Source of the DNA: Alentia gelatinosa
Taxonomy: Eukaryota > Annelida > Polychaeta > Phyllodocida > Polynoidae
NCBI GenBank assembly: GCA_950022655.1
Contig: OX465581.1
Location: 29,917,300 to 29,981,299 of the forward strand
Direction of reading: 5' to 3'
DNA: 64,000 nucleotides
Shown here: positions 1 to 64,000 of the stretch, one piece after another
Layout of the letters: every line of letters starts with the position of its first letter
How positions within the stretch are numbered: the stretch's first letter is position 1
Translations under genes and position numbers: made by a program
Notes under the pieces: model-generated
Databases searched by the model: none
The model's input: only the letters and a program-made list of their open reading frames with translations
What the model was told of the DNA's origin: nothing

Positions 1-197
1 AGTGAGGATAGCTGCCCTGTAGACTGTTGGTCCCATTCCCACATACAGCCCACGCAGCCCCTCTGTCCGCCAGATGGCTCTGAAAGCTGCTAGGGTGCCC
101 GAATACCGTTTAGTGTCGCTGTTATTAGGTTTGGAACAAGCCTGCATTCTGACCTTTACAAGATCTGTTGGAGTGGCAATGGCGGCTCCTACTGCTC
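1..197 (-). CDS. Mitochondrial carrier (SLC25, UCP/ucpB-like), exon 4, runs off left edge
   Basis: This is the fourth coding exon of the minus-strand carrier gene (other exons 44370-44304, 6510-6348, 2579-2440). The acceptor is the AG at 199-198, preceded by a TA-rich stretch, and the first two bases complete a Gly codon split after exon 3. The exon encodes 65 further codons and is still open at position 1. It carries the second carrier signature, PTDLVKVRMQ, after a small-residue helix (GAVGAAIA), then a loop and the RTEGLRGLYVGMGPTVYRAAI stretch that ends each SLC25 repeat. SLC25 proteins are six-helix transporters of the inner mitochondrial membrane built from three such repeats; about two thirds of the usual 300 residues are covered here (exactly 189 codons). 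Member assignment is less sure: the loop sequences resemble the UCP-related proteins named ucpB in invertebrates, so the substrate is unknown. Confidence 0.93.
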
Positions 198-2439
198 CTA
201 TGGAGTGATATAAGTTACAATGTATATATGTGTATATCGTGTATCAACATTTTTTCGTTTTCTTAGGGAGCGTTCAATAATAATGGCCTTGGGGGAACAC
301 ATAATAGGGGGGAACACATTATGGGAGGGGGAGGCCACATTTTTTTTGGTATTCCAAGGGGGGCCAACCGTTTTTTTTCAGGTATTTCTAAATTCTTTTC
401 ACTATTTCTGTTTGGGGTCAACATTTTTAGCTAAACAATGAGGTGGACAACCAAATTTGTGTTCAATTACAACAATTGATATTTGCAATTAAATGCATTT
501 ATATCATATCACAAGAAATCAGCTTAGTTGTACTACTACAGTAATTACTAATGCACATGGTAACTATAGTTGTATCACTCCCTGGTGTTCAGTAACTATT
601 GTTACAGCCCTGTTTCTCTACTGGGAGATGGGTGTGCACCCTCTCTCGGTCTGACAGACTAATGTGGAGGGAGACAACAATGGACAAATACTAGTACATT
701 TGTCCCGGAATATGAGCAAAGAGAATTCTTCATTGAGAATTATACATTATGTACTTGAAGGGGTTCTGTGTTAAAAAAAAAAAAGACTTTGTCTTCCTTC
801 TGTATTGCCACCCCATGGGCTGGTCCAATTATACCAAGGATCCCACACACCATGCCAGACTTATTCAAATTGCCAGAAGGTCTGTATTTGCATGTCAATG
901 ATACAGCTATCAGAAAAAGTGAATGTCCTGCAAGTCCTTCAGGGGAGCCTCATGACTACCAAACAATGGCACAAATCAAGAAAGCAGTTGCTGATGGATA
1001 TTTGAAGTGTCAGTAATTGACCTCAGTGAGAATTAGGTCCTATGTAGTCAAGTTTTATGATTGATTATATGGGTACAGGAGAGATGGGGGCTTCTAGCAT
1101 GTCGGCTAGCTACCAACTATGGTCTCGATTTGGCAGGGGTTGCATCCCAGATTCCAGGTTAGAATATTAGAGGAATCTCACAACTATGGAGAATAGGAGC
1201 ATCAACTCAAACTGTCATCATAGCATTGTATAGTAGTGCAGCCAACTTCAACCAGTTGGCATTGTGCTTCATGCTATCACACTTCAAGCATTCGCCTGTG
1301 CCTGAATGTAGAACCTCATATCAACACTAAGTATAGGGTTGGAGAGTCATATATTACATCACACAATAGCCTTGCTCTGAACTTGGATGTGGGGAATTCC
1401 AAATGTGGCAGTAGGAAAGGCTTCATGCTGGACTTAAAAACATTTTGGCAAAACTCACATGATGCTATGACCAGTGTGTACCCAAATTAGATTTGTAATG
1501 GATCCAACAGCTGAAATAAGGCAAATATCTTAATATTATTCAGGTATATAGTATTGAGAAAACTGTAAACCTGTGTTTATGTAATCTTCTGATTCCTCAC
1601 CTGTATTCCCTGATGTTTAAAACCTGGTCTAAAGACCTCATTTTAAACATCTGTGGAACACATGTTCACAGACATTGGAAGATTAATCAACAGGAATAGT
1701 TTTGTCATAATCTGCCTACGTTAGCTAGAGCTCTGCAAGGCAATGAGACAAAGGTCTCATATGGTAGCAACATCATATAGAAATGCTATTTAAAGGATAT
1801 GAGGAATATGAGTGGGAAAAGGTACATAGTGAAGGCAAGCTTGACAAACTATTCATACCAGTATAGATCTAGGAAAGGGAAGGGTCTACCTATAAATCAT
1901 AAAAGAAATATCTTCAGAAGATGATCATTCCTCATCAGATGAAGAGAGTGTGTTTATACCACAAATAATACATCTAACAACAAAATCTGGGCAGTTTTCT
2001 GAAAGAGGTAATTTCAGTTATTATTACACTTATTATTCATCATCAGAAGTGTGACCACTACCATGTACTGTTTTCTTAAATTTTTCAGCAATTTTTATCA
2101 AGGGAATAATGTTTGTACAATCATCGAATTTGGTGATACAGCCATTCTTCCATTTGGACCCTAGCGCCCTATTCCTCATTCTAATGGGGGGTGTTAAGTC
2201 AATTGTGTGGTGAGTACCATTTTGTGTAAGTCTTTGGTATAACCCAACTAGGGATCGAACCCATGACCTCCCATACTTGAGACAAACACCCCTACCACTT
2301 AGCTCTGGGCCACATTCAAAGAGCGCTCCCTTCCCTTTCCTAGATCTATGCTACCTAACGTTGACAATGTTCTTGTGGTATAAACCTTCAAATGACCATG
2401 TCTTTATGACAGGGACTCCTTATTCTAGATGCTACTTAC
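198..2439. other. Carrier intron 3 (2.2 kb)
   Basis: Intron between carrier exons 3 and 4, with GT at the 2439 end and AG at 199-198 on the minus strand. It holds a tRNA-headed dispersed repeat (1640-2310). A G-rich stretch near 268-350 begins like a sequence at 42510 ('gggagcgttca'), so it is probably another dispersed repeat. An 82-codon plus-strand frame at 768-1016 and another at 1236-1490 match nothing I recognise and are not called as genes. Confidence 0.75.
1640..2310 (-). repeat. tRNA-headed dispersed repeat (SINE-like), copy A
   Basis: Read on the minus strand, the right end looks like a tRNA-derived promoter: an A-box-like agctaagtgg (2303-2294) and a B-box-like gggttcgatccc (2262-2251). 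The remainder, down to about 1640, matches copy B at 42755-43620 on the plus strand in the same order, including an 'aatggctgtat' block, a 'catctgatgaggaat' block and an 'agacctttgtctcattgc' block. Two diverged copies in opposite orientation within one gene indicate a dispersed repeat family. At about 670-870 bp it is long for a simple SINE. Confidence 0.7.
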
Positions 2440-2579
2440 CTGAAATTCCGCCAGCACAGACTTTCTTCCAGAGAGGTGTATGCGCAGGGTCAGTGGCACC
2501 AAACAGCTGTTTTAGCGGTTCGTAAGACCCCAGTCGAATGGTGCTATAGCTGCCTTCCCGCATCAGGGACGCCGGAAGT
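2440..2579 (-). CDS. Mitochondrial carrier, exon 3 (140 bp)
   Basis: This short exon was found by translating between the flanking carrier exons. The acceptor is 'ttgttcag' (AG at 2581-2580) and the donor is 'cag|gtaag' (GT at 2439-2438). It encodes the end of the first carrier repeat and the start of the second: after the split Gly come LPASLMREGSYSTIRLGSYE and then PLKQLFGA, ending LWKKVCAGGIS. The R-E-x-x-Y-x-x-x-R-x-G-x-Y pattern is the even-numbered helix motif of UCP-type carriers. Phases agree on both sides: the incoming two-base remainder is completed by the first base, and the exon ends with one base that exon 4 completes. Confidence 0.95.
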
Positions 2580-2604
2580 CTGAACAACAAGTAGAAAAAC
2601 TAGG

Positions 2605-3034
2605 CTAAAGTAATTTACTTGTCTGTAATCTGCTTGTAGCAAATACCTTGAATTTAGAAATAGGGAATTTCATGTATCTATAGCCAATGAAAGGTCTACT
2701 GATAACAACTAGGAAAGCTGTGACCTTTCCTGTCCCTGAAAATGCACTAACTATATCACAGCCTATAAAGGCATGCATGCCTACAATGGCATCAAATATT
2801 CCAGGTTCTAGTGAGTCGTGGATTTTGTTGATGTCAATATACTTGGTCCTGTTTTTCTTTGCACGCTTCTGGAAAAATATTGCATGGGATATTGCTGATG
2901 GCTGCCAAAGCAATGATCACTATGTCTGTATCATTTGCACTGATAATAACATTGTTATAAATACCCTGTTCGTGTAGTATGTAATGTGTGCAATAGAATA
3001 CGAGAGTCAGCCTCCTTTTGAGGACACTGCACAT
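2605..3034 (-). pseudogene. Decayed fragment of a dispersed invertebrate ORF family (DTD...GCD motif)
   Basis: Two minus-strand frames overlap. The upstream one (3034-2834) reads ...NVIISANDTDIVIIALAA and the downstream one (2913-2605) continues with YIDINKIHDSLEP, then GMHAFIGCDIVSAFSGTGKV. The order, a buried 'DTD' strand followed by a 'HAFTGCDT.SAF.GKGK' block, is one I associate with a repetitive, uncharacterised ORF found in many copies in corals, lancelets and molluscs. The frame change near 2880-2900 and the lack of flanking coding sequence mark it as a broken copy. It lies in carrier intron 2, 25 bp from exon 3. Confidence 0.6.
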
Positions 3035-3164
3035 CTAAAATGACTTCTGAATGGGACGTCTGAATGGGAAGATGTAGTTTATAGAGGTAAAGTACGTGTC
3101 AAAGACTACATGAACACATTGACTATAAGCTAGAGACCATGACAAGTGCCCTAGAGTGTGGAAC

Positions 3165-3282
3165 AATCCATCTACCTGCCTACGCATCTACCTGCTTGTA
3201 AACCCATCTACCTGCCTACCCATCTACCTGCCTACACATCTACTAACCTACCCATCTACCTGTCTTCCCATGTACCTGCTTA
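3165..3282 (+). repeat. Minisatellite of 'ccatctacctgccta' units
   Basis: About eight imperfect 12-16 bp units built on catctacctgcctac. The array resumes at 3561 ('ttacccatctccctgcctatg'), so a MITE at 3283-3560 has split it. Confidence 0.85.
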
Positions 3283-3560
3283 TGCCCCAGTCACACTGGC
3301 GTAAAATTTGGTGTTTCTTCTATGTATTTGAATTGTTGGGGACCACATATTAGCTACAGATTTGGAACATATTTGGTTGCTTTGCTTTAATGTTTTAGTA
3401 CGCTTCTCAACGTTCATCAACGCTTATTTACGCTTCTATACACATTGTGGCATTTTTCGGCGCATTCTGACTTTCCTTTACATACCTCCGCGTTTTGCGG
3501 CGTATTTTTAGATTGCGTACATAGGTAAACAACATTTTTTACGCCAGTGTGACTGGGGCA
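3283..3560. mobile_element. 278-bp MITE with perfect 24-bp terminal inverted repeats (Harbinger-like)
   Basis: The left end (3283-3306, beginning tgccccagtcac) is the exact reverse complement of the right end (3537-3560, ending gtgactggggca). TTA lies on both sides (3280-3282 and 3561-3563), and the flanking minisatellite is continuous across the element. A 3-bp TTA target duplication is typical of PIF/Harbinger elements. No coding capacity. Internal sequence repeats a 'tacgcttct' motif. Confidence 0.88.
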
Positions 3561-3563
3561 TTA

Positions 3564-6347
3564 CCCATCTCCCTGCCTATGTAGGTATGATGTCAGACTG
3601 GCCCCAGTCCCTGTATCCCTTCACCTACCCTACCCCTCTCCACCTACTCCCTCCCCTCTCCCTGGGATAGTCTTTCTCATTTGATGTATGCATTTCACCG
3701 AAGGGGAGACAGAGGCGATTGTGAATCTGATAACTGTTTTCTGATATCTTACATAGAAGAGAAGTTATTTAATTTTGAATTATATCTACATCGCCCTAAC
3801 ACACAGTCCAAAGGCCGTCCACAGACGGGATTTATTGCTCTGATAACATAGCATGCAGGGAACTGCAGGAGGAAGAGAGGGGGGCGGATAAGAAGAAGTG
3901 TAGGGTTACAGGCAGTGGCTGGGGTTGCAATCTATAGGAGACTTTTTCTTAATGGGCAAGTCTTCGATTCCTGGGCCAGTCACACTGCGACATACTTCAT
4001 CTTAATTTGGTTTAATCATAAATGTTCATAATTAAAGACTTGAGCAACTCTAGTATGATGTATGTTGACCGACGGCCGCCACCGACTGCCACTGTATAGA
4101 AGGGGATGTCGGGTGGTCAGTTCAGAAGTGCCCTTTATGCTACCATTGCCCCAACCTAGTGAAACTGCTGTCAATCTGTTGTAAGACTTGTAAAACTGAT
4201 TTAAACTGTTGTTAATTATTAGCTCACGTACATATTGTTTTTCCTACTTATGTACATGTATATGTTTATTGTTTTTTCCTACATGTTGGATCTGTGCTGT
4301 TCCGCAACGATGGATGTTCATTTGCTACTCGTTAAACTCTGTTGCCACCCTCCCTATCGCTCTAGTTCTCCATTACTGCAACCAACCACAACTGGTTTCT
4401 CGAATTACACAGAGAAGGGAGTTTCCCTTCTGATACACCAGTACCCGATTCCTAAATTCAGTCTCGAGAATAGAGCTTCCTGGAAGAAACTCTCCTACAG
4501 ACAGCAATATGCAAAGCAGAGTAATTATACATGGATTTTGATACCGCGTAGGTCAATGCTATTCACCTTCGTTACAATGAGAACGTCCAGTTTGGAATAG
4601 CTAAGATTACAACTTTTCTATAAAGATTTAGGAGGTCATGGGGGTCATACAAGTAATTGGTTTTTAATCGTTCTCACTTTCACCAACGGTTGTGTGGTCA
4701 TAAATGTAAAAGAAAATGGGGAAAGATAGAATTACTATGGTCACGGATAGTGTATTGGTGCAAACTACCAATATGATTGTAATTCAGGCAGCCTAGTCCA
4801 TATGGCAGCAACGATAGCAATCTGTTTTCAAACATATGAACTCGATACGAATACTGAGAGTATATCAAGTAAATGTATTCTAAAAAGGTGTATGACTTAC
4901 AGATGTGAACACAAAGAAAGGTAAACTAAAATGTCAACTGCCAAGACAAGAGGATAGTCAATATATGGAAGATTTATTAACATTGTTGCATTTATAACTA
5001 TTTTGTGTGCGTAATCAGGGTAGTTATACAAAATACACTATGAAATCAACGACACCACTTCATTATCAACCCATTGAAATATATATCAAGCTGATCGAAT
5101 TCCGATATATATATACTATACGTTAGGTGAAAGTTATGCATGCATAAAGAACATACAATGTGTATCATTGTATGCAGACTAATCACTTAAGGGCCATCCA
5201 TAAAGTATGTACGCACTGAGGGGGTGGGAGTGAGGTAAAATCTTTGGGAATCCTGCGTATGCTCCTTCATTATTCTTTTGCGTACATGATTCAGAGCTAG
5301 GTCCGGGGCAGGGGTCTCGGAAGTTTCAGGAATTTTGCGTACATACTTCATGGATGACCCCTTGGAGGTTAATCGTATCTAATTTGGATATTACACTGCT
5401 CAACAAAGCGAATCGAAACTTGACATATCTCGTTTGACCGTCACTTTCACTTACTTTTTCTTATTTCTTCTCTGGAGATGTTGGGTAGAATATAAATTAT
5501 CATATGCCTGTTAGCAAATGTCTCACACTTAATATCCACTTTAAGGCTGTCATTCGTTAGGAGTTTTGGCTATGAACTTTATTCGGCTACACTTCGCTAA
5601 ATCACTCCCTCAAACTCATGACGAACGGCAACCCAGACTAAAACTCATGCACACTATTACCCAATGCCCAATATAACTGTGCCCCATACAATAATATACT
5701 TTAAGTGTTCAGTTTGATATCTTTTTTGTAACATAACATCATTTTTCTTTCTGCACCCAGTGGGCACAATCTCAAATTAGATATGTTTCTGCAGTAGGAT
5801 TGTGCTATCTCAATGCAACCTGACCTCTACATATGTAGTGTATATTTGCGTAATTCCATTGCAGAAATCTGATGCCATTAGACTTTCCATATTTGATGCT
5901 TCCCATTTGCATTTTTTTTAATAGTTTCTAATTGCAAATCTATGACATCACTTATGATATGCTTTATCGATACCCCAATATTACAGATCACTGATAAACT
6001 AAATAAAAAATTATTGGGTCTAGAGAAAGTTTCGTGTTTTCAGACTGGTACAAACCTCAGCATAAGGCAGTAACCCCTTGACTAGACATATTATGGGATG
6101 TCTGCAATTATTGAAGGTTCATAGAGGCAACAGGTGTAGAAATTCCTGGGAATTTTAGGGACGTAATAGGAAAAGAGGGCTCGAAAACACTCATTCCCCA
6201 CATCATTTTATACTGCATCTACCATCACGACAAATGCAAACAGGCCGAATCCACTACATGTGGATAGAGAAAGACCAATGTATTTGTATATATTATGCAT
6301 ATATGCATTTGCATGGTAATTGCATGGGCAGAAATGTGCAGACGTAC
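3564..6347. other. Remainder of carrier intron 2
   Basis: Non-coding. It contains the end of the minisatellite (to about 3590), C/T-rich sequence (3600-3670) and an inverted-repeat element at 5189-5362. Open frames near 4209-4600 carry no recognisable domain and lack supporting splice sites. Confidence 0.7.
5189..5362. mobile_element. Inverted-repeat element (MITE-like), about 174 bp
   Basis: The left arm 'agggccatccataaagtatg' and the right arm, which reads 'aaggggtcatccatgaagta' on the minus strand and continues 'tgtacgc', pair over about 26 bp with a few mismatches. The centre is G-rich and non-coding. No clear target duplication was identified. Confidence 0.7.
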
Positions 6348-6510
6348 CCTTTGTAAATACCCCTGATACCCTCCTCTCGGACGATGGTGGCGCCTCCGTG
6401 CAGCATTCCTCGGTAGTAGCGTCCCCTCAGCGTCTCCATCATGTGACTCCGTGACGTCAGCTCCTGGTCCAGCTGCATCCGGATCTTTACAACGTCGATA
6501 GGATTCGTCA
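6348..6510 (-). CDS. Mitochondrial carrier, exon 2 (163 bp)
   Basis: The acceptor is 'ttcttccag' (AG at 6512-6511) and the donor is 'gg|gtacgt' (GT at 6347-6346). The exon encodes the first carrier signature, TNPIDVVKIRMQLDQELTS, a loop, and YYRGMLHGGATIVREEGIRG then IYKG, which is the matrix helix and [D/E]G motif of repeat one. The first two bases complete a Val codon begun in exon 1; the last two bases are completed by exon 3. The upstream intron, to 44303, is about 37.8 kb and filled with mobile elements. Confidence 0.95.
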
Positions 6511-8130
6511 CTGGAAGAAATAGAATATCCAGCAATATGAGCGCAAATTCACAGTAACAAATACATGAAATGCATGTTTGAAGATGACCTGGAAAAGGCA
6601 GAATAGTTTCATTCGTTGTGTGGATCATCTACAAAGTGATTCATAAGCTTGTTTCTATGGATGTCATTTGGGTTCAAGAAAAAAAAGAGGAAATATTTTT
6701 CCGGTGGAATTTACTGCCTCAGAGAGACTGAGAAACATGGGACAACATATCGTTATTAGCCATGGAATGAAGCTGTGGTGTGTGGGGAGGAATGGACCAC
6801 TGTTTATTGATCTGAATGAGGCCCAATTTATTCTCTCCCTCTTTTCTACACAAGAAAAAGGAATTCTATAAACTGAACATAAAAATAGGAAAACTCTGAA
6901 ATCTCTGCTGTATCTATAATCATTTTACTACTCATCACTATAGCAGAGTAGAAATTCCTGAGGCTACATTAGCATGGTTCAGAACCTAAAGAAAGAATCA
7001 CCTAGAAAGCTTGAGGTCACCTGGTGGTGTAATAGGCGACAGTGCATAAAACCTAATAAATTAGCTTTTATCTCATGTTTGTTTGTTTGGGTAGCTTAAC
7101 GTCAAGTTTGTTAAATTAGACATTTTTGTCGGATGCCTACAAACTTAGCCCACACGGCTGTCATGTAAAATCAGCCTTTGACTTCCCTTGTGGATTTGTA
7201 CACAAAAAAACATGTTAGGTAGATTCCTGATGGTGTCAGATTCACCGCCATCCCACTGGAACACATGCCTTACAAGGTCTAGAACTGATGGAGCTATTCA
7301 CAAATAATCTATCCATTTTTACAAATATGAGCGGTCGGTAAAAAAAAGTAGACCTGGCCCTACTACGCAGTCATTGGCTTACTAACTGACCAATCAGAAT
7401 CCAGTACTAACTGGCCAATGAATGCCTGGAGCCACGTTCTATTGCAGTGAACCTGCTGACCACCATCCTCCCATGCCACCATGTGGGTCATATAGAACTA
7501 ATGTTAATTCATGAAACATGTTATTTGAATTGTCCGTACACATATAATACGTTATCTACACGAAATATAAACATGAAATAGTCGAGGCAAGATCAATATT
7601 TTACAAGAGGTCATTTATTCGTATGTATTATGAGTTTACATGAAAAAAACTTACATATTTAATAGGTTTGTTTGCGCAATATCCATTTGTGAAAAACACA
7701 GACAATGCTGTTCTAGGAAGCGAGACCCATAAGATGTCCGAGAAAACCTTCTGATATTTAGGTTTTCGTTTTTGTTTTTGTTTGAGCAAAAGCAACACTA
7801 GGAAGGAGTCAAATAAAAAGGTGAGCGGTTTGGTCTGCTAACTAGAAGAGGGAACAAAGTAACCTAGTGTCCTACATACTAAAGTCACAGCATATACAGT
7901 GTCCCACTTCCTCCAAGTCCTAAAGCCGCTCCCAATATGACGAGCCATTCTCATCGCAATGGCTCAGTATGTAGGAGGGGTGGGGGTGGGGGGCTGTCAG
8001 CAACAGTTTCTCAGTTACACGGGACAATTGTTCGGGGCTATTGAAAGATTCGTTTTGATTTTTTTCTGTTGAGAGAAATGCTATTGTGAAAGTTTCGTCT
8101 TAGAATATTGGTGTACAGACCAACGGGGAA
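6511..8130. other. Left part of carrier intron 1, no gene seen
   Basis: AT-rich non-coding sequence. About 7125-7275 is similar in layout and wording ('gtcggatgcctacaaa', 'ggcccacat/gcccacac', 'gaacactgcctta') to 58680-58820, so both are diverged copies of one dispersed repeat. There is a G-rich patch at 7976-7995. Confidence 0.7.
7125..7275 (+). repeat. Dispersed repeat, copy 1 (partner at 58680-58820)
   Basis: Shared blocks in the same order in both copies include 'tttgtcrgatg', 'acaaa..tggcccaca', 'gtgg(g/a)tttgtaca', 'ctgatggtgt' and 'tggaacac...gccttA'. No ORF. Class unknown. Confidence 0.6.
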
Positions 8131-8870
8131 TTGATTAAACACTCTCAGACAGTGATGGAAACGGCCCATCGGTACCTAAAGGTACATTATAGATACATAT
8201 ATTCACTAGATAACATTAAAGGCTCTGAAAATACCAATCAGGAAATAATGGATAAAGAATTAAAGCTGACACTCCCACAATTGGGGCCCCTTTCATTATC
8301 TGATATTTATGAAACACTTCAACAAAATTTTCGTATCGAATCACTAGGAATACAAGCTTATACAAAGAACATGACATGGCCCTCATAGGAGGTTTTAATA
8401 TATATTATTTAGTTAGTCAACATGATGAGACAAAGATAATAAAATACATGGAAAATGAATTAGGATTGAAACAACAGATTCAAGAACCAACCAGAAATTA
8501 AAACACGATCGACTTTGTGATTACAAATATAAAACATATAAATAATAGTGGAACCTTTACAATGAGAGACCATAAGGAGATATTTATTAAAATTAAAAAG
8601 AAGTACATGTATTCGTAACTAAACAAAAATGTGACAGATCACACAAAAACTATGATAAAGAGAAACTTCAAACCAAACTAACCCAAGCTATCTGGGATGC
8701 ATTCCGCAACTCTAACTATCCAAACGAAGGATTGGAAGAAATGTTAAACATAATTACAAACCAACTAGACAATATGTGCCCTCTGAAAAATCTCTTGGTA
8801 AGCATATAAAGCGGAAAACAATGAACAAAACTGAATATCTTATTGCCAAGCAAGTAATGAGTGTAAGGCC
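8131..8870 (+). pseudogene. Decayed non-LTR retrotransposon fragment (endonuclease region)
   Basis: Stitched frames read LSLSDIYETLQQNF, then ALIGGFNIYYLVS, then NTIDFVITNI, then MRDHKEIFIKIKK, then IWDAFRNSNYPNEGLEEMLN and NQLDNMCPLKN. These correspond to the 'GDFN', 'T.ID.vitN', 'SDH' and 'W..f...i...ld..cP.K' landmarks of the endonuclease and linker of autonomous LINEs. The catalytic Asp of GDFN is missing, and there are several frameshifts and stops. It is unrelated to the intact LINE at 10705-19120. Confidence 0.6.
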
Positions 8871-9831
8871 CGGCCACACTGAAGAGATGCGATAAATGGC
8901 CGACCGGTGGTCTTTATGACACCAAGTGCGACGGATTCATCACACTCAATCACAAGGAAAACCGAGGGTATGCCCCACTCTTCAGAGTGTTACTTTCATT
9001 AAATTGAGCTTTATCCCAGTCAACAGACATAACCTCTAGTATGTTTATTTATAAATATTTAAAGCAAGTCAGAAATGGAGGTACATGTGACAGGTCATAG
9101 CATTCTAAAGGTGTCTACAGCTATAGCCACAGCCTGCAGTTTTCACAGCTTTCACATCTCCTGAAATCTGTCGACTAAACGCCCGGCCCCACTGGTGCGA
9201 TGCGATTGTCGCACACGTTTTATAGCCCCATAAACGCACCATGGGCGGGTTTTATTACCCCTATTGCGATAGATTCATCGCACTCAATCGCAGGGAAAAT
9301 TCAGGGTATGCCCCACTGATGCGATGTATTCGTCGCATCGCTTCTGGTACCGCCTATATAAATGTATAAGCCTAGCTATACAGTTTCATTATGATATTCA
9401 TTAGAATCAATTATGTTACTTTTCATCCCTAACGCTTTAAAAAGTATCAGAATTACACCTAGGCTAAAGGCACAGCTTGGCATTTTCACAGCTTTCACAC
9501 CTCCTGAGCCCTAACACCTGAGTGAAGCCTGACAGGTGTGATTGTCATTGACTATAGGATACCCCATGTACCAGTGGTAGATGTACCTCGGTTTACCTGT
9601 GGATAGTGGGACTAGATACAAATACAATAGGATATACCCCCTGCCTGTGCGACGGATTCGTCGCATATCATGAACATTTCGCATCGTACACAATCGCACA
9701 TGCGCGCATCCCCGGCCCCACAGGAGCGATTGTGTGCGATGCGACGGGCGACGCGGTTTTTATGACACTCGCACGCCGTTTATGACTTTTTATTGACTTG
9801 CAATCGCATCGCACCAGTGGGGCCGGGCCTT
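8865..9831. repeat. GC-rich palindromic repeat cluster (left part)
   Basis: Begins aaggcccggccacactg and ends with its near reverse complement cagtggggccgggcctt. Inside are further copies of 'cccggcccca', 'gtgcgatgcgat', 'cacaatcgcacacgcgcgca' and 'cgtttatgactttttat'. The same motifs return at 39006-40356. The structure suggests tandem or nested copies of a non-autonomous inverted-repeat element. A 60-bp stretch at about 9830-9890 resembles 9522-9580, so at least one unit is duplicated. Confidence 0.7.
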
Positions 9832-9902
9832 GAGTGGAGGCTGACACATGTGCTTTTGATTGACTACAGTATATCCCATTTACCAGGGTTAATGGTCGTC
9901 CT

Positions 9903-9923
9903 GACCCTTTTCCGCCGTGACCC
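9903..9923 (+). repeat. Left copy of a 21-bp inverted repeat bracketing the whole nest
   Basis: This 21-bp stretch (starting gacccttttcc) is the exact reverse complement of 38976-38996. Around both copies are 'gtcgtgaccc' repeats (9943-9985 on the left, 38873-38960 on the right). The simplest reading is that these are the ends of a DNA element of about 9886-39005 that hosts the DIRS element. A possible TAAT occurs at both outer edges (9889-9893 and 39005-39008). No transposase is visible. Confidence 0.6.
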
Positions 9924-10115
9924 GGTTTTTCGCGCAAAATTGTGGTCGTCGTGACCCGAGGTGCTAGTCGACGTGACCCTTTGATCGCTGGGAAGACGTT
10001 TTCGAACTAAACCATCGATTATAACGCAATAAAAAGGCTAGAATTGGAATCAGGACATATTAATTGCCAAAATAACAGCTTATTTACCTAAAACTAACCG
10101 TTATTTTGGACGTAA
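9924..10115. other. Left flank between outer element end and DIRS element
   Basis: Non-coding. It contains two further 'gtcgtgaccc/gacgtgaccc' motifs, then AT-rich sequence up to the DIRS 3' repeat. Confidence 0.6.
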
Positions 10116-10217
10116 TTAACTCAACACGAGAAATTGGCAGTTAAAAATTTATTACTTTAGATTAACATGGTAATCTGAAACTTAAGTTTGTTGATGAATT
10201 ACAAGTCAGAATACGCC
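10116..10217 (-). repeat. DIRS repeat B2
   Basis: 102 bp from ttaactcaacacgagaaat to aagtcagaatacgcc; nearly identical to B1 at 10391-10493 in direct orientation, differing by a few substitutions and one indel in the 'attacattaaaatt' part. Confidence 0.9.
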
Positions 10218-10258
10218 CTTAATAAATTTTAAGACATAGTTGAGGGGCGGGTGGTGGT

Positions 10259-10390
10259 AAAGAAACGTTTGATGTCTTTGAAGCCGGCGCCCGAGAAGGG
10301 CGAGCGATGACGTCATCGCGAGGAATGACTAAAAGTTCCGTCAGATGTCGTGACAGTCAATTACTCTCCAATTTTACAATTAGCGCCCAA
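10259..10390 (-). repeat. DIRS repeat A2
   Basis: 132 bp beginning aaagaaacgtttgatgtc on the plus strand. It matches A1 (38382-38513) with about five substitutions and no length change. It lies between B2 and B1, as expected for split direct repeats. Confidence 0.9.
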
Positions 10391-10493
10391 TTAACTCAAC
10401 ACGAGAAATTGGCAGTTAAAAATTTATTACATTAAAATTAACATGGTAATCTGAAACTTAAGTTTGTTGATGAATTACAAGTCAGAATACGCC
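10391..10493 (-). repeat. DIRS repeat B1
   Basis: 103-bp partner of B2, directly downstream (in element orientation) of the recombinase stop codon at 10521-10523. Confidence 0.9.
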
Positions 10494-10520
10494 AAAGGGC
10501 GAGAGGCCTGACTTGTAGAG

Positions 10521-10704
10521 TCAATATTTCGCCAGTTTGGCCGCGAGGGCTTGAGAGACCGAAGCAGGGCGGAGGTAGGCCCCGAGGCCTGTCTTCGATT
10601 TCCAGGTACCATGCACCATAATATCCTCGAGTGCGATACCGGGGGTGGAGGCTGCATCCTGGGCGGCTCCCCGTCTCAGACTATGGATAGAAAACCGCTC
10701 GGGG
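10521..10704 (-). pseudogene. DIRS tyrosine recombinase, C-terminal catalytic part
   Basis: The minus-strand frame entering at the LINE target site encodes PERFSIHSLRRGAAQDAA, then HGTWKSKT and GAYLRPA, ending at a TGA (10523-10521). These are the tyrosine-recombinase box II elements: HSLRRG with the second catalytic Arg, HGxW, and the nucleophile Tyr in AYLRP. It continues the coding sequence broken at 19131 by insertion of the LINE, with the 'ERF' codons falling in the duplicated target site. Confidence 0.88.
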
Positions 10705-10938
10705 AAAACATCAAATTTGCCAAGCTGACAACAAAAGTCTGCCTGATGAGGATGGTGACACCCATTTCTTAGGTTATGCAGGCTTAGTACGGACTCAGGT
10801 GTAATCCCCCCCAACTCCTGGGTTTTTTCGGACATCCATCTGCATAAAGTTACTTAATGATAGAGGAAGACTCCGTGGTGCGGGAAATCCAGTTTAGTCC
10901 GTCTACGAGAAGGGATCGCAAAGGAATCAGCGATCGGG
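10705..10938 (+). other. LINE 5' untranslated region
   Basis: 234 bp between the target duplication and the ORF1 ATG. It presumably carries the internal promoter, but no recognisable promoter motif was seen. A minus-strand frame across it and the flanking DIRS sequence is accidental. Confidence 0.7.
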
Positions 10939-12627
10939 ATGAACGGTAGGCAGACAAGGAGCGCTGTCATCAAAAATGGCGATAGGAGGTGGACGGCTCG
11001 AGACGAAGAGGATTTTCCGAGTCTTTCGGAAGTTGTTACTTCGCAAGATCTACATCAGGTTAGGAAAAAGAATTCCAAAAATGGGAAGAATAGTAGTGGA
11101 AGAGTCCCCTCGGAATCACTGGGTGGGGATCCCTTCCAAGCTGAAATATCAGAACTTAACAGGAGATTTGAACGGTTGGAAAAGGAGAACGTCAGGTTGG
11201 CGGATAGAGTTGTTACCCTAGAAACGAAGTGTTCGGATTTAGAGGAGCTATTAAATGTCACGGCAAATGACACAGAAATGTTAAAAGAGTATACGGGCAG
11301 GGTTGATATTGATAGTGACGACCTTAAAATCTCTGTAGAAAAGTCCAGGAACACGTACGACAAGAGACTGAAAGAACTAGAAGGGAGACTCAAAGAGTTG
11401 GAAATTAAAAAGGAGCCTGTAAGGCCCAACGATAATTTCAATCTCATGATGGTTAAAAAACTCAATTCCAAGTCGATCATCATAACGGGAGTTGCGGAAA
11501 GTAGATATGAGGATGTCAGGGATACGGCAGCGGATATTATAGGGGCCACAGGCCTACGCCTACACCCTACCGAAATAGACTTGGCATACAGGGTAGGTCA
11601 GTTCACTGGTATGGGTAGGCCTAGGCCTATAAAGGTTACGCTACTACATGAATCGGTCAAGGTTGAGATTCTCCGCAATAAAGGTAAACTACTGAGACAG
11701 TCCAGAACTAAGAACGTTTGGCTATCGGAAGACGTACCAGAGCAAATATCCCATCAGAGGGCAACTTTGAGGGCAGTGGCGGACAACGCAGCCAGAATAG
11801 GATTGGAATCCCGCGTGGTACGCGGGGGGGACGGGGTTGTAATAGCTGGAAAAGTCTACGGTGCCTCAGAGCTGAATGGGCTCCCAGAGAAGGCTTCCCT
11901 CAGGAATACCTTTACTTTGGTCAAAGACAATGAGGTTTTTTTCCAGGGCCCCCATGCCCCTTTCTCCAATTTTTTCGGTTGCAATTTTAGGCTTGATGGT
12001 ATCTCTTACACCTCAGCGGAACAGGCCTATGCTGCGGCCAAGGCAAGAATGTGTGGGGATGGAGCGAGGGCGGAGAGAGTCCTATCCTGCCGAGATCCTT
12101 TTGAAATCAAAAGGATTTCGAAGGAGGTGAAGATTACGAAGGCTTGGGAAGTACAAGAAGATCAGACTATTGACAGAATAGTGAGCGCGAAGTTTCATCA
12201 GAACAGGGATCTGGCAGAATTGCTAATACAGACGGGAAGCCGAAGGCTGACAGAGGCGACCAGAGATCAGAAGTGGGGAGGAGGCCTAACTTTGGCGGCG
12301 GCCAGAGCAGGCACCAAGGGAACAGGTCAAAACAAACTGGGTCATCTCCTCATGGATGTGAGAAGGGAACTCAAAAGATCCACGTTGCGGAATTCTCAAG
12401 GAATAGGCCCAGCGGAGGGGCCTAACCACGAGGGCCAACAAGGCCAGGAGGCCCCGGACGGGGGATTGAGGATTCCCCAGCCTAGCGCTGCGCCCCATAC
12501 AGAGTCTGGCGCGACACTGCAGGAAAAGTACTCAGTTTCTAGTGACGTCACCATTCCGGTGAGGACCGCAGTCACAGAAAATCAACATTCAGGTTTGGGA
12601 CCTGACGAAACATCGGAGGTAGGCTAG
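10939..12627 (+). CDS. LINE ORF1 protein: coiled coil, RRM-like and NADAR domains
   Basis: 562 codons from ATG to TAG, intact. Residues about 65-165 are charged, with heptad-like leucines (RFERLEKENVRLADRVVTLE, later KRLKELEGRLKELEIKK), predicting a coiled coil for trimerisation as in L1 ORF1p. Residues about 175-290 (KSIIITGVAESRYEDV ... AYRVGQ ... PRPIKVTLL ... WLSEDVP) match the ORF1p RRM-like domain and the following C-terminal part. Residues about 330-480 form a NADAR (YbiA-like) domain with the expected landmarks: FFQGPHAPFSNF, SAEQAYAAAKA, SAKFHQN, LIQTGSRRLTEAT, D-x-K-WGGG and GQNKLGHLLMDVRREL. NADAR proteins process ADP-ribose-linked compounds and include hydrolases that remove ADP-ribose from guanine bases. 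The conserved Glu, Lys, Asp/Trp-Gly and Asn/Gly positions all appear present, so an active fold is plausible. The tail (about 485-562) is low complexity. Its role in retrotransposition is unknown. Confidence 0.9.
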   Translation: MNGRQTRSAVIKNGDRRWTARDEEDFPSLSEVVTSQDLHQVRKKNSKNGKNSSGRVPSESLGGDPFQAEISELNRRFERLEKENVRLADRVVTLETKCSDLEELLNVTANDTEMLKEYTGRVDIDSDDLKISVEKSRNTYDKRLKELEGRLKELEIKKEPVRPNDNFNLMMVKKLNSKSIIITGVAESRYEDVRDTAADIIGATGLRLHPTEIDLAYRVGQFTGMGRPRPIKVTLLHESVKVEILRNKGKLLRQSRTKNVWLSEDVPEQISHQRATLRAVADNAARIGLESRVVRGGDGVVIAGKVYGASELNGLPEKASLRNTFTLVKDNEVFFQGPHAPFSNFFGCNFRLDGISYTSAEQAYAAAKARMCGDGARAERVLSCRDPFEIKRISKEVKITKAWEVQEDQTIDRIVSAKFHQNRDLAELLIQTGSRRLTEATRDQKWGGGLTLAAARAGTKGTGQNKLGHLLMDVRRELKRSTLRNSQGIGPAEGPNHEGQQGQEAPDGGLRIPQPSAAPHTESGATLQEKYSVSSDVTIPVRTAVTENQHSGLGPDETSEVG

Positions 12628-12658
12628 ACTGTGGTCTGTTAACGTACAGTCTGTATAT

Positions 12659-13303
12659 ATGACAATGCCGAATCTAATGGTAGTAACTGATTCTAGGGGG
12701 AGGCTACTGCAGCAAAAAATCACTGATGATCGAGTAAAGATACGATTTTTCCCGGGCGCCACTTTTAGGCGGGCAGCCAACAGAGCGCTTAGGCTGGCTA
12801 GGAGCTCGCCGGACGAAGTTTATCTGATAATTGCAGGAGTGAATAACCTAACCATTAGGGCAAAGAACAAGAAAGATTTGTCTTTGTCTAAACAGTCTGT
12901 TGATGGTTTGGTGAAATTAGTAGTAGACCAAGTGAAGGAAGCAGACATCGACTGGAAAGCCATTATCCCGGACACTAAGGTAATTTACGCGCCGGTGGTG
13001 GGCTTTGATTTTGCACCATGCTCGACCCGTTCCAGAGAGGACGTCGCAGTGAAGAACCTGCAACAGATCTTGGAAGAGGCAGTGGAGAACATCAACAGAG
13101 AGATAGTGGCTCTCAACAGGGCCAACTCCGTTCCCACCCCGTGGCTACAACGAATGATCCATAGAAGGAGAGGCGGGAAAGTCAAGTCTTATTATGATGC
13201 TCTTCATCCCGATGGAATCCACTTAGGACCTCAACTCATCAAAGACTGGGTGGAAAAGCTCTCCAAGTTATGTGACAACTTGGGAGGTTTAGACAGTCAT
13301 TAA
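12659..13303 (+). CDS. LINE-encoded SGNH/GDSL-hydrolase-like protein
   Basis: 214 codons, 31 bp after ORF1 and in a different frame. Start: ATG at 12659, with a second in-frame ATG two codons later. The N-terminus reads LMVVTDSRGRLL (block I, Ser 12 as nucleophile in place of GDS), followed by FFPGATFRRAANRALRLA, then VYLIIAGVNNLT (block III, with Asn), and near the end YYDALHPDGIHLGPQLIKDW (block V D-x-x-H dyad). This order fits the SGNH hydrolase fold. Esterase domains of this superfamily are known in ORF1 proteins of CR1-type LINEs; here it is a separate ORF in an L1/Tx1-like element. Substrate unknown. How it is translated (reinitiation after ORF1 or a separate transcript) cannot be told. 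Confidence 0.75.
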   Translation: MTMPNLMVVTDSRGRLLQQKITDDRVKIRFFPGATFRRAANRALRLARSSPDEVYLIIAGVNNLTIRAKNKKDLSLSKQSVDGLVKLVVDQVKEADIDWKAIIPDTKVIYAPVVGFDFAPCSTRSREDVAVKNLQQILEEAVENINREIVALNRANSVPTPWLQRMIHRRRGGKVKSYYDALHPDGIHLGPQLIKDWVEKLSKLCDNLGGLDSH

Positions 13304-14549
13304 CTGATACCGGTATCACTGAAACCATACTGACAAAAGGGCCTAATGGTGGGGGGGGGGGGGGGGGAAATCACACATAATATGGGGGGGGAGGTGGGGG
13401 GGGGGGCAAATAGAAATATTGGGGCAGTCGATTGATAGCTCTGGTTGGGTGGGGTCAGACATGTTTGGACGGGACCTGGATGTTTGGACTGGTCGTTTGA
13501 TAGGTCAGAACATAAGGGTTACCTAGCCAGGAGAGAGATTCTTGAGGGGGCCGGAATTGGTATGGGTGGGAGGCCTAGGTCTTGGTCCAGTCGATTGATA
13601 GGGCCAGGAAGGGGCCGGAGCTGGGATGAGAGAGGGGCCTATGCCCTGGTCCAGTCGATTGATAGGGCCAGGAGGGGGCCAGACTTGGTATGGTAGAGGT
13701 CCATGTCTTGGTCCAGTCGATTGATTGGGCTGGGACAGGACTGGGGGAAATTCCATATGGATGTGTAGAGGGAGGGTCGTGGTTGCTAAGGACCAGGACC
13801 AATTTGTAGGAATTTATAGAAGATGTATACATGTTCAGATCCAAGTTTGTAGGTTAGAAGTGTCAAGTCAAAATTTTGTAAACCTACACGACTTTCCAGT
13901 TGATTAAAGTTGTGATCATGTTAGTATTTAGTATTAAGTTAGTATTAAGCTACTGTCGTTTATACTGTTAGATATTAAGCTGAAAGAGATCAACCAAGGA
14001 AGGGGGGGTGGAGGGTCAAAAAGGGATCGGCCCGATTCACGGTCGTGTGATAGTGATCGGTGCAGTGGGTTCCCTCCCTCTCAAATCAGATTTTGTAGAG
14101 GGGGGGGTATTTATTTTTTTTATTTTTTTTTTTTTTTTTTATTTTTTATTTTTTTTTTAACTTTGTCTGGAGGGTTGCTCTGGGAGTTGGGGGGGATCCT
14201 TTTCCCAGTGGTAACTTGCAGAAGAGTAAAACCATAAACTGTACTTTCCTTGCGTGCAGGGAAAGTTATTAAGCTTTACATGTTCAAAATGAAATGTTCT
14301 GTGTTATATGTGAGTGACTCAACCACTCGGTCAATGTTCAATGTATTTTGTGTAGAATTTTTCTCTTGGTTTAGAGTGCTTATTTTTACTAGGGGGAGAG
14401 GAGAGGCAGAGAGAAGGGCTCAAGGTTACAAGTTGCGAGACAGGCAGTTCGTAACAGGGATGAGGGGGAGCAAAGGGACAGATTTTAACGGGAGGGGGTT
14501 GGAGGGAGAACAGGGTAACTTTACTTTTGAAGTTCCTCCAATATAAAAG
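13304..14549 (+). repeat. LINE inter-ORF region with a tandem repeat array
   Basis: 1.25 kb without a convincing gene. It holds G runs (13351-13368, 13385-13406), then an imperfect array at about 13425-13740 with units of about 60-66 bp containing 'ggtccagtcgattgataggg' followed by 'ccagga(a/g)ggggcc'. After that come 'agtattaagttagtattaagc' repeats (13921-13980), and a T-rich tract at 14108-14160. A similar 'cggtcgtttgataggccc' motif reappears in the 3' UTR near 18693. The short open frames across the array are repeat-driven. Confidence 0.75.
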
Positions 14550-17500
14550 ATGACAGGAAATCATACCAAAAAGGGGAGTAAGGGCAGGGACCTGAGGTTT
14601 GGGTGCCTGAATGTTAATGGTTTAGGCGACAAGGTAAAGAGGAAGGCTATCTTCTCTCAGCTCAGGAAGGTATCAGACATCTGCATTTTACAGGAAACTC
14701 ACAGTGTAGCGAATACAAATAAGCTGTGGGAAATGGAATGGGGGGGCAGGATGGTGTTCTCTAATGGCACCTCCCAATCGAGGGGGGTGGCCATAGCTTT
14801 GCCTAGGGATGAGGAAGTAATTTTGAGGGACTCATTCTCAGACGAGGAGGGTAGATTGGTGGGGGTTCTTCTCGAGATTGAGGGAGAGGAGATGGTTCTC
14901 GCCAATATTTACGCCCCCACCACGAACAAGGACAGCCAGCAACAGAATCTGTTAGGAGTCTTGAAGGAATTTCTATCAGGATTTCTAGATATCCCCATCA
15001 TATTGGGGGGCGATTTTAATGTGGCACTTTTGCCACAGCTAGACCTCAAGAGTTCCAGTCGCACAATTCCGAGTAACTATAGGACGAGTCTATTGTCTTT
15101 TCTTGATTCTCTGGAGTTAACAGACGTATGGAGGGAAGCACACCCAGAACAAAGGAAGTACACTTTCCATAGGGGACCTCAATGCTCCCGGTTGGATTAT
15201 TGGTTTATCTCGGACGATTTCAAGAATAGAGTAAAGTATCCCGAAATAGTGACGGCTTTCCACACGGACCATGCTCTCCTTTTATTCCATATCGAAAGGT
15301 CTTCCCAAAACAGAGGACCGGGTTACTGGAAGTTTGACAATTTATTGCTAGGAGACAGAGAGTTCACGGCTCAACTGGCTCTTCTCATACAAGAGTGGGG
15401 AGACCTTCATGAATCCATGAAGCCAGACATTAAATGGGATTTTATAAAGTATAAGATCAGGGACTTTACTGTGGGATATGTAGGAGAAAAGAGGAGGAAG
15501 GAAAAGGAGGAGCGGATGGGAAACATTAGAAGGTTAGCAGAACTAGAAGAGGATTTTGACATATTAGATGAAAATGGCCTTAGTGAATATTATAGTTTAA
15601 AAGGGGATGTAGAAAGACAAGAAAGGAAAAAGGCGTTATGTCTGATGTTTAAATCCAGGGCCAATTGGGCCCAAAATGGGGAAAAACCATCCAAATACTT
15701 TTTGAATATCATGAAACAAAAATATAACAACAAATTAATCTCACAGATCAGACTGCAGGATGGCAATCTCACAACTAATATGGAAAGTATTTCGGGTAGA
15801 ATTCTCTCGTTTTACAAGAAATTATACGGAGAGGGGGGAGGGGGGCCCAATCTATTGGATAACATTGACGAACTGGTTACAGAAGGAGACATACCCAGGA
15901 TTAGTGACTCGGACAGGGAAAGGCTCGATCTCCCCCTCACCCAGGGAGAGCTGAGAGAGGCACTCAAAAAGCTTAATAACAATAAGTGCCCAGGGACGGA
16001 CGGGTTGACGTCAGAGTTTTATAGGTACTTTTGGGGGGAGGTGGGAAATATGGTTTTTCAGTCCTTAGCCTATGCAAAAGAGGCACACAGCCTAAGTACA
16101 GAACAGAGGAGGGGGGTAATCAACCTCATCCCAAAAAAGAAGGTCAATAGAGAGGACATCAGAAACTGGAGACCCATTACAATGCTCAATACCGATTATA
16201 AGATCCTAACCAAATCTCTCGCTCTGAGAATGCAACTGGTGTTGGACTCTGTGATCTACCAGGACCAGACGGGTTTCATGAAGGGGAGGTATATTGGTTC
16301 AAACATTTCCCTGTTAAGGGACTCTATTTCATATCTAAACCAGAACAGGTTGTCAGGTTTCCTGCTGAGTCTGGATTTCGAAAAAGCTTTCGACTCGGTT
16401 AGATGGGATGCTTTAGATTATGCTATGAAATTGTTTGGCTTTGGCCCAGACTTATGTGATTGGGTCCGTATTATTTACACGGAGCCCGAGGTGTGTGTCT
16501 CCAACAATGGCTTTCATACCCAATGGTTTCAGCCAGAGAGGGGCACCCGCCAGGGTTGCTGCCTATCCCCATACCTGTTTATTATCACAGTAGAAATTTT
16601 AGCTATAGCGCTCAGGGAACACCCAAGAATTAGAGGGATTGTCTTGGGGGGGAAAAAGATCAAATTATCGTTATTCGCAGATGATTTATGCTGTGTAGTT
16701 AGGGATGTGGCTTCGATTCAAAGGGTTTTAGATATAATCCGAATTTTTGGTAACCTTGCGGGACTGCGCATCTGCAGGGGGGGAAGGGCACTGGTCCTTT
16801 GCCGCTTCAAACGGTAACTAATATGGAGATTTTAGGGATAATGTTCTGGAATGGGACGTCAGCTGAAGAGGATTACAATCTTAATTTTAAAACCAGATTA
16901 GAGAGATGTCAGGCCATTATGAGACTTTGGTCTTCTCGAAATATTTCCCTTAAAGGGAGGGTGGTAGTGGTTAATAGTTTATTGATACCTCAACTCCTTT
17001 ACTGGGTCTCAGTTTTATACACGCCAGAAAGAGTGTTTGTGGAATTCAGGAGAATGGTTTCACACTTTCTCTGGCAGAGTAAGAATAGCAAAGTTTCGTT
17101 CAATGTAATTAGACAACCAGTGGAGGGGGGAGGGTTGAAGTTGCTGGATTTAAAAAGCATGTGGGAGGTATCACGTTTAAAGTGGATAGCCCGGCTCTGT
17201 AGAGAGGATTATTTCCCATGGACCATGTTTTTTCGGTATTTTTTAGACATCAAGGGATCTGTTTGGGACTTCTTCTTGGAAAAGATCCCGCTCACAGCCT
17301 TGCCTGGGATCCCTCCATTTTATAAGCAAATTATCACTCTATGGAAGGGATTGTACAATATACGACCGATTAGCGAAAGGGAAAAACAAAATGACCCGAT
17401 TCTGAACAACATGTTCATCAAGCTGGACTGGGAGGTGGAGGTCTTAATAATCAGAAGTTGGAAAAAGGCGGGCATTGTGCAGGTTCAGGACTTGGTTAAA

Positions 17501-18295
17501 GGGAAAAAATTCATGAGTGCGGAAGAAATTGAAAGGGAGTATGGGGTTATGTGCAGCAAGGTAATCCGGGATAAGTTGTTGGAGAGCATACCCTGGTCTC
17601 CCACTATGTCCTTGGAGAATTTTAGGACAGACTCCATGTGTCTCTTGCTACCAGATCATGAAGGGGGGGCTTTCAATATAATGTCAGGCAACAACAAAAA
17701 ATTGTATGCATTTGTGCTGGGAAGGAACAGGGTCTCGTCACCAGGTATGAAGTCCTGGAGGGAGGCTCGTCCCCATCTCTCCGACAGAGAATGGAGGGAA
17801 ATTTATGGGAACGCTTGCAGAGTGACGAGGGAAACCAAACTTCAATCTTTCTTCTTTAAGTTAATTCACGTTGTGATTCCAACGAACCAGTTCCTTTTTA
17901 AGAAACGAATTCGGGCCTCCGACAGATGTTCCTATTGTAATGATGTGGACAGCATTTTTCACTTTCTGGTAGAATGCCCTAAGGTTCTGACCTTTCGGAG
18001 CCAAATCAGGAACTGGCTGAAAACATGTGTCAGGTGGGATCTCCCCAGGGACCCGTTTGAAATGATTATTGGTACTGGTGGTAGGGGAAGGGAGCGGGTG
18101 ATATCCCACTTCATTTGTCTGCACATAAACTTCTACATTTATAGGCAAAGATTATTTTACAATAACCTTCTCTCTTTATACGAATGGTCGAGGGAACTAC
18201 GAAACAGTTTATGTATAGAAAAATACATTTGTGGGCTCCTGGCAAAGAAAAACAAATTCTCTAAATGGGAAACTTTCTTGACAGCGATGATGTAA
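14550..18295 (+). pseudogene. LINE ORF2: APE endonuclease, reverse transcriptase, CCHC knuckle; one frameshift
   Basis: The first frame (14550-16817) encodes the endonuclease: NVNGLGDK, ILQETHS, NIYAPT, LGGDFNV, RLDYWFIS and FHTDHALL supply the Asn, Glu, Asp/Asn and Asp/His catalytic positions. The RT follows: GTDGLTSEFYR, LIPKKK, NWRPITMLN, SLDFEKAFDSVRW, RGTRQGCCLSPYLF, and FADD (in LSLFADDLCC) as the catalytic pair. The second frame (16799-18295) has the thumb (MEILGIMFWNG, WSSRNISLKGRV, LLYWVSVLY) and a C-terminal zinc knuckle CSYCNDVDSIFHFLVEC (C-x2-C-x7-H-x4-C). The frames overlap at 16799-16817, and the switch is best explained by loss of one base in the G7 run at 16777-16783. Otherwise no stop is seen in about 1,248 codons, so the damage may be recent or even a sequencing error. 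Confidence 0.92.
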
Positions 18296-19089
18296 AGACG
18301 GGAAAACAAGGATTCGATTGTTGGGAAAGGACCCGGTCAAAACCAACACCACCTGCAGGTTGCCAGAATTAAAACTAAAAGGGTAGGCCAGGGAGTCGAG
18401 GCACCTTAAGGGATAGAACTATGACTTTGTAGAATACATTATCTATTATATACAATCAATATCGGGAACGTAGACCAAGATAATTGGATATAAGCGGCTG
18501 TCTGCTGGCTCGCTCTCTGTTACGCCTTTGTTGTGATCCCTTCAGTAGGTTATTAGTGTCTTTGATTTTGTATATCTACTACTATTTTTGTCCCTGGATC
18601 GGTTATGCTGGTAAATACAAATTGTGTCAAGATCTTCCCACCTACGGGTATTGTCTGTATTACACCATTCTGCACCATTCTGCTCTCTTGGCCCGGTCGT
18701 TTGATAGGCCCATAATTTGGCTAGAATGGCCGGAATGGCTAGAGACCAGGTTAATGTGATGTTCTGCCCGGTGAGGCCTCCTCCTAACTTGTAATATGTT
18801 ACAGGAACTTTATAACATCGATTTTAAGAGAAAGGGTCTCTCAACAGTAAGAGGAGGAGGACCCTCTTTTTGATTAAAATTTTTCCCTATGCGATAAGGG
18901 TCTTATCCGACCCACAAAAAATACCAGCAGTTTTCAACAAGGACTAGCATATGAGTTTAAACATTTGATTAAATACTTACAGTTTTGTCAGCATGTTTTA
19001 TAGACCCCAAATTGGGTTACCCTGAGGGTTCGACGAATGTTATATGATGTATTTTGTATCACTGATGCTTATGGAAATAAAGACTGCTT

Positions 19090-19120
<31 letters not shown>
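18296..19120 (+). terminator. LINE 3' UTR with AATAAA and poly(A) tail
   Basis: About 800 bp of untranslated sequence ending with AATAAA at 19076-19081, then 'gactgctttta' and 27 A residues (19094-19120) against the target duplication. The 'ggtcgtttgatagg' segment near 18694 echoes the inter-ORF repeat unit. Confidence 0.9.
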
Positions 19121-19130
19121 CCGCTCGGGG

Positions 19131-19873
19131 GCCGGAATACCGACCTTCCCCAGACCGAGGCGGATAAAAGCCGTCAGCTGGCGCGAGGCCAGCGGCGCTC
19201 CTGACGGAGTCAGGAAGGCTGGAATCCAAGGAGGAGCCAGGCTCGTCTCCTTGTAGTGACTCCAGGCCTGCACAGGCAATGCTGAGTGAAAGTGGGAGCC
19301 ACCAGAAGTGAGGCAGGTTGAGCCGCCTCTCTGATGGTTTTAGAGGAGTTGATAATTATCCTGAGCCCCCCCCCCCCCACCCTCCTGCTGGATGTCTCTG
19401 CGAAAGGAGGGTGTGGGGGCCCGCCCCGAGGGCGGAAGGAGAGATGAGGTTAGAACCGCGAAGCATGGTCGCGTAACCTAGCAGTATGGCTGACTTGAAG
19501 ACTCGAGCCGGACGGCCCGCCAAGTCCGCGAGGGCCGCAACGAGGTCGGCTGAGAGGGGGGGGCCTGCGACGGGACGTGGGCCGTCATGCGTGCCGCCCC
19601 TTGGAGAACTTGCTTGACGAGGTGGTTGGAGAGGGTATCTGGAGATCCCCCGTGGGCCGCTATCCAGGCCCGAGCACCAGATATATAGTTCTGGCACGAG
19701 GTCGGGGCCCGGAGGGAGTTGACCAGATACTGAGCGTATAGGCCAGCTTCCCGGACTGACGGCGCGAGGGGGTCCAGGCGGTACCACGCTGCAAAGTTGA
19801 GGTAGGTCCTGGCCTGGTGATCCTTGTTGGCCTGAGTTGATGCCGATGTCGCTGCTTGAAGCGAGGCCCACAT
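19131..19873 (-). pseudogene. DIRS tyrosine recombinase, N-terminal and central part
   Basis: The minus strand encodes an N-terminal SAM-like domain from about 19873 (TYLNFAAWYRLDPLAPS, YISGARAWIAAHGG, VLQGAARMTAHVP), then a second frame (LVAALADLAGRPARVFKSAI, LLGYATMLRGSNLISPSALG; the LRxSN segment is the first catalytic Arg box), then a third frame (LASRQLTAFIRLGLGKVGIP) that stops at the LINE poly(A). Frame changes fall at the G8 run 19556-19563 and near the C run 19367-19379, with a stop near 19340. The gene continues at 10704-10521. It overlaps or closely follows the RNase H end. Confidence 0.8.
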
Positions 19874-19907
19874 CTGGGCCTGAAGACCGGTCGTACCTGG
19901 AACGAGA

Positions 19908-20224
19908 TTACCACATCAGTGACAGGAATGGAGACGGCAGTGTGGGAGGAACGAGCTGGGCTCCGAGTTCTTCTGCTAGAGAGGTAGCCCAAGTGGCCGC
20001 TGGTGCTGAGACGAGGGCGCGGACCGCGGCTGCTGGGAGGTCGAGGGCCTGGCCCAAGGTCTGACGGAGGGCGAGGTCGACATCCTTTCCCGCCAGGAGG
20101 AGCCAGACTTGCCTCGCAACCGCCGCAACGACTGGATCCTTAGTTCTACCCGTGGTGAGGGCCTCAAGACCCGGGAGGAGGTCCAGCTCGACCACTATCC
20201 GGGCACCTTGGGGGACTCGAGGTC
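19908..20224 (-). pseudogene. DIRS RNase H, C-terminal part (after the Gypsy insertion)
   Basis: The frame entering from the Gypsy insertion site reads FGPRVPQGARIVVELDLLPG, then GRTKDPVVAAVARQVWLLLA and GKDVDLALRQTLGQALDLPA. This fits the region of DIRS RNase H normally written 'DN..vv..l..G.s.d......R......A....l...H.pG..N..AD'. The Asp/His residues of that consensus are degraded here. The frame runs to a stop at 19908 close to the recombinase start. Confidence 0.65.
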
Positions 20225-20229
20225 CAAAG

Positions 20230-21713
20230 TGTCACGTACGGCCCTGCCAATGTCGCGTACGACGATGCCAATGTCGCGTACGACGATGCCAATGTCGCGT
20301 ACGACGATGCCAATGTCGCGTACGACGGTGCCAATGTCGCGTACGACGGTGCCAATGTAGCGTATGACGGTGCTAATGTCGTATGACGATGCCAAATGTC
20401 GTATGACGATGCCAAATGTCGCGTACGACGATGCCAATGTCGCGTACGGCCATAAATAGCCAATATCACAGAAAAACTCGGGAAAACTAATCTTTAGAGA
20501 ATCGCTGAAGTTAGCCATAAAAGGTATGTTACATTAAGATTGAGCGGCACCCTTGCAGGAGAATTTCTTTTCTTTCTGGGAAATACCCAGTGAAACTGGT
20601 CACTTTAACCAGTCCTTTATTTTCTTATTCTTTTATTATTTTTCCTGGGCATGTGGCCAAAAGTATTAATATATATACATATATATTTCCTCTTATTTAT
20701 TCTCTGCCTATATATGTTTCCCCTTTATAGATACGACTTAAACATGGTCAGACAGGGAAAATATATATTATATGGAAAGAGAGAGGCGAAAGTCGCCGGT
20801 GGGAAAGTTCCTGTCTCCGCGTGGCTGTGTCTATGTGCACATCCATGTTGTGTCCGCCTCTAGTCTCAACAAGTCGTTACTCATGACGAGCTCATGACAA
20901 CTTGTTTGTGAGAACTCTTGCTCGCATGTCCGGCTTTCTCACGCTCCCAAGAGGAACATGTGTGCATACTTCTATATGTTAAAGGAAAACCGTAATCCTT
21001 CTTATGTGAGAAATAAGATTTCAGTGGTGGTAAATAATTAGGGATGAATACCTGTGGTGCATGAGAAGGGAGAAATACTAAAGTTATTATTTTCCCTCAA
21101 AAATATTATCTTCCCTAACAATTATTATCTATTCCAAGCTAATATATTTTCCAAGCTACTATATATCCTTATGTGTATACTATGCATGTGGAGGTTTTAC
21201 CTCAAGATGTTGCACGTGGCAGGACATGTCAGGATCCTCCCGGAGGGACGCGCAAACATCTTTGCGGTTCTCTTCATATTATGGGATGGAGGCCCCCTGA
21301 CGGAAATGACGTCTCCATATTTGGGGGAGCGTCTTGTCTCTGCATGTGTGACGGAAACGACGTCTCTATATTACGGAGAGTGTCTTGTCTTTACACGTGA
21401 CTATTTGTAACCAATAGAATAAAATGTAACCATATTTGTAACCAACTACCACGCCTGGTATAATCTGTAAAAGGAATGGTATGTGAATGTGTGACGTACT
21501 CACCCGTAGTGACGTCTAAATGTATTCCAATATATAATAAAGCGACTGCCGGCATACGGCAGATCCATCCTCTCCTCAGCTTCAGCCACACGTTGTCACT
21601 AGAGTTGTTTTGCTACGGAGCCTCACCCCACTGTGTGACCATAGCGGTTTCAGTGGGGGAAGCAACTCAGCACGCAGGAGGTGTGGACGAGCTTACAGCG
21701 GCCCCATCTAACA
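20230..21713 (+). repeat. 5' LTR (1,484 bp)
   Basis: Starts TGTCACGTACGG and ends ATCTAACA. The first 220 bp is a tandem array of 21-bp units (tgtcgcgtacgacgatgcca plus one base), with some units degenerate ('gtcgtatgacgatgccaaa'). The array contains many CGTACG palindromes and could bind a host or element factor. Downstream are an AATAAA at 21536-21541 (candidate poly(A) signal) and a pair of 'ggaaatgacgtctccatattt / ggaaacgacgtctctatatt' repeats (21302-21372). It is 21 bp longer than the 3' LTR. Confidence 0.95.
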
Positions 21714-21715
21714 AA

Positions 21716-21732
21716 TGGTGACCCCGACGTGA
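21716..21732 (+). promoter_or_regulatory. Primer binding site for tRNA-Trp
   Basis: tggtgaccccgacgtga lies 2 bp after the 5' LTR. It is complementary to the 3' end expected of animal tRNA-Trp(CCA), ...TCACGTCGGGGTCA plus CCA, over 17 bases. This is the minus-strand DNA primer site. Confidence 0.85.
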
Positions 21733-21924
21733 TGACATATAGTATGAAGTGACGAACGTGATGGGCCATGAGGAGGCAGCCACCATGGGGATCTCTGGTA
21801 TATACCCACTTTACCGTGCATCCGACACTGACTGTTATATCCTCATAGTCTGGTTCAGCTCAGGAGAGCCGAACTGACAGCTGGTGCTTTATCTGAAGTG
21901 GTGTGTAGAGACAGACACGGGACG

Positions 21925-22058
21925 ATGGAACAAGACAACTCATCACGGTTCTGCCCACGGGAGAGTGTCTACAGTGATAGAGGGAACACCTGTCTACCTA
22001 GGCTGTGGAGACCTCGGAACCTCGGGAGGCTGGCTGCGACCACCCTGTGTCTGGTTTG
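21925..22058 (+). CDS. Possible spliced env leader exon (also a short upstream ORF)
   Basis: An ATG at 21925 in strong context (A at -3, G at +4) opens a frame that reaches a consensus donor, g|gtgagt, at 22058/22059. In unspliced RNA it closes at a TGA at 22061-22063 before the gag ATG. Its last codons are hydrophobic and leave a two-base remainder. The acceptor ttgtttcag at 27031-27039 has a one-base start that restores the env frame, with more hydrophobic residues directly after the junction. Splicing would therefore give Env an ATG and an N-terminal signal peptide that the unspliced env frame lacks. This is inference from phase and hydrophobicity; no transcript was seen. Confidence 0.6.
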
Positions 22059-22183
22059 GTGAGTAGGAGTACATCTGTTTTGCATGGTAGTAATGGGTTC
22101 GGGCATTGTATTTAGAATGTGGCATGAAAATTTAATTCAGTACCTTTAAAACCCTCTTTTTGAACGGGAGACCCTATACCTAG

Positions 22184-23713
22184 ATGGTTGATACACCAAG
22201 GCATAAATATGATACCAGACAAAATACCCCCCTACCACGTTCCGCCCCCTCTAGGGTCTCCTCTACCCCTTCCATCTCCGATTCCTCAACCACCACCTCC
22301 CCATGTAGTAAGGTTTTACGGAATGTAGGTTTGCAGACAGATACTATACAACGAGGTAACCGACGATTGGGAATGACAGATAAAGAGGAAACCTCTGCTT
22401 CTCGGTCCGAAGCTAGGGGGAAAAGTAAGGAAAGTACCACAGAGTCCGTTAAAGCCAAGCCTAGTAGTATCTTTGATTTTTCTGACGCTGCAGAGAGTAG
22501 TGCCGACGCTGCAGAGCGTGGTGCAGAGAAAGCAAAAATGAGTAAAAGGGGATCTGGCGGAGATAGAGAGGAGGTGAGAACGAGGTATACGTATCTCACT
22601 GAGGGAGATGAGGATACGGATGATGAGGCAACTGAGATAGATGAGGATGAAGGTATGAATAGAAGAACACTGGATGATGAGAATATGACTAAGTTATTGG
22701 CGGCCGTGGCTGATAACCATTCATTGGGTCGTTATTCTCGCGATGTAGGTAGGTGTGAGGGAACAAACCCAGCCAAAACCCTAGCTTGGCTGAGGGAGTT
22801 AGACAAGTTGCCGGAAAATATACGTCTAAAGGTAGCAACTCTTACAGCTTCTGATCCTTTGGGGGCTAGCCTGAGACGTCTAGTAACCAACCCTGAGAAC
22901 ACCTGGCCTATAATAAAGAACACCCTGGCCCATGCGTATGTATCAGCAGATTTCCAACAAGCCCAGAGAGATAAGTTAAGAAATTTAGCTCAGAGATCAG
23001 GGGAATCTATCCGTGCATATGTCTCTGCCTTTGAGACTCTCTTTAATGAGGGATACGCAAGCCTGCCACAAGATCAATCCGACCTAATAAGGGATCTCCT
23101 TAGCGGGATGGAGGACAGGACAGCAGCATGTAGGATTGCGTCACGCAGACCTATCTCCCTCCGGGTAGCCATAAAGCAGATTATCTCATATAGCCAAAGA
23201 GAAGACTATCTTAAACCTAGAGATAGTGGGAAAGTAAATTCACTCGAACAAGAAGTTAGTGAAACCGCCCTCTTGCGGGGTGTAGTAGAAGAACTGAGGC
23301 AGGAGGTGGCTTCTGCCAATAGGTCCCACCAGGAAATGAGAGATAAAATGAAACAAGTTTTAGCAGTGCAAGGCACTCAGAAGAAATCCGAACCCAATAC
23401 AAATCCGAGAAAAAAGAAACCACGTACAGCCACCCCACAGGATAAATGTTTCCGGTGTAATAGGTTGGGTCATTTTGCAAATGATTGTAAGGATGGGCCC
23501 GGGCCTACAGATTCTTCTAGTGGGGCTAGATCGCAAGAAGTGGCAGAAGATGCCTGCAAGAGGTGTCGCCAGAGCGGCCATGTAGTAGAAGGGTGTCGGG
23601 CTCGACCCCCGACTCGTCCTTGCTATTGTGGAGAACAACACTGGAGGTATGATTGCAAAAATAAGGGTAGTTTTCCTACGCCTGTGGCTCCTCCAGCCAA
23701 CCAGGGAAACTAG
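22184..23713 (+). CDS. gag: Gag polyprotein of the Gypsy-type element
   Basis: 509 codons, intact, ATG at 22184. The N-terminal 150 residues are polar and acidic (EGDEDTDDEATEIDEDEG). The middle (about 165-340) is a capsid-like helical region with KTLAWLRELDKLPENIRLKV, WPIIKNTLAHAYVSADF and ESIRAYVSAFETLFNEGYAS, recalling retrotransposon gag. The C-terminus has zinc knuckles: CFRCNRLGHFANDC (C-x2-C-x4-H-x4-C), CKRCRQSGHVVEGC (same spacing), and a partial CYCGEQHWRYDC. Structural protein that packages element RNA. Its last two sense codons form part of a -1 slippery site. Confidence 0.92.
   Translation: MVDTPRHKYDTRQNTPLPRSAPSRVSSTPSISDSSTTTSPCSKVLRNVGLQTDTIQRGNRRLGMTDKEETSASRSEARGKSKESTTESVKAKPSSIFDFSDAAESSADAAERGAEKAKMSKRGSGGDREEVRTRYTYLTEGDEDTDDEATEIDEDEGMNRRTLDDENMTKLLAAVADNHSLGRYSRDVGRCEGTNPAKTLAWLRELDKLPENIRLKVATLTASDPLGASLRRLVTNPENTWPIIKNTLAHAYVSADFQQAQRDKLRNLAQRSGESIRAYVSAFETLFNEGYASLPQDQSDLIRDLLSGMEDRTAACRIASRRPISLRVAIKQIISYSQREDYLKPRDSGKVNSLEQEVSETALLRGVVEELRQEVASANRSHQEMRDKMKQVLAVQGTQKKSEPNTNPRKKKPRTATPQDKCFRCNRLGHFANDCKDGPGPTDSSSGARSQEVAEDACKRCRQSGHVVEGCRARPPTRPCYCGEQHWRYDCKNKGSFPTPVAPPANQGN
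23704..23710 (+). promoter_or_regulatory. -1 ribosomal frameshift site GGGAAAC
   Basis: G GGA AAC sits in the gag frame as X XXY YYZ and is followed at once by the gag stop TAG (23711-23713). The -1 frame is open from about 23671 through protease and pol to 27021, and pol has no convincing ATG of its own near the protease. GC-rich sequence with complementary parts (ggccagggg, ggcgctgttgcggcgcgac) follows by about 25-60 bases and could form the stimulatory structure. Confidence 0.8.
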
Positions 23714-26700
23714 CTAAGCCCTCAGCCCTCACCCCTTGGCCAGGGGATGGGCGCTGTTGCGGCGCGACAGGAGCCGTACGTCCTAGGGTACGACTCGATG
23801 TAGAAGGAATACAGGTAACAGCCCTGATAGACACTGGTAGTACACATACTCTTATAACCGCTCAACTGTATACTCGCTTGCCAAAGTTTATTCCTTTAGA
23901 AGAACCGCCCATGGTGCGGAGTATAACCGGACACACCCTGACTGTAAGGGGTACCTGTACTGTCAATATAGGGGGATTCCCTACAGAGGTTTTAGTGTGC
24001 GATAATGCAGGGGGAGTCGATTTGTTAATCGGGTCCAATCTATGCCGCCGGGCATGTGTAATCGATTTTGTACAAAATATAATGAAGTTAGGAGAGAAAG
24101 TATATCCGCTTGTAACTAATCCATCACAGTATTGTGGTCCTGTAATGTCTGTATCCCAAGTCCCAATGTCGAGTAGTTCCCTCGTTAATGACGTCTTAAC
24201 GAGGTATCGGGATGTGTTTAGTGAAAAGGAGACGCTGGTCCGAGTTGCTCGATCACTGCCGCCAGCAGTGATTGACACAGGTGACAGCGGCCCTATTCAT
24301 CAGAACCCCTATAGAATGCCATTGGACAAAAGAGGAAAGGTAGAACAATGCGTACAAGAAATGCTAGCTGATGGGGTGATAAGGCCGAGCACGTCCCCCT
24401 GGGCGTCTCCCATTACCCTGGTCCCGAAAAAGGACGGTGGTACTCGGTTTTGTGTAGATTACCGTAAAATCAATGCAATGACAAAAGGTGATGCTTATCC
24501 GCTGCCTTATATTCAAGATATCTTTGACACACTAGAGGGGGCCAAGGTTTTCTCCACCCTAGACCTTAAGTCCGGGTACTGGCAGATGCCTATGGACCCC
24601 GCCTCTATCGAAAAGACGGCCTTTACCTGTCATCTCGGACTTTTTGAGTTCACCAGAATGGCCTTTGGTTTAAAGAATGCCCCGGCTCAGTTCCAACGAG
24701 CCATGACCAAAGTGTTGACAGGGCTCATCGGGCGCTGCTGCATGGTGTTCATAGATGATATTGTTATCTATAGCAAGAACGAGAAAGAGCATGTAGAACA
24801 TCTGGGGAAGGTCCTTGACAGATTGAGAGAGGCAGGTCTGCAGGTAAAACCATCAAAGTGTAGCTTCTACAAGACCCAAATAGAATTGCTAGGGTATGTG
24901 GTCGATGCTGAGGGCATCCGCCCCCATGAGTCGAAAACTGAGGCCATAAGGGATATGGAACCGCCAAAAGATAGATCGGCAGTACGAAGTTTCCTTGGTA
25001 TGGCAGGATACTATCGTCAGTGCATTCCAGGATTCGCGACCCTGGCGGTGCCACTGACGGAGTTGACGAAACCAAAGAACGAGTTTATCTGGGGTGAAGA
25101 ACATCAAAAATCCTTCGACCAGCTGAAGGCTGCTTTGACCAAAGCACCTGTCTTAGCGCACCCCGATGTTAATAAGCCCTACATCTTATACACTGATGCA
25201 TCTGATCGATGCATTGGTGCTATCCTTGTCCAAAAAGATGATAAAGGGGTAGAACGGGTCATACATTATGTCTCGCACAAACTGTCTGATCGTCAACGAT
25301 TATGGCCTATCATAGAAAAAGAAGCCTATGCTATTGTGTATGCCCTTAAAAAGTTACACCCGTACCTGGGAGGGGGTGCCTCCTTTGAAATCCATACGGA
25401 CCACAAGCCCTTAAGGTGTCTTTTCCAATCAGAAATCAGGAATACCAAGCTCCAAAGGTGGTCGATCCAGATATCCGAGTATGCCGCCCCGATTTTGTAT
25501 CACAAGGGAAAGTTAAATGTCCGAGCAGATATGCTGTCTAGGATAGCAAGTGTAGCCCCAGTTAGTGACCAAGGCGGGGAGGAGACCTGGGCGTCAGAAA
25601 CCCCAGACGTCTGGAACACTGACAGCATTGATCCTCTGGCTTTGAAGAAGCTCCAGAAAGAACAGTTCAAAGATGGGTTCATTGAGGCTGAGCAGGGGAC
25701 AGACGAAACCCGTTATGTGGTATATCAGGGAATCCTGTATAGCATAGCAGAACCATTCAAAAACGGAGGTACCTATCCTCGGTTGATGTTACCCCAGCAG
25801 TATAGGAAGAAAGTAGTAGACCGTTGTCATGGGGAAGTGGGGCATTCGGCTCCAGAAAAGACCCTAAAGAGGGTACAGGAAAATTACCTTTGGCCCGGAA
25901 TGCGGAGAACCATTAGGGAGTACATAGGTAGCTGTGTGTTTTGTAACACCCTCACACTGGCAAATGCTGCTGCCCCAAGGGGACAGATGCCTACGCCCCC
26001 GTGTTCGTTCCACACCTGGGGAATGGACCTGGTGGGACCTTTCCCTAGAGATCAAAGAGGTCGACAGTACCTGTTAACGTGTATAGATCATCTTACTGGC
26101 TGGGTAGAAGCAATACCAATAGCATCAAAGAAATCTGCTACTGTGTGGGAAGCCTTCTCACGTGAGATAGTGGCTAGATATGGGCTCCCCACAGCCGTAG
26201 TGACTGATAATGGAGGGGAATTCACAGAGTCCCATTTTGAGGAATGGCTGAGGAATAATGGTGTCCAACACTGTAAGACCTCGCCGTATCATCCACAGTC
26301 CAATGGGATGGTGGAGCGATTCAATGGAACCATCCAGAAGTTGCTATTGAAACTAACAGGGGGAGACCCGCGAAAATGGACAAGGTACCTGTCCGAGGCG
26401 CTATATGCGTATAGAATTACGGCTGGTCCCGCCGGCATCAGTCCGTACCAATCAGTGTATGGCAGGAAAGCGCGCCTGCCCCAAACCACTACAGGAAACC
26501 CTGACGAAGGTGAAAGGTTACAGGCAATACGGCTAGCCCAGAGCCTATTGCGTGAATTCCGCCTGGAAACGAGAGCCGCCTATAAGACAAAAGAGCCGGG
26601 TCGGGCTAAACGCTTACCCGTTGGGGCCTTTGTCACGGTGCGCGCCCTCTTTCCCCGGAAGGGGCAGCCTAAGTGGCAGCCCGGCTACTGGGTGATCTCC

Positions 26701-27021
26701 AATCATGACGGAGGTCTCCGCGTAGAGGAACTCGAAACGGGACGCGTCGTTAGAGTTAACCAAAGGAATGCTCGGGTCATTCCTGAAGCAAAGTCGTATG
26801 AGGAGGTAGATCCAGTGCCTGCCCCAACGAGTAAGGAATCAAGGCTTCCGCCCGCCGAAGCTACCCCGATTCCCTTAATCCCAAACCCCCATCTGTCCAC
26901 AGTCCTTACGCCAGCAGCAGCTGCTGTTAACACTTCCTCAAGTAAGAGCAGGGGGTGTCCTAATTCTTTTGAAATTAATTGGAATTCCTGGCTGGAAACA
27001 GTGAGACTCTGTACTAACTGA
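23711..27021 (+). CDS. pol: Pro-Pol polyprotein: protease, reverse transcriptase, RNase H, integrase
   Basis: The -1 frame relative to gag, about 1,100 codons, no stop. The protease active site is ALIDTGSTHTL (near 23821-23850), with the flap and second hydrophobic-Gly region DLLIGSNL. RT: FCVDYRKINAMT, STLDLKSGYWQMPM, FEFTRMAFGLKNAPAQFQRA and FIDDIVIYS (catalytic FxDD). RNase H: YILYTDASDRCIGAIL, EKEAYAIVYALKKLHPYLGG and IHTDHKPL. Integrase: an HHCC zinc finger (RCHGEVGHSAPEKTL ... GSCVFCNTL), then the catalytic core WGMDLVGPFP, TDNGGEFTESHFEEW, and HPQSNGMVERFNGTIQ (D, D, E present). A C-terminal GPY/F-like region (PKWQPGYWVIS) and a Pro-rich tail follow. Order RT-RH-IN is that of Gypsy/Metaviridae. 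All catalytic residues are present. Confidence 0.95.
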
Positions 27022-27039
27022 GTCCTCATCTTGTTTCAG

Positions 27040-28858
27040 GTGCCTGGCGCTATCCAGCGGACAGGAGATAAGCAAGATAGAAACTGGGGCCATTATATCT
27101 CACGAAGAGGAGGTGAGAGAGATACGCTCTTATGCTCAAGTTTACGTATACCTAACGGCCGACCATTCACTGGATGTGAAATGGCTGCAGATGTGTGACA
27201 GTCTAGAGAATCGCATACGAGAGAAACAAATGCGATATAATTTTAACCACCCTAACACAGATGCATTGGCTTTCACCGAAAATTTGTTGAGAAGACTTGC
27301 TGTCATTCGGACGCGGATAAGGCATGTCAGTCGACGAAAAAGGGGACTTTTGAATATAGTTGGCAAAATTTCTTCATTTTTATTTGGAACAGCCACTGAA
27401 GCCGATATTGAAGCCCTGCAGGCGGCAGATTTGGCATTGGCGGAAGAAATTGAGGGTGTGGTAGACACACAAATAGGACTAGTCGCCAAAGTAAACCTAT
27501 TGGGGGTGCAGGAAGAGAAGTTGACCCATACTGTAAACTCAATAATACAGAGGCAAAACGCGCAAGAAGGAAACATAATACGCCTGAGTCATATGGAACC
27601 TATTGTTGAGTATAACGGGGTAGTACTGGGATTCACGATGGTGATGGATTTAATAGATGAACATCTAACTAGTTACGAAGCAGCGGTGGCTGAGGCCTCT
27701 AGCGTACGGGTCGCCTGTGAAGCACGAGTTGTTTCTGATCAAGTAGTGCCTGTGCCATTAATGGAGAAAATACTCTCTTCAAAAGATAACGGCCTACAAG
27801 TTAATACCCTAGCTTACTATGCCTATGTCCGGGTGGAGAAGATAATAGTTATCGACTCCCAGGCCATTTGTGTCCTGCAAGCACCTTTATTCGGGTCCCA
27901 CGAGCAGCGTTTATACACTATAAACACCATGGCAGTATGTGAAGGGAAGAAATGTAAAAAAATCCACCAGCCACAACCGTTTGTTCTAGATTTGACAACT
28001 GAGGATCTGTATTTCCCGTATGAATGTTATGGTCCAGACCCGCGAGCGTGTAAATCAGGGGTGAAGTATGATAGACGGCAGCAACCGTGTTTGTATGGGT
28101 TAATAAATGGAGACGCGGAACAACAGGCCAAGTGTCCGGTGACACTTTACACTGGGCGACCGCCACCATCTAGGATAGTCTCAACTCCCCTAAATAGATT
28201 CATTGTAGAAACAGAAGACACAACTTACCACTATGCATGTCCTCATAAAAGCCCAGTCACTGGAAAATTAACTGCCGGAAGTTATGTTATCCAAGTAGAC
28301 CAGCGATGTGGACTTGACACCGATTTCTGGAATCTTAGAGGCTTGCCCCTTACTCGGTTTTTCCACAACATAACCATCCCACCTCCACAGCCCGTAGATT
28401 TGTCTTGGTTAAATTTTTCCCGGTACCCAATGAGAACGCATAAAGTTTGGCAAACTAGCGGCATATCTGAGTTAAATTTTCCCTCCTTCAATGCCCTTGA
28501 AGTCCCTCCTCGCAGTAGGATTGTATCAAGAATAAAAACTATACAGGCTAGCGTATCAAGTAGAGCCTGGTGGTTTTGGTTTATAGTAGCCCTAGCAATA
28601 GTAGTGGGATTTGTAGTATTTTTGTATCTTACAAAAACAGGTTATAAGATTCGAGAAATGATTGGGAAGCAAGGGTTTTCACTATGCTGTAAGAATAAGA
28701 AATGTTATGGTATAGAGAGGAGTAAGAGGAAAAAGGTTCTTCCTAATGTGGGGTACAGTGCTCGAACCTGTGAGGCTATGATTCAGGTGGACGTGCCAGA
28801 CGAGGGAGATGAGGATGACGTAATTAGTCGTTCCCGCAGTCCTAGCCCACCGAGATAA
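27040..28858 (+). CDS. env: Envelope protein (F-type class I fusion protein) of the Gypsy-type element
   Basis: Open frame of about 606 codons after a splice acceptor (AG at 27038-27039). There is no suitable ATG or complete signal peptide at its own 5' end; both would come from the leader exon at 21925. A basic furin-type site, RRKRG (about 27333-27347), is followed by a glycine/phenylalanine-rich stretch ending FLFGTATEAD and then heptad-like helices (to about 27560). This is the arrangement of baculovirus F and errantivirus Env proteins. A long cysteine-bearing ectodomain follows, then one membrane span, WWFWFIVALAIVVGFVVFLY (about 28570-28630), and a cytoplasmic tail of about 75 residues ending in an acidic and Ser/Arg-rich stretch. 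Intact; the element could in principle be infectious-type or cell-to-cell mobile. Confidence 0.88.
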
Positions 28859-29384
28859 AAAAAAAAGGAAAAAAAAAAAAAAGGGGAATGAGGGCATGAT
28901 CAAAGAGCTCAAAAATTAACACCTGTTTCTGCGATCCTTCCTGACTGTTGTCCTGATGTCCTGTGCAAAGACCAAAATGACTGTTTCTCACACCCTTGGT
29001 GTTCTACTTTGAGGTGCTGAACCATGCTGCACCTGGTGGATGAGGTGCTGAACCACGCTGCACCTGACAGAGACGAGCTCGGACGGGGTGTGTGAGAACG
29101 AGGGCGTCTGACGGAACCATGCTCGGACGGAGTGTGTGATAACGAGGGCGTCTGACGGAACCATGCTCGGACGGAGTGTGTGATAACGAGGGCGTCTGAC
29201 GGAACCATGCTCGGACGGAGTGTGTGATAACGAGGGTGTCTGACGGAACCATGCTCGGACGGGGTGTGTGAAAAACACGGACAACACGATAAAGACATTC
29301 TTCTCTGCAGTCCACACAATAAGAACAAAACTCTGATACAACTGGTGGTACAACTTGTGGTACAACTGTCACAGGGTTGACAGG
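28859..29384 (+). repeat. Post-env region with a 44-bp tandem array
   Basis: After the env stop come an A-rich tract (28856-28882), a duplicated 'gaggtgctgaaccaygctgcacctg' segment (29010-29070), and about 4.5 copies of a 44-bp unit (gctcggacggagtgtgtgat plus aacgagggcgtctgacggaaccat) at about 29076-29275. The long open frames seen here on the minus strand are produced by the repeat (44 is not a multiple of 3, so all frames stay open) and are not called as genes. Confidence 0.85.
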
Positions 29385-29534
29385 ATGAGAGTGGTACTGT
29401 TTCTTTTCTTTGTCTTTGCTTTCACTTATGTTCTTTTTGTTTTATTTTTAATCGGCTATTCTGCGTCTTTTAATTGGTTTTCCTCCCAGGTCACATCGAC
29501 CACGCCCATCTTGTATGACGATTACCTCCTGTGA
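29385..29534 (+). CDS. Possible small membrane protein (49 aa) in the accessory region
   Basis: ATG at 29385 to TGA at 29532-29534. The N-terminal half is strongly hydrophobic (VVLFLFFVFAFTYVLFVLFL), long enough for one membrane span, followed by a short polar tail with Ser/Thr and Asp-Asp-Tyr. It lies between env and the 32-bp repeat array. It could be a small accessory membrane protein or a chance frame in T-rich DNA. No homology is claimed. Confidence 0.35.
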   Translation: MRVVLFLFFVFAFTYVLFVLFLIGYSASFNWFSSQVTSTTPILYDDYLL

Positions 29535-29654
29535 CCATTCCCCTCTTTTACGCCGGAAAGTGGTTACAACCGGTGTTACTGCTAGTGTTGCAAGTGACCT
29601 TGAAAGTAGTTGCTTTGAGCTCATTTGGTGCGTGAAAATCAGTAATTGAAACAA

Positions 29655-30235
29655 TTCCAATTTCTTGAGGGATAGCCTTACCCTCCTTCCAATTTCTTGA
29701 GGGATAGCCTTACCCTCCTTCCAATTTCTTGAGGGATAGCCTTACCCTCCTTCCAATTTCTTGAGGGATAGCCTTACCCTCCTTCCAATTTCTTGAGGGA
29801 TAGCCTTACCCTCCTTCCAATTTCTTGAGGGATAGCCTTACCCTCCTTCCAATTTCTTGAGGGATAGCCTTACCCTCCTTCCAATTTCTTGAGGGATAGC
29901 CTTACCCTCCTTCCAATTTCTTGAGGGATAGCCTTTTCTGGCTTAAACTTGCCCTCATCTTCTAGATCAGAGGCACTCGATCTAATGTTTAACGGTTCCG
30001 ACGAAGAAGGTGATGGGGTGGAGAATGTTTTGTCTGATAGTAACGCAGAGAACCCTCCCTCCAATTTCTTGAGGGATAGCCTTACCCTCCTTCCAATTTC
30101 TTGAGGGATAGCCTTACCCTCCTTCCAATTTCTTGAGGGATAGCCTTACCCTCCTTCCAATTTCTTGAGGGATAGCCTTACCCTCCTTCCAATTTCTTGA
30201 GGGATAGCCTTACCCTCCTTCCAATTTCTCGAGTG
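29655..30235 (+). repeat. 32-bp tandem array with a hairpin core
   Basis: About nine near-identical units of 32 bp (ttccaatttcttgagggata plus gccttaccctcc) at 29655-29935, a 120-bp unique spacer (29936-30057), then about five more to 30228. Each unit contains gaggg...ccctc, able to form a 5-bp stem. The final unit blends into the next array ('caatttctcgagtgataac'). Confidence 0.95.
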
Positions 30236-30690
30236 ATAACCTTACTCTCGTTTCAAAATAAAAAGGCCCACGAGTGATAACCTTACTCTCGTTTCAAAAT
30301 AAAAAGGCCCACGAGTGATAACCTTACTCTCGTTTCAAAATAAAAAGGCCCACGAGTGATAACCTTACTCTCATTTCAAAATAAAAAGGCCCACGAGTGA
30401 TTTACCCTTACTCTCGTTTAACAAAATAAAAAGGCCCACGAGTGATTTACCCTTACTCTCGTTTAACAAAATAAAAAGGCCCACGAGTGATAACCTTACT
30501 CTCGTTTCAAAATAAAAAGGCCCACGAGTGATAACCTTACTCTCGTTTCAAAATAAAAAGGCCCACGAGTGATTTACCCTTACTCTCGTTTAACAAAATA
30601 AAAAGGCCCACGAGTGATTTACCCTTACTCTCGTTTAACAAAATAAAAAGGCCCACGAGTGATTTGCCCTTACTCTCGTTAACAAAATAA
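30228..30690 (+). repeat. 41-43-bp tandem array related to the preceding array
   Basis: About eleven units of cacgagtgataaccttactc followed by tcgtttcaaaataaaaaggcc. Some units have 'gatttacccttactctcgtttaac' instead. The core gagtgataaccttactctc is the same 19-bp motif as gagggatagccttaccctc in the 32-bp array with a few substitutions, so one array probably evolved from the other. Confidence 0.95.
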
Positions 30691-31663
30691 AAAGGATTAA
30701 CTTATTCTTGCTGCCAACATAAAAGGTCGATGTAATGTAACCTTATTCTAGCATGATGCCACTGGGCGCTTATTCTAACACAATGACCTTGATGCCTAAG
30801 TCTTGGAGCTGGACCTGCCCATGACCACTGGGTGACGACCTCCAAAACTAGAACTGTGCGATCCTCTTGCAACGGACTATGGTAGCGTCTCATATGATCG
30901 GTCAGGCTGTGCGGCCTCCCGTCATGCGATCCGCCATGTTCTTTCTTAGCAGATTTATGCTATCTGACTGAAGGAAATGTTTGGACCTCTTCGAATGCGG
31001 GTGACATTCAGTGTTATAAATGAGATTTGACTGTGCTGTGCTTTTCCTAACAAGGACAATGAGAACTTCTTCAAGGACTTTGAGGAGTGCTCTAGGAGAA
31101 AAGGAACAATGACAACTTTTTCATGGACCTGAAAACAATGGTTACAGAACGTCTAATAGGTAGACGATTCTAGTGGTGCTGCACACAGCTCTGGTGTTTC
31201 AGTCTAATCTGAAGGTCGATGATCCTATGAACAATACTGAATGTAATAGTCTATAAGGTGATGTGGTGTGTCGTCAAAAGACGAAAGGTTGTTGTAATAT
31301 GTTGTGATGAACAGTTCGCGTTCCTGTCGCTGAAACAAGTAGAGTAGAAGGAAAATTGGAGAACCTAGGTAACGGAGAAAGACGGCACCCAACGATTCCT
31401 TATGGAGCGTTTGTTAACCGAGTCAAAGCTCCTAAGGTGGGGACGTGTGTTTCGTGTACCTAAGGCCACCATCAGCAACGTAAGAACAGTGGTACCCAAC
31501 GATGCCTTCTCCTTACGGAGCGTTTGTTAACCGAGTCAAAGCTCCTAAGGTAGGGACGTTGCGGAAACTGCTCGACTTCGTGCCTCTGAGGCCACTATCC
31601 ATAAGCACAGGACGGGACAGGTGTGAGTGAGAAAGAGTAAAGTTCAGTGAAAGGTGATTCAAA
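30691..31663 (+). other. Accessory-region spacer upstream of the BTB/RING-like ORF
   Basis: Nearly 1 kb without a convincing gene. A 65-70-bp block, 'acccaacgatkcctt...ggagcgtttgttaaccgagt...caaagctcctaagg', occurs twice (31387-31445 and 31493-31560). The stretch just before 31664 would be the leader of the ORF transcript. A spliced mRNA is likely needed for expression, but no acceptor could be assigned with confidence. Confidence 0.6.
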
Positions 31664-32539
31664 ATGGCTGTCTCAGCTGAGTTTATTTTCCACGAGCTGG
31701 AATATGAGAAACTAAGTCGGTATAGCAGGTATTTTCGTGCTTTGTGGAAGTATGATGGTGAGATGGGTGTAACGACCATAACTCTGCCACCTATATTTTC
31801 AGATACTGAATATATACAGGTATTTAAAGCTTTCACTAATCATAATAATATATATGCTTTGGCGCGCGCACTATGGCCGTTAGTGAAGAAAAGCTCCGGT
31901 AACGCATACGTGGAGTTTTGTAATTTCTTTGGGTGCGATGAGCTCTACCACTTGATAGTCGAAATCGTATTTACTCTAGAGCCTGAGAAGGCACACCATT
32001 TCTTGGGTGAGGTATTAAACTATTATCCCCCAAGGATAGCAGGTCGAGGGGAGCTAGTCATGGAAGCCCTGACGAACTGGACAGGTACTAACCGGCAAGA
32101 CCTTTTCCCGAGAATCTATGATGAGAGACGTGGGGAATTTTCTAAGGCGGGAATTAGAAGAGTGATACGGCACGGTGCTAGGAGAAAAGCTTTCCTTCGA
32201 CAACATAAAACCGGGCTGTGTTGTATATGTTTGCAGACTCTTACCTATATTGAATGTAGAAATAGGTGGGATGTCAGAATGGCGGCGCGGATGACCTGCT
32301 GCGGCGCTCTCGTGCACCAAAAGTGTTTCTGGATGATTCTCGACCAGATGGTGCGACGATGGGAAACGTGCACGTTTTGTGGGACGATACTGCAGGGTAA
32401 CGGAAGGGTTGAGACGGACCTGGTGAATTGGGGAGTAGCTATGAGGCAATACAGGTGCCGTGACCTTTTGGGGATTCCTTCCCATGCGGTAATAAAATTA
32501 CCACCCATCCCCTCCGATCACGCAGAGGATTGGGGTTGA
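31664..32539 (+). CDS. Accessory ORF of the Gypsy-type element: BTB-like N-terminus and RING-like domain
   Basis: 291 codons, ATG in good context (aaaATGG), intact. Residues about 1-110 contain RYSRYFRALWKYDGEMGVTT followed by ITLPPIFSDTEYIQVFKAF, then IYALARALWPLVKKS. The 'S.YFRAL...' to 'L....F' succession resembles a BTB/POZ fold. Residues about 185-245 hold a cysteine/histidine cluster: CCICLQTLTYIEC, a basic spacer, TCCGALVHQKCFWMIL, and TCTFCG. The CxxC - C - CC..H..C - CxxC spacing resembles a RING-type zinc domain. RING domains usually recruit E2 ubiquitin enzymes, and BTB domains pair with substrates or cullin 3; that function is inference. Its place between env and the 3' LTR marks it as an accessory gene. 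It is not a gene I recognise in any Gypsy element. Confidence 0.75.
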   Translation: MAVSAEFIFHELEYEKLSRYSRYFRALWKYDGEMGVTTITLPPIFSDTEYIQVFKAFTNHNNIYALARALWPLVKKSSGNAYVEFCNFFGCDELYHLIVEIVFTLEPEKAHHFLGEVLNYYPPRIAGRGELVMEALTNWTGTNRQDLFPRIYDERRGEFSKAGIRRVIRHGARRKAFLRQHKTGLCCICLQTLTYIECRNRWDVRMAARMTCCGALVHQKCFWMILDQMVRRWETCTFCGTILQGNGRVETDLVNWGVAMRQYRCRDLLGIPSHAVIKLPPIPSDHAEDWG

Positions 32540-32599
32540 ATAGTCGTTTTCAAGAAACAGATAGAGCCGTATGAACTAAGCATATTACCCTGATTAAAG

Positions 32600-32860
32600 G
32601 TGGCTCTGGTCATCAGGTATATTGGAGAGTTAGCGGGATGTCTGCAAGACGCTGTGGGGTGCTTTCAGCGTTTACCCTCTAACCCCCGGACTAGTCTCTT
32701 TCGAATTGAAAGGCTGTCGAGAGGAGGTCTAAAACTCCACCTTGTATTGATAGATCCCGTCTTTGGACCTCGCTTGGATGGGCAAGTGATTGGTTCGAAT
32801 GGAGACTTGCTGTCCAGCGATAGCACGTTCCTTAAGGTCGCTAGGACCTATTCCTCCTAA
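32600..32860 (+). CDS. Short open frame downstream of the accessory ORF (about 86 codons)
   Basis: The frame starts at GTG, with no ATG before the middle of the frame, and ends 'VARTYSS' at a TAA. It contains LKLHLVLIDPVFGPRLDGQV, with balanced composition unlike the flanking repeats. It could be a spliced extension of the accessory gene or chance. No domain recognised. Confidence 0.25.
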   Translation: MALVIRYIGELAGCLQDAVGCFQRLPSNPRTSLFRIERLSRGGLKLHLVLIDPVFGPRLDGQVIGSNGDLLSSDSTFLKVARTYSS

Positions 32861-33310
32861 TTTTAAGTTCTTCCCAAACAATTTAATTTTAAGTTCTTCC
32901 CAAACAATTTAATTTTAAGTTCTTCCCAAACAATTTAATTTTAAGTTCTTCCCAAACAATTTAATTTTAAGTTCTTCCCAAACAATTTATCCAATTTTCC
33001 TTCTTGTCCAGTTTTCCTTCTTAAATAATTTGTAGGAAGAGGAGATCGAGTGCGTGTGTATGATATAACCCTCGGCAATATGCTCGTGAAAATATAATGT
33101 GAGTAGCATAAGAACTTGTGGCGCGACCGGTTACGCCTTCCTCCTTCTTGGACAATTGTTAAGTTTCCTCCTTCTTAGACAATTTGTTAAGTTTCCTCCT
33201 TCTTAGACAATTTGTTAAGTTTCCTCCTTCTTAGACAATTTGTTAAGTTCCTTCCTTCTTAGACAATTTAAGTTCCTTCTTAGACAAATCGTAAGTTTGA
33301 AAAAAAAAAA
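32861..33310 (+). repeat. Two 27-28-bp arrays (ttaagttcttcccaaacaat; ttaagtttcctccttcttag)
   Basis: The first array (32861-32990) has five units of ttttaagttcttcccaaaca plus atttaat. The second (33140-33290) has about five units of ttaagtttcctccttcttag plus acaatttg. The two units share ttaagtt..cttc...acaattt, so they look related. They are separated by 33000-33135, and an A run at 33300-33313 follows. Confidence 0.9.
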
Positions 33311-33319
33311 AAATTTTCC

Positions 33320-33834
33320 TTCTCCTTCCATGAAGTAGTCCTTCGATATTTCCTTTGGGGACTGAGACCCTGACCTCAGTGGGTTGCCGAACTAATCATG
33401 TTCGGGGGGAGGAAAATAGATTCCAAGAAGTTGTCCTTCAATATCTCCTTTGGGGACTGGGACCCTGGCCCCAAAAGGGGCTGCCGAACTAATCATGTTC
33501 AGGGGCAATAGAATGGTCGACCAAATCACTTGGCTAGCTACTGCTGTCAAGAGGTCCGGCCCTACTTCCTGATGCCTACCTCCATCCGGAGGTATTATGC
33601 CCATTCTTACTCCCAGTCAGGGCACAGGGAGTGTTCCTTGCTGCACAAAGTAGCCATAACAGGGAGTGTTCCTTGCTGCACAAAGTAGCCATAACAGGGA
33701 GTGTTCCTTGCTGCACAAAGTAGCCATAATTAGGGAGTGTTCCTCACTGCACATGGCAGCCGTGACTGAAGTCCCAGAATTATCTTGTTTTGTCTTAAAT
33801 CATCAGCAACCTGGGGAAGATTGCGGATTATTTT
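33320..33834 (+). repeat. Imperfect duplications before the polypurine tract
   Basis: A block of about 95 bp, 'tagtccttcgatatttccttt...ggggactg...gccgaactaatcatgttc', occurs twice (33340-33410 and 33432-33505). A 35-bp unit, 'cagggagtgttccttgctgcacaaagtagccataa', written here in part as cagggagtgttccttgctgc, occurs four times (about 33628-33770). No gene. Confidence 0.8.
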
Positions 33835-33850
33835 AAGGTGGGGAGGCAGA
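33835..33850 (+). promoter_or_regulatory. Polypurine tract
   Basis: aaggtggggaggcaga, one pyrimidine in 16 bases, directly abuts the 3' LTR. It is the expected primer for plus-strand DNA synthesis. Confidence 0.85.
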
Positions 33851-35313
33851 TGTCACGTACGGCCCTGCCAATGTCGCGTACGACGATGCCAATGTCGCGT
33901 ACGACGATGCCAATGTCGTGTACGACGGTGCCAATGTCGCGTACGACGGTGCCAATGTAGCGTACGACGGTGCCAATGTCGTATGACGATGCCAAATGTC
34001 GTATGACGATGCCAAATGTGGCGTACGACGATGCCAATGTCGCGTACGGCCATAAATAGCCAATATCACAGAAAAACTCGGGAAAACTAATCTTTAGAGA
34101 ATCGCTGAAGTTAGCCATAAAAGGTATGTTACATTAAGATTGAGCGGCACCCTTGCAGGAGAATTTCTTTTCTTTCTGGGAAATACCCAGTGAAACTGGT
34201 CACTTTAACCAGTCCTTTATTTTCTTATTCTTTTATTATTTTTCCTGGGCATGTGGCCAAAAGTATTAATATATATACATATATATTTCCTCTTATTTAT
34301 TCTCTGCCTATATATGTTTCCCCTTTATAGATACGACTTAAACATGGTCAGACAGGGAAAATATATATTATATGGAAAGAGAGAGGCGAAAGTCGCCGGT
34401 GGGAAAGTTCCTGTCTCCGCGTGGCTGTGTCTATGTGCACATCCGTGTTGTGTCCGCCTCTAGTCTCAACAAGTCGTTACTCATGACGAGCTCATGACAA
34501 CTTGTTTGTGAGAACTCTTGCTCGCATGTCCGGCTTTCTCACGCTCCCAAGAGGAACATGTGTGCATACTTCTATATGTTAAAGGAAAACCGTAATCCTT
34601 CTTATGTGAGAAATAAGATTTCAGTGGTGGTAAATAATTAGGGATGAATACCTGTGGTGCATGAGAAGGGAGAAATACTAAAGTTATTATTTTCCCTCAA
34701 AAATATTATCTTCCCTAACAATTATTATCTATTCCAAGCTAATATATTTTCCAAGCTACTATATATCCTTATGTGTATACTATACATGTGGAGGTTTTAC
34801 CTCAAGACGTTGCACGTGGCAGGACATGTCAGGATCCTCCCGGAGGGACGCGCAAACATCTTTGCGGTTCTCTTCATATTATGGGATGGAGGCCCCCTGA
34901 CGGAAATGACGTCTCCATATTTGGGGGAGCGTCTTGTCTCTGCATGTGTGACGGAAACGACGTCTCTATATTAGGGAGAGTGTCTTGTCTTTACACGTGA
35001 CTATTTGTAACCAATAGAATAAAATGTAACCATATGTGTAACCAACTACCACGCCTGGTATAATCTGTAAAAGGAATGGTATGTGAATGTGTGACGTACT
35101 CACCCGTAGTGACGTCTAAATGTATTCCAATATATAATAAAGCGACTGCCGGCATACGGCAGATCCATCCTCTCCTCAGCTTCAGCCACACATTGTCACT
35201 AGAGTTGTTTTGTTACGGAGCCTCACCCCACTGTGTGACCATAGCGGTTTCAGTGGGGGAAGCAACTCAGCACGCAGGAGGTGTGGACGAGCTTACAGCG
35301 GCCCCATCTAACA
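33851..35313 (+). repeat. 3' LTR (1,463 bp)
   Basis: Aligned by eye with the 5' LTR along its whole length. It has one fewer 21-bp unit near the start and about a dozen substitutions (for example tccatgttg/tccgtgttg, tatgcatgt/tatacatgt, ttacggaga/ttagggaga). AATAAA at 35136-35141. Ends ATCTAACA, then the CAAAG target duplication. Confidence 0.95.
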
Positions 35314-35318
35314 CAAAG

Positions 35319-37054
35319 GTTGCGCAGGCTATGTAGATGGCGCAGGCCTGGAGGTGGCGAGGCTTCGTTACGAGGACTTGTATCTCTGGTGTTAGAGGTT
35401 GTGCGAAGTATCGTCCTCCCGACGCCGCCGCTATTCCCCCTTTTCCACATACTACTTGGATAGCGACTGGGGCCCTAGGAGGGTCGACGAGAGCGATACC
35501 GTTCCATGCCGAGGCATATGCTGCAAACCATGCCAGGTCCGCTTTTACCTCCCTCGCCAGACCTATCAGGCTGTTTGGCTTGACATTCCTTAGGGCTGCG
35601 AGGAGGGCATTGGTGAAGCGACGCGCCGGGAGGACGCACCTGGAGACGTGGACGATCTTGCCTATCAACAACTGGAGGCGGGCCTTATCTATAGCGACTT
35701 TGGCCATCCAGTGGGAGGCTAGTGCTGCGATCTCATCCATTTTCGGCCGTGGTATAGTAACCAGGCCTTCCGCGATGTCGATGTCGTAGCCTATCCAGTC
35801 GAGGCGTTTGGTGGGAGGGTGGCACTAATCCGCCGAGAGAGCGAGACCGAGGTCCGCCGCGAGGGCAAGGAATGCATGGTATGCTCGGTCCGCTTTTTCC
35901 TGTGATTCCTCCACCCCGAAGAAATCGTCCAGGTATACTTATGCTGTATAGCCTTTCCCGGCCAGTAGGTATATCACGGCGACCGTTGTGCGCTGACAGG
36001 CGGCCGCCGAGAGCCTGGCCCCGAAGGGGGGGCACAGGTCTATGTAGGTACCACGGGCACCGGTGATGCCCAGGAGAGGGTAGGCGAGTGGGTCGGCCCT
36101 AAGTTGTCGGTAGGCCCGAGCCAGATCCGCCTTCCAGATGTATGCACCCCGGCCCTTCACCTGGAGAAGGGTCATTGCGTGCCTAATTCCCGGGAGGGTG
36201 TATGTGAATTTTACTCCTTGGAAGTTTCCGGGGAAGACCCCCGCATTGACCCCCTCTGCCTCCGGGTAAGAGAGGTCAACTATGATGCGGTGGGTCCCAT
36301 CCGATTTTGGCAGAGTCATCATCGGGGATGTCTGGGTCCATGGGGTGAATGGGGCTTCCCTGAACGGCCCCATGAGGGCCCCCAGCGCTTGCTCCGTGTG
36401 AATATAGCCTTCCACTGCTCCCGGATGCGCTAGTGCTGAGGCGTGGTTGGTGGCCGTAGGGGTCGGGAGGGTTGTCCTAGTGTATCCCAACGGCCAGCCA
36501 AATTCTAAGTAGTCCACGAGGAGGGTATCGTGGTATCCCTCCAGGGCCCTCCTCCAGGCGGGGATGTTGAGACCCGAGGGTAGGGGGACTCTCGCACCTA
36601 AATAGTTGGGGAGGCCCGAGGCTTTTGCTTTGATATATGCATGGAGGTGGAGTTGATACGGTCGCCACAGACTCTGTCGAGGTGCCGGCCATTTCTCCAG
36701 TATAACCCCAGCATATTGGTCCGGGCTGATCCATTGAGGGGGGTCGACGGCCGCGACTGGAGCGGCTGTGGCGGCCGTTAGTCCTCTGGCCAGATCGTTG
36801 TCCCTGTCCCCTGTTGGATGGGGGATCTGAAGTGGTGTGCCGCCACCTGACGGGGACTGGTGGCATTCGTTGTCGGTAGGGTGGGTGGCGCCATCTTGCG
36901 GGAAACGGCGGCATCCACCAGGCGCACGGTCACCACGAGGTGGGGACCATACATTACTCGTATCAGTGATCATATTTCCGGTAATACAGTATCCGTCCTG
37001 GGGAATTGGAGAGAAAGCACTTGCATTACTCACGGCTAATTTGGTGTTCCTCAA
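35319..37054 (-). pseudogene. DIRS reverse transcriptase and RNase H, N-terminal part
   Basis: Minus-strand frame with DIRS-type RT motifs: LPKSDGTHRIIVDLSYPEAE, WKADLARAYRQLRADPLAYP, PPFGARLSAAACQRTTVAVI, and the catalytic VYLDDFFGV. An in-frame TAA (near 35941) lies just before VYLDD, and a TAG (near 35827) follows LALSAD. The frame then continues through KRLDWIGYDI, LQLLIGKIVHVSRCVLPARR and ADLAWFAAYASAWNG into the RNase H domain, where the Gypsy element interrupts it at 35318. It resumes at 20229. Two stops make it a pseudogene. The N-terminal 110 codons are low complexity and poorly conserved in the family. Confidence 0.85.
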
Positions 37055-37200
37055 GCTGAGGCTTGAGTCGAGCCCTGAGGCTTGAGTGGAGTGTCGATGG
37101 GCGTTGCGAGCAGGCTTGCTTGGGTCGTGAGGCTCGAATTCCCGGCCTTGCGAGACTTGCCTCGAGGCTGGGTACCCCTGGTTAGTAGGCTTGGGGGAGC
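37055..37200. other. Spacer between DIRS gag and RT
   Basis: Non-coding, with repeated 'gaggcttgag' (37052-37095) and related 'gcgaggcttg/gcgagacttg' motifs. Confidence 0.6.
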
Positions 37201-38332
37201 CTACTGCGGAAAAGGATAATTGGTAGCTTTCTTGTGATGGGCCTCGGGGCGGCTGTTCTGGGCGGATAGCTGTCGCTGCTTAATCCTGCACTCTTTTTCC
37301 AGATGGGGGTGGTAAGAGGCGAGGTTGCAGAGGCAGTAGGCGCAGATATGGATCTGCTTCAGGCCGTTGTCCAGGTGGCCGTTGGGGAGGGCGCAGGTTC
37401 CTTGGTTGAACGGCTTGCAGGGGGGTCCTCCCCTCAGGTCCTGCCTATCCGTACCCTTTTCCGGCTTCTTCGTCTTCCCCGAGGTCGACGTGGAGGGGGA
37501 TCGGAGGCTGCCCAGGGGGGATCTGGACATCGACATCCGTAATAGTTGGATGTGGTTAGAATCCTCCCATGCTCGTTGGAGACGTCCTTCCGCGATCCTG
37601 CTAAGGACCTCCTCCGACCATCCTCGCACCTGATCAAAGGAGTAATCACGAGCGTCCTCGAGGATATCTCTCATGTGTGCCATTGTGGGGGGGGATCCAC
37701 TCGGGGGGGTATTCCGCGTCGTCCACCACCCTGAATAGGCCCCACAAATACTCTGCTATTGTCAGCTCGTTGAGGCTTGTCTTGGCTTTAGCCGGGCCTC
37801 GGAATACATGTACATGGGGAAAAAACGTCTCCTTCTTACCTTTTCCCCCGAGGACATGTTGTGCCCCCTCTAGGATCCGCTGGACTTGATCTTGTATCTC
37901 CCCCCCCCTTTCCGAGGACTCTGCTATGGATAGGGGCCTCGGGGCGGAGAGTGTGAAGCTTGATGCTGGGCGCTGCGTGGTGCCTCGATATCCAGGGTCG
38001 CGGGCCGCGTTTTCTTTTCTTGCTTCTATGATGGATTCGGTCACCGGAGAAATTGTCTTGTACGGGGCAAACCGGACATCTGACCTGACGCCGGCAGCTC
38101 GAGCCTTCCTTCTTTGAACCGGAGACAATTCCGGAGTTGTTTCGCCTGGTAAATCCGTTTCTTTTTCCGGGGCCTCAGCCGGTGCCGCCATTGCTCGCAG
38201 GAGTCTCTCCATAGAGTCGAACCTGCCGCCGAATTCTTCGATTTTGCTATCGAGGGCAGATACCCTATCTTCAAGTTGTTCGGCTTTTCTGCTCCGGGTA
38301 ACTGCCGGAGTTTTGGCTGAGGGGCGCGGCAT
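37201..38332 (-). pseudogene. DIRS gag-like ORF, one frameshift
   Basis: Start chosen at the ATG at 38332 (MPRPSAKTPAVTRSRKAEQL); a longer open frame reaching 38464 runs into repeat A1. It has a coiled-coil start (LEDRVSALDSKIEEFGGRFD), a Pro/Thr-rich linker, SLNELTIAEYLWGLFRVVDD, then a frame change in the G8 run 37687-37694, continuing with MRDILEDARDYSFDQVRGWS. The C-terminus carries the zinc-binding pattern known from DIRS/Ngaro gag: CKPFNQGTCALPNGH, then HICAYCLCNLASYHPHLEKE plus C. Stop at 37201. Confidence 0.8.
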
Positions 38333-38381
38333 TTTCTGACCGGTGTATCTTAATTTTCCAGCGGTTTTACTAGAGAGGATC

Positions 38382-38513
38382 AAAGAAACGTTTGATGTCT
38401 TTGAAGCCGGCGCCCGAGAAGGGCGAGAGATGACGTCATCGCAAGGAGTGACTAAAAGTTCCATCAGATGTCGTGACAGTCAATTACTCTCCAATTTTAC
38501 AATTAGCGCCCAA
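38382..38513 (-). repeat. DIRS repeat A1 (5' end)
   Basis: 132-bp direct repeat of A2 (10259-10390), marking the 5' boundary of the DIRS element. It contains 'gatgacgtcatcgc', a palindromic CRE-like tgacgtca in both copies, which may be promoter-related. Confidence 0.88.
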
Positions 38514-38872
38514 TGGGTCAACAAAGTCGTAATTCCGATTTTTCGAAAACGGTGCCATGTCAGTGTCAACTTGTATCAATGCATAGCCGAATCACTCACT
38601 AAAACCTAACCCTAAACCTAACCCTACCCTAAAATAGGGTTAGGTTTAGGGTTAGCCTTAATCCTAACCCTAAAATAGGGTTAGGTTTAGGGTTAGCCTT
38701 AATCCTAACCTTAATGGGAAAAAAGGCAAAACAGAGGTTTTGCCAGGAACCAGCTTAAATGCAAATAGATCCCGCCTTTTCAAAATGAAAACAAAGTTAC
38801 TAATGATAATGTATTTTTGAAATTTCCCCATTTCCCCAAAAGTATTTGGCCAATTTCCCTATAAAATGAAGA
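38514..38872. repeat. Telomere-like ccctaa/ttaggg palindromic repeats
   Basis: 38606-38712 is made of 'cctaaccctaaa' and 'agggttaggtttagggttag' blocks arranged as inverted repeats (cctaaccctaaaatagggtt, twice). It resembles interstitial (TTAGGG)n-like sequence but is degenerate and palindromic. The rest is AT-rich, non-coding. Confidence 0.75.
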
Positions 38873-38996
38873 AGGGTCACCATGACCAGTCCTGGGTCAC
38901 CACGACCAGGACACAGGGTCACCACGACCAGGATACTGGGTCACCACGACCAGGAAGTAGGGTCATGGTGACTCTGGGTCACGGCGGAAAAGGGTC
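38873..38996 (+). repeat. gggtcaccacgaccagga array and right copy of the outer inverted repeat
   Basis: Five imperfect 20-22-bp units of gggtcaccacgaccagga (38876-38962), then 38976-38996, the exact reverse complement of 9903-9923. It forms the right end of the element that brackets the DIRS insertion. Confidence 0.75.
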
Positions 38997-39005
38997 ACGA
39001 GGTCT

Positions 39006-40356
39006 AATCACCGCTGTGGTTTGAATCCATCGCACATCATGAACATTTCAAGATGTGTGATGCAACGGATGCGTCGCATCGCACACAATCACACACGCGC
39101 GCAAGCCCGGCCCAATAGGAGCAATAGGCACTTTTCCTCTGGCTGGTGTCGCACGTTATCTGCTCAGTTATACTTTAGTATTGGATCACTGAGGATATAA
39201 GTGTGATATGTAAATATTGCCCATGTATATTATTTCCATAAAAATAACAGCGATTGCATCGTATTCTATAGTATTCCAGTTCCAATTTGATGTATCATAC
39301 ATGCATATCACCTTAATGATACTTTAGCTATACCTTAGATAACACAGGAGTTAAATTAAACATATAATAGAGGGAAATAATTTCGTTCCGAGCAAAAGTA
39401 GCCGCTTGTAAACGTGGGGTGCTCGCGTACGCGGGGTGCTCGCGTACGCGGGGTGCTCGCGTACGCGGGGTGTCCGTTTAAGGCGGGGTTCTACTGTACA
39501 TACATTTAAGCACCGGTTCAAGAGAGACAGGATCGTCGCACACGTTTTATGGGCCCATCGACGGTATTTCATTACTCTAACTGCGATTAATCTATCGCAG
39601 GAAAAGCCAGGGTATGCCACACTGGTGCGATGGAATCATCGCAATGAACAATCAGAAATACATGTTCATGTATGTAAGTACGCACGTACATACCCACAGG
39701 AGCGATTGTGCGCGATACAATGAGCGGCGCCGTTTGTATTACCCTCGACCGGCGTTTAATACTTTTTTATCTACTTGCGATGATTCTGTCTCTCTGATTA
39801 AGCTGTGGCTAATGCATCTAAACTTTGAATATCTCCTATCACCCTAAAGTATCGTAAGTTAACTCTCACCATCTGGAGAGACGAGGCTAGAGGCTGGGTA
39901 CCGCACTTGCCAGGAAAAGGTGGATGATAAATACATTATAGACTGGTTTCAGATAATAGCCGTTGTATGCTCTTCGGGGTTGTCTCTGCACACCAGTCAA
40001 TATTCTGTGCATGTGTTTATCGGCACCAAGAGCATACAACACATTTTTATGTCCCAGGTATGGTGATACATGCTACCTATGTGTTTTCTATGGATACTTT
40101 GAATTAGGTGGATGATAAAATAGGAGCCACCCCAGGCCTGCATGTGCGACGGATCTGTCGCAAATAATGAATATTTCAAGATGTGCAATGCGATGAATCC
40201 GTCGCATTGCACACGATCGCACACGCGCACACCCCCAGCCCCACAGGAACGATTGTGTGCGATGCGACGGGCAGCGCCGTTTTTATGACCCTCGTCCGCC
40301 GTTTATGGCTTTTTATGACTTCCAACGAATCCGTTGCACCAGTGGAGCCGGGCCTT
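39006..40356. repeat. GC-rich palindromic repeat cluster (right part)
   Basis: Motifs shared with 8865-9831 include 'catcatgaacatttc', 'cgcatcgcacacaatc', 'cacacgcgcgca', 'ccccacaggaacgattgtgtgc', written in part as acaggaacgattgtgtgcg, 'gccgtttatggctttttatg', and the terminal ccagtggagccgggcctt at 40339-40356. It probably includes the right half of the copy interrupted at about 9886, plus further copies. An 18-bp minisatellite (ggggtgctcgcgtacgcg, three units) lies at 39416-39475. Confidence 0.65.
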
Positions 40357-41454
40357 TATCCTACCCCTAATAAAAAACGCCATATGCTTAACATGGGATT
40401 CGTTTATGTCACGGGTGTGACATAAAGTGTTGTTTATGTCACTACTTTCTAATGCTGAAAAAATGTTGAAACGGGGTAGGATAAAATCTAGACGCCACTT
40501 GTTTGAGTCTAAGTTTCTTTATGTAACTCATTTTGTTGGCTCTGTTATGTCACTCGTCTTCGACTCGTGAAATTACAGAGCCAACAAAATGCGTGACATA
40601 AAGAAACTTAGATTCAAACTCGTGACGTCTCTTGATATTATTAAACCAAGTACTATACATACACTTAGGAAAATCAACCATAAACGCCATCGCTGTATTT
40701 ACAGACAACCTATTTCAAAACATGGACATAAAAGAAATAAGTACTTGTACTGCAATATTCATAGACTACGGCTAAAGATCCGATCTTTAATCGAGGTATA
40801 TCTGAGCAAATAATACCATTCTAAATTGGTAATAGAATTTTAAAATCACAAACTGTGTATAGCTGCTGAAACGACTTGCCATAGGTAAACCATGGTGGTA
40901 CTTATTTGTGTGTTGACCTATATCTATATGAACATACATGTACATGTCGAAGTATCATTATTGGCATGTCAATTTAATCTGACCTCGATATCATATTTCC
41001 ATTAACGAAGACATCTATAATTAAATGAAGATCGATCCATGATATCAATAGCCTAGGTTCGGTAGCCTGCTCAACTCTCAATATACGGTATTTTACCCTA
41101 CAATACTTCAGGATTCGCCAGAATATTATGGCTAATGGTTCATGAAGAAAATAGGCTAATGGTTCATGAAGAAAACATGCATGACTCTATTGTATCTCCC
41201 CCTACCAACAGTCTTGACCCTTCCTATGTTGACCTATCTGGGACCAGTTTTATAAACTAGGCCACATCTTTTACTGATGATCGGCCATATGGCATTGCTT
41301 AAAACGCGTTTAGTTCTAGATCTCTTGTTCATATTGCGTTGAGGTCGTGACAAGTCAACAAATGAAATTCCAATTGGAAAAGAAAAACGCATGTCACAGA
41401 TGAATTACTGAGCTAACATCTAATAATTATAGACTCAGGCAGGTGTATAACGCC
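40357..41454. repeat. Intron 1 sequence with a near-perfect 45-bp-arm hairpin
   Basis: At about 40500-40545 and 40573-40618 two arms, tttgagtctaagtttcttta with tgt..., and its complement ...acataaagaaacttagattc with aaac, pair over about 45 bp around a 27-bp loop. The ORF at 40589-40813 lies half in one arm and has no recognisable domain. A direct repeat, 'ggctaatggttcatgaagaaaa', is at 41129-41175. No gene seen in the rest. Confidence 0.7.
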
Positions 41455-42130
41455 TCTAAAGCCCATAAGACAGCGACATTTTTCACAGATTTTCACCGAT
41501 CCGATCACCGATTATAATCGGGAACAGGAATGTCGCTGTCTTATACCCTCAACGACGCTTGCCGATCACACCTCTCCACTTTATGAACTTGTACAGCGAC
41601 CCGAGAGAGATCAAAGTGAGCCGCCGGGAGCCGAGCCGCGGTGAGCCACGGGCCACTGGTGTGGATTCATAGAATATAATTCAAAGTTTAATAACTTCCG
41701 ATCCAATTAAGATATCGGGAAATGGTTTTCAGATCCATCATCGCCTCTGTCTCCCCTACAAATCGGTATAAAACATTTGTAAATCGGGGAAAGGTAGCAT
41801 CGCTAGTCAGACAGCTGCTCAGAATCGGGAACAGTCGGTGAAGTGCGTACAGCGACAGGATTATGGTCGGGCAGAGTCGGTCATTACCCCAAGGCAAGTA
41901 ATGCCCAACCCGATTAAAATCGGGTCTGTGAAGTGCGTACAGCGACCCGATTCTGCCCAACCCGACGGATTCGTCGGGCAAAGGTGTGATCGGGCACAAT
42001 GGTCGGGTCGCTGTCTTATAGGCTTAAGACGGCCACAAGCCGATTCTTCCCGATCACACCTTTGCACATGTGGGTTTGTAAGAATCGGTGAACTTGATGT
42101 CGCTGTACGCACTTCATAGACCCAATTCTT
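41455..42130. mobile_element. Inverted-repeat element(s) with 'ataagacagcgac' ends
   Basis: The left end, taaagcccataagacagcga (41456-41475), pairs with gtcgctgtcttataggctta at 42006-42025. Nested inside and just outside are 'gtgaagtgcgtacagcgac' (41840, 41931) and its complement (42101-42118), plus many 'aatcggg/cccgat' motifs. It is best read as one MITE-like element inserted in or fused with a relative. No coding potential; short open frames are repeat-driven. Confidence 0.65.
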
Positions 42131-42294
42131 CATAGACCCAATCATCTGGTCTGGGGCCCAGCCGTACCCGGCTCACGGATGCTGTGTTCGATCTAGATCA
42201 GGTCGTTTTACAAGGTTATAAAGGTAGGTGTGATCCGGAAGAATTACCATATATAAAATTACCTGAGGTACTGATGGGGTATTGTTGTTCTTAC

Positions 42295-42508
42295 GAGCCT
42301 AGGCACTATTTTCGTGCCTAGGATGAGATTACTCCGAGGGAAGTAGTCAGACACCGTAGAAACATATATATAAAATATAGTGTTAGAAAACATAGATTAA
42401 TCTGAATTTAATGTCCTCTCCTTTGAGAGAATCAGGGCGCGTACATTATAGAGGCAGTCGGGGAAGCTGGCCCCTGTCTTCCTAGGCACGAAAATAATAC
42501 CTAGGCTC
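42295..42508. mobile_element. 214-bp MITE with 28-bp inverted ends
   Basis: 42295-42322 (gagcctaggcac...cctagg) pairs with 42481-42508 (cctaggcacg...ggctc) with two mismatches. AT-rich, non-coding interior. Confidence 0.8.
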
Positions 42509-42754
42509 AAAAGGGAGCGTTCATTAATTATGGCAGGGGGACACAGTTTTTGGAACACCGGATGGTGAAAAATAAGTTGCCCCCCTTGGTATAACCCCTA
42601 AAAAATTGCCCCCCCCCCCCCGCAATACAAGAATGCCCCCCCCCCCCCCTTGGAATGGCAAAAAAGGAGTCCCCACCATAGGAATAGGGCAAAAGCACAT
42701 AGGAGGCTAAAATGGAGCCTTTTTTCGATAAGGCTTTTCTTCTTTACCTTAGAA

Positions 42755-43319
42755 CAAACCCAGTAACAATCAGTCTGCTTCAAGCATGGGAGGTCATTGG
42801 TTCAAACCCTGGTTGGGTTATACCAAAGACTTACACAAAAATGGTACCAGGTCCACTGCTCTTTCGCTTAACACACACCATCAGTATGAGGAGTATGGGG
42901 CTACAGCTCGAGTGTAAGAATGGCTGTATTGCCGAATTTGGTGATTGTACACACAATATTCCCTCAATAAAAATTGCTTAAAAATGAAAAAAAAGTATAT
43001 GGTAGTGATCCCACTTCCGATGTGTAATAATAACTGAAATTGGCTCTTTCGGAACACTGCCCAGATTTTGTCATTTGATATGGTATTCGTTGTATAAAGG
43101 CCATGCTCCAGAGCGCCGATCCTTGTTCTCAACCCCTTCTCTGACCATTCTCCACCCAATCTCCACCTGAGTTGTTCTTCCCCTGATCAGTGGTGCTGCT
43201 CCATTAGTGCTCCACTGTTCTTTGGAGCACAGCCTTAACCACTCTCTTCATCTGATGAGGAATAATCATCTTCTGAACATATTTCTTGTAGGAGTTGTAG
43301 GTTACTTATGGTATTCAAA

Positions 43320-43396
<77 letters not shown>

Positions 43397-43620
43397 GTAC
43401 TGCTACTGACAGTTTGTCAAGCTTGCCTTCACCATGTTGCTTCTCACAGTCATAGTCACCATATCCTTGAATAGCATTTATACATGATGTTGCTATCACA
43501 TGAGACCTTTGTCTCATTGCCATGCAGACCTCCAGCTAAAGTAGGCAGATTATGACATAACTACTCCTGTGGAGTTATCTTCCAATAACTGTGAACCTGT
43601 ATTCCACAGATGTTTAAAAT
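42755..43620 (+). repeat. tRNA-headed dispersed repeat, copy B, with a (TA)n microsatellite
   Basis: Partner of copy A (1640-2310). B-box-like ggttcaaaccc at 42799-42809; 'gttataccaaagacttacac' and 'agaatggctgtattgccgaa' follow as in copy A, then 'cttcatctgatgaggaataa' and 'agacctttgtctcattgcca'. A pure (TA)n run occupies 43319-43392 and explains the long open frames there. 42620-42650 holds C runs. Confidence 0.75.
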
Positions 43621-44303
43621 ATGACATTCCTAATGGGAAGAAAATGACATTCCTAATGGGAAGAAAGGTAAGATATATTGGTTAAATTGCATATGGAAGG
43701 GTCATGGTACGAATTCTATAAAAAAAAGTTTTTTAATCTAAATGTTAACTTAAGTATTATTGAGGCAATATGTATTGTATGTTAAACCCACCAAATTGTA
43801 GCTGGAATACCGTAGAATACGATGCCATCACTGCATTGTCTCTAAACATAATCTAAATGTGTTCTAAGAACATATTACCCTTATACACTCAGTCCTCCAA
43901 TCCTAAGAATGCGTTGCCATGTGATGGTTTGGCCGCATACATTGCGTAATCATGTAGATAAGGCGCACCGCCGGCCAGTGGAAAATTGCCTATTCAATCG
44001 CGCGACCTAGAGCCTGAGCTACTAGAGCGTGTCGGAGTGCAGGGTCCACTACCTGCCTCGTCAGACGTGTCAGACCCATCCAGCCCTCTAGTACCCTGTG
44101 TTACGACGTGGAACAAGCAGTTTAAACAACGAAAGGTGGTTGGCTTTGTAAAACAGTCTCTGTGAGTGTGACTAAATCTATCCCATTCCTCGGGTAGAAT
44201 ATTCACGCCCTTATCCTGTTATGAACAGGGCTGGGTATACACACTAAAACACAGTATTAATGAGTATACCTTGTTCACATTGATGGAACACTGAGTGACT
44301 TAC
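43621..44303. other. Right part of carrier intron 1
   Basis: Non-coding AT-rich sequence ending at the exon 1 donor (GT at 44303-44302). A minus-strand open frame at 43994-44206 has no recognisable domain. Confidence 0.65.
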
Positions 44304-44370
44304 CTGCTGCCGCAGCCATACACGACGTACCAGCTAAGACGTACCGCCATGCTGTTTCATTCCCCGACAT
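44304..44370 (-). CDS. Mitochondrial carrier, first coding exon (67 bp)
   Basis: ATG at 44370-44368, encoding MSGNETAWRYVLAGTSCMAA plus AA, ending with one base before a consensus donor, g|gtaagt (GT at 44303-44302). That base plus the first two of exon 2 gives Val, so the frame continues directly into TNPIDVVKIRMQ, as required for the first transmembrane helix of a SLC25 protein. The small-residue helix matches exon 4's second-repeat helix in character. The next exon lies about 37.8 kb away across the nested mobile elements. No separate mitochondrial targeting peptide is expected for this family. Confidence 0.85.
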
Positions 44371-47300
44371 AACCAGGCCCTGCCTCTTATCACTTCTTCC
44401 TCGAGGCACCAGGCGGACAGTGTTATCTGCCGTCACCAATGCAGGTCCGAATGTCGGACTGATGTGACGAACTGTGTTGTTGGAGAAGGCTTCACTGTTT
44501 CCCCGGTCAGCCGAAAGTCTGTAATGCGGCCATCATTCACCAGACGGCGTCGCAATTCTTTCCCGGTGCTATGGCAGAGATGATCATTCATTAAATGGTT
44601 TAAAACACAATAAGAATAAAGGTTATTTTAGTTTGTATCCTTCTCTGACTGACCCATGAATCATTTGTACCGATTGTACCAGTCCCTGTATCCCAGCGAG
44701 GAAGGTAGCCTTAGGATGCAGGGCTGGAGCCTGTCTAGGGCCCCCTAGATACCGGTACTCCACAATACGATCTGCTGGCTCAGAGTATAATTACATAGAA
44801 CAGGGCTCTTAAGGCCACTCAAAAAAGATACTTGTTTCTCTTCACCGCGCGCATGAGCAAAGAGGATTTTAAAAGGTATTTTCAATTTTTTTCTTTTAAA
44901 TAAGATGAACCTTGACAGAAATTATGAAAGGTATGTCCATGTGTATATGATATCAAATTAAAGATCCTGATGTCAGGAATGCATTCAACGTTAAACCAGT
45001 AAAAATCTGAAAACCCTGCATAAGCGGACACCCCACGTAAGCGGACACTTTGCCCCGGAAAGGAAGGTGTTAGTGTATGTCTGAAGCCCATTTTATGACA
45101 CTTCAAAAGCTATCTTTGATCCAGCAACAACAACCCAAAAAAAAGGAAAAGCGCCCTCGACATATTTTTCATGGCATGGTGATGAGAAAGTTTACAAGTT
45201 CTTTTTGAGTGGCCTAATACAGCAATGAAGACCGTTGTAAGGTGATAAAGGTGTGTGAAATCAAAACCTATGAAATTGAAGAGAATACACAAGCTCGAGA
45301 CACTCAATCATCCAAAATAAGTGGGATCATTACATATATAGTGCATAGCGCCACAACCCCGGGTGCATCAGAGCTCAAGGCAAACTGAGCCTTTAAAGTA
45401 TTAAAAGAAAAAACTCACCACCGACCTCGGCCTGGTCCTGGCACCGGGAAATGCCCCCCCCCCCCTCCCGCACCCACTACCTCACTGGAGTGAAATTATA
45501 AATGTGGATATATACATGGCCGAGTGACTATCCCAGGGGCGTTAGAATATTTTGAAAGTGTGTGTGTGTGGGGGGGGGGGGGGGGGGGCGGACTGAAAAA
45601 TTGCTGACTTTTTTCTTGGTATGAAGTCAGACTGTGACGTTAGCCTGTTCCACTGGATTCACCGTGAATCTGAGAAAGGTCTGTGAAAAGTCAGGTCTAA
45701 TTAAGCTTTCATTGCACACCTAAAATCAGACTTTTCACATTTTTCCACAGTGAAAAGTCAAGGCAGTCTTTACACTTGATTGAGTAAAATTTGAAATTTG
45801 AATCCTGAAAGAAAATTTGACTGAGGTCAGGGACATTTGTAACAAATGGCTAGCAAACGTCGCGATCTCGAAAGTCCTCTATTCGATCCTTGGGAATATC
45901 GTACATACGGCCAGAAAATTCACAAATAACAACCTGGCTGCCCTCATGATGGTAAAAGACAACAGTCTCATAGGCCTATAGCGGAGAGAGAGTGGACCTT
46001 GCATGGTTCACGGCTTATGGTGCTCAATACAACTGCTTGGCCCTCATGGGCCTGTAAGCTTAACAAGTCCACTGAGCACATCCAAGTGGCCCAGGCAAAA
46101 GGGGGCGTGGCCGTAGCAAAGAACTATAGAAGGGTTATAGTTCTTTGGCCGTAGTCCATGGTGATATATTTTGCAACCAGCCTCTGACATCTGAGTCGAA
46201 AATTATCATGAAAGAATCACACCTCCAGGCCTTAGTGGCATGCGGCACCTTCGGCCCCACCCTCCCCAAGTAACCCTGCACATCCCCAGTCACGCCCAAA
46301 TCGTACGACGCGACGCGAGCTCTATCTTACAATATCCTGGCGGATGATGGCGGAACTAGCAATCACGCCTAGCCTCCTAGCGGATACCCGGCGAACCATC
46401 AGCTCTGTGCACTCTTTCAGCAGATCCTTTGTTGATCTGTACTACATAGGAAAAGGACGGTCGCAACTAAACCTATGCTTTGGAGAGTGTTTAACTATGC
46501 TGCACTTGTTCCCGGTAGTAGGCTCACAGGATTAAGAAATATGTGCAAGGCGTTCATAAAAACCAGCATATCAAAATGGTGGAAACAGGTAGGGCATACC
46601 ATAATTTTCCCCGGGAATTTTCAAGGCACAACGAGGCCTTGTTTTGATTTTCAATGGTGCATGTACCGTACATTCATTGGGTCGAATCATGTGTTCAAAG
46701 ACCCGCCACCGACACAAGGAATGGTGATGTTTTACTGTGTAGTCTAACTGACATAAGGGTGTTTACTAGTCAGATTGATCCGACACCCTGGTATCGCTAT
46801 ACTCTGTCTCTAGTATGACTATTAACTTGCTATGTGAACCGATACACTTTGGGTAGTGCCATGACTATGTGTTTACACAGGAGGACTTTCCGTGGTTTTA
46901 AATAGCAGTGACAGTAATACCAATGTGAGAGGCTCAAGAAATACTCATGGCAGTTTTACTCAAAGAAATATCAAAACTGCATCAAGCAGTGCAGACAGTC
47001 AGAGAGCAGTCCCATAGAGCCCAAGGCTAACTGGTCGACCAAAATTGTACATCTCAGCTCAGCAGCCGTTTTCCTTATACTTATAGATATAGGTTGAATC
47101 TTTCTGATTTTGTGGTAGACAGTTTCCTGAGGCAAAATGCAGTAAAAGACAGTAATATCCTACCTTTGCATAAGTTCTAACTAATAGAACAGCCAATGTT
47201 TGTAAAATCCATGTCAATGCATTTAATGCATTCTACAGGTGCCCAAAATAGCAAAAAAACCGGTTTCAAAAGTGCAGGAAATCATATACTGGGGATTGAC

Positions 47301-49822
47301 AGGAACCAGCTTATCAAATATGGCCGACATGAGTTGGAATTGGTGAAGTGTGGTTAAATGAGTTGTAGAAAAAAGCTCCCGAAAGTAACACACAGGAACA
47401 AAACAGAAGTTTTATCATCCAAAAGGATTTATTATGCATTTCTGCAGGTAAGGGAGCATAAACATGCACTGACGTTGACAGGATTACTCGGAACCAAGGA
47501 AGTGATTTTCTGTTCTATGTGAATAAGTGGTTGTTCTCTCTCGTAGGCACTTACCTAATTTTTAGGACTTATTCTTCAACTTGTTCTATGCACTCTAGCT
47601 AGGGATCTATGGTTTGATTGATTTTTCTTTTTGAATGAAGTCTTTATGCCAATTTAAAGCAAAGTTATGGCCATTCAAATACCTGGAATTCAGCCTATGG
47701 TTCTGCCACAATTAACCATAGTTAAGAGTTTAATTGTGATCCAAATTTTGTGATCCACCAAGCTGGTATTAAGAGTCATTCAATTACTTAAAAAGCCTAT
47801 TTTTCATGAACTATTGAAGCTAGAAATATGATTTAAAAAGTGGATTGAAGGTCATCACAAGGCGGATGTGACCATGCATGAGATGACCTTTTCCAAGGTC
47901 AAGGTTATTTTGAGGTCAAAGGTCAATATTGGTATATGGTCTATGTGAGGATGTTGGGGCTGCTTATAAAACATAGTGGGCCCTGTGTAAATGGAAATGT
48001 TAAGGCATATTCTATACCATTTTTAACCGTAGAACATGTGCAAACTAGTTATTTTTATGTGCAACTTGATCTTCATATCATAAAATGCCTCTAAAGTTGG
48101 GCTTTAATTTCACTTGACCAAACCCATATATTTTTTCTCAACTAATCATTGATAACTTATATGCATGTGATAGATCTCATCAAGCCCTTTAATATGACAC
48201 CCTAATTGTCTTGATATTCCAATAAATAGCTTCAGAATCGACTTTTGAAGATAGGTGAGGTAAAAAGTTTCCTTCAAAGGGTTATCACAATATGAGCGGC
48301 CGCGGCGGCCAGACTCGCGAACGGGAGTTATGTAAGTGCCTACTGGCAGTGAGTCCCTGACTGTCCGCTAGGCAGTCAAAGTTTCTCGGACTACATCAGT
48401 GCATGATCCATAGTCCCTATTCTTAGCCCATGGAATGGGAAGTCCTGTAAAGCCACTAAGGGATTACTGTCTGAGCCTTTTTGAAAAATTAATAGGCTTA
48501 TTCTTTTTTTTCTACTCAACTGTATATATCACACTGGGAGTACAGTCATAGTCCAGAGAGGTATCAGACAATTCGCACTGTCAAACCAATCACACTGGAC
48601 GATTCATACTGTAAAACAAAACTATTCCGAGTATTCGCGCTGGAAATCAAAATCAAAACAAACCACAACGTTTTGCACTAAGACTTCAGGCCGCCGAAAA
48701 CTATGAACAATCACATGTCCATTATATTAAATCACAATTAAAACAGTCGAACAGATTTCGTTCCACTGTGATTAATCACAAATCAGTTCAAAGCATGCCT
48801 ATGTACATGATACTCCGTGAGGCTGTCTAGCGCTTCTTGGACTATGTATGTGAGGACGTGAGTACAACGTCTCTGCAATTCATGTTATCACTTCGCAAAA
48901 AAATTGATTTTGAGATTCGGGATGAAGAACAGTAAAAAGCGAAAGACCTGCAGACGACATTCTGTAAGTTTATATTCTGATTAACTAAAGGGAACATATG
49001 AATATTTACCATTTTCTGTTACAACCGTGAGCGCAAAATTGGCTGAGGTAAACACACAATGACACTGACACTGAGTTTGTTTATATTTGCAGCTCCCATT
49101 CTAATCGCGCATATGCAAGAACTGGCAATAATTTAGATTATTTCAAGTAACTGGGAGTAGAATAAGTCTTCTGTGAAAGACTGACAAAGTTTTGTAATAG
49201 CATATTTTGTTATCGAGGAATGGTAACGCTTAGTGCAAATCATTGAATGCAAATCGTTCTAATAGCAGTGCGAATCGGCTTCCAGTGCCAGTTATACATA
49301 AGCACAAAGACTCTAGATTCATGTGAGGTAGTCTGAGAGGCTCTGACTGTCTATAGGTCAGCAAGGCATTATTAGGGACTATTGTGGGATCTGGATTCAA
49401 ATAGTGTGTCACTAAAACATTTTATCGATTGGCTTGAGCTTTATTTCTAATTAGTTTGATTAAGCATTTGTTCATAAATATTATCTAAAGGAAAAACTTT
49501 TTCTGAAATTACAATTTGAAAATATTGCCTCATTTCCATCCAAGCCTTTCTTCTCAATTTTCTGACTACCATGACAGTGCGTTGACATATGGCAGATATC
49601 ACAAAAGATGATTTAAAAGTAGCCTGATTTCTTGAATTTCCTTTTGAAATAATTTATCGCTGACTCAAAGTCTTTCATTGGTTTGCAGGGATGTCACCTC
49701 ATCTGATAGATATGCGTCAGTCATAAAAGACTTACATGAAGTTTGGTAACAATGGACAACAACATTAATTGGCATGACTAGTAATTGTTATTTACGTCTA
49801 GATACATAAGAATACTTGCCAA
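44371..49822. other. Intergenic region between the divergent carrier and ZNF410-like genes
   Basis: About 5.4 kb with no coding region I can support. It contains C and G runs (45451-45466, 45572-45588), a small hairpin (caaagaactata...tatagttctttg, 46117-46146), and a block at 47041-47210 that matches 52230-52390 in ZNF410 intron 2 (shared 'ataggttgaatcttt', 'caaaatgcagtaaaa'), so it is a dispersed repeat. Untranslated first exons and promoters of both genes should lie here. A plausible 5' UTR acceptor, gtttgcag, is at 49681-49688. Confidence 0.65.
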
Positions 49823-50525
49823 ATGGAGACCTTAGAGGCAGACAGCATGCCTTTGGACGAGCCTCCGCCCGGTACATCATACAGTCTTGCTCTAGGAAAT
49901 GGCTCAGAAATAGTTACATCTGCAGGAGATCTTGTAACACTTGGTGATACAGGTGAAGGAGATCTTAACGAGGATTCTACAAAAGACCTTCCACTTCTAA
50001 TTATCCAAGAACGTCTAGAGGAACCAGCTACAGTCTCTGAGCCTGAATCTGTTGAAGGTCAGGAGAAATTTCCCAAAGAGATAAACACTATTCAGCATGA
50101 TGACGCGTCATGTATGGAAGATAGTGTGCTTGGAGTCGCTGATGATGATGACCCTTCCGACTGTCAGAAGTTAGTAATTATCAATGGATCAGAGAATCCT
50201 CAAGACCACACGTCAGCCGATCAAGAGATGCAGCAGACAGGTTATCTTGTATATAACCCAACTGACCAGACACTGAGAGTTGCTTCGTCTAAGGTCACCC
50301 CACTCCTTGTTTTGGCTAATAACACAGATAGAGGAATGTATGAAGCCAACGTTATTTTCAGCCAAAGCACTGTGGCCAATCAAATTATCAAACTCGAAGA
50401 ATCACAAGCACCTCAGCATAAATTACAAGCCCAGGCGGCAACATCTACATCCTCTGAACCAACTACCATAACAATGACGGTGGATGGTGACACTCAGCTT
50501 CTCCTCGAAAGTCAACAGACTTCAG
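49823..50525 (+). CDS. ZNF410: ZNF410-like zinc-finger protein, exon 1 (N-terminal region)
   Basis: ATG at 49823 in good context (aaATGG). 234 codons plus one base to the donor cag|gtaat (50525/50526). It encodes an acidic, Ser/Thr-rich, probably disordered N-terminal region (METLEADSMPLDEPPPGTSY; LGVADDDDPSDCQKLVI). The frame carries on into intron 1 to 50605, but the zinc-finger exon joins in phase at 51813. ZNF410 (APA-1) is a five-finger transcription factor that in mammals activates CHD4 almost exclusively. Total here: seven exons, 1,740 bp, 579 residues, longer than the roughly 480 of the vertebrate protein. Confidence 0.88.
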
Positions 50526-51812
50526 GTAATATGTCCATAGCTATTAGCCTTCTATTTGGTGCCAGACTTCGAAATGAAAGAAAATATCATTCTTTTCTGA
50601 TTTAATCTGAACCATGATTATTGAGTGCAGTTCGCCGCACTTGGTAACAGTAGTGCAGTAGATGTTTGTGGTTTACTTGGTACACTGGATTTCTGCACTT
50701 TCTCTGGGTCAACCTCTGTATAGTTTAAGAAACCCAGCATCAGAGTAGTTAATGCTGCATACCAGAGCTAAAGCTTACTTCATGGGTTGCTATTTGTCAA
50801 TTTAGAATGTTCTAGCGATTATAATTTGAAAACCTATAGCTATATGTAGTAAATATCAACTAAATTCAATATTAAAGTTATGTGACGAGGCTATGCTAAC
50901 AAATTAAGTGTATGGTTAGCTGCAGCGAGATTGCAGTTGACGTAAAATTCAAGAACCCATAACAGAGACTTGACCACTATCTACCTATCGCTATTAAGAT
51001 TAGAATTGATGCATGTCAAAATAAGACTCCCCGATCGGTGAACAATAATATAGGAATTACAGAGCTAACGGTTCGCATGTAAGACCATACCCTGGTTCAC
51101 TGGGATAGCGAGTAATCTGAAGTTGGTTGCTCTGCAAAAGGCTTTAGATTTGGCAGCTCCCTGTTCCTAAATAGATTTATGAATATCAACCAAGGCGTTC
51201 ATAGCTTTAGCTTATCTGGATCAAAGATGAATATTCATTTTTCAACAGGCCACTTAGAGATATCACAGGTCATGTGGGATGAAAATACATGCTTTTGAAA
51301 AAAGAGAAATAGCTCTCTTATTCCCTATAGATGTGCAGATGTCAGAGGGAGAGGCAGTGATCAATACATACAAAATGTCTCACCACTCCAGTCAGCTTCA
51401 CATATCTTCCGGTCAATTTCATTTCAAATTTACATATCTCGGCCCACCACCTTTTCTACACCACTTCTTGTCTGTGATAGATATTCAACGTTAGCTGCTT
51501 GGAGCTCAGATTGCCTAAAACTTCACCCTCTTTAAGCAGACAACAATTAATCATCGTAAGAACATAAAGCGCCCCATATATTTTAGTGGGAGCATGGACC
51601 TTTATCATCTATCGTAAACAAAGTCCTCATTGAGAATGTATGGAGAATCATTAAACTACTACCCACTATTTAGAAGTTCTCAGGTCATCAAAGCCCATGG
51701 CGGGAGCGATTGCTCTATAGTGTTTGTATCGTCTCCTATATATCATTCTTTCGTGTATGTATTCTATTAGATTGAGATGTATAATAGTTTTCAACTGGCC
51801 TTTCCATTACAG
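50526..51812. other. ZNF410 intron 1
   Basis: 1.3 kb, GT...AG (acceptor ttccattacag at 51802-51812). Non-coding. The open frame at 51279-51494 has no recognised domain. Confidence 0.8.
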
Positions 51813-52035
51813 GTCAGCTATTGTATGTGTGCGACCTAGACCACTGCAGATCAGCTTTTGCATCACTAGAGGAATATCACCAGCACCAGCTATGCCACGT
51901 TCCTCGTGAGAATGGGGCCTATAAGGACATAGACATTCAAGGTGTAAACAATCGGAACCTTGTCTGCCCTTATGAAGGATGCAACAGAACATTTGCTTGG
52001 CCAACCCATTTGAAATATCATGAGCTCACACACAC
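51813..52035 (+). CDS. ZNF410: ZNF410-like, exon 2: extra N-terminal finger and finger 1
   Basis: The first two bases complete a Gly codon. The exon encodes a C2H2 finger, CDLDHCRSAFASLEEYHQHQ plus LCH (C-x4-C-x12-H-x3-H, residues about 241-263), then finger CPYEGCNRTFAWPTHLKYHE plus LTH (about 286-308). The second corresponds to the first finger of vertebrate ZNF410 ('RTFxWPxHxKYH'). The first is additional to the canonical five. The donor is ac|gtaagt at 52035/52036, leaving two bases. Confidence 0.92.
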
Positions 52036-52727
52036 GTAAGTTCGTCTCCTTTTGTATTTTATATCTATTTTTTAAGATTGCAGTCACCAACTGTGATAAG
52101 CTCTCCGATAGCCTTCCCGATGACCTTCCCAACAAGAATTTTAAAAAGAGAGCTTGTCGGGGTAGTCCGAGAGGCTCCGACTGAGTGGTGCACACATAGA
52201 TCCCTCACAGAACACTAGTTTAACAATTCAGATTGGTATGAGTTCAGTTCAACAGCAGTTTAGCATATAAATACAGGTTGAATCTTTGTAGTAGACAGTA
52301 CCCTGAGACAAAATGCAGTAAAATGACTGTGTTCCTACATTTGTATGAGTTCTAAATAATAGCACTGTCAATATTTGTAAGTTCCATATGAGGGCCCTAA
52401 ACAGTCGGAAAATATTCCAATTCCAATACTGTCGATATATTTAGTCAGGGCTATAGGGCCCGGATTGAAGAACGGCACTGATTGCCGAATCGGGTGAAAA
52501 CAATCCCCGTAATAAAGTTGCAAAAAAAAACAAGTCAGTTTTGAAATCTAGGTGTTTTAGCTGTATATAATGCTTAAGATAGGAGATTTAGAGAGAGCCT
52601 ATTTCCAGCTAGGATAATTTGATTATCACCTGAAAAAGTTCCTAGTTAAGGGTGCCCTATCAACTGGACAAGTTTTGAGGCTTTTTCAGTTATGCATTTT
52701 TTCTAACTTATTAATTTTTTTGCTCAG
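52036..52727. other. ZNF410 intron 2 with dispersed repeat
   Basis: GT at 52036, AG at 52726-52727. 52230-52390 matches 47041-47210. No gene. Confidence 0.75.
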
Positions 52728-52909
52728 GGGGAAGAGAATGTTTAAATGCGAAGAAGAAGGATGTGGAGCATGTTTCTATACAGTTCAACGACTCGCAGTC
52801 CATCGGAGAATTCACACTGGAGAGAAACCTTTTGTGTGTCCTGAGGCCAATTGTGGGAAGGCATTCATCACACATGGGAACCTTAAAAATCATTTACGTA
52901 TTCACTCAG
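52728..52909 (+). CDS. ZNF410: ZNF410-like, exon 3: fingers 2 and 3
   Basis: The acceptor is ttttgctcag. The first base completes the Thr of the 'HTGKRMFKC' linker. Fingers: [20 protein letters not shown] plus RIH, a canonical TGEKPF linker, then [20 protein letters not shown] plus RIH. The exon ends one base into the Gly codon of the next linker (donor g|gttagt). Confidence 0.95.
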
Positions 52910-53790
52910 GTTAGTATTATCTGTTGTGATTCAGTAGTACAATCAAGGCATACTCCGCTGGTACTTAAATACAACCCAGGAACGTTCCTGAAACTGTGCG
53001 TTTCTATATGTTATTAAGAGATATTCCGCGTTAGATTCGGCATGGGTTAAATCTATTGAAGAAGAATAAGATTGTAAATGCAGTGATATATCAGTATTGT
53101 AGGCAACGAGCTCAAACTGTGAAGTTTTCCTTTCGTGTATGCTATAGGTGAGCTCGACACATTATGTTTATTGTCGAAAAGACGACGTGGGGGGGGGGGG
53201 GGGGGGGAGAGAAAAAAATGTTTATTGGCACCAATGCCCATTTGTCTCTCATGGATCACGTTGGCTTGTTATCCGATGGTTGTCACAACCGCTGGTTCTT
53301 AGCCAGAGCGAAGGTTTTCACATGTGTTTGGTAACTGAGTAAGATGGATAAATCTTCTTAAAGGCATATCAGACAATTTTGTTTGAAAATCAAAACCCAT
53401 GTCATTTCCCTGAAAATTGAATATGCTGATCTCTAAACATTATGAAACACATATCTAACTTAAAAATTAGGGGTTACCGTGGTCGTTTTTGATTAAGAGA
53501 TGAATATTATGACGATTATAATATAGAATATATAGAAATTCTAAAAGTTGCTTTTCACATAGTAAAACCCATGTCATGATTTTTCTCAAAGTTTCACAGA
53601 ATATAGTAAATGTATAGTACAACACATTTAGGTTTTTAAATCCCTAGGTCACCGTTGACCGATAATTGACACTTTAAAAATCACCAGGTGGTACCACCGT
53701 GATTGTAGGAGATGCCCTTAGAACATGAACAGATTTAGTAGTTAATAACACAGCTTGTAATAAAGACATATCTACCTATCTGCTCCTCAG
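52910..53790. other. ZNF410 intron 3
   Basis: 0.9 kb; G18 run at 53190-53207. No gene. Confidence 0.8.
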
Positions 53791-53880
53791 GGGAAAAGCC
53801 ATATGCATGTGACATTCAAGGATGTAACAGACGGTTTGCTGAGCATTCAAGTCTGCGAAAACACACTCTAGTCCATACAG
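53791..53880 (+). CDS. ZNF410: ZNF410-like, exon 4: finger 4
   Basis: A 90-bp exon (acceptor tgctcctcag; donor g|gtataat) encoding the linker GEKPYA and the finger [20 protein letters not shown] plus LVH, then TG. 'RxFAExSSLRKH' is the finger-4 signature of ZNF410. It begins and ends in phase 1, so the exon is exactly one finger module. Confidence 0.95.
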
Positions 53881-54553
53881 GTATAATATCTCTAATTTTA
53901 TAAATCTTTCTGTTTTCTTTTAGAGGGGTGCGATCAAATCCCTTTGCCTTGTCTAAAGATTTGTTATGTATACAGGTAATCAATAACTCCAAAATATGGC
54001 GGCCTCAAATGTGATCGATTCCCGATCCCGGGAATTTGTAACCCTTGCACTTCACTGTCATTAACAACAAGTGGATAAACTTTATTAAAACCCCTAAAGT
54101 CAAACTTTTTCACAATGTCCTATTGTATAATCGCACAGTATGTGACTGTCAAGTCTTCATAGATCGCTATAGAGACACCAAGGAGTCGGTTGTTCACACG
54201 CAGCTGACAGTGCACCATGGTTACAGTGGTTGGGGGCAGTTCTAAAAATTGTCATTCAAGGTAACATCGCTGAGGGAGTAGGATATTGCCACATCATATT
54301 TTCATTTTTCTAATTCTATATATCCTTGTTCCTGCTGTTGTAGATAAGATTATATTGTGTGTACCATCCAAAACTGTCTGCAACCCCAACTTTCCTTCCT
54401 GTTCATAATCGGAATAGAGATATGTTTCTTTCGACTAGATTGTATCTGAAACTGTGTAGTTTCCTTTGGGTATTTCCGAAAATGTTGGGCTTGTGGGGCC
54501 AGAAGCTAAAGAAGTCTATACTGTTGAACTTAGATATGTTTTTTTACCTTTAG
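53881..54553. other. ZNF410 intron 4
   Basis: 0.67 kb, GT at 53881, AG at 54552-54553. No gene; open frames at 54045 and 54359 have no domains. Confidence 0.8.
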
Positions 54554-54778
54554 GCAGCAAACCGTATGTGTGTAACCTCTGTGGCAAGAAGTTCTCACAA
54601 AGTGGCAGTCGCAACGTTCATATGAAGAGACATCAAACTCTGAACGAAGAAAAGGAGAAAGTGATGCAGAAACAACTGGAAAATGAAAGAACAGAAGCTG
54701 GCTCTACTGATCTCGTAGGAAAATTACGAAACGAAAAAATGGTCATTCTGCAGCAAGCACACGCTGAGTTACTGCAAG
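54554..54778 (+). CDS. ZNF410: ZNF410-like, exon 5: finger 5 and start of C-terminal region
   Basis: Encodes SKPYVCNLCGKKFSQSGSRN plus VHMKRH (C-x2-C-x12-H-x3-H), matching ZNF410's last finger ('CGKxFSQSGSRNVHM'), then a charged helix (EEKEKVMQKQLENERTEAGS) and ILQQAHAELLQ. The donor is g|gttatg. Confidence 0.95.
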
Positions 54779-55232
54779 GTTATGTTGGTAATTATAGTTT
54801 TCTGTGAATTGAAGTGACTTCTTATAGTGGCCTGAGCTGCATGTGATATATTTCAGTGTTGTGAAATATCTCCACTTATATGTACATTTTTATTTTACAT
54901 GGTTATGAATTTTACCAGACTGTTGGCACACTCGGCCTTATATAAAGGCTAATAGTGAACTTTATATTTCACAGTTTATTTTATTGAACTTTTTGTATAT
55001 TATAGCAAAATCCACAAATGAATATTGCAACCATGGAAACGATGCAGAGGATCATTTCTTGCTGTGAATAATTTGGATTGAAACTATAGCATAGCCTGAA
55101 GTACATTATTTAAAAAATTGTTTAAAACTGGAACGGGGGAAGATAAAAAAAACAACTAAAATGCTGACGCTTCACCACGATCATCATCCGATACCACTGT
55201 TTGCCTTATAATCTCTTTCATTTACTTCACAG
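54779..55232. other. ZNF410 intron 5
   Basis: GT at 54779, AG at 55231-55232. No gene. Confidence 0.8.
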
Positions 55233-55361
55233 AACTTCCAACCTCAGAATCAGTTGTATATTCAAATGCTGTAACTGACCATGTTGTGACTGTGACAACA
55301 CAACCCGCCGAGTGCGAGGCCAATAATCTTCAAATAGATCCGACTTTAGGAAGGCGTGAAG
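55233..55361 (+). CDS. ZNF410: ZNF410-like, exon 6
   Basis: 43 codons: ELPTSESVVYSNAVTDHVVT followed by VTTQPAECEANNLQIDPTLG. A Thr/Val-rich C-terminal region resembling the 'DVTHHVVT' type tail of ZNF410. In phase with both neighbours (phase 1 on each side; donor g|gtttgt). Confidence 0.85.
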
Positions 55362-55728
55362 GTTTGTACAAAACAATTGTTGGATGTAAATGTCGGTGCA
55401 ATACGTATGCGAATAGATATAAGACTCAAATCAAATCTTATGAACATTTTAAAGCATCTTTATAAATGCTATCATTGATGTTTTTTCAGATGTCGCTTAT
55501 TATTATCTAAAATTATAGAGGATCATGTAATAAACGATGGATATACCAGTCTGTCGAATTAACAAAACCAGTATTCCTATCCTTTTGTTGACAGTATGCC
55601 TATAAATCGGCACATTGACACTAATTTTAGGTATGTTTTCTTAAGATTTGTATCCAATGGAGACTTTTTTTGTAACTACACTGCTCTCAAGTAAGGAGAA
55701 ATTGATGTACTTCTGCTTTTGCTTACAG
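55362..55728. other. ZNF410 intron 6
   Basis: GT at 55362, AG at 55727-55728 (gcttacag). No gene. Confidence 0.8.
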
Positions 55729-55916
55729 AACTTTGTCACCAAGATGTCCAGAGTCAGCCTAGAACACCGAACTCGACGACAGGAGCTAACGTAGTTGTCC
55801 TGTCTCAGCCAGAAGAAATGGTTGCCATGGCACCTGGTTATCATCATGTGGGAGAAGAGACGCCTAAAGACATGGTTTATGCATGTCATCAGCTACTTAA
55901 TGTGGACATTACATAA
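55729..55916 (+). CDS. ZNF410: ZNF410-like, final coding exon
   Basis: The first two bases complete Glu (ELCHQDVQSQ). The exon runs through GANVVVLSQPEEMVAMAPGY to HQLLNVDIT and TAA at 55914-55916. Total length 1,740 bp is an exact multiple of three. Confidence 0.88.
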
Positions 55917-58135
55917 CCAAATTTATTTAGAAGGAAAGATAATTTGAATGTATTTATTTAAATTTGTTTTGTCAAGTGAAATGATAGGTCATATCTCAGT
56001 GATACACCTTATTGCAAAGAAAATCTATGATTCAATACCTGGTGATTTTATTTTAAACTCAAGTCAAATAATAATACTTAATAGATATAAAATGATTATC
56101 AAGTCTGTCATTGTGCAACATAGGCTCGTGTGAAGTAATCAGCCTGTGTAGATACGTTGAGAAAATGTTAAATCTATACCCTGGTGAAATTCTACCTAGA
56201 TGGGTGTAGTCAGTTTTGGTTATTTTACAAGATTGAAGAGTGATAAATTTAGCATAAAATCATTGTCAGTAGAGTTATGGGTCAACAAAATTGTCTTAAA
56301 ATGTATCTTTGATGTCTGTGCTTAACGTTATTCCTAATTATATTTCTTCTACATATTGCGACCATTATTTTAATAGGTGGGATTATACAACAGAAGTAGA
56401 ACCTTTGAGTGAATTTTTCTCATGAACTTGTTATACACACCTTCAGTAGCTGATATCTACCTAGTTTATTCTGTAATAGATCTTCAAGATCTATTTCAGA
56501 ATAGGGTTTAAATAGGCTGTTATATTGTCTACAAAGAGTACGTGGAACGCTAAACTGTCATAACATGAGTTGAACGTTTATTTGAAGGTAAAGCATTTTA
56601 GGCATGTAGCTATTAGGCCATGTGGATAATAAAACTATGGATCATTTTCTTGATAAAATGCATTCTGTTTTCATTATCATTTCATTATCTATTCATGTTT
56701 ATTGATTCCACAATATAGCATAAGCTGATACCACAGTCACTCGTGGACGACTAGCGAATAAGAAGTACATTTATGTACCTATTTAATACCTGGTCTGGGT
56801 TTTGAGTATATTTTGTCTAGTTTCATTGATCTGACCTTGTGTTTGATCAGTTTGTACAGACGATGTGTATTATTTCAGAAAGAATAACTAGGATTTCTTA
56901 GAATTTAAAATAAACACAAAAAAATTCAAAGTAATCATGTGAGGTTACTCTTCCAGCTTTGCTGTGGCGTAATGAAAGTACATGCATTATTTATCAAAGT
57001 CTGGTAGATAGTTGTGTTGTGTAGATGTTGCCTCTAAGCCTACAGTCCCAAGACAGGCACCCTGGCTTATTCGAATTCCGTTCCTATAAATCATTATTTC
57101 AGTATTGAATGCGTGCAGCTGGTAATTTCGCCGATTATTCTATTCTTAATCGCACGTTTAGTTTGTTTCTATCCAGAGATTCTCTTTGGTGTTAAAATCC
57201 TAACATTTGAGATAGAAATCACATTTATATTTCTACAAGCATCACTATCTATATCTACGTTAATATATATTTTTTTTATACAGAAGCTGCCGCACGTGGT
57301 TTTATTTTGAGCCGTTTTCTTTATATTGGAATAAAAACTATGTCGTTAGTGATATTTGAATTGAACCAGCACGTGCTCGTGGCTTCAACTCTGTAAAGGA
57401 TTGCACTGTGGCGATAGTCTTTGACGGACACGTTATGTCACGCAAGCCATATCTCAACAGTAAAGTGTTAAGATTTGTTTACGTTAATCCCAGACAGGGA
57501 TTTGAAAATAACTTATTTGGAAAACATTGAGAGCTAAAATGGCCTTTTTAAATTTTGCCAACTTATATTCTTCTCAGATTTACATAGATCTCAAAAATGA
57601 TCCTTGTGACATAAATGTCCGGAACTCTGGAAAAATCCCATGTTTGTTAAAGTGAGTGATTTAACTCCAAAAATTTGACATCTCTTTTTTATTGGACGGT
57701 TTATGAATAAAAACATCCTTCTACTACATATATATAAGTATCACAGATATAATGACTGTCCCACATTTTTTTGGTATCATCCACACATAAAATATACAAG
57801 CACAATCTCTTATGAATGGAATGTCAACTTAATAATACATGCTATATGATATACTGTTAATGATGTATGTTTGTCTATCAATTAGTTTTCTGCCATAATA
57901 CCGGACTAACTGCATCTTAATTGATATGTTCTACCAATCGAATATTCTTGATTCCCCATTATTACAACCACCATCTTTGGACGGAAGCCTTTTTTTTCTC
58001 TTTCTTTTTTTTCCAACAAAGTTTAAGGATAGTCAGCGATACCCTCATAAATTTGAATTAGACTATCGACCTCCCAAACTGAATACAAAATGTTCCCTTC
58101 TCAGGGCTCGGACCGCAGCATATTCTAATTGTAAT

Positions 58136-58324
58136 ACAGGGATGTCAGTTGAACATGATATACAAGTAACATTATCACTGCCGAACATGCTTAAGATTGA
58201 AGTTGTTTGTTCTTGCTTTTTTAGTCTATGCAGTTGCCATGTCAATATTTTATATGTAAAACGAATTTTATACTCTGAAGATGAAAACATGGCTTGCCAT
58301 GTAAACATTGAAAACTGACATCCA
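58136..58324. mobile_element. MITE, short copy of the 'acagggatgtcagtt' family
   Basis: Left end acagggatgtcagtt (58136-58150), right end aactgacatccac (58312-58324). The interior 'aagtaacattatcactgccg' and 'aacatg' match the copy at 63054-63347. Confidence 0.75.
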
Positions 58325-58679
58325 CTATTATACATTTAAAAAAATCTATATACGTCAAACGCCTTGTACTTTGAGAGTGCATGATAAAATGATATATAAT
58401 TTATCTACTGAGCTATGATATATACTGCAGTGCAATCTGAAAATACATGGGTAGGGAATAGTTGCAGATAGTTTTAATCTCTACGATTAGCTAGTTCAAT
58501 AACATACTAAACGATGAGACCAAGGTAATTCAATTCCATATTCTAATTAATTCAAATAGAATTGCCCTATGACAGCACGACAGCATCACACAACGCCCAC
58601 ATGGTATATCAGGTGATTATAGCAACACGCGGTGACATGGGCAACAGCCGATGAAACATAAGAAATTAGCTTTTGTCAG

Positions 58680-58820
58680 ATGATTACAAATGTGGCCCAC
58701 ATAGCCACTTTGCGGCATCAGCCTTTTAAGTCCCCAGTGGGTTTGTACAGTATAAGCATGTTTGGCAGCCATCTGATGGTGTACGATTCATGGCAAGCCG
58801 AATGGAACACTGCCTTAGGG
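58680..58820 (+). repeat. Dispersed repeat, copy 2 (partner at 7125-7275)
   Basis: Same order of blocks as copy 1, including 'ggcccacatagcc', 'gtgggtttgtaca', 'ctgatggtgt' and 'tggaacactgcctta'. Confidence 0.6.
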
Positions 58821-59075
58821 AAGCTTATAACATAGCAATTCAATTCTCAAAGACCCGAAAGTAAATGTTACTAAATTATATGCCACCTATGATAAATATT
58901 ATGGATAAACCTTTTTATTTAATAACAATAAGGTTTGCTAATATCAATTAGAACATTATGACCTTGACTACGTACACAAAAATATTCCTGCTTTCTATTG
59001 GTATTGACCTTTAGAGCATTGCTCAATATCACTATACAAGTAACCTCATATCAAAATGATATTTTGAAAAACAGA

Positions 59076-59351
59076 TTAATCCCTCTCAAAATCACTGCCT
59101 TCGGAGGTCCTATTTCCATCGTCATCATTAGAGAAACGACGGGTTTCTGAACGAGAAGCAGAACGGGACCTCTGCGACAGAGATCGTGCTGAACTTTGAC
59201 GTGAGTAGATGTAGGCGTCGTCATCGTCAGACACTGCCTCGAAGTCGGCTTCTGTGGCTTCCTTTCCCTTCGCGACGATATAATCTTCGTCCAGTCCCGC
59301 ACGCCGAAGTGTATCCTGATATTTCTTCTCGGCTGTGCGTTTGGCATTCGC
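59076..59351 (-). CDS. FAM161: FAM161-like protein, last exon
   Basis: 91 codons and TAA (59078-59076); acceptor tttttttcag (AG at 59353-59352), phase 0. It starts ANAKRTAEKKYQDTLRRAGL followed by DEDYIV, the end of the conserved FAM161 domain (compare 'A.KNAK..AE..Y...L...GL.E.FV'), then an acidic stretch (EADFEAVSDDDDAYIYS) and a Ser/Arg-rich tail (QSSARSLSQRSRSASRSE). FAM161 proteins bind microtubules at centrioles and ciliary connecting structures. Whether this is the A or B type, or the single invertebrate ancestor of both, cannot be told here. Confidence 0.9.
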   Translation of the reverse strand, partial: ANAKRTAEKKYQDTLRRAGLDEDYIVAKGKEATEADFEAVSDDDDAYIYSRQSSARSLSQRSRSASRSETRRFSNDDDGNRTSEGSDFERD

Positions 59352-59856
59352 CTGAAAAAAATAATGTTTATGTGTTAAGATAAAGCAATTTTTGTATGTG
59401 GCTAATTTGTTCCCTAAAAATGTTTATTCCGCATTCTGTTAGTTACAAGAGTTCTTCCATGTGGAGTAACTGCCCTGGGGAAGCAAAAAAAGGGGGAAAA
59501 AATGCACTGGAGAAGCAACAAAAGGAAGTAAAGATAGAGCAGTAAAGAATGGACTTGTGCTATTACAATAGACATTACCTTCTAAGGGGACTAACACTAA
59601 CCAGAGTAAACGACTACCGACAGGATCATGTTCAAACCCCCAAGTGTGAAATGTACAAACTTTAAAGTGATGGCTATACACGTTCAAGGGAAATCGGTTA
59701 AAATATTCTGAAATAGCTCCAGTCTAGTGAATTATTAAACTCTCGCACGGGGTTTAACTGCTTCAATTCGAGGAAAGTCATGTGGGAACAGAAAGAACGG
59801 TCAGTAAGGAAAGATTCAGATATATAAAGGGACATGGAGTATTAGAGAGACTTTAC
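59352..59856. other. FAM161 intron (last)
   Basis: 0.5 kb between phase-0 exons; no gene. Confidence 0.8.
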
Positions 59857-59956
59857 CTGTAGGGCACGTTCAAACAGAAGCGGACGCTTTTCTATCCGCT
59901 CATCGATCTCGTTCAGCATCTGATGGTACTCTTCCTTTCGTTCACGTTCTGTTCGT
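59857..59956 (-). CDS. FAM161: FAM161-like protein, penultimate exon
   Basis: 100 bp; acceptor cccttcag (AG at 59958-59957), donor cag|gtaaag (GT at 59856-59855). The first base completes a Lys; then RTERERKEEYHQMLNEIDER followed by IEKRPLLFERALQ. 'RPLLFE' is the hallmark of the FAM161 domain. Confidence 0.93.
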
Positions 59957-61235
59957 CTGAAGGGAGAAATGCAGTTTGAATAATTTGTGCTTATAATTCG
60001 AGAATTCTTAATTTTTTTTTGCTGCTCCCACAGTGTACATGAATGATCTAGCCGTTTAGACTGATCTCACTCGAGAATGAAATAAAAACACTCATTTGTG
60101 AATTACGCTATTTACATGTGCTAGATTAATGTCGTATTACACAAGGAGTTTCTCTCATGTGCATGCCTTTTCCCCTAATGTAAAAGCACAGACTTGGAAA
60201 AGTAATGAAAGTTAAAATATACTCGATATTGGAGGAGCAGGTGAGTGTCTTTCATAAAGGAAGTGACACGGTGATCTTGTCTGGTAATTTAGAATTCTGA
60301 AGCTCAAAGAAAATATGCATATATACGGCTGATGACCACATGCTTAACCCTTTAAGGACGGATGCCTGTGACCAAACTACCCCTGTAAGGACGGGTGCTG
60401 CTGACAGTTTGTCCCGCTAGAGGACGGGCACATAATGGTTAAATCTCATAATGCAAGATTCTAATCACGCAATGTGATACTTAATCATAAATATTTTGTT
60501 TCTTTTTAATAGAAATACTGAATATGATATCATATCTACATTTTGTGCAGATTTCATGAATATTGCTCTTTTATTTCTTTGTTAAAACTTTTTTTTATAA
60601 ATATTGGAACAATGATGCCTTGAGGCATCATGTGTCTTTAGTGCGGTGATGCCCCAGGCATCATGATAGTGCTCTCAACGAAACACAGCTTGGCTAACAT
60701 ATTGAGATGGTGCCCCAACTTGTCGTAGTGGTACCACTAGGGTCCTATGAGGTTTCCCAGTCATCCCTTAGAGGGATTAAGCGAGGTACGAAATCTGAAG
60801 CGGGACACCAGTCTAAAGATAGAGCTGATATCATACTCTGTGGCCGAACTAGATTGCAACCAACCTATGTCTCTAACAGGGGAGTCACTTTCACAGACAC
60901 TTAGAGGTAAACAGGGGAATGAAGAAGTCGCTACTTTGTAATATAAAAATCCTATTTTGAATAAAAACAGAAATTGTGTGTTTGATTGATTTCATGTCCC
61001 ATCAACCATTACAGGTCCTTTCCAGACTATATAAATTATGATGGAAATGGTTTGCAAGATATTATGTCAGGACGATTGTCAAACTTGACAAACAATAATT
61101 ACTGCTATTGGCTACGTCAGTATTCATTATTCTCGGAAATCGTCAATTGTGGATGGGATTTTTAACAGTTTTGGTCAATGACATGGACAAACAACCTAAG
61201 CAGGTGTTTTTTCTCTTGGAGAATAAACGACTTAC
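59957..61235. other. FAM161 intron
   Basis: 1.3 kb. At 60610-60665 there are two short palindromes, gatgccttgaggcatc and gatgccccaggcatc. A duplicated 'aggacgg' phrase sits near 60355-60430. No gene seen. Confidence 0.7.
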
Positions 61236-61403
61236 TTGTATTCCTTCACTTTCTCCTTTAATGACCTCTCCAAATTCTTTGAGTTGTCATTCAATGCTAC
61301 CCGTTCAGAGATGTATTTCTTAATCTTCTTCTCCTTAAGCCGCTGCTGTCTTTCCCTTTCAAGTTCTTCGAGTTGGACATCTAATTCTTGTTGTATTTTG
61401 GTT
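61236..61403 (-). CDS. FAM161: FAM161-like protein, coiled-coil exon
   Basis: 168 bp; acceptor gttgcag (AG at 61405-61404), donor aa|gtaagt (GT at 61235-61234). It encodes a highly charged helix: TKIQQELDVQLEELERERQQ, then RLKEKKIKKYISERVALNDN and ERSLKEKVKEYK. Phases match both neighbours (one base in, two bases out). Confidence 0.9.
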
Positions 61404-63401
61404 CTGCAACAGATTAAAATATATCAGAATACCGAATCTATTAAAAACGTGATTTCCTTTTAGATTGTGTTCCTAAATTTCAGTCACTCCCATGACCAAT
61501 TCAGTTTGAAGGATTCTAAATATTTCACTTGTGACCGGGTGTTCCCAGGGTTCGTCTGGGGTTTCAATTCGGGATGTGACCGACTAAGAGCTATTGCAAA
61601 ATTTTGATCATTATAAAGGAAACTTGAAATTTCGGATACCAGTAACATATTTGAATACTTGCACCGTGCATATATAGAGCCATCTCAAAGTGCGATTTAG
61701 TATTATAACTCTATTCTTCTCTTTAAAACTCCCTCTAATACAGCCATCCCCCAAAGCCAAATGCTAATACAGCCATCCACATTCCAGTCCCGATGATATT
61801 CTACTCTCTACACTGTGGCCATTGGTGCAAACGATTTACTAATAATGTGTTTGGTGAAAAATAAATTCATCTATTATCATAATTACATTTGTAGTTGACA
61901 TATCGATAAATACAAGATTCTACACGGAGAAGGGATATATACATCACCAATACATAAATACTACAAATCATAAATATACATAAATCGGCATCTCCGACCA
62001 AGTGACTTATACTGATCTCAATTGACAAAGCACACACTCTCACTATCAACAGGGATTTTAGTCGGGACTGACGAAAAATTCGGAAATTCAAAAGACCCTT
62101 TATGAATAAGCATTTAAAACATGATTTTCGAACGTAATGGCTAATTTCCCTTGATTGTAGCGTTACTTTTAGTTCTTGTTTTTGGCAGTACATATATAAA
62201 AAAATGGATTGTAGTGTTACTCTTGGAATTTAAAGAGAGATAAAGGGGAAGCTTACAAATATAGTTTAGACGAGGCTAAGTGTTATCTCATTGGCAGCTA
62301 CCGCTTGAGTGAGCTCGATGTCTGTTATCGGCTACGTCATCGGGACCGTTCGATTGTGACGACCATAGTGACAGTAGCGGAATCGTGGTGATTTGCTTAG
62401 TGTCAATTGTTGACAACACGGTTTGTGAGTAACAAATTGGGTATGTCGGATGTTGTCAGGGTGTGGGTATGACAACAACAGCGGTTTCATCCTAGGGAAT
62501 CTTCAGGCTGCACTGATGTTGGTAGATTAAGATGATTGGTGTATCAAGATAATCTAAACTCCAAAAAGCGGCCCTGTCAACAAGTGTGACAGGTGAATAA
62601 GCTTGTCTTTCATTTCTATGTTGGAATGGGGTAAGACAGGGTTATTATCAGGAACCCCAGAGGGTTTTACCATTTGTTGATCGTTACAAACAATGGATGT
62701 GTGTAATTTATGTCAATATTAAAAAGGTTTAATATAATTCGAACGGTTATGTCAGTTCTGGTCGAACAGACAAATGTGACTGGGGTGAGGAAGCGACTGG
62801 ATCGTTGATCGGAAAAATTTTGACGTGGCTAGAACAATCGCTTTCTCTAAGGTAATCCTAGTCCTGGGAAGCTTACAAATAGTGCAACAATAGTTAACAC
62901 AGTCTGTTTTGGACCATCAGCCGCAGTGGAGAGCGTAAGTTAGTATTGGAAAATCGGTGACTACTTTGGAGGGATTTTTTTTCAAATCAATAGAACACTG
63001 TTCCAGTCTATACCAAAAAAAAAAAAGACACACTGGTGGGCTGACCACATTAGAACAGGGATGTCAGTTGGGGTCAGAAAAAAACAAGGAAATATTTGTC
63101 CTGCCAATACAAGGTTAGACATTAGAATTATATATACACCAAAAAGACCTGAAATATAGTAGATACAAAGAACATTATCACTACGGAACATGGGTCTGGA
63201 GGCAGGTTAATTGGAGGATCTATGAGGCATTATTTATTTGAGTATTTTTTAGTTATTATGTTCATTTTACACAAGAAAAAAGGATTTCTTATTCCAAAAA
63301 TGAAAACACGGAATTCCGCTGAAACAAGGAAAACTGACATCCCTGTTAGAAGGTTAATAATGTTACCTGGTTGGCGTACGCGTATGTCTTTTGATTCTCA
63401 C
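61404..63401. other. FAM161 intron with MITE
   Basis: 2 kb. Contains the MITE at 63054-63347; otherwise AT-rich, non-coding. Minus-strand open frames at 61867-62193 and 62982-63191 lack domains or lie in the MITE. Confidence 0.75.
63054..63347. mobile_element. MITE, 294-bp copy of the 'aacagggatgtcagtt' family
   Basis: Perfect 16-bp inverted ends: aacagggatgtcagtt (63054-63069) and aactgacatccctgtt (63332-63347). It shares interior sequence with 58136-58324 ('aagaacattatcactacgg', 'gaacatg'). Confidence 0.85.
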
Positions 63402-63483
63402 CTGTTTGCACTTGAACGAAGAGTTGCTGAGGTTGTCATTTTGGTTGGAATGGAATCCATGGATGAGGATAACGAACGCATTC
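63402..63483 (-). CDS. FAM161: FAM161-like protein, 82-bp exon
   Basis: A small exon found by phase: acceptor ctttaacag (AG at 63485-63484), donor cag|gtgaga (GT at 63401-63400). The first two bases complete an Arg left open by the upstream exon, the last two open an Arg completed at 61403. It encodes MRSLSSSMDSIPTKMTTSAT followed by LRSSAN, which fits the 'R..S.P.RM...P..PT.SA.LR' conserved segment of FAM161. Confidence 0.88.
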
Positions 63484-63823
63484 CTGTTAAAGACAAATAT
63501 TTCGTTTGTGAAAAAAATGCTGAGTAGAAATAGAACTGAATGATGGGTCTCTTTTGAAAAGCTTTGGTTGAATTATAGATTTAAAAACATGTATGTCTGA
63601 TCCAACTATGTATTGCATGATACTTAATTTAAAACAGAGGAAACTAATCTACTGAAATTGCTTAAAGATCATCAATATGTGACTTAGTATTATTCAAATG
63701 CCCCAAACAAGATTTCATGAATTTACAAATATACACAATCACACTGCATTTCATCCTTATTAGTCAAGCATGCACCAATAGAGAAACATGACAATTAGTA
63801 TTAGATTCAAGGAAACTACATAC
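63484..63823. other. FAM161 intron
   Basis: 340 bp with GT at 63823-63822 and AG at 63485-63484 on the minus strand; no gene. Confidence 0.8.
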
Positions 63824-64000
63824 GTGACAACTTGGAATTTGACGATTTATTGAAAGACCACGTTTTACTCTTCAAGCTTGATGCATCTTTAGCGATATCC
63901 TCGTATACTTGGTGACGTTTCGATGCAACACGCTCCGTCCTTAGATTGAATGGTTTGCATACTGTCGCTTCTTTGGCTCTCTTTTTCTGACCCAATTCCC
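63824..64000 (-). CDS. FAM161: FAM161-like protein, exon entering from the right edge
   Basis: Open to position 64000. Reads ELGQKKRAKEATVCKPFNLR then TERVASKRHQVYEDIAKDAS and SLKSKTWSFNKSSNSKLS, with donor c|gtatgt (63824/63823). 'KPFNLRTER' is a segment shared by FAM161-type proteins. The 5' part of the gene is outside the window. Confidence 0.85.

Follow-up and report, generated by a model that had tools for sequence, protein, structure and literature searches.

A LINE in the stretch of Alentia gelatinosa DNA that we analysed (64,000 nucleotides, hereafter the window) is an L1-group element, and its ORF1 protein (ORF1p) is an L1-type RNA chaperone with a C-terminal YbiA-type NADAR domain. 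A preliminary description of this sequence had proposed the fusion and had not known NADAR as a usual module of LINE ORF1 proteins. We find a true NADAR joined to an L1-type ORF1p within one open frame; however, a 2025 Ectocarpus paper had already described NADAR in the ORF1 of several Tx1 LINE families from Crassostrea gigas (PMC12477816), so the fusion is known in kind. Among the matches listed from the open-licence literature, that paper was the only one to link NADAR with LINEs. What we add is evidence that two divergent families have a common junction and conserved residues, together with an altered R93 and a possible SGNH ORF. The role of NADAR in eukaryotes, including animals, is described as an open question (PMC11125620). 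For the domain found here we infer an activity, a substrate and a benefit: it may remove ADP-ribose from nucleic acid on the LINE RNP, a tentative reading that we rank ahead of its rivals but place somewhat short of probable.

The LINE and its insertion site

The element (positions 10705-19116) has a 14-bp direct repeat on both flanks, and we assign the following features to it.

10691-10704, no strand: target-site duplication, 5' copy, the 14-bp direct repeat AAAACCGCTCGGGG
10705-19116, plus strand: LINE insertion, about 8.4 kb from 5' UTR to poly(A)
10942-12627, plus strand: ORF1, 561 codons from the first Met, in a frame open from 10864
11131-11406, plus strand: coiled coil, ORF1 residues 90-181
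11467-11739, plus strand: RRM-like domain, about ORF1 residues 202-292
11740-11889, plus strand: L1-type C-terminal domain (CTD), about ORF1 residues 293-342
11935-12375, plus strand: NADAR domain (Pfam match 11947-12375, ORF1 residues 362-504)
12659-13303, plus strand: ORF1b, 214 codons from Met, possible SGNH/GDSL hydrolase
13547-13730, plus strand: 64-bp tandem repeat, 2.9 copies, between ORF1b and ORF2
14550-16817, plus strand: first part of ORF2, endonuclease and reverse transcriptase (Exo_endo_phos 7.8e-11, RVT_1 5.3e-32)
16754-18295, plus strand: remainder of ORF2 in another frame, zf-RVT region (zf-RVT 4.7e-6)
19094-19120: poly(A) run closing the LINE
19117-19130, no strand: target-site duplication, 3' copy, its first four A in common with the poly(A) tail

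No second copy of the LINE was found elsewhere in the window. ORF2 consists of an APE-like endonuclease followed by a reverse transcriptase (RT) and, among solved structures, is closest to human L1 ORF2p (3.9e-86, 292.9 bits, compared with 55.5 bits for R2). The lesion that had been noted in ORF2 is real: the RT frame stops at 16817 and the reading continues in another frame, open from 16754, so that the frame change lies within 16754-16817. ORF2 of this copy is broken, whereas ORF1 is open.

Joining the flanks without the LINE leaves a minus-strand frame open across the junction, with stops farther upstream in that frame. The motifs of the joined frame suggest the C terminus of a tyrosine recombinase; neither half had a Pfam match. 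The recombinase gene that the LINE interrupts (10521-10690 and 19131-19915, minus strand) apparently belongs to a DIRS- or Ngaro-like element, again labelled by motif. On the same strand, RT/RNase H-like frames can be seen by eye at 35267-37279, where there were likewise no Pfam matches.

A stretch of about 1.2 kb that follows ORF1b and includes the 64-bp repeats is devoid of any open frame of 110 codons. A 13-base motif, searched as GTC(G/A)(A/T)TTGATAGG, occurs three times between ORF1b and ORF2 (13492-13666) and once in the LINE 3' UTR (18696-18708), with no other plus-strand copy in the window, and is perhaps a binding or recombination signal.

ORF1 is an L1-type protein with a NADAR domain

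The ORF1 frame is intact, as had been described, and runs open over 587 codons (10864-12627) with its first Met at codon 27 (10942). The coiled coil appears as long helices in the AlphaFold2 model, and the RRM-like domain has the order beta-alpha-beta-beta-alpha-beta and a Foldseek match to the human L1 ORF1p trimer (3.0e-4), with low confidence over this region (pLDDT 34-51, ten-residue means for residues 201-290). Model and Foldseek thus back the coiled coil and RRM-like domain that had been placed ahead of NADAR. After the RRM we additionally find a CTD, absent from the preliminary description, which is modelled as helix-strand-strand-strand-helix (pLDDT about 67-77 for residues 301-350) and aligned by Foldseek with L1 ORF1p. 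Coiled coil, RRM and CTD together have the L1-type arrangement, and ORF1p is presumably trimeric.

All of the NADAR landmark motifs that had been named by eye are present in this frame. The domain matches Pfam PF08719 with E = 2e-29 and 103.4 bits against a cut-off of 35.1, over profile positions 8-163 of 163, and it scores 102.4 against a cut-off of 73.7 with NCBIfam TIGR02464. A sequence search of the PDB returned E. coli YbiA (2b3w, 3.3e-11) and Phytophthora nicotianae NADAR (8bau, 1.2e-8). The match is far beyond chance, and the domain falls within the NADAR/YbiA fold.

The TIGR02464 model is that of riboflavin biosynthesis intermediates N-glycosidase, and its score could be taken to mean that the domain is a housekeeping N-glycosidase that, like YbiA in the making of riboflavin, works on damaged metabolites (flavins or nucleotides) and is unconnected with host defence. 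However, the model names a family and not a tested activity, such an enzyme would bring a LINE no evident benefit, and animals are not known to make riboflavin. We regard this explanation as very improbable.

Active-site residues of the NADAR domain

Active-site positions are numbered as in P. nicotianae NADAR, and the list of ADP-ribose contacts is taken from the account of that protein (PMC11543638). The window NADAR retains six of these eight contacts (E43, K50, W89, E125, D130 and W133) and has Lys at R79 and Glu at R93. The catalytic E43 and K50 and the acid at 125 correspond to E386, K393 and E464 of the 587-codon frame. In four related proteins, P0001-P0004, the same six contacts are found, except for a Lys at E43 in P0002; all four have Tyr at R79 and Leu or Ile at R93. 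At each of these two positions, 29 of the 33 other NADARs, from prokaryotes and viral contigs, have Arg or Lys. The R79 and R93 pair of pyrophosphate contacts is not kept in the window, where Lys is still basic and Glu takes the second position; these contacts are known from one co-crystal structure (PMC11543638) and are no requirement for membership of the family. With six contacts kept and R93 altered, the chemistry looks preserved and the pyrophosphate contact changed, which is a lead to a changed substrate and not proof of one. On residue identity, the non-basic R93 of both LINE families could reflect a different substrate.

The same changes, R93 non-basic in both families and R79 replaced, together with the position of NADAR next to the RRM and CTD, would also suit a binding module for nucleic acid, ADP-ribose or an ADP-ribosylated host protein, which would steer the RNP with no need of catalysis. 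This is rather unlikely, because a pure binder would not need all five of E43, K50, E125, D130 and W133, and these are kept in the window, P0001, P0003 and P0004.

Position 125 is reported to be Glu in the YbiA subfamily, Asp in the BC4488/DarT-linked proteins and His in phage NADARs (PMC11543638). It is Glu in the window and in P0001-P0004, which is the mark of the YbiA subfamily and not of a DarT-NADAR antitoxin. With E up to 1 allowed, the Pfam matches of the element's four frames include no ADP-ribosyltransferase family.

The fusion is present in a divergent ORF1 family

A first search with ORF1 gave one match among 7998 scored candidates. A search with an alignment gave 11 proteins among 7994, four of which (P0001-P0004) contain NADAR; the other seven are pieces that end ahead of it. 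Restricting the search to ORF1 residues 195-505 gave none among 7996 and missed P0001 too. As only the candidates sharing most words were scored, the breadth of relatives found is a lower bound. In viral contigs, none of four stretches in the ORF2 scan and none of 97 in the ORF1 alignment scan held a relative, and the window NADAR alone matched none of 60 prokaryote stretches; a degenerate NADAR alignment matched 28 of the 60 prokaryote stretches and 8 of 29 viral ones.

P0001-P0004 are ENA proteins on separate contigs, about 30% identical to the window ORF1, in which NADAR follows a related CTD; an RRM is present in P0001, P0002 and P0004 and a coiled coil in P0001 and P0004. They represent 47, 27, 8 and 80 member sequences, respectively, which may be genomic copies or repeated assemblies. 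P0001 is 30% identical to the window over 268 residues, from inside the RRM through CTD and NADAR, and stops soon after NADAR, whereas the window ORF1 extends 83 residues beyond. By domain, identity between the window and P0001 is 22% for the N terminus and coiled coil, 29% for the RRM, 32% for the CTD and 32% for NADAR; between P0001 and P0004 the values are 62%, 66%, 78% and 73%. NADAR is thus conserved about as well as the RRM and CTD. In each of the three ORF1s for which it was measured (window, P0001 and P0004), the linker between the CTD and PFSNF has 23 residues.

The preliminary description had named two grounds on which it would fall, a lack of profile match and a domain missing from other family members; neither applies, since the profile match is significant and the domain recurs in divergent relatives. 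A one-off capture or an assembly artefact is rejected, as four other proteins on separate contigs contain NADAR. We conclude that the fusion is old and was retained, since NADAR sits at the same place in two ORF1 families that are about 30% identical. That it persists in so distant a family suggests a working part, and the shared 23-residue junction fits one old fusion.

Some copies are damaged, given the Lys at E43 in P0002 and the end of P0004 ahead of the last NADAR motif. These losses and the broken ORF2 of the window are what would be expected of a passenger that was picked up by chance and has yet to be lost. We hold this to be most improbable, as the two families share not only the fusion but also the open frame, the linker length and the catalytic residues, and NADAR is likewise reported in ORF1 of the C. 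gigas Tx1 LINEs (PMC12477816).

For a NADAR tree we used 38 rows, made up of 33 of 36 prokaryote and viral loci, the window and P0001-P0004, with no other eukaryotic NADAR. Two loci with partial matches (L022 and L026) and one whose match figures were those of L031 (L032) were left out. In the best tree the window and P0001-P0004 lie apart, and well-supported branches require the LINE label to change twice; a single LINE-NADAR clade is not rejected (p-AU 0.111).

ORF1b and neighbouring sequences

The Met of ORF1b lies 31 bases past the ORF1 stop. Its match to Pfam Lipase_GDSL_2 (E = 2e-4, 22.3 bits) is under the cut-off of 32.9, and by eye the blocks TDSRG, PGA, GVNN and PDGIH stand in SGNH order. 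At E up to 1, the sole match among PDB sequences was an unrelated regulator (0.86), and NCBIfam gave none; a single-sequence model (pLDDT 36.8) was too poor for a fold search. In its account of RepBase, a 2013 survey describes esterase-containing ORF1 proteins as being without RRM (PMC3905857). An RRM-type ORF1 and a possible SGNH-like ORF would here occupy separate frames.

Downstream of the LINE, a Gypsy-type element (20250-34149) has gag, pol and a Baculo_F-like envelope frame (22184-28858) and is bounded by 300-base repeats, 97% identical and 13.6 kb apart. By eye, the DIRS-like element has its RT-like part on one side of it and its recombinase part on the other. The Gypsy-type element contains dense arrays of 32-base and 41-base tandem repeats (29655-30695) and, between env and the 3' repeat, a 293-codon frame (31658-32539) in which Cys and His residues form, by eye, a RING-like pattern; this frame had no Pfam match and is a possible accessory gene.

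A possible role for NADAR on the LINE RNP

NADARs hydrolyse guanine-linked ADP-ribose (PMC11543638; PMC11125620). If the ORF1 domain does the same, ORF1p coating the element RNA would carry NADAR domains on the RNP, where they would cleave the N-glycosidic bond of ADP-ribosylated bases, mainly guanine, in element RNA, its cDNA or the target site. Lesions made by host ADP-ribosyltransferases, which would otherwise block reverse transcription, would in this way be removed. Guanine-N2 ADP-ribosylation of DNA is described in clams (PMC11209040), so such a function would be sensible in hosts of that kind, and we consider an anti-ADP-ribosylation role plausible. PARP1 and PARP2 are reported to aid and not to hinder human L1 insertion (PMC8535693), so the removal of ADP-ribose need not benefit a LINE, and L1 restriction by the PARP-family factor ZAP is reported to need no more than its zinc-finger domain (PMC4441479). 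Protein ADP-ribosylation could therefore cut either way.

The domain might instead serve RNA processing and not oppose ADP-ribosylation, for example by acting on the element RNA, or on a trans-spliced RNA, at its 5' end or cap. The nematode protein SNA-3, with three NADAR domains, is required for SL1 trans-splicing and associates with the cap-binding CBC-ARS2, and mutants in its key NADAR residues fail, although according to its authors the mutations may work through folding or protein level (PMC9303266). Processing of RNA intermediates is also what the Ectocarpus authors propose for the NADARs of transposable elements (PMC12477816). For the element described here we judge this distinctly unlikely.

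An extension of the de-ADP-ribosylation reading, which we consider doubtful, is that a lineage of L1-group LINEs, the oyster elements included, has kept a NADAR that predates their split and that counters a host defence by nucleic-acid ADP-ribosyltransferases (guanine enzymes like clam CARP-1, for example). Were this true, the LINE domain would be a retrotransposon counterpart of the NADARs carried by phages and DarT operons, and the common non-basic R93 would be a sign that the domain has adapted to a base-linked substrate on the RNP. A NADAR kept on an RNA-coating protein would implicate ADP-ribosylated nucleic acid in retrotransposition, and the LINE NADAR offers a test bed with defined residues to mutate.

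Comparison with known systems

Human L1 resembles the window element in its ORF1p fold, its endonuclease and RT, and in using a poly(A) tail and a short target-site duplication; human L1 is not known to have a NADAR or an SGNH ORF. Compared with P. nicotianae NADAR (8bau) and E. coli YbiA (2b3w), the window domain differs by its non-basic R93, the Lys at R79 and its fusion to ORF1p. The C. gigas Tx1 elements, which are recorded in Repbase and known here by description alone, are likewise LINEs with a YbiA-type NADAR in ORF1 (PMC12477816). In Ectocarpus a YbiA-type NADAR is again found in a retrotransposon, which differs in being an LTR element, of the Gypsy type, with the domain in another protein, Pol (PMC12477816). 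The window element is a further member of the NADAR-ORF1 LINEs, possibly with an SGNH-like ORF added, and the link between transposable elements and NADAR that was drawn in 2025 from oyster and brown alga is now seen in two divergent ORF1 families, perhaps including oyster ones, that share a junction.
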